NCBI GenBank assembly: GCA_946006945.1
Contig: CAMFZN010000003.1
Coordinates: forward strand, 1 to 49,241
Source of the DNA: an uncultured Clostridia bacterium
GTDB lineage: Bacteria > Bacillota > Clostridia > Peptostreptococcales > Anaerovoracaceae
Direction of reading: 5' to 3'
DNA length: 49,241 bases
Shown: positions 1 to 49,241 of the stretch, piece after piece
Layout: the number at the start of each line of letters is the position of its first letter
How positions within the stretch are numbered: the stretch's first letter is position 1
Program-made: the position numbers and the translations under genes
Notes under the pieces: generated by a model
What the model was told of the DNA's origin: nothing
Seen by the model: only the letters and a program-made list of their open reading frames with translations
The model's database searches: none

Positions 1-9
1 ATAATTCGT

Positions 10-85
10 GCGCCAGTAGCTCAGTGGATAGAGTGTTTCACTCCGAATGAAAAGGTCGTGGGTTCGATCCCCACCTGGCGCACCA
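10..85 (+). tRNA. tRNA-Arg (anticodon CCG), CCA encoded
   Basis: GCGCCAG/CTGGCGC acceptor stem, anticodon arm TTTCA-CTCCGAA-TGAAA, T-arm GTGGGTTCGATCCCCAC, 3' ACCA. Confidence 0.95.
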
Positions 86-175
86 TTTCTTTCTCGGAGA
101 GGCTCGGGAAGGGATGAGTATATAATCACGCTGAATAAGCACCCTGTTATTATTATTCAACCCAGGAGGTTTGTA

Positions 176-1177
176 ATGAAGAAAATTGCTGTAATCGGCG
201 CAGGCAGCTGGGGAACAGCTCTTGCGACAGTACTTGCAGGCAAGGGCCACGAGGTACGAATCACTGACATCAACATGGACCATCTTAAGCTCATGGAGGA
301 GAAGAGAGAGAACGTGAACTATCTTCCGGGTGTTGAGCTTAACGAGAACATACATATCGCGTGGAGCAATGAGGAGGCACTTAAGGACGCGGACTATGCC
401 CTTTTCTCCGCACCTGCTCAGCACTTCAGAAGCGCGATTGAGGCGGCTCTTCCTTTCATGAAGGAGGGTCTTGTTACAATCAACGTTGCAAAGGGAATTG
501 AGCAGAAATCTCTTCTGAGAATGTCTGAGATCGCAGCGGATTATCTCGACATGGATAAATATGTTGTTTTGTCCGGTCCTTCACACGCTGAGGAGGTAGG
601 AAGATGCATGCCGACGACAGTTGCCGTTGCATCGAGATGTCTTGAGACTGCAGAGGAGGTTCAGGACCTCTTCATGACAGATGTTTTCAGAGTATACACA
701 AATGATGATGTTGTCGGAATCGAACTCGGCGGCTCACTCAAGAACATCATCGCTCTCGGGGCAGGCATCTCCGATGGAATGGGCTTCGGAGACAATGCCA
801 AGGCGGCTCTGATGACAAGAGGCCTTGCGGAGATCAAGAGACTCGGACTGAAGCTTGGAGCAAAACCTGAGACCTTTGCGGGACTTGCCGGAGTCGGAGA
901 TCTTATCGTAACCTGCACAAGCATGCATTCGAGAAACAGACGCTGCGGCATCATGATCGGAGAGGGCATGGATCCTAAGGAGGCTACAGCTAAGGTCGGC
1001 ATGGTAGTTGAGGGAATGTTCACTACCGAGGCAGCCTACGGCCTGGCCAAGAGAGAGGGAATTGAGATGCCTATCACTGAGGCTATTTACAAGGTGATAA
1101 ACGGCGAGGCCTGTGTTAACGAGATTGCGAAGGCTCTCATGACAAGGGACAAAAGACACGAAGAAGACAACAGATAG
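176..1177 (+). CDS. gpsA: NAD(P)H-dependent glycerol-3-phosphate dehydrogenase
   Basis: MKKIAVIGAGSWGTALATVLAGKGHEV; SGPSHAEEVGR; LAGVGDLIVTC. ORF track starts at 47 inside the tRNA; ATG at 176 follows the RBS CAGGAGG. Confidence 0.95.
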   Translation: MKKIAVIGAGSWGTALATVLAGKGHEVRITDINMDHLKLMEEKRENVNYLPGVELNENIHIAWSNEEALKDADYALFSAPAQHFRSAIEAALPFMKEGLVTINVAKGIEQKSLLRMSEIAADYLDMDKYVVLSGPSHAEEVGRCMPTTVAVASRCLETAEEVQDLFMTDVFRVYTNDDVVGIELGGSLKNIIALGAGISDGMGFGDNAKAALMTRGLAEIKRLGLKLGAKPETFAGLAGVGDLIVTCTSMHSRNRRCGIMIGEGMDPKEATAKVGMVVEGMFTTEAAYGLAKREGIEMPITEAIYKVINGEACVNEIAKALMTRDKRHEEDNR

Positions 1178-1228
1178 GATTAATTGTGAGATTTAACAAA
1201 ATTTTGTAAAATTCTAACAAAAAAACTA

Positions 1229-1257
1229 TTGACATAAACACAAAGAGTTGTTATATT
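1229..1257 (+). promoter_or_regulatory. Sigma-70-type promoter for the met leader/metNIQ operon
   Basis: TTGACA (1229-1234), 17 nt spacer, TATATT (1252-1257); transcript start expected near 1264. Confidence 0.75.
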
Positions 1258-1308
1258 TAACATGCACCAGGGAGGTGCGACCTAAATCTATGAAAGGAGC
1301 ATATTCAC

Positions 1309-1374
1309 ATGTCAAGATCAATGATGATGATGGAAATGGGAATGATGGGCATGTGCATGTGCGCTGCAAGTTAA
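1309..1374 (+). CDS. Methionine-rich leader peptide (21 aa, MSRSMMMMEMGMMGMCMCAAS), predicted attenuator peptide
   Basis: ATG preceded by GAAAGGAG RBS (1292-1299, 9 nt spacing); TAA at 1372-1374; 10 of 21 codons are ATG; located between promoter and intrinsic terminator upstream of metN. Confidence 0.85.
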   Translation: MSRSMMMMEMGMMGMCMCAAS

Positions 1375-1412
1375 CATAGGTTGAGGTCTGACAGAATGCT
1401 GGATAATCTATG
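1375..1412 (+). promoter_or_regulatory. Leader RNA hairpin competing with the antiterminator (CATAGGTTG / TAATCTATG)
   Basis: 1375-1383 pairs with 1404-1412 (9 bp including two G-U), starting directly after the leader stop codon. Confidence 0.5.
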
Positions 1413-1435
1413 ATGTTTGTCGTAGGTGTATTTAT

Positions 1436-1469
1436 CAGGGCAGGTCGGAAGACCGAGCCCTGTTTTTTT
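1436..1469 (+). terminator. Intrinsic terminator (attenuator) upstream of metN
   Basis: CAGGGC-A-GGTC-GGAA-GACC-GA-GCCCTG followed by TTTTTTT; lies before the metN start and inside the transcription unit. Confidence 0.9.
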
Positions 1470-1498
1470 ACTGACTGTTGAAGGGAGAATGAACGAAA

Positions 1499-2527
1499 AT
1501 GTCGGAACCTATTATCACACTTAAAGATGTGAGCAAGAAGTTCGAAACAAGAGGAGGAACGGTCCACGCGCTTAAGGATATCAACCTCGATATCCAGCCG
1601 GGAGATGCTCAGGGCATCATCGGACTGTCGGGTGCAGGAAAGAGTACTCTGGTAAGATGCATCAATCTTCTCGAGGAGCCTACAGAGGGCAAGGTAATCT
1701 TTGACGGAAAGTCACTTACAGGCCTTTCCAGAAAAGAACTTAACATCGAGAGAAGAAAGATGGCAATGATCTTCCAGCAGTTCAACCTGCTGATGCAGAG
1801 AGATGCAATCGGCAATATCTGCTTCCCGCTTGAGATCGCAGGTGTTCCAAAGGCTGAGGCAAGAAAGAAGGCTATGGAGCTTCTGAAGATTGTAGATCTT
1901 GAGGACAGAGCTCACTCATATCCGTCGCAGCTTTCCGGAGGACAGAAGCAGAGAGTTGCAATCGCAAGAGCACTGGCAACAGACCCTAAGGTGCTTCTCT
2001 GTGACGAGGCGACAAGCGCACTTGATCCTAAGACTACAAGAGCAATTCTTGAGCTTCTTAAGAAGATTAACAAAGAGCTTGGAATCACGCTGGTAGTTAT
2101 CACTCACGAGATGGATGTAATCAAACAGGTCTGCAACAAGGTTGCAATCATCGAGAAGGGTGAGATAGTAGAGAAGGGCAATGTGCAGGATGTCTTCACA
2201 AAGCCTAAGAGCCAGGCGGCAAGAAAGCTCTTCTTCCCGGACGAGAGAGAGAAGAAGACAGAGCACAGAGCTACAACAAAGCACAGAGTAAGACTGGTAT
2301 ACGATACACAGAATGCGTACGAGCCAATCATCTCCAACATGATTCTTGAGCTCAAGGCACCTATCAATATACTGTATGCCAACATGGATGTAGTAAATGA
2401 TATCCAGAAGGGTCAGATGGTGATATGCCTCGCAGATGATGCTCAGATGGCAGAGAGGCAGAAGCAGTATCTGAGAGACCAGAAGGTTGAATTCATTGAG
2501 ATTGAAGAGGAAGGAGAAGACGAGTAA
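1499..2527 (+). CDS. metN: Methionine ABC transporter ATP-binding protein (C-terminal NIL domain)
   Basis: Walker A GLSGAGKST, signature LSGGQKQRVAIARAL, Walker B VLLCDEATSALD; C-terminal ACT/NIL-like extension; followed by metI and metQ. Confidence 0.95.
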   Translation: MSEPIITLKDVSKKFETRGGTVHALKDINLDIQPGDAQGIIGLSGAGKSTLVRCINLLEEPTEGKVIFDGKSLTGLSRKELNIERRKMAMIFQQFNLLMQRDAIGNICFPLEIAGVPKAEARKKAMELLKIVDLEDRAHSYPSQLSGGQKQRVAIARALATDPKVLLCDEATSALDPKTTRAILELLKKINKELGITLVVITHEMDVIKQVCNKVAIIEKGEIVEKGNVQDVFTKPKSQAARKLFFPDEREKKTEHRATTKHRVRLVYDTQNAYEPIISNMILELKAPINILYANMDVVNDIQKGQMVICLADDAQMAERQKQYLRDQKVEFIEIEEEGEDE

Positions 2528-3186
2528 TGGAAACATCAGTACTTATCGGATTGCTCTGGACAGGTCTTCTCGAGACACTGTACATGACAATAGTATCTAC
2601 GCTGGTAGCATACATCATCGGACTTCCTATCGGAGTCAGCCTTGTTCTTACAGATCCTAACGGAATAAGACCTGTAAGCTGGTACAACAAGATTGTAGGC
2701 TTCGTCGTTAACGTAATAAGATCCGTACCATTCCTGATTCTCATGATTGCACTGATGCCATATGTAAGAATGGTAATCGGTACAGGAATCGGAACTCAGG
2801 CTACAGTAGCCGTACTCATAGTAGCAGCAGCGCCTTTCGTTGCAAGACTCGTTGAGCAGTCACTCAAAGAGGTTGATCCGGGAGTAATAGAGGCGGCTCA
2901 GTCGATGGGTGCATCTACTTTAACAATAGTAACCAAGGTGCTCCTAACAGAGGCAAGACCATCACTTCTTAACGGAGCGGCAGTATCAACAATCACAATT
3001 CTCGGATACTCGGCGATGGCCGGAGTTGTAGGCGGAGGCGGACTCGGAGACCTCGCCATCAAGTACGGAATGTACAGATATGAGACAACAATCATGTGGA
3101 TTACAGTAGTTGTGCTCGTAATACTGGTTCAGATTCTCCAGGAGATCGGAATCAAGGTTGCTCACAAGCTGGACAACCGAATCTAA
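2527..3186 (+). CDS. metI: Methionine ABC transporter permease
   Basis: 219 aa membrane protein; TIVTKVLLTEARPSLLNGAAVSTITILGYSAMAGVVGGGGLGDLAIKYGM typical of MetI. Confidence 0.95.
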   Translation: METSVLIGLLWTGLLETLYMTIVSTLVAYIIGLPIGVSLVLTDPNGIRPVSWYNKIVGFVVNVIRSVPFLILMIALMPYVRMVIGTGIGTQATVAVLIVAAAPFVARLVEQSLKEVDPGVIEAAQSMGASTLTIVTKVLLTEARPSLLNGAAVSTITILGYSAMAGVVGGGGLGDLAIKYGMYRYETTIMWITVVVLVILVQILQEIGIKVAHKLDNRI

Positions 3187-3238
3187 ACAAGCTTATAAAA
3201 ATTTTTCATTCAATATTTGGATTAAGGAGGGAACAGAA

Positions 3239-4057
3239 ATGAAAAATCTTAAGAAAATCGTTGCTCTCGGAGCAGTGCTCGTACTCGCTATCTCTTCTCT
3301 TGCAGGATGCGGCGGAAGCTCATCAGAGGAGGATACAACTATCAAGGTTGCAGCTACACCTAACCCACATGCAATCCTGCTTGAGAAGATTAAGGACACT
3401 CTCGCAGACGAGGGATATACTCTCGAGATTGTGGAGTTCGAGGATTATGTAAAGCCTAACCAGGCTGTAACTGACGGTGACGTTGATGCTAACTTCTTCC
3501 AGCACCAGCCATACCTCGATCAGTACAACGAGGAGAACGGAACTGACATCGTATCAGTAGGCGGAGTTCACTACGAGGCAATGGGAATCTACAAGGCTCA
3601 GAAGAGCGCTATCGACGAGCTCAGCTCAGGAGACAAGATCGGTGTTCCTAACGATGTAACTAACGAGGCAAGAGCTCTTCAGCTCCTCGAGGCTAACGGA
3701 GTTATCACTCTTAAGGAAGGTAAAGGACTCACAGCAACTAAGGCTGACATCGTTGAGAATCCATACGGAATCGAGATCGTAGAGCTTGACGCAGCTATCA
3801 TCCCTAACACTCTTCCAGACCTTGCACTTGCAGTAATCAACGCTAACTACGCACTTGAGGCAGACATCACAGATGATGCAATCGCAGTAGAGGCAGCAGA
3901 TTCAGATGCAGCTACAACATACGCTAACATCGTTGCCTGCGCAAAGGGTAATGAGGACAGCGAGAAGATTCAGGCTCTCATCAAGGCTCTTCAGAGCGAC
4001 GAGGTTAAGGACTTCCTCGAGGAGGAGTACAAGGGCGTAATCAAGGCTACATTCTAA
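3239..4057 (+). CDS. metQ: MetQ/NlpA-family methionine-binding lipoprotein
   Basis: ATG at 3239 after AAGGAGGG; lipobox SSLAGC; KVAATPNPHAILLE and FFQHQPYLDQYNEENGTDIVSVGGVHYEAMGIY. Confidence 0.95.
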   Translation: MKNLKKIVALGAVLVLAISSLAGCGGSSSEEDTTIKVAATPNPHAILLEKIKDTLADEGYTLEIVEFEDYVKPNQAVTDGDVDANFFQHQPYLDQYNEENGTDIVSVGGVHYEAMGIYKAQKSAIDELSSGDKIGVPNDVTNEARALQLLEANGVITLKEGKGLTATKADIVENPYGIEIVELDAAIIPNTLPDLALAVINANYALEADITDDAIAVEAADSDAATTYANIVACAKGNEDSEKIQALIKALQSDEVKDFLEEEYKGVIKATF

Positions 4058-4110
4058 TTGAATCAGGAATATCAAATAAACTCAATAAACAGCCATTACT
4101 TTCATGAAGG

Positions 4111-4161
4111 GGCAGAGGAGGATATCGTGAGGCTCATCTCGATACACTCCTCTGTCTTTTT
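4111..4161 (+). terminator. Intrinsic terminator after metQ
   Basis: GGCAGAGGAG...ACTCCTCTGTC with inner ATATCG/CGATA pairing, followed by TTTTT. Confidence 0.8.
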
Positions 4162-4187
4162 GCTTGTCCTTTTGTGCTGCCTCTGCG

Positions 4188-4217
4188 TTGATATGCTCTG
4201 TAAAGCGATGATATAAT
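4188..4217 (+). promoter_or_regulatory. Predicted promoter upstream of the dTDP-sugar genes
   Basis: TTGATA, 18 nt spacer, TATAAT. Confidence 0.55.
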
Positions 4218-4229
4218 AAAATGTAAAAA

Positions 4230-4322
4230 AATGCAGAGGTTGAGGCTGAGAAGAGGGTATTCGACCCGCTTCAGGCGGCAATTGATACATTAGTTAGAGC
4301 ATATAAGGAAGTGGAGGCATAG
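4230..4322 (+). pseudogene. Possible start-less C-terminal coding remnant (NAEVEAEKRVFDPLQAAIDTLVRAYKEVEA*)
   Basis: Protein-like 30-codon open frame ending in TAG 3 nt before the next ATG; in-frame TAA at 4224 and no normal start codon. Confidence 0.3.
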
Positions 4323-4325
4323 CAT

Positions 4326-5345
4326 ATGAATATTCTAGTAACGGGAGGAGCGGGCTTTATCGGCAGCAATTTCGTTTTCTATGAACTGGAGAAGCATCCG
4401 GAGGATCGAATCGTTGCGCTCGATGCGCTTACGTACGCAGGCAACCTTGAGACTCTGAAGCCGGTCATGGACTGTGAGAATTTCAGATTTGTAAAGGGCG
4501 ACATTACAGACAGAGAGGCGATGGACAGACTCTTTGCTGAGGAAGGCTTCGATATCGTTGTGAACTTTGCGGCAGAGTCGCATGTGGACAGATCGATTGA
4601 GAATCCCGGAGTATTCCTCGAGACCAACATTCTCGGAACGCAGGTGCTGATGGATCAGGCGAGAAAGCACGGAGTTAAGAGATTCCACCAGGTTGGAACC
4701 GACGAGGTCTACGGAGATCTGCCCCTCGATAGACCGGATCTGTTCTTCGTCGAGACAATGCCTCTTACGGCGTCGAGTCCATACTCTGCATCAAAGGCGT
4801 CCGCAGATCTTCTTGTAATGGCTTATCACAGAACCTTCGGACTTCCTGTTACCATCTCGAGATGCTCAAACAATTACGGACCTTATCAGTTCCCTGAGAA
4901 GCTGATTCCGCTTATGATCGCAAATGCGATGGCGGACAAGGAGCTTCCTGTCTACGGAGAAGGTCTGAATGTCAGAGACTGGCTCTACGTGGAGGATCAC
5001 TGCAAGGCGATCGACATGATTATCAGGGAAGGAAAGGACGGCGAGATATACAATATCGGAGGTCACAACGAGAGGGCTAACATCGATGTTGTAAAGACGA
5101 TTCTGAAGGAGGTAGGAAAGCCTGAATCGCTGATTAAGTATGTAAAGGACAGAGCCGGCCACGATCTGAGATACGCAATAGATCCGACCAAGATTCACGA
5201 TGAGCTCGGCTGGGAGCCTGAGACTCCGTTCGATGAGGGAATAAAGAAGACAATAAGATGGTACCTCGATAATGAGGAGTGGTGGAAGAACATCATATCG
5301 GGAGAGTACCAGCAGTATTACGAGAAGATGTACGCTGACAGATAG
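4326..5345 (+). CDS. rfbB: dTDP-glucose 4,6-dehydratase (RfbB-type SDR)
   Basis: [81 protein letters not shown]. Confidence 0.92.
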
Positions 5346-5371
5346 CACGCGTGCAAAAGGAGGAAGCATAG

Positions 5372-6499
5372 ATGATACCTTTCAACAAGCCGCCATATGT
5401 AGGCACTGAGCCGGAATATATGATGAAGGCAATAAGCAACAGAAAAATATGCGGAGACGGAGAGTTCACAAAGAAGTGCAATACATGGATTGAGGAGAAG
5501 ACCGGAACAAGCAAGGCTCTTCTGACAACATCGTGCACACAGGCTCTTGAGATGGCAGCTCTTCTGACTGATATCGAGCCGGGAGATGAGGTCATCATGC
5601 CTTCGTTTACATTCGTATCTACAGCAAATGCTTTTGTCATGAGGGGTGCCAGAATTGTGTTCGTAGACATCAGACCTGACACACAGAACATAGATGAGAA
5701 GCTTATCGAGAACGCGATTACAGACAAGACAAAGGCAATCGTTCCTGTTCACTATGCCGGTGTCGGCTGTGAGATGGATACCATTCTTGAGATAGGAAGA
5801 AAGCACGGCATCAGAGTAGTGGAGGATGCAGCCCAGGGCGTAATGTCCACATATAAGGGAAGGGGGCTCGGAAGTCTTGGAGACTTCGGTTGTTACAGCT
5901 TCCATGAGACAAAGAATTACAGCATGGGCGAGGGCGGTGCGATTCTGATTCGCAATGAGGCCGATATAGAAAGAGCCGAGATTGTAAGAGAGAAGGGAAC
6001 TGACAGAAGCAGATTCCTGAGAGGTCAGGTTGACAAATACACCTGGGTGGACTGCGGTTCATCATACCTCCCAAGCGATATCAATGCGGCATACCTCTGG
6101 GCGCAGCTCGAGGAGGCGGATAAGATTAATCAGGATCGCCTCGCAAGCTGGAACATGTACTACGAGAGACTTAAGCCTCTTGAGGAGAAGGGAATACTGC
6201 AGCTTCCATACATTCCTGCTGAGTGCGAGCACAATGCCCACATGTTCTACATCAAGACAGGAAGCCTTGAGGAGAGAACTGCACTGACAGCATATCTTAA
6301 AGATGCGGGAGTCGGCTCTGCCTTCCACTACGTTCCGCTTCACAGTGCACCTGCCGGGGAGAGGTTCGGAGTTATGGCAGGAGAGGACAGATATACAACC
6401 AACACATATGAGAGACTTCTGAGACTGCCGATGTACTACGGACTGACAGAAGAAGAGATAGAGAAAGCATGCAACAGAATCATGGAATTCTATAAATAA
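5372..6499 (+). CDS. rffA: dTDP-4-amino-4,6-dideoxygalactose transaminase (RffA/WecE-like, DegT/DnrJ family)
   Basis: MIPFNKPPYVGTE, GDEVIMPSFTFVSTANAFVMRGARIVFVDIRPDTQNIDE, FHETKNYSMGEGGAI, RGQVDKYTWVDCGSSYLPSD closely follow the WecE/RffA pattern. Confidence 0.9.
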   Translation: MIPFNKPPYVGTEPEYMMKAISNRKICGDGEFTKKCNTWIEEKTGTSKALLTTSCTQALEMAALLTDIEPGDEVIMPSFTFVSTANAFVMRGARIVFVDIRPDTQNIDEKLIENAITDKTKAIVPVHYAGVGCEMDTILEIGRKHGIRVVEDAAQGVMSTYKGRGLGSLGDFGCYSFHETKNYSMGEGGAILIRNEADIERAEIVREKGTDRSRFLRGQVDKYTWVDCGSSYLPSDINAAYLWAQLEEADKINQDRLASWNMYYERLKPLEEKGILQLPYIPAECEHNAHMFYIKTGSLEERTALTAYLKDAGVGSAFHYVPLHSAPAGERFGVMAGEDRYTTNTYERLLRLPMYYGLTEEEIEKACNRIMEFYK

Positions 6500-6547
6500 C
6501 AGCTTTTGCTCTTGAAAGTTATTAGGTGAGAGGAGAATATCCGCAAT

Positions 6548-8119
6548 ATGATATTACAGCTTGCAGGAAAATGCAAAAGACGACTATCGAGATTGGTTAA
6601 TCCAAGACGAAAGTATATTGAATACTATGAGAGACTTCCAATTGATGAGCATGCAGTTCTTCTGGAGGGAAGCAGAGGAAGAACAATTGACGGAAATATC
6701 TATTACTGTACACTTGAATTGCTAACAAACGAGCTGTTTAAAGAGTACAGAACTATTCTGGTGATAAAGAATAAGGAGCAGATCAAAACATCATTTGATA
6801 AATACGGTGAAATTGCCGGTCGTATTACCTTTGTGATACATGGATCCAAAGAATACTACAGAGCTGTTGCAACCTGCAAGTATCTGGTTAATGATTCGAC
6901 TTTTGCACCTTTCTTTATCAAAAGAAGGGAGCAGGTATACCTGAATACATGGCACGGTACTCCGCTAAAGACTATGGGCTGCAAAAACAACTCTGAGATA
7001 GATGTCCTGGGCAATGCTCAGCATAATTTCTGTATGGCGGACTACTTCCTTGCACCAAATACAATGACCGAGCGTGTAATGACAGAAGATTACATGGTGG
7101 ATGATATCTCCTCAGCTACTCAGCTGCATGTGGGATATCCGAGAAATACAGCGTTTTTCTCAGACGGAAATGAACTGAGAAGCAGGCTGGGGTTAGAAGG
7201 AAAGACGGTATACGCGTACCTGCCGACGTGGAGAGGCGTGACTTCAACAGCAGATCAAAGCGCAAATAAGGCAATTGAGAGTCATTTGTCCGCAATTGAT
7301 GCTCTCCTTTCAGACGATGAGGTGATGCTTGCCAAGCTGCATCATTTAAGCAGAACAGAAATCGACTTTAATAAGTTCCAACACGTGATATGTTTTCCTG
7401 AGGCAAAGGAAACATATCAGGTCTTGAACCTTGCTGATATTCTGATTACAGATTATTCAAGTGTAATGTTTGATTATGCGGTAAGCGGAAGACCAATAGT
7501 GATGTTTGTTTACGACAAAGAGGAATATGAGAAAAACAGGGGCTTTAATATTAATCCTGAAGAACTACCGTTTGAAAAGGCGGAAACGGCAGAAGAGTTA
7601 GTTTCACTGCTTAGAAGGGCTCGTGTAACAGAGGGCCAGAAGGAATTTGTTAATAGCTTTTGTCCATGGGATGCACCTGATGCAACGACTCAGCTCATGA
7701 AGCAGCTGATATTTGGTGAATCAAATATTGAAGCGGTTCCAACTTTCTCCAATGGAAAGAAAAACATTCTTCTGTACAACGGATCTCTTGAGTCAGGCAA
7801 AGCAGTTAATCAGATAAAACATTACTTGGAAGATAAAGATTTACTGGAGGCGAACTGGTATATAGCTTTCTATACAATGAAGAGCAAGGAAAGCATAGAG
7901 GTTCTGAGAGACCTTATTAATTCATGCGAAGGGATAAGATATCTTGAGTTCAGGGGTAGAAGAAACGACTGCAGAAACAGGAAATCAGGATTGGTTCACG
8001 AGTATGAGAGATTGTTAGGTTACATGAAATTTGACACCATAATAACACTGGAGTCTTCAGATGGAAGACTTGAGGAACTTCTTGAGGAAGCAAACATATC
8101 ATACGAAGGGGCAGAATAA
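6548..8119 (+). CDS. CDP-glycerol glycerophosphotransferase family protein
   Basis: TWHGTPLKTMG, HNFCMADYFLAPN, ILITDYSSVMFDYAVSGRPIVMFVYDKEEYEKNRG. Confidence 0.88.
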   Translation: MILQLAGKCKRRLSRLVNPRRKYIEYYERLPIDEHAVLLEGSRGRTIDGNIYYCTLELLTNELFKEYRTILVIKNKEQIKTSFDKYGEIAGRITFVIHGSKEYYRAVATCKYLVNDSTFAPFFIKRREQVYLNTWHGTPLKTMGCKNNSEIDVLGNAQHNFCMADYFLAPNTMTERVMTEDYMVDDISSATQLHVGYPRNTAFFSDGNELRSRLGLEGKTVYAYLPTWRGVTSTADQSANKAIESHLSAIDALLSDDEVMLAKLHHLSRTEIDFNKFQHVICFPEAKETYQVLNLADILITDYSSVMFDYAVSGRPIVMFVYDKEEYEKNRGFNINPEELPFEKAETAEELVSLLRRARVTEGQKEFVNSFCPWDAPDATTQLMKQLIFGESNIEAVPTFSNGKKNILLYNGSLESGKAVNQIKHYLEDKDLLEANWYIAFYTMKSKESIEVLRDLINSCEGIRYLEFRGRRNDCRNRKSGLVHEYERLLGYMKFDTIITLESSDGRLEELLEEANISYEGAE

Positions 8120-8120
8120 C

Positions 8121-11100
8121 ATGTCAATAAAGAGTGTTGTAAAACGAGCGAGGGCATACGAGAAGGAGAAGAAGGGAAAGAAATCAGGTGCTATTCTTTG
8201 TTTTACTGAGGCTTGCGAAAAAAAGCCGGTAGTTAAGAATAGAATTCTGTTCGAGTCTTTCCACGGAAAGAATATTTCAGACTCACCGTTGTTTGTTCTT
8301 AAGGAGCTGCTGAAAAGAGAAGACGCAGACAAGTTTGAAATTTTCTTTTCTACAAATGATATCAATAGAGATGGAGAAACAATAAGGTCTCTGGGCAAAA
8401 ACATAAAGCCCGTCATAGTTGATACAAAGGAATATGCAGATATTCTTGCAACTGCTCAATTCCTTATTAACAATAGTTCTTTCCCTTTATGGTACATCAA
8501 ACGAGAAGAGCAGACTTATATTCAGACCTGGCATGGAGTTCCCCTGAAAACATTGGGAAAGAGAATGCGTCTGGGAATAGAGTCTATGTATAATGTTCAG
8601 CACAACTTTCTTCAGGCGGATTACATTCTGTTCCCTAATGAATTTACAAGAGAAGCAATAATGAGAGACTATAATCTTGAGCTTCTGTATACGGGCAAGG
8701 TAGTGATGTCCGGCTATCCTCGAAATGATATTTTTCATGACAGAGAACGCGAACAGGCAGTAAAAAGACAGTATAAGCTCGAGGGAAAAAAGAATTACGC
8801 ATATATGCCTACATGGCGTGGAACAAGCAATCATAGTATTAACATTGAAGATTACGAAAAAGATATAGACGAAATACTGATACAGCTTGACAAGTCGTTA
8901 AAGGACGACGAGATGCTTTATGTCAATCTTCACTCCATGGTTTCTTCACGAATTACAATAGACGAGTATAGTCACATCCGTTCTTTTCCTGAGGGTGTGA
9001 ATAACTATGAGTTTCTGAACGCAATGGATGTTCTGATAACTGATTACTCAAGTGTATTCTTTGATTTTTCAATTACGGGAAAGCCTATAGTTCTTTTCAC
9101 ATACGATTTGGAGGAATATAAAGCAGATAGAGGGCTGTACATTGATATTGAAGAGATGCCATTCACCAGGGCAGATTCAGTTGAAGAGCTCATCGATATA
9201 ATAGATAATGGAGAGTATCCTGTGGATGAAGCTCTGATGAAAGAATATAAACATAGATTTCTTTCATATGAATCACCGTACAACTCAGCTAAGCTTCTCT
9301 CTCTATTAGTAGACAGGAACGAAGAAGGCTTGGAGATTATTGACTATAGCGTCAATTCTAGCAAAACATGGAATTATAAAAAATACGATGAAGTGCCAAG
9401 CGTAGCCTTTCTCGATGATATGTGCAGGGGGATTGATCCAGATAATGAAATCCTTGTGCTGCCTAGAAACGGTTTCACAGAGGAGATGTCTGTTCTTCTG
9501 CATGATAAATACAGAGATTCGTTCAACTTTGTATTCTCAAGAAATGAAACTACAAGCACAACTAAAGAAAGATTATTAAAGAGAAAAGCACTGAAGAAAA
9601 TACTTCTAAAGAGAGACGAAAAGAGAATTTTTGCAGGTCTTAATGTCAGAAAGGCAAATAATGCCATATGCTCAGTTAATGCAGGATCATACTGCACAGC
9701 GCAGCCTTCTGCTGAGCTCTCTTGTGATGTACTGATTCAGCAAAAGGGTATCTGTATTAGTGCTGATTTTTCAGAATTAAATGAACCATGCGCAGTGGTA
9801 TTAAAAGGCAGCGGAGAGGTCGTATATGCGAGAGGCCTAAATGATGTGGAAATCGAAAACGGACAGGTATATCTGGAACTTCGAAATGTGCTTCTCAATG
9901 AAACTCTTAAGAAGAGCGAACGGTTAAGCCTGCATCTTACGGACAAAAAAGACAGAATGCCAAAAATCGTGTCGCTTAAACCAAATTCTGTACATAGAAC
10001 TGAATTATGCGATGGACTAATTGGAACTATAGCATATGAATCAGATGAGTTTACCGAAGATGAGAAAAGAATATCAAGATTTGTAGATAAATCCGATAGT
10101 GTTCAGATATGCATCAACGTAGTGACAAACTCTCGAACAGGAAATCTCCAGCTGGTGTGCAACCATGGCTCTGCCGACGTAGAAACAATATGGAGGAGCA
10201 GAGTAAAGAGATTCAATATACACAAAGATGGCAGGGTGAGGATTGATGTTGAATTAGATGATATGGGCGGAGAAATACAGGGAGTATTGCTGAGAAGCAG
10301 AAGCAGCGACAACCCGGAGGAGATTCCTGTTACATATCACATCGATTCAGCTGAGAATAAACAGTTAATCAGAATTACTTTCAATGTAAAGGAGCTTAAT
10401 ATCAAAGAGTTCTTCTGGGATCCTGTCATTAGGCTCACATACAAGGGTGCTGAAAGAGAAGTAAAGCTTCGCTGTCATTCAAGAAAACAGATTCTTGGGC
10501 TCAGAATACGCGACCCTCAGGTTCGTATGGATGATGGAATGTCTGCAGTTTTCTATACAACTCGTTCCGGAGATATAGCAATAAACTACAGAAAAGCATC
10601 TGAATATGAGACTGCCTTATTAAGGTTGAAGGAATTTCTTGCTCTATTCGTATTCTACGCCATGTACCCATATTGGAAGAGAAAAAAGATATGGCTGGTA
10701 TACGAGAAATTCTGTCAGCTTGCGCAGGATAATGGATATTATTTCTTTGAATATTGTATGAGAAATAAGAAGAACAGGGACAACGTATTCTATGTAATTA
10801 ACAAGAAGGGAAAAGACTACTCCAATGTAGAAAAATATGGCAAAAACGTTGTCGACTTCATGAGCTTTAGACATCTTCTTTATCTTCTGGCTGCAAGTAT
10901 ATATGTGGGCTCAGATTCGAAATCCCATCTTTATGTGTGGAGGTCGAGACCAAGCTTAATTCAGGATAAAGTAAGAAGAAAGAAAGTCTTCTTCCTCCAG
11001 CATGGAGTTACAGCAATGAAAAGAGTGGATCCTCTATTTGGAAAACGGGGATCAAGTCCGATGACATACTTCACCACTACTTCGGGAAACGAGCAGCAGA

Positions 11101-11771
11101 TTGTTACGAAGTATTTTGGTTACAAGCAGTCTGAAGCACCTATTACAGGATTCGCTCGATGGGATGTTCTAGAGGATAAACAGAATAAGAACAATCCTCA
11201 GGTACTGGTAATGCCTACATGGAGAGCCTGGCTCGAAGAAACTTCCGAACAGACATTCCTAAGCAGTGAATACTTCCTAAAGTATTCAAGCTTGATCCAA
11301 AGCAAGACTCTCGGCAAACTGCTTGAAGATAACAATATAAAGCTAGTGTTCTATATTCACCCGAAGCTGAGCGAGCATATTCGATTGTTTACTGCAAATA
11401 ATCCTAGGATTGAACTTGTTGAGCAAGGGTCAAGATTGCTGAATGAAATAATGATGGAGTCTTCGATGCTGATTACGGATTACTCCAGTGTTGCGTGGGA
11501 TATGCTTTATATGAATAAGCCGGTAGCATTTTATCAGTTCGACAGTGACAGGTACCTGTCATTAACCGGCAGCTACATTGACTTCGAGACTGAGCTTCCG
11601 GGAAAGATCTGTAAAGAAGAATGGGAAGTTATTTCAGAAATAGATGCAGCGTGCAGCAATAACTGGGAACTTAGCAAGAGAGCCTCGGCATTATGTGAGG
11701 GATGGTATTCAAATAAGGACAAGAATAATTCTAAGAGAACTTTTGAGTTTTTAAAGCAAAAGGGATATTAA
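8121..11771 (+). CDS. Large bifunctional CDP-glycerol glycerophosphotransferase family protein (two transferase domains)
   Basis: N-terminal TWHGVPLKTLG...TDYSSVFFDFSITGKPIVLFTYDLEEY; C-terminal FFLQHGVTAMKR...MLITDYSSVAWDMLYMNKPVAFYQFD; ATG at 8121 is preferred over the track start at 8061. Confidence 0.88.
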   Translation: MSIKSVVKRARAYEKEKKGKKSGAILCFTEACEKKPVVKNRILFESFHGKNISDSPLFVLKELLKREDADKFEIFFSTNDINRDGETIRSLGKNIKPVIVDTKEYADILATAQFLINNSSFPLWYIKREEQTYIQTWHGVPLKTLGKRMRLGIESMYNVQHNFLQADYILFPNEFTREAIMRDYNLELLYTGKVVMSGYPRNDIFHDREREQAVKRQYKLEGKKNYAYMPTWRGTSNHSINIEDYEKDIDEILIQLDKSLKDDEMLYVNLHSMVSSRITIDEYSHIRSFPEGVNNYEFLNAMDVLITDYSSVFFDFSITGKPIVLFTYDLEEYKADRGLYIDIEEMPFTRADSVEELIDIIDNGEYPVDEALMKEYKHRFLSYESPYNSAKLLSLLVDRNEEGLEIIDYSVNSSKTWNYKKYDEVPSVAFLDDMCRGIDPDNEILVLPRNGFTEEMSVLLHDKYRDSFNFVFSRNETTSTTKERLLKRKALKKILLKRDEKRIFAGLNVRKANNAICSVNAGSYCTAQPSAELSCDVLIQQKGICISADFSELNEPCAVVLKGSGEVVYARGLNDVEIENGQVYLELRNVLLNETLKKSERLSLHLTDKKDRMPKIVSLKPNSVHRTELCDGLIGTIAYESDEFTEDEKRISRFVDKSDSVQICINVVTNSRTGNLQLVCNHGSADVETIWRSRVKRFNIHKDGRVRIDVELDDMGGEIQGVLLRSRSSDNPEEIPVTYHIDSAENKQLIRITFNVKELNIKEFFWDPVIRLTYKGAEREVKLRCHSRKQILGLRIRDPQVRMDDGMSAVFYTTRSGDIAINYRKASEYETALLRLKEFLALFVFYAMYPYWKRKKIWLVYEKFCQLAQDNGYYFFEYCMRNKKNRDNVFYVINKKGKDYSNVEKYGKNVVDFMSFRHLLYLLAASIYVGSDSKSHLYVWRSRPSLIQDKVRRKKVFFLQHGVTAMKRVDPLFGKRGSSPMTYFTTTSGNEQQIVTKYFGYKQSEAPITGFARWDVLEDKQNKNNPQVLVMPTWRAWLEETSEQTFLSSEYFLKYSSLIQSKTLGKLLEDNNIKLVFYIHPKLSEHIRLFTANNPRIELVEQGSRLLNEIMMESSMLITDYSSVAWDMLYMNKPVAFYQFDSDRYLSLTGSYIDFETELPGKICKEEWEVISEIDAACSNNWELSKRASALCEGWYSNKDKNNSKRTFEFLKQKGY

Positions 11772-11776
11772 AATAT

Positions 11777-13882
11777 ATGATAAACAATTCAGCAAACGCA
11801 GTAAAAGATTCAATAAAAGCAGTTCTGACGGCAGGATGTATTGCTATGCTGGCGATAGCTGTGGTTTATTTCAAAGCAAATACGCTTGAAATACTTAGCT
11901 TTGTCGCCTACATCATAGTTTATGTACATTGTCCGGGTGCATTGATAAACAGTCTTTTGGGAATAAAGACAAGGCATGCATCGTCGTCATTACTTTTGGC
12001 ATTGTATTCCGGGTGGGCTCTATTGGTTGCACAGTATTTTGCATGCATCCTGACCGGATTGACGCCAATACTGTATGCAGCTGGCCCATGCTTATCTGCG
12101 GTATATGTATATAGAGTAGGGCTGAGCAGGAAGAAGAGTGTGCAGAGGGTTGAAATCAAAGCCTGGCTGAGAGACAGCTCAACGTGGCTGTTCGCCTTCA
12201 TTTTCTTCATGATGCTGTATACAATGCTAAGGACTCAGTATAGAATCATTAATCCTGAGTATGCTCAAATGACATACATCTTCAAGGATACCACTTACCA
12301 TGCGGGAATAATGAACTCCCTTAAAGATGGATTCCCGGCAGCTAATCCATGGCTTGACGGAGGTACCATATACTATCATTTCTTCAGTGAGATTCTCTGT
12401 GCTGTGTGTATGTTACTGTTCGGACACGATTCTGTATTTATGGTGTCTACAGCAATGCCGCTTCTCACTGTATATGCTGCAGGACTTGGAATATATGGCC
12501 TTCTAAAGGAATTCCTGAAGAGAAAAGAACGGGCCGGGTTTTATTCAATGTGCCTTATGCTGTCAAGCGCTTTTGTTACAGAAGTGGATACAGAGGCATG
12601 GGCAATTGATCTTATATTTGGAAACTATAACTATGTAGCATTTGCCGTTGCGGGAGCAGCCAGCGTGATAATAGCTTTGAGATACTGCTTTGAAGCGGAA
12701 ATTGGATCAAAAGATTTCTATTTGAGAAATGCAGTTGTAGCTTTGCAGATAGCTGTTCTTACAGGAATAAAGGGACCGACCGGCTTGATTATGGTTGGAG
12801 CAATGTGGGGAACATGGATTCTTGGTGTGATATTAAAAAGAGTAAAAGCATCTATTGCTCTTCCATTGCTTATAAATACAATTGCATTTGGAATTGTATA
12901 CAAGCTTGTGATATCTGCTCCCGGAACCAGCAAAGGGGTTTCTGAAAATGCAATACAGCTTGGCGCTATTATAGACAAATGCTTCTGGAAACCGATAATC
13001 ATAGATTTTCTGAAGGAGCAGAATACTCCAAGCATTATGATTTATTTAGTTCTTCTGCTGATGCTGGGGATAACCTTCTATACAATTTATTTTTTGCCGG
13101 CAGTAATAGGATATATCAGAGAGTTGTTTTGTGTGCTTTCGGGCAGAAAAGAATATGATTTTGCCAGAGTAACGGTGTACGCAGCGTTTCTCATGGGAAT
13201 AGTGTTGATGTCGATTCTAAAATATAACGGAAGAAGTCAGATATACTTCGGAATCACATCTCTTATGTTTGCACCACTGATTACGGGCTGGTATTTCGAA
13301 GAAGCGGATAGCAGCAACGGAAGAATAACAAGAACACTTAGCTCAATAGCAAAAGCATATTTCATAATATGCCTGGCTGCATGCAGTGCACTGACTGTGA
13401 TGGATACTGCGTATTGCATTAGAAAGGCAGTCGCAACTGCAAATGAAGACGTTCATTTCAATACTTATGAGACCGTAACACAAGACGAGTATAAGGCTTT
13501 AAAGTGGATAAAGGAGAATACTCCGGAGGACTGTCTGATAGCTGTTGATAGATACTATTCAACAAGTCTTGCTGAATACAGCTATGAGAATCGATGGGAT
13601 AACTGCTTCTTCACTTATGCAGTATACGCTGACAGAAACTGCTTCTTCGAGGGAGCGGGATACAACATGAAGGATGAGGAATCAGAAACCAGGAAAAAGC
13701 TCATTGAAGTTAATAACCGGCTTTATGACAAGAATAATAATGAAAGAGGCATACTGGCTGAGAGTCTGGGCGTAGATTATGTTTATGTCACTAAAAGAAT
13801 GAATGACTGCGGAGATCTTGAAGATGACAAATACAGAAAAGTCTTCGAAAACAATGGAGCTGCAGTATATGAAATCAGATAG
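11777..13882 (+). CDS. Polytopic membrane protein, possible GT-C-type glycosyltransferase
   Basis: 701 aa with many hydrophobic segments and a C-terminal soluble region (DEYKALKWIKENTPEDCLIAVDRYYS) of the type seen in membrane glycosyltransferase-like proteins; surface-polymer context. Confidence 0.6.
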   Translation: MINNSANAVKDSIKAVLTAGCIAMLAIAVVYFKANTLEILSFVAYIIVYVHCPGALINSLLGIKTRHASSSLLLALYSGWALLVAQYFACILTGLTPILYAAGPCLSAVYVYRVGLSRKKSVQRVEIKAWLRDSSTWLFAFIFFMMLYTMLRTQYRIINPEYAQMTYIFKDTTYHAGIMNSLKDGFPAANPWLDGGTIYYHFFSEILCAVCMLLFGHDSVFMVSTAMPLLTVYAAGLGIYGLLKEFLKRKERAGFYSMCLMLSSAFVTEVDTEAWAIDLIFGNYNYVAFAVAGAASVIIALRYCFEAEIGSKDFYLRNAVVALQIAVLTGIKGPTGLIMVGAMWGTWILGVILKRVKASIALPLLINTIAFGIVYKLVISAPGTSKGVSENAIQLGAIIDKCFWKPIIIDFLKEQNTPSIMIYLVLLLMLGITFYTIYFLPAVIGYIRELFCVLSGRKEYDFARVTVYAAFLMGIVLMSILKYNGRSQIYFGITSLMFAPLITGWYFEEADSSNGRITRTLSSIAKAYFIICLAACSALTVMDTAYCIRKAVATANEDVHFNTYETVTQDEYKALKWIKENTPEDCLIAVDRYYSTSLAEYSYENRWDNCFFTYAVYADRNCFFEGAGYNMKDEESETRKKLIEVNNRLYDKNNNERGILAESLGVDYVYVTKRMNDCGDLEDDKYRKVFENNGAAVYEIR

Positions 13883-13920
13883 CAGAGCTTCAGGATGATG
13901 AAGCCCTAATATGAGAAGAA

Positions 13921-13955
13921 GAGCCGTAATCAGAGTGTTACTTTGATTGCGGCTC
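13921..13955. terminator. Hairpin between convergent genes, likely bidirectional terminator
   Basis: GAGCCGtAATCA...TGATTgCGGCTC. Confidence 0.6.
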
Positions 13956-13962
13956 AGATTAT

Positions 13963-15522
13963 TTATTTATGAATCAGCTTGTCTCTTTCAAGAAGATGAA
14001 CTATTCTTTCAGTATTTCTGTTATCGTGATATTGAACTATTGACCTGTAGTTCTCCACATATTCTTTCTTTTGCTCTTTAAGGTACAGTTCATCAAGAGC
14101 ATCAGAGATATTGGAGTCATAATTCACGATTCCAAACGCTTCATTCTCTTTAAGAAGGAGCTCCGCACTTGGACCATAATGCTTGATGCATTCACTTAAC
14201 TCTTCCCAGCAGAAAATAATATTGGAGCCTCTGTAAAACGCATCGTATGAAATCGAAGAATAATCAGTGACCAGTACGGCTGCTTCCCTAAGAATTTCAT
14301 CGTATGTTTTCGCGAAAATATCGCTGCTCCAAAGATCGGATTCCTTATCTTTGAATAGAGGATGAGGAATTATAACGGTTTTGTCCTTGTATTTAGCGGG
14401 TATGCTGTCGGCTATCTTGACCAGCATTCTGTAGTAACTGGTTTCTTCCATTGGGAGATTTGCTTCCCACGGACGCCAGGTCAGCATGATTACAATTTTG
14501 TCAGCGTAATCGTATTTGATGCATCTGTCAAATTTAGCAAATCCAGTTATATACATATCCTCGGCAGTGTAGCTCGTACAGTTGATAAACTGATCGGCCT
14601 CCTTCTGTGACGAAACTACAACCCTTTGGATTCCCTTACTCTCTCTCTTTTTGTAGAATGCTCGCTGCTCGGATGCCAGTGAAATCATGTATGTAACTCC
14701 ATGCTGAAGAAACACATAATTCTTATTTCCTCTCAGAAACATTCTTGAGAAAATCCTGGAGCTGCAGTACTTGTCAAGCGCATGAGCGAGTGTTTCTGTA
14801 GAGATAACGGTGCGACATGCAAAAAGAAGGTAATAGTGCATGAAGGAGTATTTCCTGACGATGTGCTTAGCAGGCGAGCCTCCTTCGAGTATATAGTATA
14901 TGCCTTTATATCCATTCCTCATTAATTCTTCGAAAAGCACAGATGCACTTTCTTCATAGCCCCTGCAGTTCTTTTCATACATGATGACCGGCCTGAAGAA
15001 AGGAGTCAGGAGGTGAAGCATGTAAGCCAGATACAGCTTGAATTCTTCAACTCTTCTGTCTGTAACATTCATGTCACGATATTCTATGCAGAATCTGTTA
15101 TTCTTGGTTTTAATCATGCAGACTTTATTATTCTGCAATCGCTTCATCTTGTTCTTTAGCTCTCTTGGTTTAACAAAATCAATGAACTGTGAACTGCCGT
15201 TTGATTCCACTAGAATTGAAGGGAAGTTATTTACGTCTTGCATCAATTCATATGGGACAACAAACTCCAGCCTGATGGAGTCCAGCGGCTGGCTATTATC
15301 TTTATTTGTTGTACAGCATAATTCAGTTCCATTCACTCGAACCGTGTTGCATACAAGCAGCTTCTCTTTGAAGTGAACAGACAATTCAAGACGAATCCCT
15401 TCACTCGTAGGAAAAAACCGGAATTTATCGATGTTTGCACAGAGGCTGCTGTTATTCTCTGTGGCAGCTTCATTCATTCTGCTGGTCAATTCGTTGATGG
15501 CACAGCGATTCGAACAATACAA
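13963..15522 (-). CDS. CDP-glycerol glycerophosphotransferase family protein
   Basis: YVFLQHGVTYMISLASE, VLVTDYSSISYDAFYRGSNIIFCWEEL; resembles the C-terminal half of the 8121-11771 product. Confidence 0.82.
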   Translation of the reverse strand: MYCSNRCAINELTSRMNEAATENNSSLCANIDKFRFFPTSEGIRLELSVHFKEKLLVCNTVRVNGTELCCTTNKDNSQPLDSIRLEFVVPYELMQDVNNFPSILVESNGSSQFIDFVKPRELKNKMKRLQNNKVCMIKTKNNRFCIEYRDMNVTDRRVEEFKLYLAYMLHLLTPFFRPVIMYEKNCRGYEESASVLFEELMRNGYKGIYYILEGGSPAKHIVRKYSFMHYYLLFACRTVISTETLAHALDKYCSSRIFSRMFLRGNKNYVFLQHGVTYMISLASEQRAFYKKRESKGIQRVVVSSQKEADQFINCTSYTAEDMYITGFAKFDRCIKYDYADKIVIMLTWRPWEANLPMEETSYYRMLVKIADSIPAKYKDKTVIIPHPLFKDKESDLWSSDIFAKTYDEILREAAVLVTDYSSISYDAFYRGSNIIFCWEELSECIKHYGPSAELLLKENEAFGIVNYDSNISDALDELYLKEQKKEYVENYRSIVQYHDNRNTERIVHLLERDKLIHK

Positions 15523-15694
15523 TCGCTGCTACTCCTTTCGTAGTTCAATTAAAAGCTTTATAACAGTATCATTATACTAAATTGATGATACTTGTTCCAC
15601 ATCGAGCAGTAAGCTAAAAGTATATTTTTACAGGAATATGTAGTAAGATTAATAGAAAGAAGATACATTGTTGGCATTATGGAGATTTCACTAA

Positions 15695-17308
15695 ATGGAC
15701 AAAACACAGACTGAGCTTATAGGGCTGCTTAAAGAAATAGATGATATATGCAGGAATCATGGAATCACATACTTCCTTGATGGCGGAACAATGCTTGGAG
15801 CAGTTAGACACGACGGCTTTATTCCCTGGGATAATGATGCTGATATTGCAATGACCGAGGAGAACTATAGAAAATTTGCCGAGGTCGTGAATGCAACAAC
15901 TGAGACCACTAACAGATGTGTTATGGATAATAGAATAAACAGGGAATATCCTCTAGAAATTGGGAGATATCTGAATCTTGATATGACAAAAATTACATCA
16001 ACAAGCCCTTGGTGGAATGTTGAGAAACCATATGCAGGCCTTATGATAGACATCTTTCAGATGATTCCGTTGCCAAAGAATCCGCATAAGAAGAAGCTAA
16101 TGATGGATAGATTCTGTGCTTATGCCGAATTCAGCAATGAAAGCAACAGGCGAAGCGGAAGAAGGACGGAGCAATCCATAGCAATCTATAAGCGAGCAAA
16201 ACTGGCGGCGCGCTTTGTCGGAAAAGAGCGAGTGCTGCGATGGTTTGAGAGAAAAATATTCAACCAGGGACTGACGGATTTCGATGAATATATGTACGTT
16301 CAGTCAGGACGAAAGATCCCGAGAGTATTCCCAAGGGAGCATTTTGACAGTGAGCCGGTTAGAAAACCTTTTGAAGGAATGATGCTGCCTGTATCCAGAT
16401 ACTATCACGAGGAGGCAAGAGTATTCTTTGATGATGATTATTGGAGAATACCTGGTCAGGAAGGACAGCTGGTACATGCTCCAATAAACAATGCCAACAT
16501 TCCCTGCAGGCTTTATGTTAAGGACTATATGAGGTTTCTTGATCCGGAGGTTGTGAAGAAAACAAGGCTAGAGGCAAAGGAAAGCCATGTAAAAGAGGGT
16601 GTTTTGCGCCAGAAAGCGAGCGTTGCATTATGTATCAGAAGAATTGAGCTTGCCTGCGCAGCGCTGTACAGCAGGCTTGAGAAAGAGCAAATTGATCTGA
16701 TTGAGGAATTGAACAAGGAGAATTATGTACTGTTAAATGAATTGTTTGATACCTATTTCAAGGAACAATTTCGTGATCAAGCCAAGTATTGGCCGGCAAT
16801 TGTTGAAATGAGAGAAGATGCCATATATACAGCTATTATGATACTTATTAATGACAGGGGTGATTATGGCAAAGCTTCATGGCTGCTAAGGTCGTATAAA
16901 GAGAATATTCATAATGTACCCGAATCCCTTAATAAGATACAGGAGCTTCTTGATTGTGTATTCTATGCAAGGTCGCGCTTTGACTATGGAGAATATGAAA
17001 AGGGCTCAAGGTTCATCCGTAATGGCTTGGCCATGTTCCCGAATAATAGAGAACTACGGATATGGGATTTAAGATATAGAGTTCAACTATCTGAAGAGAA
17101 TGATAGTACACTTCTGATGCATGAAGCAGATAAACTTGCTCTGGAATTCCCGGATTCAGAGTACCCAACCAAGATAAAGGGAGATATTCTCTGGAAGAAG
17201 GGCGCAAAGGATGATGCAATGAAGCTGTATGAGTCGATTTACGAGTCGTCTAGAGATGGTATGCTTAGACTTGATGTTGAAAGAAAGAGAGGTCAGACAC
17301 GTGAATGA
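15695..17308 (+). CDS. LicD family phosphotransferase with helical/TPR-like C-terminal region
   Basis: ITYFLDGGTMLGAVRHDGFIPWDNDADIAMTEENYRKF is a canonical LicD motif. Confidence 0.88.
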   Translation: MDKTQTELIGLLKEIDDICRNHGITYFLDGGTMLGAVRHDGFIPWDNDADIAMTEENYRKFAEVVNATTETTNRCVMDNRINREYPLEIGRYLNLDMTKITSTSPWWNVEKPYAGLMIDIFQMIPLPKNPHKKKLMMDRFCAYAEFSNESNRRSGRRTEQSIAIYKRAKLAARFVGKERVLRWFERKIFNQGLTDFDEYMYVQSGRKIPRVFPREHFDSEPVRKPFEGMMLPVSRYYHEEARVFFDDDYWRIPGQEGQLVHAPINNANIPCRLYVKDYMRFLDPEVVKKTRLEAKESHVKEGVLRQKASVALCIRRIELACAALYSRLEKEQIDLIEELNKENYVLLNELFDTYFKEQFRDQAKYWPAIVEMREDAIYTAIMILINDRGDYGKASWLLRSYKENIHNVPESLNKIQELLDCVFYARSRFDYGEYEKGSRFIRNGLAMFPNNRELRIWDLRYRVQLSEENDSTLLMHEADKLALEFPDSEYPTKIKGDILWKKGAKDDAMKLYESIYESSRDGMLRLDVERKRGQTRE

Positions 17309-18518
17309 TGTTCAGAAGATTCTCGTTAAACTGCTTTCAGAAATTGATGACATTTGTGAAAGAGCCTCAATTAATTATTCTCTGACAGAGAAAACTGCAA
17401 TTATGGCACTTAACAGCGGATGCTTCACTTGTGATGAATACGTTGCGGAAATAGCTATGACTCTGGACAATTACGACAGGTTCAAACAGATAATAAAATC
17501 GCAAAAGCCGGAGAACAGAGCGCTAGAGTTACCTGAGGAGAATTCGAGACTAGATGGAATTTATGCAAGATATGTAGATTGCAATACCAGCTTCTGGGAT
17601 TTGAGAAGATGCAATGAGTATTTGAATCCGGGAATTGGGGTGACAATAAGGCCGTTGCTGGAAACGGCTCCTAAAGGCAGAATAGTGAAGCTGAGACGGA
17701 TTGCACTAACCCTTAACGCCAAAGCTAACCTGGCTGCCCAGGTGAAATATGGGTCAGTCAGAAGACGCATTAAAGCAATTGGAAGCATGATAGTAAGAAG
17801 CGTATGGGGGAATGCGTCAAAATACAATAGCATTATCACAGGAAAGAAGGAATCATCGAAAACAGTCTATTATCATAATTACAATAATGAAAAAATGAAG
17901 TTCCCAAGGAAACTGTTTAATCGCTATCAGAAAGTTGCCTTTGAGGGAAACGAATTCATGATTGTAGAAGATGCAGCCTCGCTAATAGGTATCCTTGAGA
18001 AGGGCAGGGATAACAGAAGCATAGAAAGCACCAGATTCAACATGGACTCCGTTGCTTTAATATGTGATGTAAATCAACCATATGAAGCGTCACTTACGAT
18101 GATGAAGGATGCACGCAAGTTGTCAGCAATGTACAATGAACACTTGTATTACAGGAAAAATGTATATACTCCGCTGTTTGAAAAGGCGGACAGGCAATGG
18201 AAGAATGTCACAAGAACTAAAGATCGATTCTCTGCATGGGGCAAATACAGCTTAACAAAAGACAGAATCATGACAGAGTACGAAAACGGCAATTTAGAAT
18301 ATACAACGGACGCGCTTTCACTCTACACGAGACTGATTAGAAAATATGCAGATATGAATATGGGCTTCAGCATTGACAACGAATTATTTGATATTTGCAT
18401 TGCTCTGCTTGAGAATCGGGGAGAAGTGGGGCTTGCAAAAAAAGCAAGAAAGCTTCTTCCGCGTGAGTTTAGGGAATCTGTGGGAGAGTTTATTGAGAGG
18501 GAAGAAAGCGTGCTATAA
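17301..18518 (+). CDS. Degenerate LicD-like paralog lacking catalytic motif
   Basis: GTG start at 17301 with GAGAGG RBS, overlapping the upstream stop by 8 nt; INYSLTEKTAIMALNSGCFTCDEYVAEIAMTLDNYDRF aligns without gaps to the LicD motif of the upstream gene. Confidence 0.7.
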   Translation: MNDVQKILVKLLSEIDDICERASINYSLTEKTAIMALNSGCFTCDEYVAEIAMTLDNYDRFKQIIKSQKPENRALELPEENSRLDGIYARYVDCNTSFWDLRRCNEYLNPGIGVTIRPLLETAPKGRIVKLRRIALTLNAKANLAAQVKYGSVRRRIKAIGSMIVRSVWGNASKYNSIITGKKESSKTVYYHNYNNEKMKFPRKLFNRYQKVAFEGNEFMIVEDAASLIGILEKGRDNRSIESTRFNMDSVALICDVNQPYEASLTMMKDARKLSAMYNEHLYYRKNVYTPLFEKADRQWKNVTRTKDRFSAWGKYSLTKDRIMTEYENGNLEYTTDALSLYTRLIRKYADMNMGFSIDNELFDICIALLENRGEVGLAKKARKLLPREFRESVGEFIEREESVL

Positions 18519-18665
18519 AATCAGCAATTGTTATGTTGTTAAAAATATGATAAAATCAAAAAATCTATAAATAAGTATAAGAAGATGGATAATATGTATA
18601 AAAACATGCAATTTCATCATGCTTTTGTTTTCGTATTGATATGAACAGCAAAGAAGAGGAGCAGT

Positions 18666-19985
18666 ATGAACAGATTAAGACAGCTGATAGTTACACTAAT
18701 ATCATCTGCAATGGTATTCTCATCAGTCGGGATGTGCTTTGCAGAAGTGGAGGGCAACACCGCTGAGCCTCTAACCGTTGAAGAAACTCAGACAGCAGAG
18801 ATTCATGATATTTCCATCAGGGAGGCTGCTTCAACAGAGTATAACGTTGTGGCAATTGAATGGGATGCTGTTGAGGGTGCCATCAAATACCATGTGGAAC
18901 TGTCAAGCAATGGAGAAATAATAAAATCTCTAGATACTGAGAGCAACAGTGCTGAAATAACAGAGCTTGCAGCAGGAGAACTGTATCTTGCCAAAGTTAC
19001 AGCATATGATGCCGAGGAGAATCTTCTGAATGAAGGAACGATAGAAACATATGCGAAGAATCCTATCGACACCTATCTTCCACCGGTCGGAAATGTTAGA
19101 TACCTAAGGGGGTACAACACCGTTAAGATGATTTGGAGCAAGGTAGATGGTGCAACTGGATACAAGGTATATATGCGACTAATACAGGGCAAGTCTACCG
19201 ACACGGTTATGCCATCTAAACCGACTGCAACAACCAAGTCAACAAGCTACGTAAAGGCGCTTTCTCCGGAAAAGAAATATAATGTCTGGATTGTAGCGTA
19301 CAAGACTGAAGCATCAAGGACTATCACATCGGAACCTTATCTTCTGAAAAAAGTTCAGAAGGCTCATCCACTGTACTACGATGTTAAGCTGAAGAAAACT
19401 ATGAAGGTAAAGTGCAGCTGCAGTGGACATAAAAGCAAGGCGCCTAAGACATTCTATGCAGGAGAGACATATTCTGCATATTGGTTCAGCAAAGGAATAT
19501 ATAGAGTGAAATCCGGTTCGCATATGTATTTCATCCCTGCAATCAAGTGCAAGGCTGCGCAGTGCTCGCCAGAAGCCAAGAATCCTCTTACTAAAGAAGA
19601 GATAGAGTACTTCGTTAAGGAAGCAAAGCCTAAGAGAAAAACAAAGAAGCTTCTTGTAGCAATGCTTTTTACACAGAGAGTGTATGTAATGAAGCGTGAC
19701 AGCAAGGGCGTGTATCGACTGGAGAAGGATTTCATCTGCGGAAGCGGCAAGGCAGAAACACCATCTCCAAGAGGCATGAATATGAAGATATGGAACAGAA
19801 TTAGTTACAGGAATGGAAGACCAAGATGGTCTTGTTATAACCAGATAAACGCATTCCATGGACTCAAGGGAAAGGAATACCTGAGAGGCAGAACTGTATC
19901 TCATGGCTGTATAAGAGTAAATAACGTCGATAGAGATTACATATGGAATAATGTCCCTCTCAATTCTTCGGTAATTGTATATTAA
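18666..19985 (+). CDS. Secreted L,D-transpeptidase (YkuD domain) with N-terminal fibronectin type III-like repeats
   Basis: Signal peptide; two beta-sandwich-like segments (YNVVAIEWDAVEGAIKYHVEL; NTVKMIWSKVDGATGYKVYM); NAFHGLKGKEYLRGRTVSHGCIRVNNVD matches the YkuD active site. Confidence 0.9.
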   Translation: MNRLRQLIVTLISSAMVFSSVGMCFAEVEGNTAEPLTVEETQTAEIHDISIREAASTEYNVVAIEWDAVEGAIKYHVELSSNGEIIKSLDTESNSAEITELAAGELYLAKVTAYDAEENLLNEGTIETYAKNPIDTYLPPVGNVRYLRGYNTVKMIWSKVDGATGYKVYMRLIQGKSTDTVMPSKPTATTKSTSYVKALSPEKKYNVWIVAYKTEASRTITSEPYLLKKVQKAHPLYYDVKLKKTMKVKCSCSGHKSKAPKTFYAGETYSAYWFSKGIYRVKSGSHMYFIPAIKCKAAQCSPEAKNPLTKEEIEYFVKEAKPKRKTKKLLVAMLFTQRVYVMKRDSKGVYRLEKDFICGSGKAETPSPRGMNMKIWNRISYRNGRPRWSCYNQINAFHGLKGKEYLRGRTVSHGCIRVNNVDRDYIWNNVPLNSSVIVY

Positions 19986-20006
19986 GACGCAAGATGAATA
20001 ATGCAA

Positions 20007-20031
20007 AAGGCCAGCAGCTTTGCTGGCCTTT
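20007..20031. terminator. Bidirectional intrinsic terminator between convergent genes
   Basis: AAGGCCAGCA-GCTT-TGCTGGCCTT with A-rich and T-rich flanks. Confidence 0.8.
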
Positions 20032-20035
20032 AGTG

Positions 20036-20530
20036 TTATTCATCTGTTTTTAGAACGATAATGATTGGATCATCATTATCAGCAAACCTGAAATCCTGCA
20101 TCACAAGCTTTCCTGTGTCTGTATAGAACAATTCAGCGTTCAGGTACTCGCTTTCCAGAGAAATTCCTTTATCTGTCGCAGTCCACTTGCCACTTATGGA
20201 CTCACCGGTAATGTTTCCTGTCCAGGTATTGTTGTCCTTGATATTAAGATTGATGTTTCCATAAAGATATTCAGCCTGCGCTGAGTCAGCATGCCACTTG
20301 CCAATGAAGGAGCGGTCGCCGGGGCTTGCTATATTTATTTGTGCATCCTCAGACTCTTCTTCATAGGATTCTGTGTTCTTCAGTTCCTCAGTATCATCTA
20401 TCTGATCTTCAATTGCAACATTCTGATCACTTGCATCTTCGTTTTCTCTATACTGAATTAAAAAAGAGATGGCGATAACCGATGCCAGGGCTCCAATTAT
20501 AATAAAAAGTACAAGGGCCTTCTTCTTCAT
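20036..20530 (-). CDS. Membrane-anchored hypothetical protein with beta-rich lipocalin-like domain
   Basis: N-terminal TM MKKKALVLFIIIGALASVIAISFLI; GKWHADSAQAEYLYGNINLNIKDNNTWTGNITGESISGKW. Confidence 0.6.
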   Translation of the reverse strand: MKKKALVLFIIIGALASVIAISFLIQYRENEDASDQNVAIEDQIDDTEELKNTESYEEESEDAQINIASPGDRSFIGKWHADSAQAEYLYGNINLNIKDNNTWTGNITGESISGKWTATDKGISLESEYLNAELFYTDTGKLVMQDFRFADNDDPIIIVLKTDE

Positions 20531-20684
20531 ATCGATTCTCCTCGCAACATGATAGAAATATTCTTTTTTTTACTTTTATTTATTATTATACTATAATTAC
20601 TATGTATTTTTGTGTAGGTGAAAGAAAGATGATATTTCATTGACATAGATAGTGTGAATAAACGATTCAAAAGAGGTAGTGTGG

Positions 20685-21926
20685 ATGGAGAAACGAAAGA
20701 AAAGAATTCATCTTTTCCCAAGAGGGAGAGCTCTGAAGATACTGTGGTTTGTTAATCTGTTAGCAGCGATAGCATTTCTTGCGCTGCTTACAGTTGTTAA
20801 TGCATTCCCTGCAAAACTGACAATGTATATTCTTGCAGTATTCTTTGCATTGCTGATTATATCTCAGATTCTTATTACAATCAGGTCAAGGAATAAACTG
20901 CCAAGAATTATTGGAGTGCTGCTTTCTGCAGTGTATCTCTGTATTACTCTTGTTGGCGTGTATTATCTATACTCAACCTTCAGCACCTTCAGCAGAATAG
21001 GAGGAAATGAGGCTGCCAACAGCGGTTTCGATCTTACCGAGGAACCGTATAATGTATATTTCACCGGAATCGACCAGTGGGATACTGAGAAGGGCAAGGA
21101 CCTTGAGAGAAGCGATGTTAATATGATCGCCACGGTAAATCCTGTGACAAAGAAGATTCTTCTGACCTCAATACCAAGAGATGCCTATGTGCCACTTGCA
21201 AAGAACGGTGCAATGGACAAGCTTACACATACAGGAATCTACGGAGTCGACGAGACAATCAACACTGTTGAGGGCTGGCTTGGCATAGATCTCAATTACT
21301 ATGTTAAGGTGAACTTCACAGGCGTTTGTGATGTAATAAATGCGATTGGAGGAATAGATGTGTACTCACCTGAGTCATTTGTTCCGGAGAAATACGACAC
21401 ATGGACTGTAAAGAAGGGCTGGAATCATATGACGGGAAAGAAAGCGCTTTCTTTTGCCCGTGAGAGACACTCCCTGAAGAAGGGTGATGCCAGCAGAGTG
21501 CTTAACCAGCAGAGGGTCGTTAAGGGAATCATAAGGAAGCTTACAACCAGCACGGCGGTTATTACTTCGTATACAGATCTTCTTGAGGTTGTAGACAAGC
21601 ACGTCGGCACCAACATGACGAGAAGCGAGATGATAAGTCTTGCCAAATCGGAGATGCTTAATCTCGGAGGCTGGGAGATAAAGACACAGTCGCTGGACGG
21701 CGTCTATGGACAGGAGACTGTTGCGAGCCTTTCGTCTGCGAACAAGTACAGCGTTTTCAAGGTTGACGAGAAGTCAATCGATAAGTGTCTTGCCAAGATG
21801 GATGCAGTAATGAATCCGGATGAGGAAGAGGTGAATGCAATCCTCGAGAAGAGATACAAGGAGCAGCAGAAGAGCAGCATAGACTCCTTCATAAGCACGC
21901 TTAAGAACATGGTAAAGAAAAAGTAA
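20685..21926 (+). CDS. LytR-CpsA-Psr (LCP) family protein
   Basis: YNVYFTGIDQWD, SDVNMIATVNPVTKKILLTSIPRDAYV, DKLTHTGIYG, FARERHSLKKGDASRVLNQQRVVKGI. Confidence 0.93.
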   Translation: MEKRKKRIHLFPRGRALKILWFVNLLAAIAFLALLTVVNAFPAKLTMYILAVFFALLIISQILITIRSRNKLPRIIGVLLSAVYLCITLVGVYYLYSTFSTFSRIGGNEAANSGFDLTEEPYNVYFTGIDQWDTEKGKDLERSDVNMIATVNPVTKKILLTSIPRDAYVPLAKNGAMDKLTHTGIYGVDETINTVEGWLGIDLNYYVKVNFTGVCDVINAIGGIDVYSPESFVPEKYDTWTVKKGWNHMTGKKALSFARERHSLKKGDASRVLNQQRVVKGIIRKLTTSTAVITSYTDLLEVVDKHVGTNMTRSEMISLAKSEMLNLGGWEIKTQSLDGVYGQETVASLSSANKYSVFKVDEKSIDKCLAKMDAVMNPDEEEVNAILEKRYKEQQKSSIDSFISTLKNMVKKK

Positions 21927-21968
21927 AAACATAATCTACTAAAGTAATCACGAAAGGTACTGTTATTA

Positions 21969-23099
21969 ATGTTTACAGATACAACGTTATTTCTCAGGAT
22001 TGTCACGATGTTTCTGCTGGCGTTTGCAATCGCTTTTGTATTGACGCCGCTGAGCATCAAGCTTGCCTACAAGATAGGTGCTGTTGATGTGCCGCTTGAC
22101 AAGAGAAGAATGCACAGCAGACCTATTCCAAGGTTCGGTGGCATTGCGATGTTTCTCTCTGCCACAATATCAATCCTGCTGCTTGACGGAAGCTTTCCAA
22201 AGATTCAGATTGCACTGATTGGTGGTGCGTTCATGTATCTTCTTGGAGCAATCGATGACCTTAAGAACCTGAAGCCTCTTACAAAGGCTACAGGCCAGGT
22301 TGTGATAGCATGCTTCGTATATATGATGGATATTAGAATCGACTTTATTTCGATGGTTTTCTCGGAAGGCAAGTATAACTTTGGCGACGGTCTGTCGCTC
22401 ATCATTACGGTTCTCTGGATTGTTGGAATAACAAATGCCGTTAACCTTATTGACGGACTTGATGGACTTGCAGGCGGAGTTACATGCATAATCTCACTTA
22501 GCCTTGCATACATCGCATACATACACGGCTCGATATACGGTTCAGTATCGGTTATGCTTGCGCTGATGGCTCTCGCGGGAGCGTGCGCAGGATTTCTGCC
22601 ATATAACTTCAGTCCGGCGAAGACATTCATGGGTGACGGCGGTGCGCTTTTCCTCGGATATATGATCGCGGTTCTTTCCGTAATATCACCTCTTAAGAGG
22701 GCAACATTCATTGCGGCCATTACACCTATCGTTGCGCTGGCAATTCCAATCTTTGATACTCTTTTTGCCATTGTCAGAAGAAGTATCAAGAGAATTCCTA
22801 TTCTCGAGGGAGACAAGGGCCACCTCCATCACAGACTGATGAAGGCGGGCTACGGGCAAAGGCGTTCAGTTCTCATCATTTACGGAATTGTTGGAATAAT
22901 GGGCATGGTATCGGTTCTTATCAGCCGTGAGCTGTATAAGGATGCGTTCTTTCTTTCGCTCATTGCGGTTCTTTATCTTTGCGTAATTCTCATAGAGAAG
23001 AAGCCGAAGAACAAGCATCATGTGACAACCAAGCCAAAGACTGAAGAACACTATGATGTCATAAAGGGACCAAAGGAGATTCATGATGACAGGGATTAG
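21969..23099 (+). CDS. Undecaprenyl-phosphate GlcNAc-1-phosphate transferase family (TagO/WecA)
   Basis: DKRRMHSRPIPRFGGIAMF, GAIDDLKNLKPLTKATGQ, NAVNLIDGLDGLAGGV, FMGDGGALFLGY, GDKGHLHHRLMKAGYGQR. Confidence 0.93.
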   Translation: MFTDTTLFLRIVTMFLLAFAIAFVLTPLSIKLAYKIGAVDVPLDKRRMHSRPIPRFGGIAMFLSATISILLLDGSFPKIQIALIGGAFMYLLGAIDDLKNLKPLTKATGQVVIACFVYMMDIRIDFISMVFSEGKYNFGDGLSLIITVLWIVGITNAVNLIDGLDGLAGGVTCIISLSLAYIAYIHGSIYGSVSVMLALMALAGACAGFLPYNFSPAKTFMGDGGALFLGYMIAVLSVISPLKRATFIAAITPIVALAIPIFDTLFAIVRRSIKRIPILEGDKGHLHHRLMKAGYGQRRSVLIIYGIVGIMGMVSVLISRELYKDAFFLSLIAVLYLCVILIEKKPKNKHHVTTKPKTEEHYDVIKGPKEIHDDRD

Positions 23100-24315
23100 C
23101 ATAGAACTTTCAAGGTCCGGAATTGAGCAAGAGAAGCTTGATGAGATAAGGAATGCCGCTGAGGCTGCAGCAGCAGATCTTGCGGAGAAGAAGGAGGCCT
23201 TTAACGGCTGGGTAAGGTGGCCGTACTCCATGCCGGATAAGCTGCTTGATAAGCTTGAGCAGGAGGCAAGGCGGATAAGGTCGCTGTGCGAGGTTCTGGT
23301 TGTGGTTGGCATCGGAGGATCCTACCTCGGCACTGAGGCTGTGTTTAGTGCGCTTGGCGGCAGACGTGAGGGTTATCCTGAACTTGTTTTTGCCGGCAAT
23401 TCGCTTAGCGGAGAGTATCACAGCAGACTTCTCAGGAGCCTTGAGGGCAGGAATTTCTGCATCTGTGTTGTATCTAAGTCAGGAACAACGATGGAGTCGA
23501 GACTTGCCTTTGATGTTCTGAAGAAGGCTCTTTACGACAGATACGGTCAGAGCGCAGCCGAGAGAATTGTTGCTGTCACAGACCCGGTGAATGGCATTCT
23601 CCGGCAGGAGGCGGAGGCTATGGGATATTCAAGCTTCGAGATCCCTCCTGATATTGGAGGCCGTTATTCGGCATTCACACCGGCAATTCTGCTTCCTTTG
23701 GCTGTCTCGGGTGCTGATGTCAGGGCTTTTGTTAGAGGTGCCGCAGAGATGGCGAAGAGTGATTTCGTGCAAGGTGCCGGACTTGAGTATGCGATGACGA
23801 GGTTTCTACTCATGAATTCGGGCAAAAGCATCGAGGCCTTCGAGTATTTCGAGCCGTCGCTTCACGGAGTCGGTGAGTGGATTAAGCAGCTCTTTGCCGA
23901 AAGTGAGGGCAAGGACGGCAAGGGACTGTTCCCGGTGACGATGACCTTCTCGACAGACCTTCACTCTATCGGACAGTTTCTGCAGGAGGGAAGCAGGGTG
24001 TTCTTTGAGACTGTCATTCGTATTCGCGAGGCAGGTGAGGATGTAGTTATTCCTGACGGGAAGCTCAAGGGACGCAGCCTGAATGAAATAAATGCTCTTG
24101 CAGTTGATGGAGTAATAAATGCTCACACGAAGGCGGGCACGCCAATAATAGAGATATCAATTCCGAGAGTTGATGAAAGCAGCCTCGGAGCGCTTATGTA
24201 TTTCTTCATGATGACAACTGCGGTTACAGGAAGACTGATGAAGGTCGATCCGTTTACGCAGAACGGGGTCGAGGAATACAAGGCGCAGATCAGAGCTCTG
24301 CTCGGACAGGAGTAG
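23083..24315 (+). CDS. pgi: Glucose-6-phosphate isomerase
   Basis: VVVGIGGSYLGTEAV, VVSKSGTTMESRLAF, GGRYSAFTPAILLPLAVSG. Confidence 0.93.
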   Translation: MMTGISIELSRSGIEQEKLDEIRNAAEAAAADLAEKKEAFNGWVRWPYSMPDKLLDKLEQEARRIRSLCEVLVVVGIGGSYLGTEAVFSALGGRREGYPELVFAGNSLSGEYHSRLLRSLEGRNFCICVVSKSGTTMESRLAFDVLKKALYDRYGQSAAERIVAVTDPVNGILRQEAEAMGYSSFEIPPDIGGRYSAFTPAILLPLAVSGADVRAFVRGAAEMAKSDFVQGAGLEYAMTRFLLMNSGKSIEAFEYFEPSLHGVGEWIKQLFAESEGKDGKGLFPVTMTFSTDLHSIGQFLQEGSRVFFETVIRIREAGEDVVIPDGKLKGRSLNEINALAVDGVINAHTKAGTPIIEISIPRVDESSLGALMYFFMMTTAVTGRLMKVDPFTQNGVEEYKAQIRALLGQE

Positions 24316-24316
24316 C

Positions 24317-25075
24317 ATGTATAACGAATCATACGAATTAATGACCGCGGCGGCGGTAAAGAAGGTAGACTTTCTTAAGAAAAACCCTACCGGATACATT
24401 CTTCTTTCGATTATCGCCGGTGCGTTTATCGGACTCGGTGTAATGATAATGAGCGTGACAGGAGCGTTTGCTTCCGGCACGCCATATGTAAAGCTGGCCA
24501 TGGGTGCAGTATTTGCATCTGCCCTGAGCCTTGTTGTGATGGCGGGCGGCGAGCTGTTCACGGGCAATAATATGTCTGTTTTTGCCGGATTTCTAAGAAA
24601 GAAGGTGCCAGCGGGAGATATGCTCAGGCTCTGGGGTGTATGCTTCGCAGGCAACTGGGCAGGCTCGCTTCTGATAGCGGGGCTGTTTCTTGCAGCGAAC
24701 ATTCCTTCTGATGCAGTAGGTGACTTCATGGTTCTTTCGTCGCTAGCAAAGGTAAGCATGGGGCCTGCAGTGCTTTTTGCGAGGGCTGTTTTCTGCAACA
24801 TCATGGTCTGTCTGGGAGTCTGGTGCACATTCAGATGCAAGAGCGAAAGCGGCAAGCTGATAATGATATTCTGGTGCATTCTCATATTTGTTGCATGCGG
24901 CGGAGAGCACACAGTTGCGAACATGACAATGCTCACCGTAGGGCTGGCAAAAGGCGGGATTGCTGTTTCCGGATATTTCTACAATATCCTTCTTGCGGCG
25001 ATCGGCAATATTGTCGGCGGTGCGCTGTGCATCGCACTTCCATATCATCTGATTGGTAAGGAGAAGAATAATTGA
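24317..25075 (+). CDS. Formate/nitrite transporter family (FocA/NirC)
   Basis: GAFIGLGVMIM, GGELFTGNNM, CFAGNWAGSLLIAGLF, NIMVCLGVWCTFRCKSESGKLIMIFWCILIFVACGGEHTVANM. Confidence 0.9.
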   Translation: MYNESYELMTAAAVKKVDFLKKNPTGYILLSIIAGAFIGLGVMIMSVTGAFASGTPYVKLAMGAVFASALSLVVMAGGELFTGNNMSVFAGFLRKKVPAGDMLRLWGVCFAGNWAGSLLIAGLFLAANIPSDAVGDFMVLSSLAKVSMGPAVLFARAVFCNIMVCLGVWCTFRCKSESGKLIMIFWCILIFVACGGEHTVANMTMLTVGLAKGGIAVSGYFYNILLAAIGNIVGGALCIALPYHLIGKEKNN

Positions 25076-26118
25076 CTGAAATAAAGAAACCTGAAAGAAT
25101 ATGGCTCTTCGATAATGCGAAGGCTGTTCTGATGTTACTTGTCGTACTGGGCCACATGTTCTCCAGCTGCATTGGGGAATCTCGGGCGATAAGAATGTCT
25201 ACACTTTGGATATATACATTTCATATGCCGGCATTTGTATTCATCTCCGGTCTGCTTCACAAGAGGAACAGACCGGATTCTTCTTTGAGATGGGACAAGG
25301 CTGTCGGCTTTCTGCTGTGCGGTCTGGCGCTGAGATACATGAATTATTTCCTCAGACTGCTGATGGGGCAGCATCCGCATCCTCATATCATCTATGAGGC
25401 GGGAATACCTTGGTATCTTTTCGTTATGGCGGAATACGAGGTGTTCTTCTGGCTCATAAGAAAATGCGATGCGAAGAAAGTGATTATCATCGCTCTCGCT
25501 GCCAGCCTGGTCTGCGGATATTTCCCATGGATTAACGACAACTTCTGCTTCGCGAAGTTCATTAATTTCATGCCGTTCTATGCGGCGGGCTACTACCTCG
25601 AGCCCGCAAAGGTTGCGGAATGGACGAGAGACAAGAGGATTCGCGCGGCATCCTGGGTTGTGATGGCAGGTTCTTATGCGCTATGCATGGCGGCGCCGTG
25701 GAGAGCCTACAGCTTCAGGAAATGCTTCACTGGAAGACGAAGTTATGAATTTCTGGCCAATGCGCTGAAGCCGCTTCTTGGCGGTGACGCTCCGGCCTAC
25801 GAGCTTGGCTGGCTGATTCGCCTTGCCTGCATTATTTTTGCATCAGTCCTCGTAATATCTGTACTCGGCATATTGCCTGACAGACCTCTGGGATATGTGT
25901 CGACAATAGGCTCAAGGACACTTAATATATATTTCTGGCACAGGATTATCTGCTATGCGTTCGTACAGTACAATGTGTACGCACTGGCAGGATCTGATAT
26001 TGTCTATACTGCGATTGGTTTTGCCATGACGGCACTGCTTGCGCTTCCTGTATTCGGGCATCCTGCGAACGATATTCTCGCGTGGAGCAAAAAGTGCTTG
26101 CAATCTTCTCGCAAATAA
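25072..26118 (+). CDS. Acyltransferase family 3 / fucose 4-O-acetylase-like membrane protein
   Basis: IWLFDNAKAVLMLLVVLGHMFSS...YTFHMPAFVFISGLLHKRN; probable TTG start. Confidence 0.85.
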   Translation: MTEIKKPERIWLFDNAKAVLMLLVVLGHMFSSCIGESRAIRMSTLWIYTFHMPAFVFISGLLHKRNRPDSSLRWDKAVGFLLCGLALRYMNYFLRLLMGQHPHPHIIYEAGIPWYLFVMAEYEVFFWLIRKCDAKKVIIIALAASLVCGYFPWINDNFCFAKFINFMPFYAAGYYLEPAKVAEWTRDKRIRAASWVVMAGSYALCMAAPWRAYSFRKCFTGRRSYEFLANALKPLLGGDAPAYELGWLIRLACIIFASVLVISVLGILPDRPLGYVSTIGSRTLNIYFWHRIICYAFVQYNVYALAGSDIVYTAIGFAMTALLALPVFGHPANDILAWSKKCLQSSRK

Positions 26119-26157
26119 GTATAATAATATGGCGTCTGTATGTACGGACGTCAACCT

Positions 26158-26179
26158 GCACACTCAATCCGGGGTGTGC
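26158..26179 (+). promoter_or_regulatory. Hairpin in rpsF 5' UTR, candidate S6:S18 autoregulatory leader
   Basis: GCACAC-TCAATCCGGG-GTGTGC with CCG in the loop, just upstream of rpsF in an rpsF-ssb-rpsR operon. Confidence 0.5.
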
Positions 26180-26205
26180 CATCTAGTCCATAGGAGGTGA
26201 AAAAC

Positions 26206-26493
26206 ATGAGAGATTATGAGGTTTTATTCGTGCTTGATCCTGCACTTGACGAGGCGTCAAAGAATGCAATGATCGAGAATGTCAAGGGAATCATCAACAA
26301 TGGCGGAGAGGCTTCAGAGGCTGATGTTTGGGGTGAGAGAAAGCTTGCTTACTCAATCAACAAGAAGAACGACGGATTCTACGTTGTTATCCCATTCAAG
26401 GCTGACGCTGATCTCCCTAAGGAGCTTGACAGAAGACTCAGAATTAACGAGTCTGTTATGAGACACATCATCGTTTGCAATGATGAGAACTAG
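26206..26493 (+). CDS. rpsF: 30S ribosomal protein S6
   Basis: MRDYEVLFVLDPALDE...; ATG after AGGAGGTG; ssb and rpsR downstream. Confidence 0.95.
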   Translation: MRDYEVLFVLDPALDEASKNAMIENVKGIINNGGEASEADVWGERKLAYSINKKNDGFYVVIPFKADADLPKELDRRLRINESVMRHIIVCNDEN

Positions 26494-26515
26494 TCTGTAG
26501 AAAGGCGGGTGTAGT

Positions 26516-26977
26516 ATGAATCAGGTTGTATTAATTGGAAGACTTGCTAATGACCCTGAACTGAGTTATACGCCTAACAATCAGACTGCAGTATGTCGCT
26601 TCACACTTGCAGTTAGCAGAATGAGAAGAGAAGACCCTGCTGATTTCATTAGAATTACGGTATGGGGCAAGCAGGCTGAGAACTGTGAGAGATATCTTTC
26701 GAAGGGCCGTCAGGCGGCTGTTCATGGAAGAATCCAGACAGGAAGCTATACTAACAGAGAAGGTGCGAAGGTTTACACAACAGAGGTTGTAGCCCAGAAC
26801 GTTGAGTTCCTCGGTGGAGGAAACGGCGGCAATGGAGGCGAGAGCTTCGGCGGCGGCAGAAATGCTGTTCCACCACAGTTCACACAGGAGCCTGCGCACA
26901 ACCCGGAGCCTGCATTCGGCGGCTTTGAGCCAATGCCGGATTCATTCCAGGCTGCTGAGGACGATATTCCATTTTAA
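26516..26977 (+). CDS. ssb: Single-stranded DNA-binding protein
   Basis: MNQVVLIGRLANDPELSYTPNNQTAVCRFTLAVSR; Gly-rich linker; acidic tail DDIPF. Confidence 0.95.
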   Translation: MNQVVLIGRLANDPELSYTPNNQTAVCRFTLAVSRMRREDPADFIRITVWGKQAENCERYLSKGRQAAVHGRIQTGSYTNREGAKVYTTEVVAQNVEFLGGGNGGNGGESFGGGRNAVPPQFTQEPAHNPEPAFGGFEPMPDSFQAAEDDIPF

Positions 26978-26995
26978 AGAAAGGGGAAAGCACGG

Positions 26996-27238
26996 ATGTT
27001 TAACAAGAACAACAAGCGCGGCGGAGTAAGAAGAAGAAAAGTATGCCAGTTCTGCGCTGACAAGGACAAGAAGATAGACTACAAGGACGTTGAGACTCTC
27101 AGAAGATACACAACTGAGAGAGGAAAGATTCTCCCAAGAAGAGTAACAGGAACTTGTGCTATGCACCAGAGAGCTGTTGCAAGAGAGATCAAGAGAGCAA
27201 GAGTTGTTGCACTCCTTCCATTCGACGCAGAGCTCTAA
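26996..27238 (+). CDS. rpsR: 30S ribosomal protein S18
   Basis: [52 protein letters not shown]. Confidence 0.96.
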
Positions 27239-27263
27239 GTCTTAGAGAACATAAGTCACCAAT

Positions 27264-27300
27264 ACACCTGCAGGACACACCTGCGGGTGTTTTCTTTTTT
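27264..27300 (+). terminator. Intrinsic terminator after rpsR
   Basis: ACACCTGCAGG-ACACA-CCTGCGGGTGT followed by TTTCTTTTTT. Confidence 0.88.
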
Positions 27301-27424
27301 GTGCTGAATGTGTGATATTTCGACAAACTGAGGCTGATTGTATTGCAAAAGAAGGCTCTCGTTGTATAATAAATCAGACTTAAGTATGGAAGATATTCAG
27401 GATATATAAGACAAGGAGATACAG

Positions 27425-28033
27425 ATGTTCAGAGAAGTAACAATTGGAGACTGGTTCGCAGATCTAAAGTCAGATTCACCTGCTCCGGGCGGCGGAGGAG
27501 TTGCTGCCATGAGTGGAGCGAACGGAATCGCGCTTATCATGATGGTTGCCAATCATACCATTGGCAAGGAGAAATATGCAGAATACGAGGCAGGCTGCAT
27601 CTCGGCAATTGAGGAATGCGAGACTCTTCTTCAGAGAATGATAGACGGCATAGGCAATGACAAGACAGCATTTGAGAAGGTTACATGCGCTTATTCACTG
27701 CCAAGAAGCACGGATGAGGAGAAAGCGGAGCGTTCGAGAATTATTGCAGAGGCAAGTGTCGGTGCAGCTGAAGCGCCGCTTGCAGTGATGAGGGATGCTG
27801 TAAGAGGACTCGAGCTTGCGAAGAGTCTTCTTGGTGCATCGAATCCTAACCTTGCAAGTGACATATATGTGGCAGCACTCAATCTGACCTGTGCATGCAG
27901 ATCGGCAAAATACAATGTCGATGCCAATATGTCGGGGATTCGCAGGAAGGATGAGGCTCTAGCTGAGTCCATGGCTTCCGAGGCTGAGACTCTGATGACA
28001 AGAATGAATGAGCTTGAGTCGGGAATTCTCTAG
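27425..28033 (+). CDS. Cyclodeaminase/cyclohydrolase family protein (FTCD_C/FchA-like)
   Basis: SDSPAPGGGGVAAMSGANGIALIMMVANHTIGKEKYAE. Confidence 0.85.
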   Translation: MFREVTIGDWFADLKSDSPAPGGGGVAAMSGANGIALIMMVANHTIGKEKYAEYEAGCISAIEECETLLQRMIDGIGNDKTAFEKVTCAYSLPRSTDEEKAERSRIIAEASVGAAEAPLAVMRDAVRGLELAKSLLGASNPNLASDIYVAALNLTCACRSAKYNVDANMSGIRRKDEALAESMASEAETLMTRMNELESGIL

Positions 28034-28048
28034 TGCGAGGGGATGAAC

Positions 28049-28837
28049 ATGTATATCGATTATACAAGATCTCTTATCATTATTGCTGTTGTACCGGCAA
28101 TAGCACTGATGGTCTATATTTTCTCAAAGGACAAGGTGGAGAAGGAGCCTGCAGGGCTGCTCCTTAAACTGGCGCTGCTTGGAGTGGTATCTACATTTCT
28201 TGCAACCGCGACTGAATGGCTTGGTTCTCTGCTCATAAGCGGTCTTGGGGCAAAGACTCTGGCATATATGGTGGTTGAGAATTTCATCGTGGTCGGGCTC
28301 AGCGAGGAGTTCTTCAAATATATCGTGATGAAGAAGGCCACGTGGAACGATAAGGCCTTTAACTATACCTTCGACGCTGTGGTATATGCCGTATTTGTAT
28401 CGCTTGGTTTTGCACTGTGGGAGAATATTCTCTACAGCTTCTCGTACGGCATGACGACAGCTCTCGTCAGAGCGGTTACATCCATACCGGGACATGCAAC
28501 CTTCGGAGTGTTCATGGGACTTTACTACGGCCTGGCCAAAAAAGCAGATGTCGAGGGCAGAGGTGCTGTGAGCAAGTCGTACAGGCTAATGGCAGTCGTG
28601 ATTCCTGTTCTGCTTCACGGGGCGTATGACTTCATTGCCTCGTGCAAAGGAATTCTGTCGACAATTGTATTCATTGGTTTCATAGCAGTCCTGTTCTTCT
28701 CGGCGTTCAGAAGTGTCAACAGAATGTCAGAAAGAGATTCTGTTCTTATTTCAGCTGATGACACACCTGTTTCAGAGACAGAGGGCGACGAGAACTGTTC
28801 AGCTCAAGCAGGAAAGCATTATTTAGATAAAGAATAA
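28049..28837 (+). CDS. PrsW family intramembrane metalloprotease
   Basis: VGLSEEFFKYIVMKKATWNDKAFNYTFDAVVYAVFVSLGFALWENILY; GHATFGVFMGLYYG; LLHGAYDF. Confidence 0.88.
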   Translation: MYIDYTRSLIIIAVVPAIALMVYIFSKDKVEKEPAGLLLKLALLGVVSTFLATATEWLGSLLISGLGAKTLAYMVVENFIVVGLSEEFFKYIVMKKATWNDKAFNYTFDAVVYAVFVSLGFALWENILYSFSYGMTTALVRAVTSIPGHATFGVFMGLYYGLAKKADVEGRGAVSKSYRLMAVVIPVLLHGAYDFIASCKGILSTIVFIGFIAVLFFSAFRSVNRMSERDSVLISADDTPVSETEGDENCSAQAGKHYLDKE

Positions 28838-28851
28838 CAAGGAGTAAAACG

Positions 28852-29367
28852 ATGGTACTAGAAAAGAAAAGCATAGGGATGTGTATCCTTCTGTCGGTAA
28901 TAACCTGCGGAATCTATTCTCTTTACTGGGTCTATACTCTGCAGGAAGATACTAACAGACTGACAATGAATAATACAGAGCCTACAGGAGGCATGGTTGT
29001 TCTGCTGGACATTGTAACCTGCGGAATCTATGGCGTATACTGGAGCTATAGACAGGGTGAGAAGATTGACAGATACTACGCATCGAGAGGAGACTCGACA
29101 AATACGAATCTCGGACTTCTGTATCTCTGCCTTTTCATCGCCAGCTATTTCGTCGGCTTTGGAATTCTGATCGGACTTGCACTGATGCAGGACAAGGTTA
29201 ACTGCATGATCGACGAAAGATCAGGATATTCAGGAGGCCAGACAGGCGGAGTATACAGAAGCGCGGATTTCTCCGGGAAGTCATCTGCGCCGGAAGAGTC
29301 TCATCACCACGACGACAGTCTCGATGTTGTCATCATCGAGGAGGACGATGTCGAGGTAGAGAAGTAA
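28852..29367 (+). CDS. DUF4234-like small membrane protein
   Basis: MCILLSVITCGIYSLYWVYTLQEDTNRL repeated as VLLDIVTCGIYGVYWSYRQGEKID; His/acidic C-terminus. Confidence 0.75.
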   Translation: MVLEKKSIGMCILLSVITCGIYSLYWVYTLQEDTNRLTMNNTEPTGGMVVLLDIVTCGIYGVYWSYRQGEKIDRYYASRGDSTNTNLGLLYLCLFIASYFVGFGILIGLALMQDKVNCMIDERSGYSGGQTGGVYRSADFSGKSSAPEESHHHDDSLDVVIIEEDDVEVEK

Positions 29368-29384
29368 TAGTTCGGGAGATTGGA

Positions 29385-29786
29385 ATGACTTCGGAAGGCA
29401 AATCGACTGAAATGATCAAAAAGAGAATCGGAAGGGTTGCAGTCACAGCAGCCCTTCTTCTCACTGCGGGAATTCTATACTACCTTGAGCTTAAGTACAT
29501 CGGCTATGGCATCAGGTGTCCGTTCGAGAGGCTTACGGGTTACAGGTGCCCGGGCTGCGGTGTTACGAGCATGGCGCTATGCCTCATTAGAGGGGATCTG
29601 GAGGGAGCGTGGAATTCAAATCAGCTGACATTCATGCTTCTGCCGTTCTATGCATATCTTATGCTGAGGCTTGCATCGGGATACATCAGGACGGGAAGGA
29701 CTGAGCTGCCGGGCAGAATGACTGCTGTGATATGGGTGATTATTGTTTCATATTTAGCTTTTGGCATATGGAGAAATCTTGTATAA
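29385..29786 (+). CDS. DUF2752-like membrane protein
   Basis: CPFERLTGYRCPGCGVTSMALCLIRGDLEGAWNSNQL. Confidence 0.8.
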   Translation: MTSEGKSTEMIKKRIGRVAVTAALLLTAGILYYLELKYIGYGIRCPFERLTGYRCPGCGVTSMALCLIRGDLEGAWNSNQLTFMLLPFYAYLMLRLASGYIRTGRTELPGRMTAVIWVIIVSYLAFGIWRNLV

Positions 29787-29882
29787 TGAGGTATAATGTA
29801 AGTACGAAGGGAGCTTTGCGAGATCTCGAGCAAGGCGATTTGCCTAAAGTAAAAAATTTTTTAAAAATTTTTTAAAAAATGC

Positions 29883-29911
29883 TTGACGACACAACTATCC
29901 GGTGTTATTAT
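29883..29911 (+). promoter_or_regulatory. tRNA-Lys promoter with upstream A/T-tract (UP-element-like)
   Basis: TTGACG (29883-29888), 17 nt spacer, TATTAT (29906-29911); preceded by alternating A6/T6 runs at 29850-29880. Confidence 0.65.
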
Positions 29912-29945
29912 AAACAAGCGGTCGCGAGAGCGGCCTGAAAGATAA

Positions 29946-30021
29946 GGACGATTAGCTCAGCTGGCAGAGCACCTGACTCTTAATCAGGGTGTCCAGGGTT
30001 CGAACCCCTGATCGTCCACCA
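29946..30021 (+). tRNA. tRNA-Lys (anticodon CTT), CCA encoded
   Basis: GGACGAT/ATCGTCC acceptor stem, CTGA-CTCTTAA-TCAG anticodon arm, CAGGGTTCGAACCCCTG T-arm, ACCA end. Confidence 0.95.
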
Positions 30022-30024
30022 CTT

Positions 30025-30054
30025 AACCGCAATCACAGAGATTGCGGTTTTTTT
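30025..30054 (+). terminator. Intrinsic terminator of tRNA-Lys
   Basis: AACCGCAATC-ACAGA-GATTGCGGTT followed by T-run. Confidence 0.9.
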
Positions 30055-30274
30055 ATTGTCTTTATTGATATCGGCTTGAAATGGAGAGGATAGAGGCGAT
30101 AAAAGGGCAAATAACATTGAAATGACAGACATTTTAGTGTACTATTCAAATGTATAATTATAGTTAGAAACACTATGACATTTTTTGACGTGTTTAAATT
30201 TTAGTTCGCCTGAATGAATCAGGAATCGGCTTCCGAGGTGTTTGGATGCGGACAGAATCAGGGAGGTATTTATA

Positions 30275-33181
30275 GTGTTCTGTATTAAGTGTGGAACAAA
30301 GCTGGCAGATGATGCCAGATTCTGCAGCAACTGTGGTGCAAGGGTTGTTTCTCTCGAGGAGATAGCGCCTGAGGCAGAGAGAAGAGAAGATGAAGTCTCA
30401 ACAACTTCAGTTCCTTCTTTTGAAGCACCAGAGGTTGAAGCAATAGCAAAGGAAGATGCACCGGAGCCAAAGCCGCTCTCAGCCTTCGATCTTAACTGGG
30501 AGACAACTGACGATGAGGCTCCATCAAAGAGCGCATTCGACAAGAGGGTATCATTTGACTGGACATCAGTTATTGATGAATCACATAGAAAGCCGGTTGG
30601 AGAGATAAGGTCTCCATGGGATCCGGTTCCTGAGAACGAGACGGTTTCGGAGATTCCTGTACCGGACACATCGGCTCCATATGAGTCAAGAATTGATGAC
30701 GAGCTTGCTAAGGAGTTCGAGGGAATCGATGTAACGCCTACCACAGAGAAGGGAAGAACGCTTACCTTTATTGAGATTCTCAAGAAGGAAAGAGAAGAGA
30801 AGGAAAGAGCAGAGCAGGCCAGAGTTGAGGCGATGACTGAAACATCTGAGGAGGGGGACTTCTCAGAGTTTGATAATGCAGCTGAGAGCATGACAGAGAT
30901 AGAGACCCTTAAGGCTTCAGGGCAGATGAACTCACATGTAACAGAGGAAGAACCTGAACAGGTGGCAGAAACTGAGATCGAGACGGCTGAGCCTGCAGAG
31001 GCTGAAGAAATCGTGTCTAATCTGTTTGAGATGCCGGAGATTAAGCCTCTTGAGGAAGCACCTAAAGAGACAATAATCGGACTGTCAGAGCTTATTGAGA
31101 ATGAGCCTGCACCTGCACCTCAGTCATTTGTTCAGCCTGCAGAATCTGAGATGGAAGACATCAAGGCAGCATATGATGAGGCTAAGGCAGAGCTCCCTAG
31201 ATTTGAGATGCCTGCATTTTCATTCAGCGATGAGGATGAGGATGAAACTGAATCCCTGGATTACCTTGATATTGAGGATGAAGAGGATGACAGTTCGGAT
31301 GCAGAGGCTTATTCGGAGCCGGAGGAAGCTGTTGAGTCAGTAGAGGATTTATATCTCAGCGGTTCTTTTGCAGAGGAAGCAAAGGAGGACAGTCAGCAGC
31401 CGGAGACAGCAGAAGTATATTCAGAGCCTGAGCAGGAGCAGATATCGGAGCCTGAAGCAGCCCATGAAATACCTGAACTGTCTGAGGATAATGAAACACA
31501 TGAGGAGACAGAGACTGCAGCAGAAGAGCCTTCGGCAGCAGCTGAGTTTTCTGATGAAATAAGCGAGCTTGAGAGAGCCCTTGAGGAGGAGAGACAGTCA
31601 ACTGCAAGACTTGAGGCTGAACTGGCTGCAATAATCGCATCAGGAAACGGTCACATTTCAGGAACACACGATCTTGAAGAGCCAAAGCATGAGGTAGATG
31701 CTCAGGATCTCTATGAAGCAGCTGATGATTCTGCAGCAGAGCCTGCAGAAGAGATAGAGGAGGCTGCTGCACCTGTAGAGGAAGCAGAGGAGGCTGTGAC
31801 TGAAGCAGTGGCATCGTCTGAATATGAGAACTACGAGGATGGAATTGACGCTCTTATCGCTGAGCTTTCGGGTGAGAAGGAAGAGGTCGAGACAGAATCA
31901 GACGAGGAAGAGTATGATTTCGATTCAGAGTTTGATGATGCCGGCGCAGATGAGGAGGCTGAGGATTACTTTGCAGAGATGATTGACTCCGTTGTTGAGA
32001 AGAGCAATGAGGAGCCGGAGGAGGATGCGCTTACACTCGAGGATATTTTCGGTGAAGAGACAGCAGAGTCTGAGCCTGAAGCAGAGGTTCCTGCGGATGA
32101 GCTCGAAGAGCTTCCTGAGGCACCAGCTGAGGAGGCAGAGCTTGATCCAATAGAGTCAGAGATTGCAGCTCTTAAGAGAAGACTTGCTGAGCTTATTTCG
32201 GAGAAGGAAGAGGAGGAGGCAGTTCCTGCTAACCCTGCGGCACCTACAATGGAAGAGCTTTTCCCTGAGGAGGATATTCTTGCAGAGACAGCAGAGCTTC
32301 CGATTGGGGATGCTGCTTCTGAGGAGCCTGCAGCGGAGCCTGTATCTGTAATGAATCAGACAGAGCCTGTATATGAGCCTGAAGTTCTCGCCGATGAAGA
32401 GTCTTCAGAGCCTGAGGTTTCAGAGCCATCTGAGACAGAGGACGTTGAGGTTGAGCAGGCATATGAAGCTGTCCTTTCAGATGCTCCAAGGAACGAAGCT
32501 CTCGATGATATTGCTCACGAGGCAGAGAATGCAATGTCAATAGAGGAGCTTGAGGCTGAGCTCTTCGGAGACGACATGCTGGGCGAAGACGGAGAGATGG
32601 AGGCTACAAGAAAGATTGACAAGTTCTACACTCTCTACAAGAAGAACGAGGAGTTCCAGAAGCTGCTTGATGATGAGTACAACAGACTTCAGATTGAGGA
32701 TGATCTTCCTGAGGAGATTACAACAAGCCTGAGTGATGAAACTATCACACAGCTCGATAACCTGATTATGCCAACTGAGGATGTATCAGAGGAGCCTGCG
32801 CCAGAGGAAGCTGAAGCAGCAGAAGAAGAGTCTGCGGAAGTAGAGCCTGAGGCAGCTGCATCTGTAGAATCTGAGACAGCTCCTGCACCTGTAGAGGAGG
32901 AAGCTCCTAAGCTGTCAAAGAAAGAGGCTAAGAAGGCTGCAAAGGCTGAAGCTAAGGCAAAGAAGGAGAAGGAGCTTGAGCTTGAGGACGAAGAGGAGGG
33001 CGGTCTTGCGCTTACTGTAATTGCAGTAATCATCGCAATCATTCTGGTATTCCTTCTTGCTGCAATTCTCATTCTCAACTTCGCACCTGACAGTGCCCTT
33101 GGAATGAAGCTTGATTCAATCATTCAGTCAATTTCATATTTTGGTACAGATATCAGCGGTGATGACGGATATTTGCTATAA
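30275..33181 (+). CDS. Giant acidic zinc-ribbon protein with a single C-terminal TM helix
   Basis: GTG start at 30275 with GGGAGG RBS; N-terminal FCIKCGTKLADDARFCSNCGARV; about 850 aa Glu/Ala/Asp/Ser-rich; KKAAKAEAKAKKEKE then LALTVIAVIIAIILVFLLAAILILNFA TM. Confidence 0.85.
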   Translation: MFCIKCGTKLADDARFCSNCGARVVSLEEIAPEAERREDEVSTTSVPSFEAPEVEAIAKEDAPEPKPLSAFDLNWETTDDEAPSKSAFDKRVSFDWTSVIDESHRKPVGEIRSPWDPVPENETVSEIPVPDTSAPYESRIDDELAKEFEGIDVTPTTEKGRTLTFIEILKKEREEKERAEQARVEAMTETSEEGDFSEFDNAAESMTEIETLKASGQMNSHVTEEEPEQVAETEIETAEPAEAEEIVSNLFEMPEIKPLEEAPKETIIGLSELIENEPAPAPQSFVQPAESEMEDIKAAYDEAKAELPRFEMPAFSFSDEDEDETESLDYLDIEDEEDDSSDAEAYSEPEEAVESVEDLYLSGSFAEEAKEDSQQPETAEVYSEPEQEQISEPEAAHEIPELSEDNETHEETETAAEEPSAAAEFSDEISELERALEEERQSTARLEAELAAIIASGNGHISGTHDLEEPKHEVDAQDLYEAADDSAAEPAEEIEEAAAPVEEAEEAVTEAVASSEYENYEDGIDALIAELSGEKEEVETESDEEEYDFDSEFDDAGADEEAEDYFAEMIDSVVEKSNEEPEEDALTLEDIFGEETAESEPEAEVPADELEELPEAPAEEAELDPIESEIAALKRRLAELISEKEEEEAVPANPAAPTMEELFPEEDILAETAELPIGDAASEEPAAEPVSVMNQTEPVYEPEVLADEESSEPEVSEPSETEDVEVEQAYEAVLSDAPRNEALDDIAHEAENAMSIEELEAELFGDDMLGEDGEMEATRKIDKFYTLYKKNEEFQKLLDDEYNRLQIEDDLPEEITTSLSDETITQLDNLIMPTEDVSEEPAPEEAEAAEEESAEVEPEAAASVESETAPAPVEEEAPKLSKKEAKKAAKAEAKAKKEKELELEDEEEGGLALTVIAVIIAIILVFLLAAILILNFAPDSALGMKLDSIIQSISYFGTDISGDDGYLL

Positions 33182-33195
33182 TTGGAAGTTTACGT

Positions 33196-33221
33196 GCAGC
33201 GACAGTCTGATCTGTCGCTGC
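33196..33221 (+). terminator. Perfect 10-bp hairpin, possible intrinsic terminator/attenuator
   Basis: GCAGCGACAG-TCTGAT-CTGTCGCTGC, followed by an imperfect T-rich tract. Confidence 0.5.
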
Positions 33222-33258
33222 TGTTGTATTATTACCGGATTATCCGGGGAGGAATAAT

Positions 33259-36150
33259 ATGAGAAAATTTCAGAATTTTGAAACATACACTCAGCCCGAT
33301 CAGGAAAGACCGGTGCGAACGAAAAAAGCCAGAAGGAAAGAAAGAAAACAGCACAAGGGACTCGGAGTATTCATTAGCGTAGTAGCCATTGTCTGTGCCC
33401 TTATAGCAGGCCTTGCCGGATACATTACTGACTGGCTGTGGTTCAAGGATCTGGGATACACTGCAGTGTTCTGGAAGGAACTGCTTACCAAGCTCGAGCT
33501 GGGCATCCCTGTATTCATTGTTATTACACTGCTTGTAAGATTCTATCTGAGAACACTTAAGAACGGATATTTCAGAAAGATCGAATCGCACGAGATACCT
33601 GATGAGAGGAAGCTTAATAAGGTCTCATGGGTTCTGGCTGCACTTACAGGACTGGTGTCGGCAATCGTTTCTGCAAAGACGCTGTGGCTAAGCTATCTGA
33701 GCGCAGCTAACTCGACAGGCTTCAGCCTGAAGGATCCGATTTTTAACCTGGACATATCATTCTATGTGTTCAAGCTGGCATTCCTTACCAAGCTGAACAA
33801 TCTCGTAATATTTGCGGTAATTGGAATAATAGTGGTTACGGTTATCTATTACACCATGCTTGTTTCGGTAAGAACTCCTGATTTCTTCGAGCGTGAGGAG
33901 GAGCCTGAGTTTGAGGCTGAGCCTGAGCCTGAGGAACCATTCAATCCTTTCAATCCGGGTACCTTCAGAAAGAAGCAGGCACCGAAGAGAAAGATGCAGA
34001 TTAACGAGGGCAACATGCACATGCTTCTCAGCATTGCTTCAGGAAAGCTTACCTTCCTCGGCATCATCCTTTACCTGATGGTGGCTGCAGACTTCGCACT
34101 GAAGCAGTTCAACCTGCTTCATGCTCACACAGGTGTTGTATATGGCGCCGGATTCACGGATGTTAACATCACGCTGTGGATATACAGGGCGGTAATGGTA
34201 CTCTGCGGAGTCGGAGCAATAGCTCTTGCGATTCACATGCGCAAAAAAGAATACCGCAAGCTGCTGAGAGTTCCCGTGCTGATACTGATTGTTTTTGCAC
34301 TCGGAACAGGCGCTTCAATCCTTGTTCAGAACCTCGTAGTTAGTCCTGACGAGATAAACAAGGAGACCAAGTACTTAAACAACAACATCGAGTATACAAG
34401 ATATGCTTACGGACTTGATGACATAACTGTTGAACCATATGCGGCAGACAATTCCCTGACAGGAAACGTCATTGCGGACAATGACCAGACAATAAGCAAT
34501 ATCAGAATCAACGACTATGCTCCGGTTGAGCAGTATTACAATCAGACACAGAGCATAAGACAGTATTACAAGTTCAATGACGTTGATATCGACAGATATA
34601 CAATAAACGGCAAGCTTACTCAGACATATCTTTCGGCAAGAGAGATTGATGAGGAGAAGATCTCCGATACATGGATCAACAGACATATCAAGTACACTCA
34701 CGGCTACGGAACTGCAGTATCACAGGTTAACGCCGTTACTGCAAGCGGACAACCGGATGTAGTTGTAGGAAACATTCCTCCTGAGGCAGAGTCAAAGGAG
34801 CTTGAGATTACAAGACCTGAGATATACTTCGGAGAGCTGACCAACGACTACATTATTGTAAACACCAAGGAGTCAGAGTTCGACTACCCTGACGGTAGCG
34901 AGAATAAGTACACAAAGTACGAGGGAAAGAAGGGAATAAAGCTCAATCTCTTCAACAGAGTTCTTTATGCAATAAGAGAGGGAAGCCTTAAGATTCTCGT
35001 ATCCGGAAATATTACTTCGGAATCAAAGATAATCTACAACAGAAATGTTGTGGAAAGAGTCAGAAAGATAATGCCGCAGCTGTCATATGAGGATGATCCT
35101 TATATGATAAATGTTGACGGAAAGCTCTACTGGGTTGTAGATGCATATACAACAAGTGCATACTACCCATATTCAGAGCCATACTCAGGAGAAATCGGAT
35201 CGACCAACTATATCAGGAATTCGATTAAGGTAGTTGTTGATGCATATGAGGGAAGCGTTAACTACTACATAGCTGACAAGGATGATCCTATTGCGAAGAC
35301 ATTCAAGAAGATCTATCCAAGTCTTTTCAAGGATTACTCAGAGATGCCTGAGAACATGAGAAGTCACATGAGATATCCTAACACTCTCTTCAAGATCCAG
35401 GCCGGAGTGTACTCCAAGTATCACATGACAGATGCAAAGGTCTTCTATCAGAAGGAGGACATGTGGGACATCGCTCACCAGATCTACGGAACAGAGAATG
35501 TTCAGATGGAGCCAAGCTACTACATCTTCAAGCTTCCAAGCGAGGACAAGGCAGAGTTCATGAACATGATTCCGTTCACACCTAAGTCGAAGCAGAACAT
35601 GACTGCTCTGATGATGGCAAGAAACGATCAGGAGAATTACGGCAAGCTGGTAGTATACACCTTCCCTAAGAACAAGACTGTATACGGACCAATGCAGATA
35701 GAGGCTCAGATTGATCAGAATACAGAGATCTCTAAGGAGTTCTCGCTATGGAACGACTCCGGCTCGAAATACTCAAGAGGCGACCTGTTCGTAATTCCAA
35801 TCGGCACTTCGCTGCTGTACGTAGAGCCTGTTTACCTTGAGGCTTCAAATGAGGCAATTCCTGAGGTAAAGAGGGTAATCGTCGCATACGGAGACAGAAT
35901 AGCTTACGAGAAGACTCTTGGAGAGGCGCTTTCGAGTCTGTTCGAGGGCAATTTCGACGGAGTTGACAGCAACAACACAGATGGAAGCTCGGGCGTTTCT
36001 GCAGGTGGAGAGTCACTCGAATCGCTGGCAAGAAAGGCTAACTCAGAGTATGAGGCAGCGGTAGAGTGCCAGAGACAGGGCGACTGGGAAGGCTACGGAA
36101 AGCATCTTGACAAGCTCGAGAGCTATCTGAAGAAACTGGCCGGCAACTAA
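33259..36150 (+). CDS. UPF0182 family membrane protein
   Basis: 963 aa; multiple N-terminal TMs; WFKDLGYTAVFWKELLTKLELGI; DEINKETKYLNNNIEYTRYAYGLDDI; long extracytoplasmic C-terminal domain. Confidence 0.9.
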   Translation: MRKFQNFETYTQPDQERPVRTKKARRKERKQHKGLGVFISVVAIVCALIAGLAGYITDWLWFKDLGYTAVFWKELLTKLELGIPVFIVITLLVRFYLRTLKNGYFRKIESHEIPDERKLNKVSWVLAALTGLVSAIVSAKTLWLSYLSAANSTGFSLKDPIFNLDISFYVFKLAFLTKLNNLVIFAVIGIIVVTVIYYTMLVSVRTPDFFEREEEPEFEAEPEPEEPFNPFNPGTFRKKQAPKRKMQINEGNMHMLLSIASGKLTFLGIILYLMVAADFALKQFNLLHAHTGVVYGAGFTDVNITLWIYRAVMVLCGVGAIALAIHMRKKEYRKLLRVPVLILIVFALGTGASILVQNLVVSPDEINKETKYLNNNIEYTRYAYGLDDITVEPYAADNSLTGNVIADNDQTISNIRINDYAPVEQYYNQTQSIRQYYKFNDVDIDRYTINGKLTQTYLSAREIDEEKISDTWINRHIKYTHGYGTAVSQVNAVTASGQPDVVVGNIPPEAESKELEITRPEIYFGELTNDYIIVNTKESEFDYPDGSENKYTKYEGKKGIKLNLFNRVLYAIREGSLKILVSGNITSESKIIYNRNVVERVRKIMPQLSYEDDPYMINVDGKLYWVVDAYTTSAYYPYSEPYSGEIGSTNYIRNSIKVVVDAYEGSVNYYIADKDDPIAKTFKKIYPSLFKDYSEMPENMRSHMRYPNTLFKIQAGVYSKYHMTDAKVFYQKEDMWDIAHQIYGTENVQMEPSYYIFKLPSEDKAEFMNMIPFTPKSKQNMTALMMARNDQENYGKLVVYTFPKNKTVYGPMQIEAQIDQNTEISKEFSLWNDSGSKYSRGDLFVIPIGTSLLYVEPVYLEASNEAIPEVKRVIVAYGDRIAYEKTLGEALSSLFEGNFDGVDSNNTDGSSGVSAGGESLESLARKANSEYEAAVECQRQGDWEGYGKHLDKLESYLKKLAGN

Positions 36151-36182
36151 GACAAAAGGGAACAATCATTAAAGACAGGGGG

Positions 36183-38105
36183 ATGACAATGCATAAATTT
36201 GATCTTGACAAGATGCTGTATACGCTGACGCCGGATGAGCACGATGTGATTACTGTGAGCAAGCTTCTCACAGCGCATCCGGAGGTAAAATTCGTATCAC
36301 TTACAGGTGTTGACCTTGGCAACCACAACACAGACGAGAAGATTCCGGTAAGGACCTTCATAGAGGATATGGAGAAGGTTCTCGAGTCCGGAGTGCAGAC
36401 TGACGGATCATCAGTTGCTCTTCCTGTCATTGCAGACCTTTCTAATGCAAGAGTAGATATCGTGCCGGATATGGATGTTAACTGGTATGTTGAGTACAAC
36501 TGGAACAACATCGACTCCAAGACAGGCCTTCCTGTGGGAACACTCAGAATCCCGTCCTTCCTTAAGCACAACGGAGAGGATTTCGTAGGATCAAGAGCGT
36601 TCCTCAAGAGAGCTGTAAAGCGCTTCGGAGACGAGCTCGAGAATATTGTAAGAGCTAATCCTTATGTTATTGAGCACATTGGCGGGGTCGACAACGTCGA
36701 TGATATCGAGAAGCTGTCTCTGACTAATGCAACTGAGCTCGAGTTCTGGGTCAAGACACCTGATGACAGGGCGGACAGAGACCAGCTCTTCACCTCACAG
36801 GAGCTTAAGGAGCAGTACTGGAAGAGAACAATCGGACCTGTTGGAACTGCACTTGAGCAGACACTGGAGGTTCTCGATCACTACGGCTTCGGCGTTGAGA
36901 TGGGTCACAAGGAGGTAGGTGGAGTACGTGCCAAAATGGGCAACTCCGGACAGTATGACCACATCATGGAGCAGCTTGAGGTTGACTGGAAATACGCGAG
37001 CCCTATGCAGGCTGCAGACAACGAGAGCCAGGTAAAGCATATCGTAAGAGATATCTTCAGATACAACGGACTTGAGGTTACCTTCCTCGCAAAGCCGGTA
37101 TACGGAGTTGCAGGTAACGGAGAGCACACACACTTCGGTGTGGCAGCAAAGCTTAAGGACGGCAGACTCATCAACTTGTTCGAGTCTTCAGACAGAGAAA
37201 ACGAGTTCATGAGCCCTATAGGCTATGGTGCTCTGATGGGAATTCTCAGAAACTATGAGATCATGAACCCTATCGTATGTCCGACACACGATGCCTTCCA
37301 GAGGCTGAAGCCGGGCTTCGAGGCTCCTGTATGTATCGTAACATCTCTCGGAAAGGGACATGATACACCGTCACGTAACAGAACAGTCCTCATCGGACTT
37401 GTAAGAGATTTCGAGAACCCTCTGTCAACAAGATTTGAGCTTAGATCTCCAAATCCTCACAGCAATACATATCTTATTATCGGAGCAGGCTATAACCTGA
37501 TGCTCGACGGAATAAGAGCATGTCTTGAGGCGGGCAAAACCTCAGCAGACCTGGAGAAGTCAATCTCGAAGTCATACGGCGAGGAGGATTTCTATCTCGA
37601 GAAGAACAGAGAGTACAGATGTGAGAAGAATGTTTTCACAGAGTTCACCCCTGAAGAAAGAGAGCGGCTCTTCGGCAAAATGCCGGCAACAGTATGGGAG
37701 AACTTCAAGGCGTTCGACATATATAAGGACAGAATGGATATTCTGACAGGCGGAAGTGCTGTTGACGCAAAAATCATAGAGTCATTTACAGCGCAGATGC
37801 TTCTTAAGTGGACAACAGAGTATCATGACAGAAGACTGTCCAACCAGATGGATTTCCTCAGAGGATGCAAGCTTCGTCACGACGAGGAGGCAACAGATTA
37901 CGATCTTGAGAACTGGAAGAGTGTCAAGGAGCTTAGGGATCTTCTCGGCAAGGACTCTCTTGAGAAGATGTCACTGCTCTCGCAGGCTAAGAAAGCACTT
38001 GATGACGGTGACCTCGAGAAGGCATCGGATCTTGAGCTTGAAATCCAGACAGCAACAGAAAAACTTAGAAAAGAATACAACAGGTATATCAAGAACCTGT
38101 TTTAA
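36183..38105 (+). CDS. Glutamine synthetase family protein
   Basis: VQTDGSSVALPVIADLSNARVDIVPD, AGNGEHTHFGVAAKL, RFELRSPNPHSNTYLIIGA. Confidence 0.88.
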   Translation: MTMHKFDLDKMLYTLTPDEHDVITVSKLLTAHPEVKFVSLTGVDLGNHNTDEKIPVRTFIEDMEKVLESGVQTDGSSVALPVIADLSNARVDIVPDMDVNWYVEYNWNNIDSKTGLPVGTLRIPSFLKHNGEDFVGSRAFLKRAVKRFGDELENIVRANPYVIEHIGGVDNVDDIEKLSLTNATELEFWVKTPDDRADRDQLFTSQELKEQYWKRTIGPVGTALEQTLEVLDHYGFGVEMGHKEVGGVRAKMGNSGQYDHIMEQLEVDWKYASPMQAADNESQVKHIVRDIFRYNGLEVTFLAKPVYGVAGNGEHTHFGVAAKLKDGRLINLFESSDRENEFMSPIGYGALMGILRNYEIMNPIVCPTHDAFQRLKPGFEAPVCIVTSLGKGHDTPSRNRTVLIGLVRDFENPLSTRFELRSPNPHSNTYLIIGAGYNLMLDGIRACLEAGKTSADLEKSISKSYGEEDFYLEKNREYRCEKNVFTEFTPEERERLFGKMPATVWENFKAFDIYKDRMDILTGGSAVDAKIIESFTAQMLLKWTTEYHDRRLSNQMDFLRGCKLRHDEEATDYDLENWKSVKELRDLLGKDSLEKMSLLSQAKKALDDGDLEKASDLELEIQTATEKLRKEYNRYIKNLF

Positions 38106-38116
38106 CGGAGGAATGA

Positions 38117-39390
<1,274 letters not shown>

Positions 39391-39391
<1 letters not shown>

Positions 39392-40821
39392 TGAGCGGAA
39401 TAACAGATTTTCTGATAGAACATAAGAATAGCAACGCAGTATCTTTTCACATGCCGGGACATAAAGGCAGGAGTGAGATATTCACGAAATCGGGTTTTGC
39501 CCCTTGGATCAGCGATATGGTCGGAAACGACATTACGGAGATTCCGGGGGCTGACGCTCTTTTTTGCCCGAGGAGCTCGATAAAGGAAGTTATGGATATG
39601 TATGCTGCGCTCTACGGCGCAAAGCATACTGAGCTTCTGGTCAATGGCTCAAGTGCGGGTGTCATGGCGTCGATACTGTCTGTGGTTCCAAGAGGCGGGA
39701 AGCTGGTGCTTGGAAGAAACTCGCATCACTCGGCATACAGCGCGATGAGACTTGGAGGAATACGGCCTTGCTACCTGAGACCTCAGATAAGCCGCAAATA
39801 TGGACTGCTTGGTGCTGTTTTGCCCGAGGAGGTAGACAACGTCCTTTCGCTAAACCCTGATGCCAGAGCAGTGCTTATCACAAGTCCGAACTACTACGGC
39901 GTGCTGTCGGATATTGAGGCAATCGCAGCTGTGTGCAGGCATCACAAGGCGATTCTTATCGTGGATCAGGCTCACGGCGCACATCTTAAGTTCTTCGATG
40001 ATACAAGGACTCCGGATGAGGCAGGGTATATAAGATACTCTGCGGCAGAAAATCAGAAGGCTGACATAGTTATCAACAGCACACATAAGACGCTTCTGTC
40101 GTTCACTGGCTCCGGAATACTGAATGTGATGAGCGATAGGGTTGATGTTCAGAAGCTGGCTGATAATCTAAGAATGCTCCAGACCACAAGCCCGTCGTAC
40201 ATTCTTATGAGCAGTCTGGATGTTAACTGCCGAATAATGAGCAGATGGGGGAGTGAAATCATTTCGGACTGGGCAGAGGATCTGAAATACTTCTATAGAA
40301 GAGCGCACGGAATGAAAGGGCTGACAGTGGTAAGAGGCGCAGAGCTTGATGCGACAAAGATCAACATAAGCCTGTCAGAATTCGGCATAAATGGAAGCCG
40401 GCTGGACAAGGAGCTTAGGTACAACGGGATATTCTCTGAGATGGTTCACGGGGATTACGTTATGCTCATGACAGGAGCAGGAAACAGACGAGAGGACTAT
40501 GTCAGACTGATAAAGGCTATTGAAAGAATAATTGAAGCATATGGGGTTGAGAGTGCAAAACCGTCGCCGCTTGCGACAATCCCGGATTTCGTGCTTGAGC
40601 CGGCAGCTCTTCCGGAGGAGAAGGAGCTTGTGCCGCTATATAGAGCAGAGGGCAGAATACTGCATGAACCGATAATTACATATCCGCCGGGATCTCCGAT
40701 TGCCTGTCCGGGAGAGAGGCTGTCATACGATGTGATAGCATATATCTCCGAGGCGATTGCACACGGCGATACGATGTCGGGCGTTGATGATGAGGGCATG
40801 ATATGGGTAGGTGCCCGTTAA
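39391..40821 (+). CDS. Orn/Lys/Arg decarboxylase family PLP enzyme
   Basis: SFHMPGHKGR, NGSSAGVMASI, LIVDQAHGAHLKF, DIVINSTHKTLLSFTGSGIL; PPGSPIACPGE in C-terminal domain. Confidence 0.88.
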
Positions 40822-40930
40822 AATTTGTTAAATAGTAAATTAGTGAACTTTTTGTGAAGGATTTGTAGTATAATGCTCGATGTATGGTTATGTATATTAA
40901 GAAAAACAGAAAGGAAGGTTTCTAGTAGGA

Positions 40931-42244
40931 ATGAGTCATGGTAGACATTTACCTAGCATCCATGTACCGCATCACAAGAATACTGCCGGTCGAGAGACTG
41001 AGGTGATGCCAATTCCTGACGTTGTTAAGATCTGTATGTCACAGAGCATCGGAGCACCTTGCAAGCCACTCGTCGAGAAGGGTGACTACGTAAAGGTTGG
41101 ACAGAGAATCGGTGATACAGATGCTTTTGTCAGCGCACCGGTACACTCAAGCGTATCGGGAACTGTAACTGACATCGTTCAGGTTCGTGGATCAATGGGT
41201 GGTTTTGAGACACTTATTGTTATCGAAACAGATAAGAAGCAGGAAGTAAGCGAGGAGGTAAAGGTACCTTCAGTTGATAGCTTCGAGGATTTCGTAAAGG
41301 CTGTAAGAGACTGCGGTCTTGTAGGTCTTGGAGGAGCATCTTTCCCAACACATATCAAGCTTAACCCTAAGAACCTCGAGGAGGTTGACACTCTTATCGT
41401 TAACGCTGCAGAGTGTGAGCCATTCATCACTGGCGATAACAGAGAGATGGTTGAGGACGGACAGGATGTTCTTGACGGAATGAAGCTCATCATGAAGTAT
41501 CTCGATCTCAAGGTTGGATATATTGCTGTTGAGTCAAACAAGCCGGACGCTATCGAGAACCTTAAGAGACTTATTGAGCAGAACGGATATGATGACATCA
41601 AGATTCATATCATGCCATCAAGCTATCCAAAGGGAGCAGAGCGTGTAATGGTATACGAGGTTACAGGCAAGGTAATGAACGCAGGAGTTCTTCCGGCACA
41701 GCTCGGAATCATCCTCGACAACGTTACTACAGTAGGTATCCTCGGCAACTACTTCAGAACAGGAATGCCTCTTACAAGAAGAAGAGTTACTGTTGACGGA
41801 GACGCTGTTGCTGATCCTAAGAACGTTTTCGCACCTATCGGTACCCAGATTGCAGACGTAGTTGAGTTCTGCGGCGGATACAAGAAGGAGCCAAGAAAGA
41901 TTGTAATGGGCGGACCTATGATGGGTCGTGCAACTAAGTCAGATGAGTCTGTAACAATGAAGAACACAGGTTCACTTCTCTGCTTCAGCAAGGAGATCGC
42001 TGAGGTTAAGGAGGAGACAGGCTGCATCAACTGCGGAAGATGTATGAGAGCTTGTCCATTCGGACTCGTTCCTGTTATCTATGCAGAGGCTTATGCTCGT
42101 AAGGACGTAGAGAGACTTAACAGATTCAATGTTATGCAGTGCATGGAGTGCGGAAGCTGCAGCTTCATCTGCCCTGCAAGAAGACCTCTCTCATTCACTA
42201 ACAAGCTAGCTAAGGGAATGGTAAAGGAGGCATCAGCGAAGTAA
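40931..42244 (+). CDS. rnfC: Rnf electron transport complex subunit C
   Basis: HHKNTAGRETEVMPIPD; GLGGASFPTHIKL; two CxxCxxCxxxCP clusters; first gene of an rnfCDGEAB operon. Confidence 0.95.
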   Translation: MSHGRHLPSIHVPHHKNTAGRETEVMPIPDVVKICMSQSIGAPCKPLVEKGDYVKVGQRIGDTDAFVSAPVHSSVSGTVTDIVQVRGSMGGFETLIVIETDKKQEVSEEVKVPSVDSFEDFVKAVRDCGLVGLGGASFPTHIKLNPKNLEEVDTLIVNAAECEPFITGDNREMVEDGQDVLDGMKLIMKYLDLKVGYIAVESNKPDAIENLKRLIEQNGYDDIKIHIMPSSYPKGAERVMVYEVTGKVMNAGVLPAQLGIILDNVTTVGILGNYFRTGMPLTRRRVTVDGDAVADPKNVFAPIGTQIADVVEFCGGYKKEPRKIVMGGPMMGRATKSDESVTMKNTGSLLCFSKEIAEVKEETGCINCGRCMRACPFGLVPVIYAEAYARKDVERLNRFNVMQCMECGSCSFICPARRPLSFTNKLAKGMVKEASAK

Positions 42245-42245
42245 T

Positions 42246-43208
42246 ATGGATAAGAAATTTCATACTAATCTGATAGTATCCTCTGCTCCGCACATTGTAA
42301 CGGATGCGGATACTACCAAGCTTATGGGAACTGTGCTTCTCGCACTTGCACCATCACTTGTTGCATCAACATACATCTTCGGAATGAGAGTAATCCTTCT
42401 CACTGCAGTATGTGTTGTTGCTTCAGTTGGATTCGAGTGGATTTACAACCAGATCATGCACAGAAAGCAGACTGTTGGAGACCTTTCAGCAGCACTTACA
42501 GGTGTTCTGATTGCATTCAACGTACCATCCAACTTCCCAATCTGGATGGCAATCATAGGCTGCTTCTTCGCAATCATCATCGTAAAGCAGCTTTATGGAG
42601 GAATTGGAAAGAACTTTGTTAACCCTGCTATCACAGCAAGAATCTTCCTTTTCATTTCTTTCGCAAGCGCAATGTCAACATGGCCTCTGCCTAAGATGCA
42701 GCAGACTGCCGACGCTGTAACAGGGGCTACTCCTCTAGGAGTTCTCGCTGAGTCAGGTGAGGCAACTACATCACTCAGAGACATGTTCTTTGGATTCACA
42801 GGCGGATCAACAGGAGAGGTATGTGCAGCAGCACTTCTTCTCGGCGGAATCTTCCTTATCGTTAAGAAGGTTATTTCACCTGTAATCCCAGCTACATTCA
42901 TCGGAACTGTATTTGTGATCGCTCTCATCTACACTCAGAGCTTCACAATGGCACTCTGGCACGTATGTGCAGGTGGAGTAATGCTCGGAGCATTCTTCAT
43001 GGCTACAGACTATGTAACTTCACCTAAGATGGTATCAGGACAGATTATCTTCGGTATCGGATGCGGAATTATTACAATGGTAATCAGACTCTTCGGTTCA
43101 TATCCTGAGGGAGTATCATTCTCAATTCTTCTTATGAACATCTGCACACCGCTGATTAACAACCTGTCATATAAATTATATTGTGGAGGTGGCAAGAATG
43201 AAAAATAA
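42246..43208 (+). CDS. rnfD: Rnf complex subunit D
   Basis: Polytopic protein with TGATPLG motif; operon position. Confidence 0.95.
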   Translation: MDKKFHTNLIVSSAPHIVTDADTTKLMGTVLLALAPSLVASTYIFGMRVILLTAVCVVASVGFEWIYNQIMHRKQTVGDLSAALTGVLIAFNVPSNFPIWMAIIGCFFAIIIVKQLYGGIGKNFVNPAITARIFLFISFASAMSTWPLPKMQQTADAVTGATPLGVLAESGEATTSLRDMFFGFTGGSTGEVCAAALLLGGIFLIVKKVISPVIPATFIGTVFVIALIYTQSFTMALWHVCAGGVMLGAFFMATDYVTSPKMVSGQIIFGIGCGIITMVIRLFGSYPEGVSFSILLMNICTPLINNLSYKLYCGGGKNEK

Positions 43209-43794
43209 CGATAACGCTTACCACAATTTCGTAAAGCCGATTGTAGTTCTCGTAGCTATCTGCTTCGTAGTTACTTTCGCGCTTGCATATGTATACGGAA
43301 TCACAGCTCCAATCATTGCAGAGAACACTGCAAAGGCTGCTAACGAGGCAAGAACAGAGCTTCTTGCTGACGCAAAGGGAGCATTCACAATGTACGCTGA
43401 CGAGAACAGCAACACTGATAAGCTCGTTGTTCTCGAGGAGAAGAAGGTATATGCAACTGACTGCTACACTGCTGATAACGGAAGCGGAATGGTAGTAACA
43501 GTTAAGTCAAACTCATACGGCGGACTTCTTACAGCTATGATCGGTATCGACAAGGATGGAGCAGTAACTGCAGTTAAGGTAACAGCTCACTCTGATACAC
43601 CTGGTGTAGGAACAAAGGCTCAGGAGCCTGGTCACCTTGCTCAGTACAAGGGCTACAATGCAATAGGAAATGTTGAGATTAAGGCAGATCCTGCAATTAA
43701 CCACGTATCAGGAGCTTCAATCTCATCAGGAGCTATTCACAAGGCTGTATGCTGTGCGCTCGAACAGTTTAAGGCAAATGGAGGTGTAAACTAA
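43198..43794 (+). CDS. rnfG: Rnf complex subunit G (FMN-binding)
   Basis: Single N-terminal TM; SGASISSGAIHKAV flavinylation motif; start ATG at 43198 preferred over the track start 43183. Confidence 0.94.
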   Translation: MKNNDNAYHNFVKPIVVLVAICFVVTFALAYVYGITAPIIAENTAKAANEARTELLADAKGAFTMYADENSNTDKLVVLEEKKVYATDCYTADNGSGMVVTVKSNSYGGLLTAMIGIDKDGAVTAVKVTAHSDTPGVGTKAQEPGHLAQYKGYNAIGNVEIKADPAINHVSGASISSGAIHKAVCCALEQFKANGGVN

Positions 43795-44495
43795 TGGAAA
43801 ACAAGACAAGCAAGCTCTCCATTCTGCTTAATGGAATCATCAAGGAGAACCCTGTACTCGTTCTCCTGCTCGGAACATGTCCTGCACTTGCAACTTCATC
43901 ATCTGTTGCCAACGGTATCGGAATGGGTCTTTCAGCAACTGCAGTACTCATCTGTTCAAACATGGTAATTTCATTACTTCGTAATGTAATTCCGGACAAG
44001 GTTAGAATTCCTTGCTACATCGTAATCATTGCCGGATTCGTAACTGTTGTACAGTTCGTTCTTCAGGCATATGTACCATCACTGTATGCATCACTAGGTC
44101 TCTTTATTCCGCTGATCGTAGTTAACTGCGTAATCCTCGGAAGAGCAGAGGCATTCGCTAACAAGAATACTGTAATCGATTCTGCTTTTGACGGTATCGG
44201 TATCGGTCTTGGATTCACACTTGCACTCGGTGCTATGGGTCTTATCAGAGAGCTCTTCGGAGCCGGAACTATTCTCGGATTCACAATCATCCCTGAGCAG
44301 TTCACAGTATCATTCTTTGGTCTTGCACCTGGCGGATTCTTCGTATATGGAATCCTTATCGCACTTCTTAATGCGGCAACAAAGGGCAAGGCTCTTAAGG
44401 CAAAGAGCTTCAGCTGCGGAGTATGTCCTATGTACAGCTCATGTAACGTAGCAGAGGCAAACGAGGAAATTCTAGAGAAAGGAGCTGCTAAGTAA
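43794..44495 (+). CDS. rnfE: Rnf complex subunit E
   Basis: LLGTCPALATSSSVANGIGMGLSATAVLICSN; operon position. Confidence 0.95.
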   Translation: MENKTSKLSILLNGIIKENPVLVLLLGTCPALATSSSVANGIGMGLSATAVLICSNMVISLLRNVIPDKVRIPCYIVIIAGFVTVVQFVLQAYVPSLYASLGLFIPLIVVNCVILGRAEAFANKNTVIDSAFDGIGIGLGFTLALGAMGLIRELFGAGTILGFTIIPEQFTVSFFGLAPGGFFVYGILIALLNAATKGKALKAKSFSCGVCPMYSSCNVAEANEEILEKGAAK

Positions 44496-45076
44496 TGGTA
44501 AATCTTATCGTAATATTCATGGCCGTTGTTCTCGTTAACAACTTCCTGCTTTCACAGTTCCTTGGAATCTGCTCATTCCTCGGAGTATCAAACAAGCTAA
44601 GCTCATCTGTAGGTATGGGTGGCGCTGTAATCTTCGTAATGTTCATTGCGGAGCTCGTTACATGGCCAATCCAGCAGCTTCTTGACAAGTTCGAGATCGG
44701 ATACCTTCAGACTGTAGTATTCATTCTTGTAATCGCATCACTTGTACAGTTCGTAGAGATGTTCATGAAGAAGTATCTCCCTGCACTCCAGAAGGCGCTC
44801 GGAATCTTCCTTCCGCTTATCACTACTAACTGCGCAATCCTTGGTGCAACAATTAACGCTATTAACTATGGATATACCTATGCTCAGTCAATCGTATACG
44901 CAGTAGGCGCAGGAGTTGGTTACCTTGTAGCTATGGTTCTGTTCGCTGGTGTACGTGAGGAGAAGCTGTGGGATGACAGCCTCGTGCCTACACCTTTCAA
45001 GGGTGTTCCAATGGTACTCATCAGTGCTACAATCCTTTCACTCTCATTCATGGGCTTCACAGGTCTGTTCCAGTAA
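44495..45076 (+). CDS. rnfA: Rnf complex subunit A
   Basis: VNNFLLSQFLGICSFLGVSNKLSSSVGMG; TTNCAILGA. Confidence 0.96.
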   Translation: MVNLIVIFMAVVLVNNFLLSQFLGICSFLGVSNKLSSSVGMGGAVIFVMFIAELVTWPIQQLLDKFEIGYLQTVVFILVIASLVQFVEMFMKKYLPALQKALGIFLPLITTNCAILGATINAINYGYTYAQSIVYAVGAGVGYLVAMVLFAGVREEKLWDDSLVPTPFKGVPMVLISATILSLSFMGFTGLFQ

Positions 45077-45088
45077 GGAGGGAAGCAA

Positions 45089-45991
45089 ATGAGTAATCTA
45101 GTAACACCGGTATTAATGGTTATGGTTGCAGGACTTGTTGCTTCAGCACTTCTTGTAATCGCATCAAAAGTATTCTATGTTCCAGTTGACGAGCGAGTAA
45201 CAGCTATCACAGAGGCGCTTCCTGGTGCTAACTGCGGTGGCTGCGGATTCGCAGGCTGCGGAGATTATGCTAACTCACTTGTAGAGAATCCTGATCTTCC
45301 TTGCAACAAGTGTGCTCCTGGTGGAGCTGCATGTGCAGAGGCAATTGCAAAGATTCTTGGCAAGAGTGCCGGAGCAACTGAGCCACAGGTTGCACAGGTT
45401 ATGTGTAACGGAACTTGCGGAGCTACTACTCCAATTCTTGAGTGGCAGGGACTTCAGTCATGTAAGGGAGCAAAGGGCTTCTTCACAACTCCATCTGCAT
45501 GTATGCAGGGATGTATTGGACTCGGCGACTGCGTTAACGCTTGCCAGTTCGATGCAATCGGAGTAATCGACGGAAGAGCTGTTGTTAACAGAACAAACTG
45601 CGTAGCATGCGGAGCATGCGTTGGAACATGTCCACAGAGCATTATCAAGCTTGTTCCTCTTAAGGCACAGGTTCATGTAATGTGCTCAAATACAGACAAG
45701 GCACCTGTAGCTATGAAGGCATGTAAGAATGCATGTATCGGCTGCGGAAAGTGTGCTAAGGCATGTAACTTTGGAGCAATCACTGTTGAGAACTTCAATG
45801 CAACTATTGATCCTGACAAGTGCAAGAGCTGCGGAATGTGCGTAGTTGAGTGCCCAACAGGAGCTATCAATACTTACAAGGTTCTTACAGCAGCACAGGC
45901 TGAGAAGTTCAAGGCTGCTAACAAGGCTAAGGCTGAGAAGGCAAAGAAGGCTGCAGAGGAAGCAAAGGCTGCTGCTGCAACTGAGGCTTAA
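45089..45991 (+). CDS. rnfB: Rnf complex subunit B (Fe-S protein)
   Basis: LPGANCGGCGFAGCGDYA, CVACGACVGTCPQSIIKL, CKSCGMCVVECPTGAI; Ala/Lys-rich C-terminal tail. Confidence 0.95.
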   Translation: MSNLVTPVLMVMVAGLVASALLVIASKVFYVPVDERVTAITEALPGANCGGCGFAGCGDYANSLVENPDLPCNKCAPGGAACAEAIAKILGKSAGATEPQVAQVMCNGTCGATTPILEWQGLQSCKGAKGFFTTPSACMQGCIGLGDCVNACQFDAIGVIDGRAVVNRTNCVACGACVGTCPQSIIKLVPLKAQVHVMCSNTDKAPVAMKACKNACIGCGKCAKACNFGAITVENFNATIDPDKCKSCGMCVVECPTGAINTYKVLTAAQAEKFKAANKAKAEKAKKAAEEAKAAAATEA

Positions 45992-46032
45992 TCAGAGCCG
46001 TCTCACATAGAGATAATTCTATATGACATGAT

Positions 46033-46056
46033 AAACCTGCGGGCGACCGCAGGTTT
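46033..46056 (+). terminator. Intrinsic terminator after the rnf operon
   Basis: AAACCTGCGG-GCGA-CCGCAGGTTT then TT. Confidence 0.85.
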
Positions 46057-46090
46057 TATTCTGGGATAAAGACTGTGGTATAATAGCGGT

Positions 46091-46468
46091 ATGTTTAAGA
46101 GATTTTTTACGAAGGCTGATATCGTTTTGCTCGTGATACTGGTGGCCGCAGGACTTGCGACATCAGTCTTTTTGGCGTTATCAGGTGATGCAGGATCAAA
46201 GGTAATAATCGAGTCAGACGGAAAGCTATATGCAACCTACAGGCTTGATCAGAACATAAGCGTGGAGGTCAAGTCAAAGAACGGAACAAACACTGTTGTA
46301 ATAGAGAATGGAAGGGTTGATGTTACCCAGGGAAGCTGCAGGAATCAGGTCTGTGTGGAGCATGCGACCATTAGCCGATCAGGAGAATCAATAGTGTGTC
46401 TTCCTAACAGGCTGCTTGTCAAAATAGAAGGAGAAGGAGGTGACGGTCCGGATGTCATCTCGGGATAA
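46091..46468 (+). CDS. NusG domain II-containing protein
   Basis: N-terminal TM, KVIIESDGKLYATYRLDQN, VDVTQGSCRNQVCVEHATISRSGESIVCLPNRLLVKIEG. Confidence 0.88.
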   Translation: MFKRFFTKADIVLLVILVAAGLATSVFLALSGDAGSKVIIESDGKLYATYRLDQNISVEVKSKNGTNTVVIENGRVDVTQGSCRNQVCVEHATISRSGESIVCLPNRLLVKIEGEGGDGPDVISG

Positions 46469-46964
46469 CAGAACAGGAAGAGTGGCGAGGCTGTCGCTTC
46501 TTATCGCTGTAGCAATGATATTCTCATATGTGGAGGCAATAATTCCGTATAACCCGGGAATTCCGGGTATTAAGCTTGGCCTTGCTAATCTTGTCACAGT
46601 GCTGGCCTTGTATCTTATGGGACCTAAAGAGGCTGCAACCGTTAACTTCATAAGAGTCATAATATCCGGACTTCTGTTCAATGGAGCTTTTGCCGCTGTA
46701 TATGCGCTTGCAGGTGCGGCTCTTAGTCTTGCAGGCATGGTGCTTCTTAAGAAAACGGGATTGTTCAGCATAACAGGAGTCAGCATGGCGGGAGGAGTGC
46801 TTCATAATCTTGGACAGCTGATCGTAGCGTCCCTGATTATTGAGGACCTTAAGATGTTTTTCTACTTTCCGGTACTGCTCTTCAGCGGAATAGTTGCGGG
46901 AATTGCGATAGGAATTGCGTCTGCCCTGCTTGAAGACAGACTCAGGAAATCGCTAAGGCTATGA
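46452..46964 (+). CDS. Gx transporter family protein (heptaprenyl diphosphate synthase component I-like)
   Basis: IFSYVEAIIPYNPGIPGIKLGLANLVTVLALYLMGPKEAATVNFIRVIISGLLFN. Confidence 0.88.
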   Translation: MSSRDNRTGRVARLSLLIAVAMIFSYVEAIIPYNPGIPGIKLGLANLVTVLALYLMGPKEAATVNFIRVIISGLLFNGAFAAVYALAGAALSLAGMVLLKKTGLFSITGVSMAGGVLHNLGQLIVASLIIEDLKMFFYFPVLLFSGIVAGIAIGIASALLEDRLRKSLRL

Positions 46965-47004
46965 CGGCAGTCCTGAAGAATTGATTGAATATACGCATAG
47001 AAAA

Positions 47005-47044
47005 TGCAGGTGGGATGAACCCTTACGGCTCATCAGCACCTGCA
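47005..47044 (-). terminator. Hairpin at end of the ECF S-component gene
   Basis: TGCAGGTG / CACCTGCA stem with inner pairing; minus-strand T-tract TTTTC; overlaps the stop codon. Confidence 0.55.
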
Positions 47045-47581
47045 GCGTTTATATCTCATGGAATTCTTAAACTGGGTTCTTGAAAGTGCAGAATATGCAA
47101 GGCAGCAGATAATTGAAGCAATTATTATCTCGATTGCCTTAGGCAGCATGCACGATGCTGCAGCAATCCAGTTGCCGAATATAAGAGTCTCGGATACGAA
47201 GTGACCTGCCATGGATACGACTGTGACTCCGATATAGCCCAGAAGCTCAAATACCGGAATTGAAGAGTGACATGTGCACTCCGTCGGCTTCACCCTGTCG
47301 ATGAAGAAACCGAATACAAGAACACAGAGAAGGTTAATAATGAAGGTTGGAAGAGCCCAGAAGGCATAGCCGCCCATAAGATCTGTAAGAGCTGTTCCAA
47401 CTGCACCTGCGAAGCAGGCATACTTCCTTGGAAGAATCATGGTGCTGAGAAGGAGTGCCGAGAAGCCGAAGTGGACGTAGCACTCGGGTCCTATCGGAAT
47501 CCTTATTAACAATGTACAAAGAAAAACAATGGCCGTCAGCATGGCTGTCAGAACCAGAGTGTTGATGCGTCTGCTGTTCAT
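47033..47581 (-). CDS. ECF transporter S component (HmpT/PdxU-like)
   Basis: LVLTAMLTAIVFLCTLLIRIPIGPECYVHFGFSALLLSTMILPRKYACFAGAVGTALTDLMGGYAFWALPTFIINLL; RBS GGAGG upstream of ATG at 47581. Confidence 0.8.
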   Translation of the reverse strand: MNSRRINTLVLTAMLTAIVFLCTLLIRIPIGPECYVHFGFSALLLSTMILPRKYACFAGAVGTALTDLMGGYAFWALPTFIINLLCVLVFGFFIDRVKPTECTCHSSIPVFELLGYIGVTVVSMAGHFVSETLIFGNWIAAASCMLPKAIEIIIASIICCLAYSALSRTQFKNSMRYKRCRC

Positions 47582-47691
47582 ATGTTAAACCTCCGGGGAT
47601 TTGAAGTGAAATAGGCATTACATTTAGTAACTGTGTATATTATAATACAAGTTAAATGAATAAATAAAGAATACAGATAGGAGAATTAGCC

Positions 47692-49113
47692 TTGAAAAGT
47701 ATTTTGCTTAATCTTGACAGCAGCTCAGACAAGAACCTGTACGAGCAGGTGTATGAGGCGCTAAAGAATGACATAGTATCAGGAAAGCTGGGCAAGGGCA
47801 CGAAGCTCCCATCGCTTCGAAAACTGTCCGCGGACAATGGAATAAGCATTACAACGATTGATACCGCATACAGCCAGCTTCTCGTAGAGGGATATATCGA
47901 AAGCAGACCGAAGTCAGGCTACTATGTACGCGAAAGCATAGAGGAGATTTCCGGAGGAAGTCCGGATTCTGAAGCTGAGGGAATCGAGGCATATCTTGGA
48001 GAGGAGACAAGCCGAAGCGCAAGAATGGCCTCAAGCGACGGCAAGGTCGTTTACGACGAGAAGAGCTTTGATTTCACCAGATGGAAGAGATGCATGAACA
48101 AGGTCTTTAATGACCACTCCAGGCTTCTAAGAACTCCTGCCGATGTAAAGGGAGAGCCGGCATTACGGTATGAGCTGGCAAAACACCTGTATCAGAGTAG
48201 AGGAGTGAAGTGTACGCCGGAGCAGATTATCATCGGAGCGGGAACGCAGCAGCTCATGATACAGCTGACAAGGATTCTTAAGGCAATCGGTGTGGAGAAT
48301 GCTCTGACGGAGAAGCCGGGATATGGGCCTGTCAGAAACATATTTAAGGATGAAGGATTTCCGCTTACAGAGATACCTGTTAACCAGAGCGGAATCATTC
48401 TTGAGAAGCTTCCAAGCAATATCAGAAGTGTAGTATATGTATGTCCGTCTAATCAGTTCCCAAGCGGAGCTGTGATGCCTGCGGCAAGAAGATATGAGCT
48501 TATCAAGTGGGCGAAGGCGAATGACAGTTATGTTCTTGAGGATGATTATGACAGTGAGCTGAGATATTTCGGAAAGCCAATCCCTGCAATGCAGGGAATG
48601 GACAGCGACGGCAGAGTAATCTATCTCGGAGCTTTCTCAAGCACACTTTTCGCTTCAATAAAGATAAGCTACATGGTTCTTCCGGAGGAGCTTATGAAGG
48701 TATTCGAGGAGAGAAAGAGCCTGTATGCTCAGACCTGCTCGAAGGCGGAGCAGCTGTGCCTTTCGCTCTACATGGAGGACGGCTCGTATTACGCTCATAT
48801 AAGAAAGCTTAGAAGACTGTATTCTTCAAAACTTGATATTACGATGGAGCTGTTCAGAAAGCATGGTGAGGGCATCATTGAGGCGGTAAACTCTCAGTCG
48901 GGACTTGCAGTAATGCTGAAGATAAGAAGCCAGCTGCCGGCGGCCGAGCTCTGCAGGATAGCGGAGCAGCTCGGCCTTACGATGAAGGCGGTCGACGACC
49001 TGTGCACCGATGAGGAGAAGGTCGTGTACTTCTATTTCTACATGGTGCCGGAAAGTCTGCTTAAGATAATTGTTAAGATGTTTATCCAGAAGGTGGCGCC
49101 GAGGAAGAGGTAG
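47692..49113 (+). CDS. MocR/PdxR-type GntR-aminotransferase fusion regulator
   Basis: wHTH LYEQVYEALKNDIVSGKLGKGTKLPSLRKLSADNGISITTIDTAYSQLLVEGYIESRPKSGYYV; aminotransferase fold GAGTQQLMIQLTRIL, VYVCPSNQFPSGAVMP, VLEDDYDSELRYFGKPIPAMQGMD; TTG start. Confidence 0.92.
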   Translation: MKSILLNLDSSSDKNLYEQVYEALKNDIVSGKLGKGTKLPSLRKLSADNGISITTIDTAYSQLLVEGYIESRPKSGYYVRESIEEISGGSPDSEAEGIEAYLGEETSRSARMASSDGKVVYDEKSFDFTRWKRCMNKVFNDHSRLLRTPADVKGEPALRYELAKHLYQSRGVKCTPEQIIIGAGTQQLMIQLTRILKAIGVENALTEKPGYGPVRNIFKDEGFPLTEIPVNQSGIILEKLPSNIRSVVYVCPSNQFPSGAVMPAARRYELIKWAKANDSYVLEDDYDSELRYFGKPIPAMQGMDSDGRVIYLGAFSSTLFASIKISYMVLPEELMKVFEERKSLYAQTCSKAEQLCLSLYMEDGSYYAHIRKLRRLYSSKLDITMELFRKHGEGIIEAVNSQSGLAVMLKIRSQLPAAELCRIAEQLGLTMKAVDDLCTDEEKVVYFYFYMVPESLLKIIVKMFIQKVAPRKR

Positions 49114-49139
49114 TCGCGCTTGAAGCGGGACGCGCGAGA

Positions 49140-49217
49140 GGAGGCGCCGGAGCAGAGCTCAGGATTGGAAAGTGCGGAGGCGCCGGGAGGCGCGCCGGGC
49201 AGGTCGAAAGGCGCGCC
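49140..49217. repeat. GC-rich tail with two GGAGGCGCCGG and two GGCGCGCC copies
   Basis: GGAGGCGCCGG at 49140-49150 and 49176-49186; GGCGCGCC at 49189-49196 and 49210-49217. Confidence 0.6.
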
Positions 49218-49241
49218 AAGGGGGCGCGCTAGAGGGAGACG

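Follow-up and report, generated by a model that had tools for sequence, protein, structure and literature searches.

The window, the whole 49,241-nt stretch of contig CAMFZN010000003.1 analyzed here, carries on its plus strand an unbroken ORF (8121–11771) whose 1216-aa product matches the Pfam family PF04464 twice (total E 1.3e-108). At the genome level the two matches lie at 8220–9308 (E 3e-69) and 10698–11750 (E 5e-43), far beyond chance, and both domains, hereafter the N head and the C head, score over the curated Pfam cutoff (Table 1). A purine-rich GGGG at 8108–8111, resembling a ribosome-binding site, precedes the ATG at 8121; the longer mechanical start, at 8061, lies within the upstream gene. 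An assembly chimera was rejected as the origin of the ORF, since the same architecture occurs in more than 30 independent loci.

Single-headed relatives of both halves are encoded on either side, and the resemblances to them that the earlier note had pointed out are real. The upstream product (6548–8119) shares with the N-terminal half PF04464, the WHG type and 35% identity, and the minus-strand product (13963–15522) shares with the C-terminal half PF04464 and the QHG type, with 22% identity to the C head. In our tree of heads, the upstream gene falls within the wider group holding the WHG heads of L085 and L020. The GT4-like tail of its product has its match in the initial ~95 aa of the GT4 region encoded by L078 10757 (E 2e-10). 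The alpha/beta extension that follows the N head was considered as a counterpart of this truncated tail and rejected, as the two did not align.

Together, the TagO/WecA-type, LCP, LicD, rfbB and wecE-type genes of the window fit, as expected, a decorated wall polymer, and sugar supply genes of the rfbB and wecE type likewise occur near the double heads of congeners. Two further genes were observed in the window: 11777–13882 encodes a 701-aa membrane protein with no Pfam match, with homologs next to double-headed genes observed in a single genome (L073/L082), and 18666–19985, inside the wall polymer locus, encodes an L,D-transpeptidase with a fibronectin III domain.

Table 1. Features of the window, and plasmid-borne double heads of opposite order. 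Positions are those of the window unless a locus is named.
Feature	Position	Strand	Remarks
rfbB (dTDP-glucose 4,6-dehydratase) and wecE-type aminotransferase	4326..6499	+	Sugar supply
Single WHG-type TagF-like protein with truncated GT4-like tail	6548..8119	+	PF04464; relative of WHG heads fused in L019/L021/L085/L020
Double-headed TagF-like protein	8121..11771	+	1216 aa; ATG 8121; two PF04464 domains
N head, WHG type, PF04464	8220..9308	+	Residues 34-396; on TagF/TarF/TarL side of tree
WHG motif	8529..8537	+	Residues 137-139; His138 aligns with TagF His444 (3l7i alignment)
Second catalytic His, N head	8931..8933	+	His271; aligns with TagF His584
Alpha/beta extension after N head	9318..9665	+	Residues 400-515; AlphaFold2 secondary structure
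Variable beta module(s)	9708..10190	+	Residues ~530-690; missing in short-linker homologs
Beta-domain of QHG half	10188..10625	+	Residues ~690-835; profile match to stand-alone QHG proteins
C head, QHG type, PF04464	10626..11768	+	Residues 836-1216; QHG clade
QHG motif	10998..11006	+	Residues 960-962; catalytic His961
Second catalytic His, C head	11358..11360	+	His1080
Single QHG-type TagF-like protein	13963..15522	-	Groups (100%) with QHG heads of double-headed L085, L020
Two LicD-family proteins	15695..18518	+	Domain match
LCP ligase and TagO/WecA-type initiating transferase	20679..23099	+	Profile matches
Plasmid Q-W double heads	L091 4116-7304 (Staphylococcus saprophyticus); L094 3098-6286 (S. 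epidermidis)		1062 aa; opposite order

Two heads of opposite type and the linker between them

Two complete transferase signatures of different subtype had been described in this protein, and both are present as described: a WHG motif with TDYSS at residues 307–311 in the N head, and a QHG motif with TDYSS at residues 1119–1123 in the C head. The catalytic histidine pair of TagF (H444 and H584) has equivalents in each head, His138/His271 and His961/His1080. The N head can be aligned with Staphylococcus epidermidis TagF (3L7I), itself single-headed, along 315 aa, and both histidine equivalents are conserved. Across homologs, the His271 position is invariant in 47/47 WHG-side heads; in QHG-clade heads the motif histidine (50/50) and the His1080 position (50/50) are invariant and the motif glutamine is present in 39/50. 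The C head thus retains both its PF04464 membership and a full set of catalytic residues. A catalytically silent head, acting as an acceptor-binding or oligomerization domain, has a precedent of sorts in one double-headed relative (L058 9899–13621) whose C head has lost the histidine (FFQPG), so that loss was tolerated at least once; this reading is nevertheless highly improbable for the window protein, as the catalytic residues are all intact in both of its heads and in nearly all homologs. The L058 protein reads FFQPGATS and TDYSTV in its C head, and an intact copy is encoded upstream, at 203–3916.

We built an AlphaFold2 model of the protein from 34 homologues (mean pLDDT 85, pTM 0.60). The folds are reliable; because the pTM is 0.60, the mutual arrangement of the two heads is not fixed by the model. 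Foldseek placed Cps3D, TagF, TarL and Bcs3 on top, without giving the head that each match covers, and the matches to TagF, TarL and Cps3D support a GT-B-like fold without assigning it to either head. Cps3D was the best PDB match in both sequence and fold, and S. epidermidis TagF reached a TM-score of ~0.72 on the target. For the C head, the best single-sequence PDB match was the PF04464 head of Staphylococcus aureus TarL (8VA1; E 1e-12), which differs in being single-headed, in carrying WHA instead of QHG and in falling on the WHG side of the tree.

In a phylogeny of 137 heads (IQ-TREE, C20 mixture), where the architectural look-alikes L092 and L096 stood in for the characterized Cps1B, CslB, Ccs2 and GgaB, WHG heads were separated from QHG heads with 100% support. 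The WHG side holds the TagF, TarF and TarL references and the N head; the QHG side holds the C head, EpsJ of the Lactococcus plasmid pNZ4000 (WLQHG), an Escherichia coli GT2-QHG protein and a Citrobacter GT2-QHG-TPR protein. A recent tandem duplication was rejected, because identity between the two heads is 27% and the tree places them on different sides of this split. The two heads are thus anciently diverged TagF-like phosphotransferases in one chain. This result, together with the intact catalytic residues of the C head and the co-inheritance of the pair described below, upholds the proposal that two enzyme types have been fused.

The stretch between the two Pfam domains is mostly beta in the AlphaFold2 model, as had been proposed, and at ~440 aa is somewhat shorter than the 500 aa first estimated. 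Its first part, the alpha/beta extension (residues 400–515), is kept in all full-length homologs; the variable beta module is lacking in homologs of ~1040 aa. A profile comparison matched the last part, at 99.8% probability, to the N-terminal domain that stand-alone QHG proteins carry. Because of this match, the last ~150 aa of the linker can be identified from sequence as the N-terminal beta-domain common to QHG proteins rather than a mere linker, and the linker is in good part a domain of the C-terminal unit. No Pfam family was matched in the linker, and no sequence relative of it was found in the PDB. Folded alone, it gave modest Foldseek scores, with the wall teichoic acid glycosyltransferases RmlT and TarS on top, followed by CBM21 starch-binding domains; a binding or spacing role of the modeled beta-domains is plausible. 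Despite the RmlT and TarS matches, the TarS_C1 region of Staphylococcus was rejected as an equivalent of the linker (7% probability in profile comparison). A TarS_C1 domain was detected in front of the double head in the S. saprophyticus plasmid protein.

Distribution and recurrent pairing of the two head types

When one genome was scanned for each species, 38 loci were returned, the majority covering both heads. Full-length relatives (34–45% identity) occur in Lachnospiraceae, other Clostridia, Erysipelotrichaceae and Coriobacteriia, and a search among relatives of the host found the double head, with a shorter linker, in five congeners. The distribution is patchy, because 390 further species drawn evenly from across the class gave no double-headed match at E 1e-40. 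In both heads the window copy is nearest to Coriobacteriia copies, the N-head grouping being of lower support in the 137-head tree. GC content falls to 38–42% at window positions 8000–16000, coinciding with the TagF-like genes, and is 44–52% in most of the flanks. The Coriobacteriia affinity and the lower GC content suggest lateral acquisition of the double head.

Heads of the two types are joined in both orders. The gathered set contained 41 W-Q ORFs; because the query used to assemble it was itself a W-Q protein, the absence of W-W and Q-Q fusions from it is biased evidence. Q-W fusions were found in a family-mate of the host (L020), in S. saprophyticus (L091) and in S. epidermidis (L094), and the Staphylococcus plasmid proteins carry WHG heads from the TagF/TarF group, that is, from a different WHG stock. 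Because of this different stock, and because the single heads of the window group with those of L085 and L020, the same two head types were joined by at least two, and probably three, fusions. Neighboring genes encode the two head types separately in L065, L066, L059 and on contig C12 of the host, where the genes overlap by 4 nt. In Anaerosacchariphilus polymeriproducens (L066 9992–13662) the halves are separate ORFs that overlap by 49 nt, with the break in the linker, which represents either a split or a frameshift. The pairwise distances of N heads and C heads correlate (Mantel r 0.75, p 1e-4), as expected if the heads have traveled together.

Donor supply and a putative two-site polymerase

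According to a published statement (PMC11666461), WHG marks Gro3P polymerases and QHG marks hexose-phosphate transferases. The motif and the TagF-side position of the N head both class it with glycerol-phosphate transferases, suggesting a candidate enzyme with CDP-glycerol as donor. The gene for CDP-glycerol synthesis, tagD, is the most frequent neighbor of the double head: it lies within 6 kb in 22/42 loci and no more than 300 nt upstream in 16/39 loci with upstream sequence. The tagD-adjacent loci belong mainly to one Lachnospiraceae clade, with Clostridium sp. CAG:217 (L070), L052 and an Erysipelotrichaceae genome (L072) in addition, and all ten tagD-like genes tested, mostly from double-head loci, exceeded the cutoff of TIGR01518 (glycerol-3-phosphate cytidylyltransferase). 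The host genome has one tagD over this cutoff, on contig C19, away from the window gene. In the L072 genome, 14369–15832 encodes a fusion of GpsA (glycerol-3-phosphate dehydrogenase) and TagD.

The same published rule classes the C head, by its QHG motif, with hexose-1-phosphate transferases, suggesting a candidate sugar-1-phosphate transferase that would use a UDP-sugar. The rule draws on one published statement (PMC11666461) and on architecture: GT-A/TagF-like(/TPR) capsule polymerases produce poly(oligosaccharide phosphate) (PMC5974469), and the enterobacterial GT2-fused QHG proteins have an architecture like that of hexose-phosphate capsule polymerases. The pNZ4000 gene cluster that encodes EpsJ, also of the QHG clade, includes no annotated cytidylyltransferase. 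Architecture alone is insufficient to assign a donor, because GT2 is also fused to WHG domains (L052, Staphylococcus HL28). A weak match to the UDP-GlcNAc 2-epimerase family, seen in 16/50 QHG-clade heads and 0/47 WHG-side heads, and not in the C head of the window itself, is a faint hint that QHG heads may bind UDP-sugars.

We also weighed whether both heads might move polyol-phosphates, either two glycerol-phosphates or glycerol- and ribitol-phosphate, yielding a homopolymer or a mixed polyol polymer. Membership of both heads in PF04464, a family named for CDP-glycerol enzymes, is in keeping with this, as are the frequency of tagD and the ribitol genes tarIJ that the nearest Coriobacteriia loci carry within ~10 kb (in two loci, close to the double head or to split relatives of it). 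We nevertheless judge it unlikely: the QHG heads lie deeply apart from every polyol-phosphate enzyme in the tree, including the ribitol polymerase TarL on the WHG side, and the host genome, in an assembly 81% complete, holds only one IspD-family gene, so that the CDP-ribitol donor suggested earlier finds no support there. TagA (PF03808) was not found in the same 81% complete genome.

A further suggestion of the earlier note was a primase plus a polymerase, one head adding the first unit to a lipid-linked primer and the other extending it. Classical pathways do employ two or three PF04464 enzymes acting in sequence, the heads are of different subtype, and models of TarB, TarF and TarL match partly. 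The protein missed the NCBIfam equivalog cutoffs for all three (73.6 bits against 500, 165.9 against 550 and 104 against 1000, respectively), neither head falls within the TarB-like group of the tree, and TarB is the best match to neither. Moreover, contig C19 holds separate TarB-like (WHA) and TarF-like genes next to tagD and a TagH-like ABC transporter for export, and QHG proteins also form part of EPS clusters and of GT2 polymerases, settings in which a primase of this kind would not be expected. The suggestion was therefore abandoned as very improbable.

We propose instead that the double-headed protein may be a cytoplasmic polymerase of an anionic wall polymer with two active sites. The WHG head would move glycerol-3-phosphate from CDP-glycerol with release of CMP, and the QHG head would move sugar-1-phosphate from a UDP-sugar with release of UMP; the beta-domains could bind the chain or act as spacers between the two sites. 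The genes at 20679–23099 could provide initiation, by the TagO/WecA-type enzyme, and wall attachment, by the LCP ligase, while the ABC transporter encoded on contig C19 could see to export. If both heads act on the same growing end, taking turns as the centers of the Cps and Bcs3 machines do, the backbone would probably alternate between glycerol-phosphate and glycosyl-1-phosphate. That the two heads add these two units to one teichoic-acid chain, probably in alternation, has a chance only a little short of even. The two intact heads of different type, their conserved pairing and the linkage to tagD favor the two alternating transfer activities first envisaged; the donors, the alternation and the role of the beta-domains are inferred.

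In a distinct reading, the WHG head polymerizes glycerol-phosphate as a backbone and the QHG head decorates it with sugar-1-phosphate side groups. EpsJ, a single-headed, stand-alone QHG-clade relative of the C head, is encoded in a Wzy-type EPS cluster with its own polymerase and flippase genes, and the pNZ4000 EPS carries a galactose-1-phosphate side group. Stand-alone QHG proteins are, moreover, common (n=27 in the gathered set). That the heads are closely co-inherited and are fused in either order is more in keeping with two steps of a single cycle, and we regard decoration as rather unlikely. Returning to the two-site polymerase, a matching polymer type, poly(glycosyl-1-phosphate - glycerol phosphate), was described chemically in some Gram-positives decades ago, and staphylococci and micrococci have wall polymers alternating glycerol-phosphate and N-acetylglucosamine-1-phosphate; we know of no gene assigned to this polymer type. 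It is a tentative idea, with the odds clearly against it, that the double head is the polymerase of alternating glycerol-phosphate/glycosyl-1-phosphate teichoic acids, and that in gut Clostridia, Coriobacteriia and staphylococcal plasmids its genomic hallmark is the pairing of WHG with QHG heads, whether fused in either order or encoded by neighboring genes.

Multidomain TagF-like polymerases are already known. The capsule polymerases Cps7D/Cps3D, Cps1B and CslB of Gram-negative pathogens are likewise large, multidomain cytoplasmic proteins with a TagF-like domain (PMC5974469, PMC11666461), but in them a single such domain is joined to a glycosyltransferase of the GT-A or GT-B type, often along with TPRs. 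By contrast, the double-headed protein has two TagF-like domains of opposite type and no glycosyltransferase Pfam match anywhere along its length, which places it outside the TagF-like/GT capsule polymerase class (Litschko 2018). The Haemophilus influenzae type b polymerase Bcs3 likewise holds several catalytic centers that take turns on one polymer end, including a related TagF-like domain (CroT), but its other centers are a PRPP-dependent transferase and a phosphatase rather than a second TagF-like head. In the open-access literature we found no paper characterizing two opposite-type TagF-like heads in one chain, and this pairing is the new aspect. Were the donors as proposed, wall polymer chemistry would become readable from sequence, with WHG indicating glycerol-phosphate, QHG sugar-phosphate and the pair an alternating polymer; a protein that is widely distributed in gut commensals and annotated in generic terms would gain a function, and a single-chain enzyme for producing defined phosphoglycans would be at hand. 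The old question of the gene for glycosyl-1-phosphate teichoic acids becomes directly testable, in laboratory strains. Finally, a conjugative Citrobacter freundii plasmid was observed to encode a GT2-TagF-like(QHG)-TPR protein (L096 3540–7724) beside a Stealth protein, in an arrangement resembling a group 2 capsule polymerase locus.
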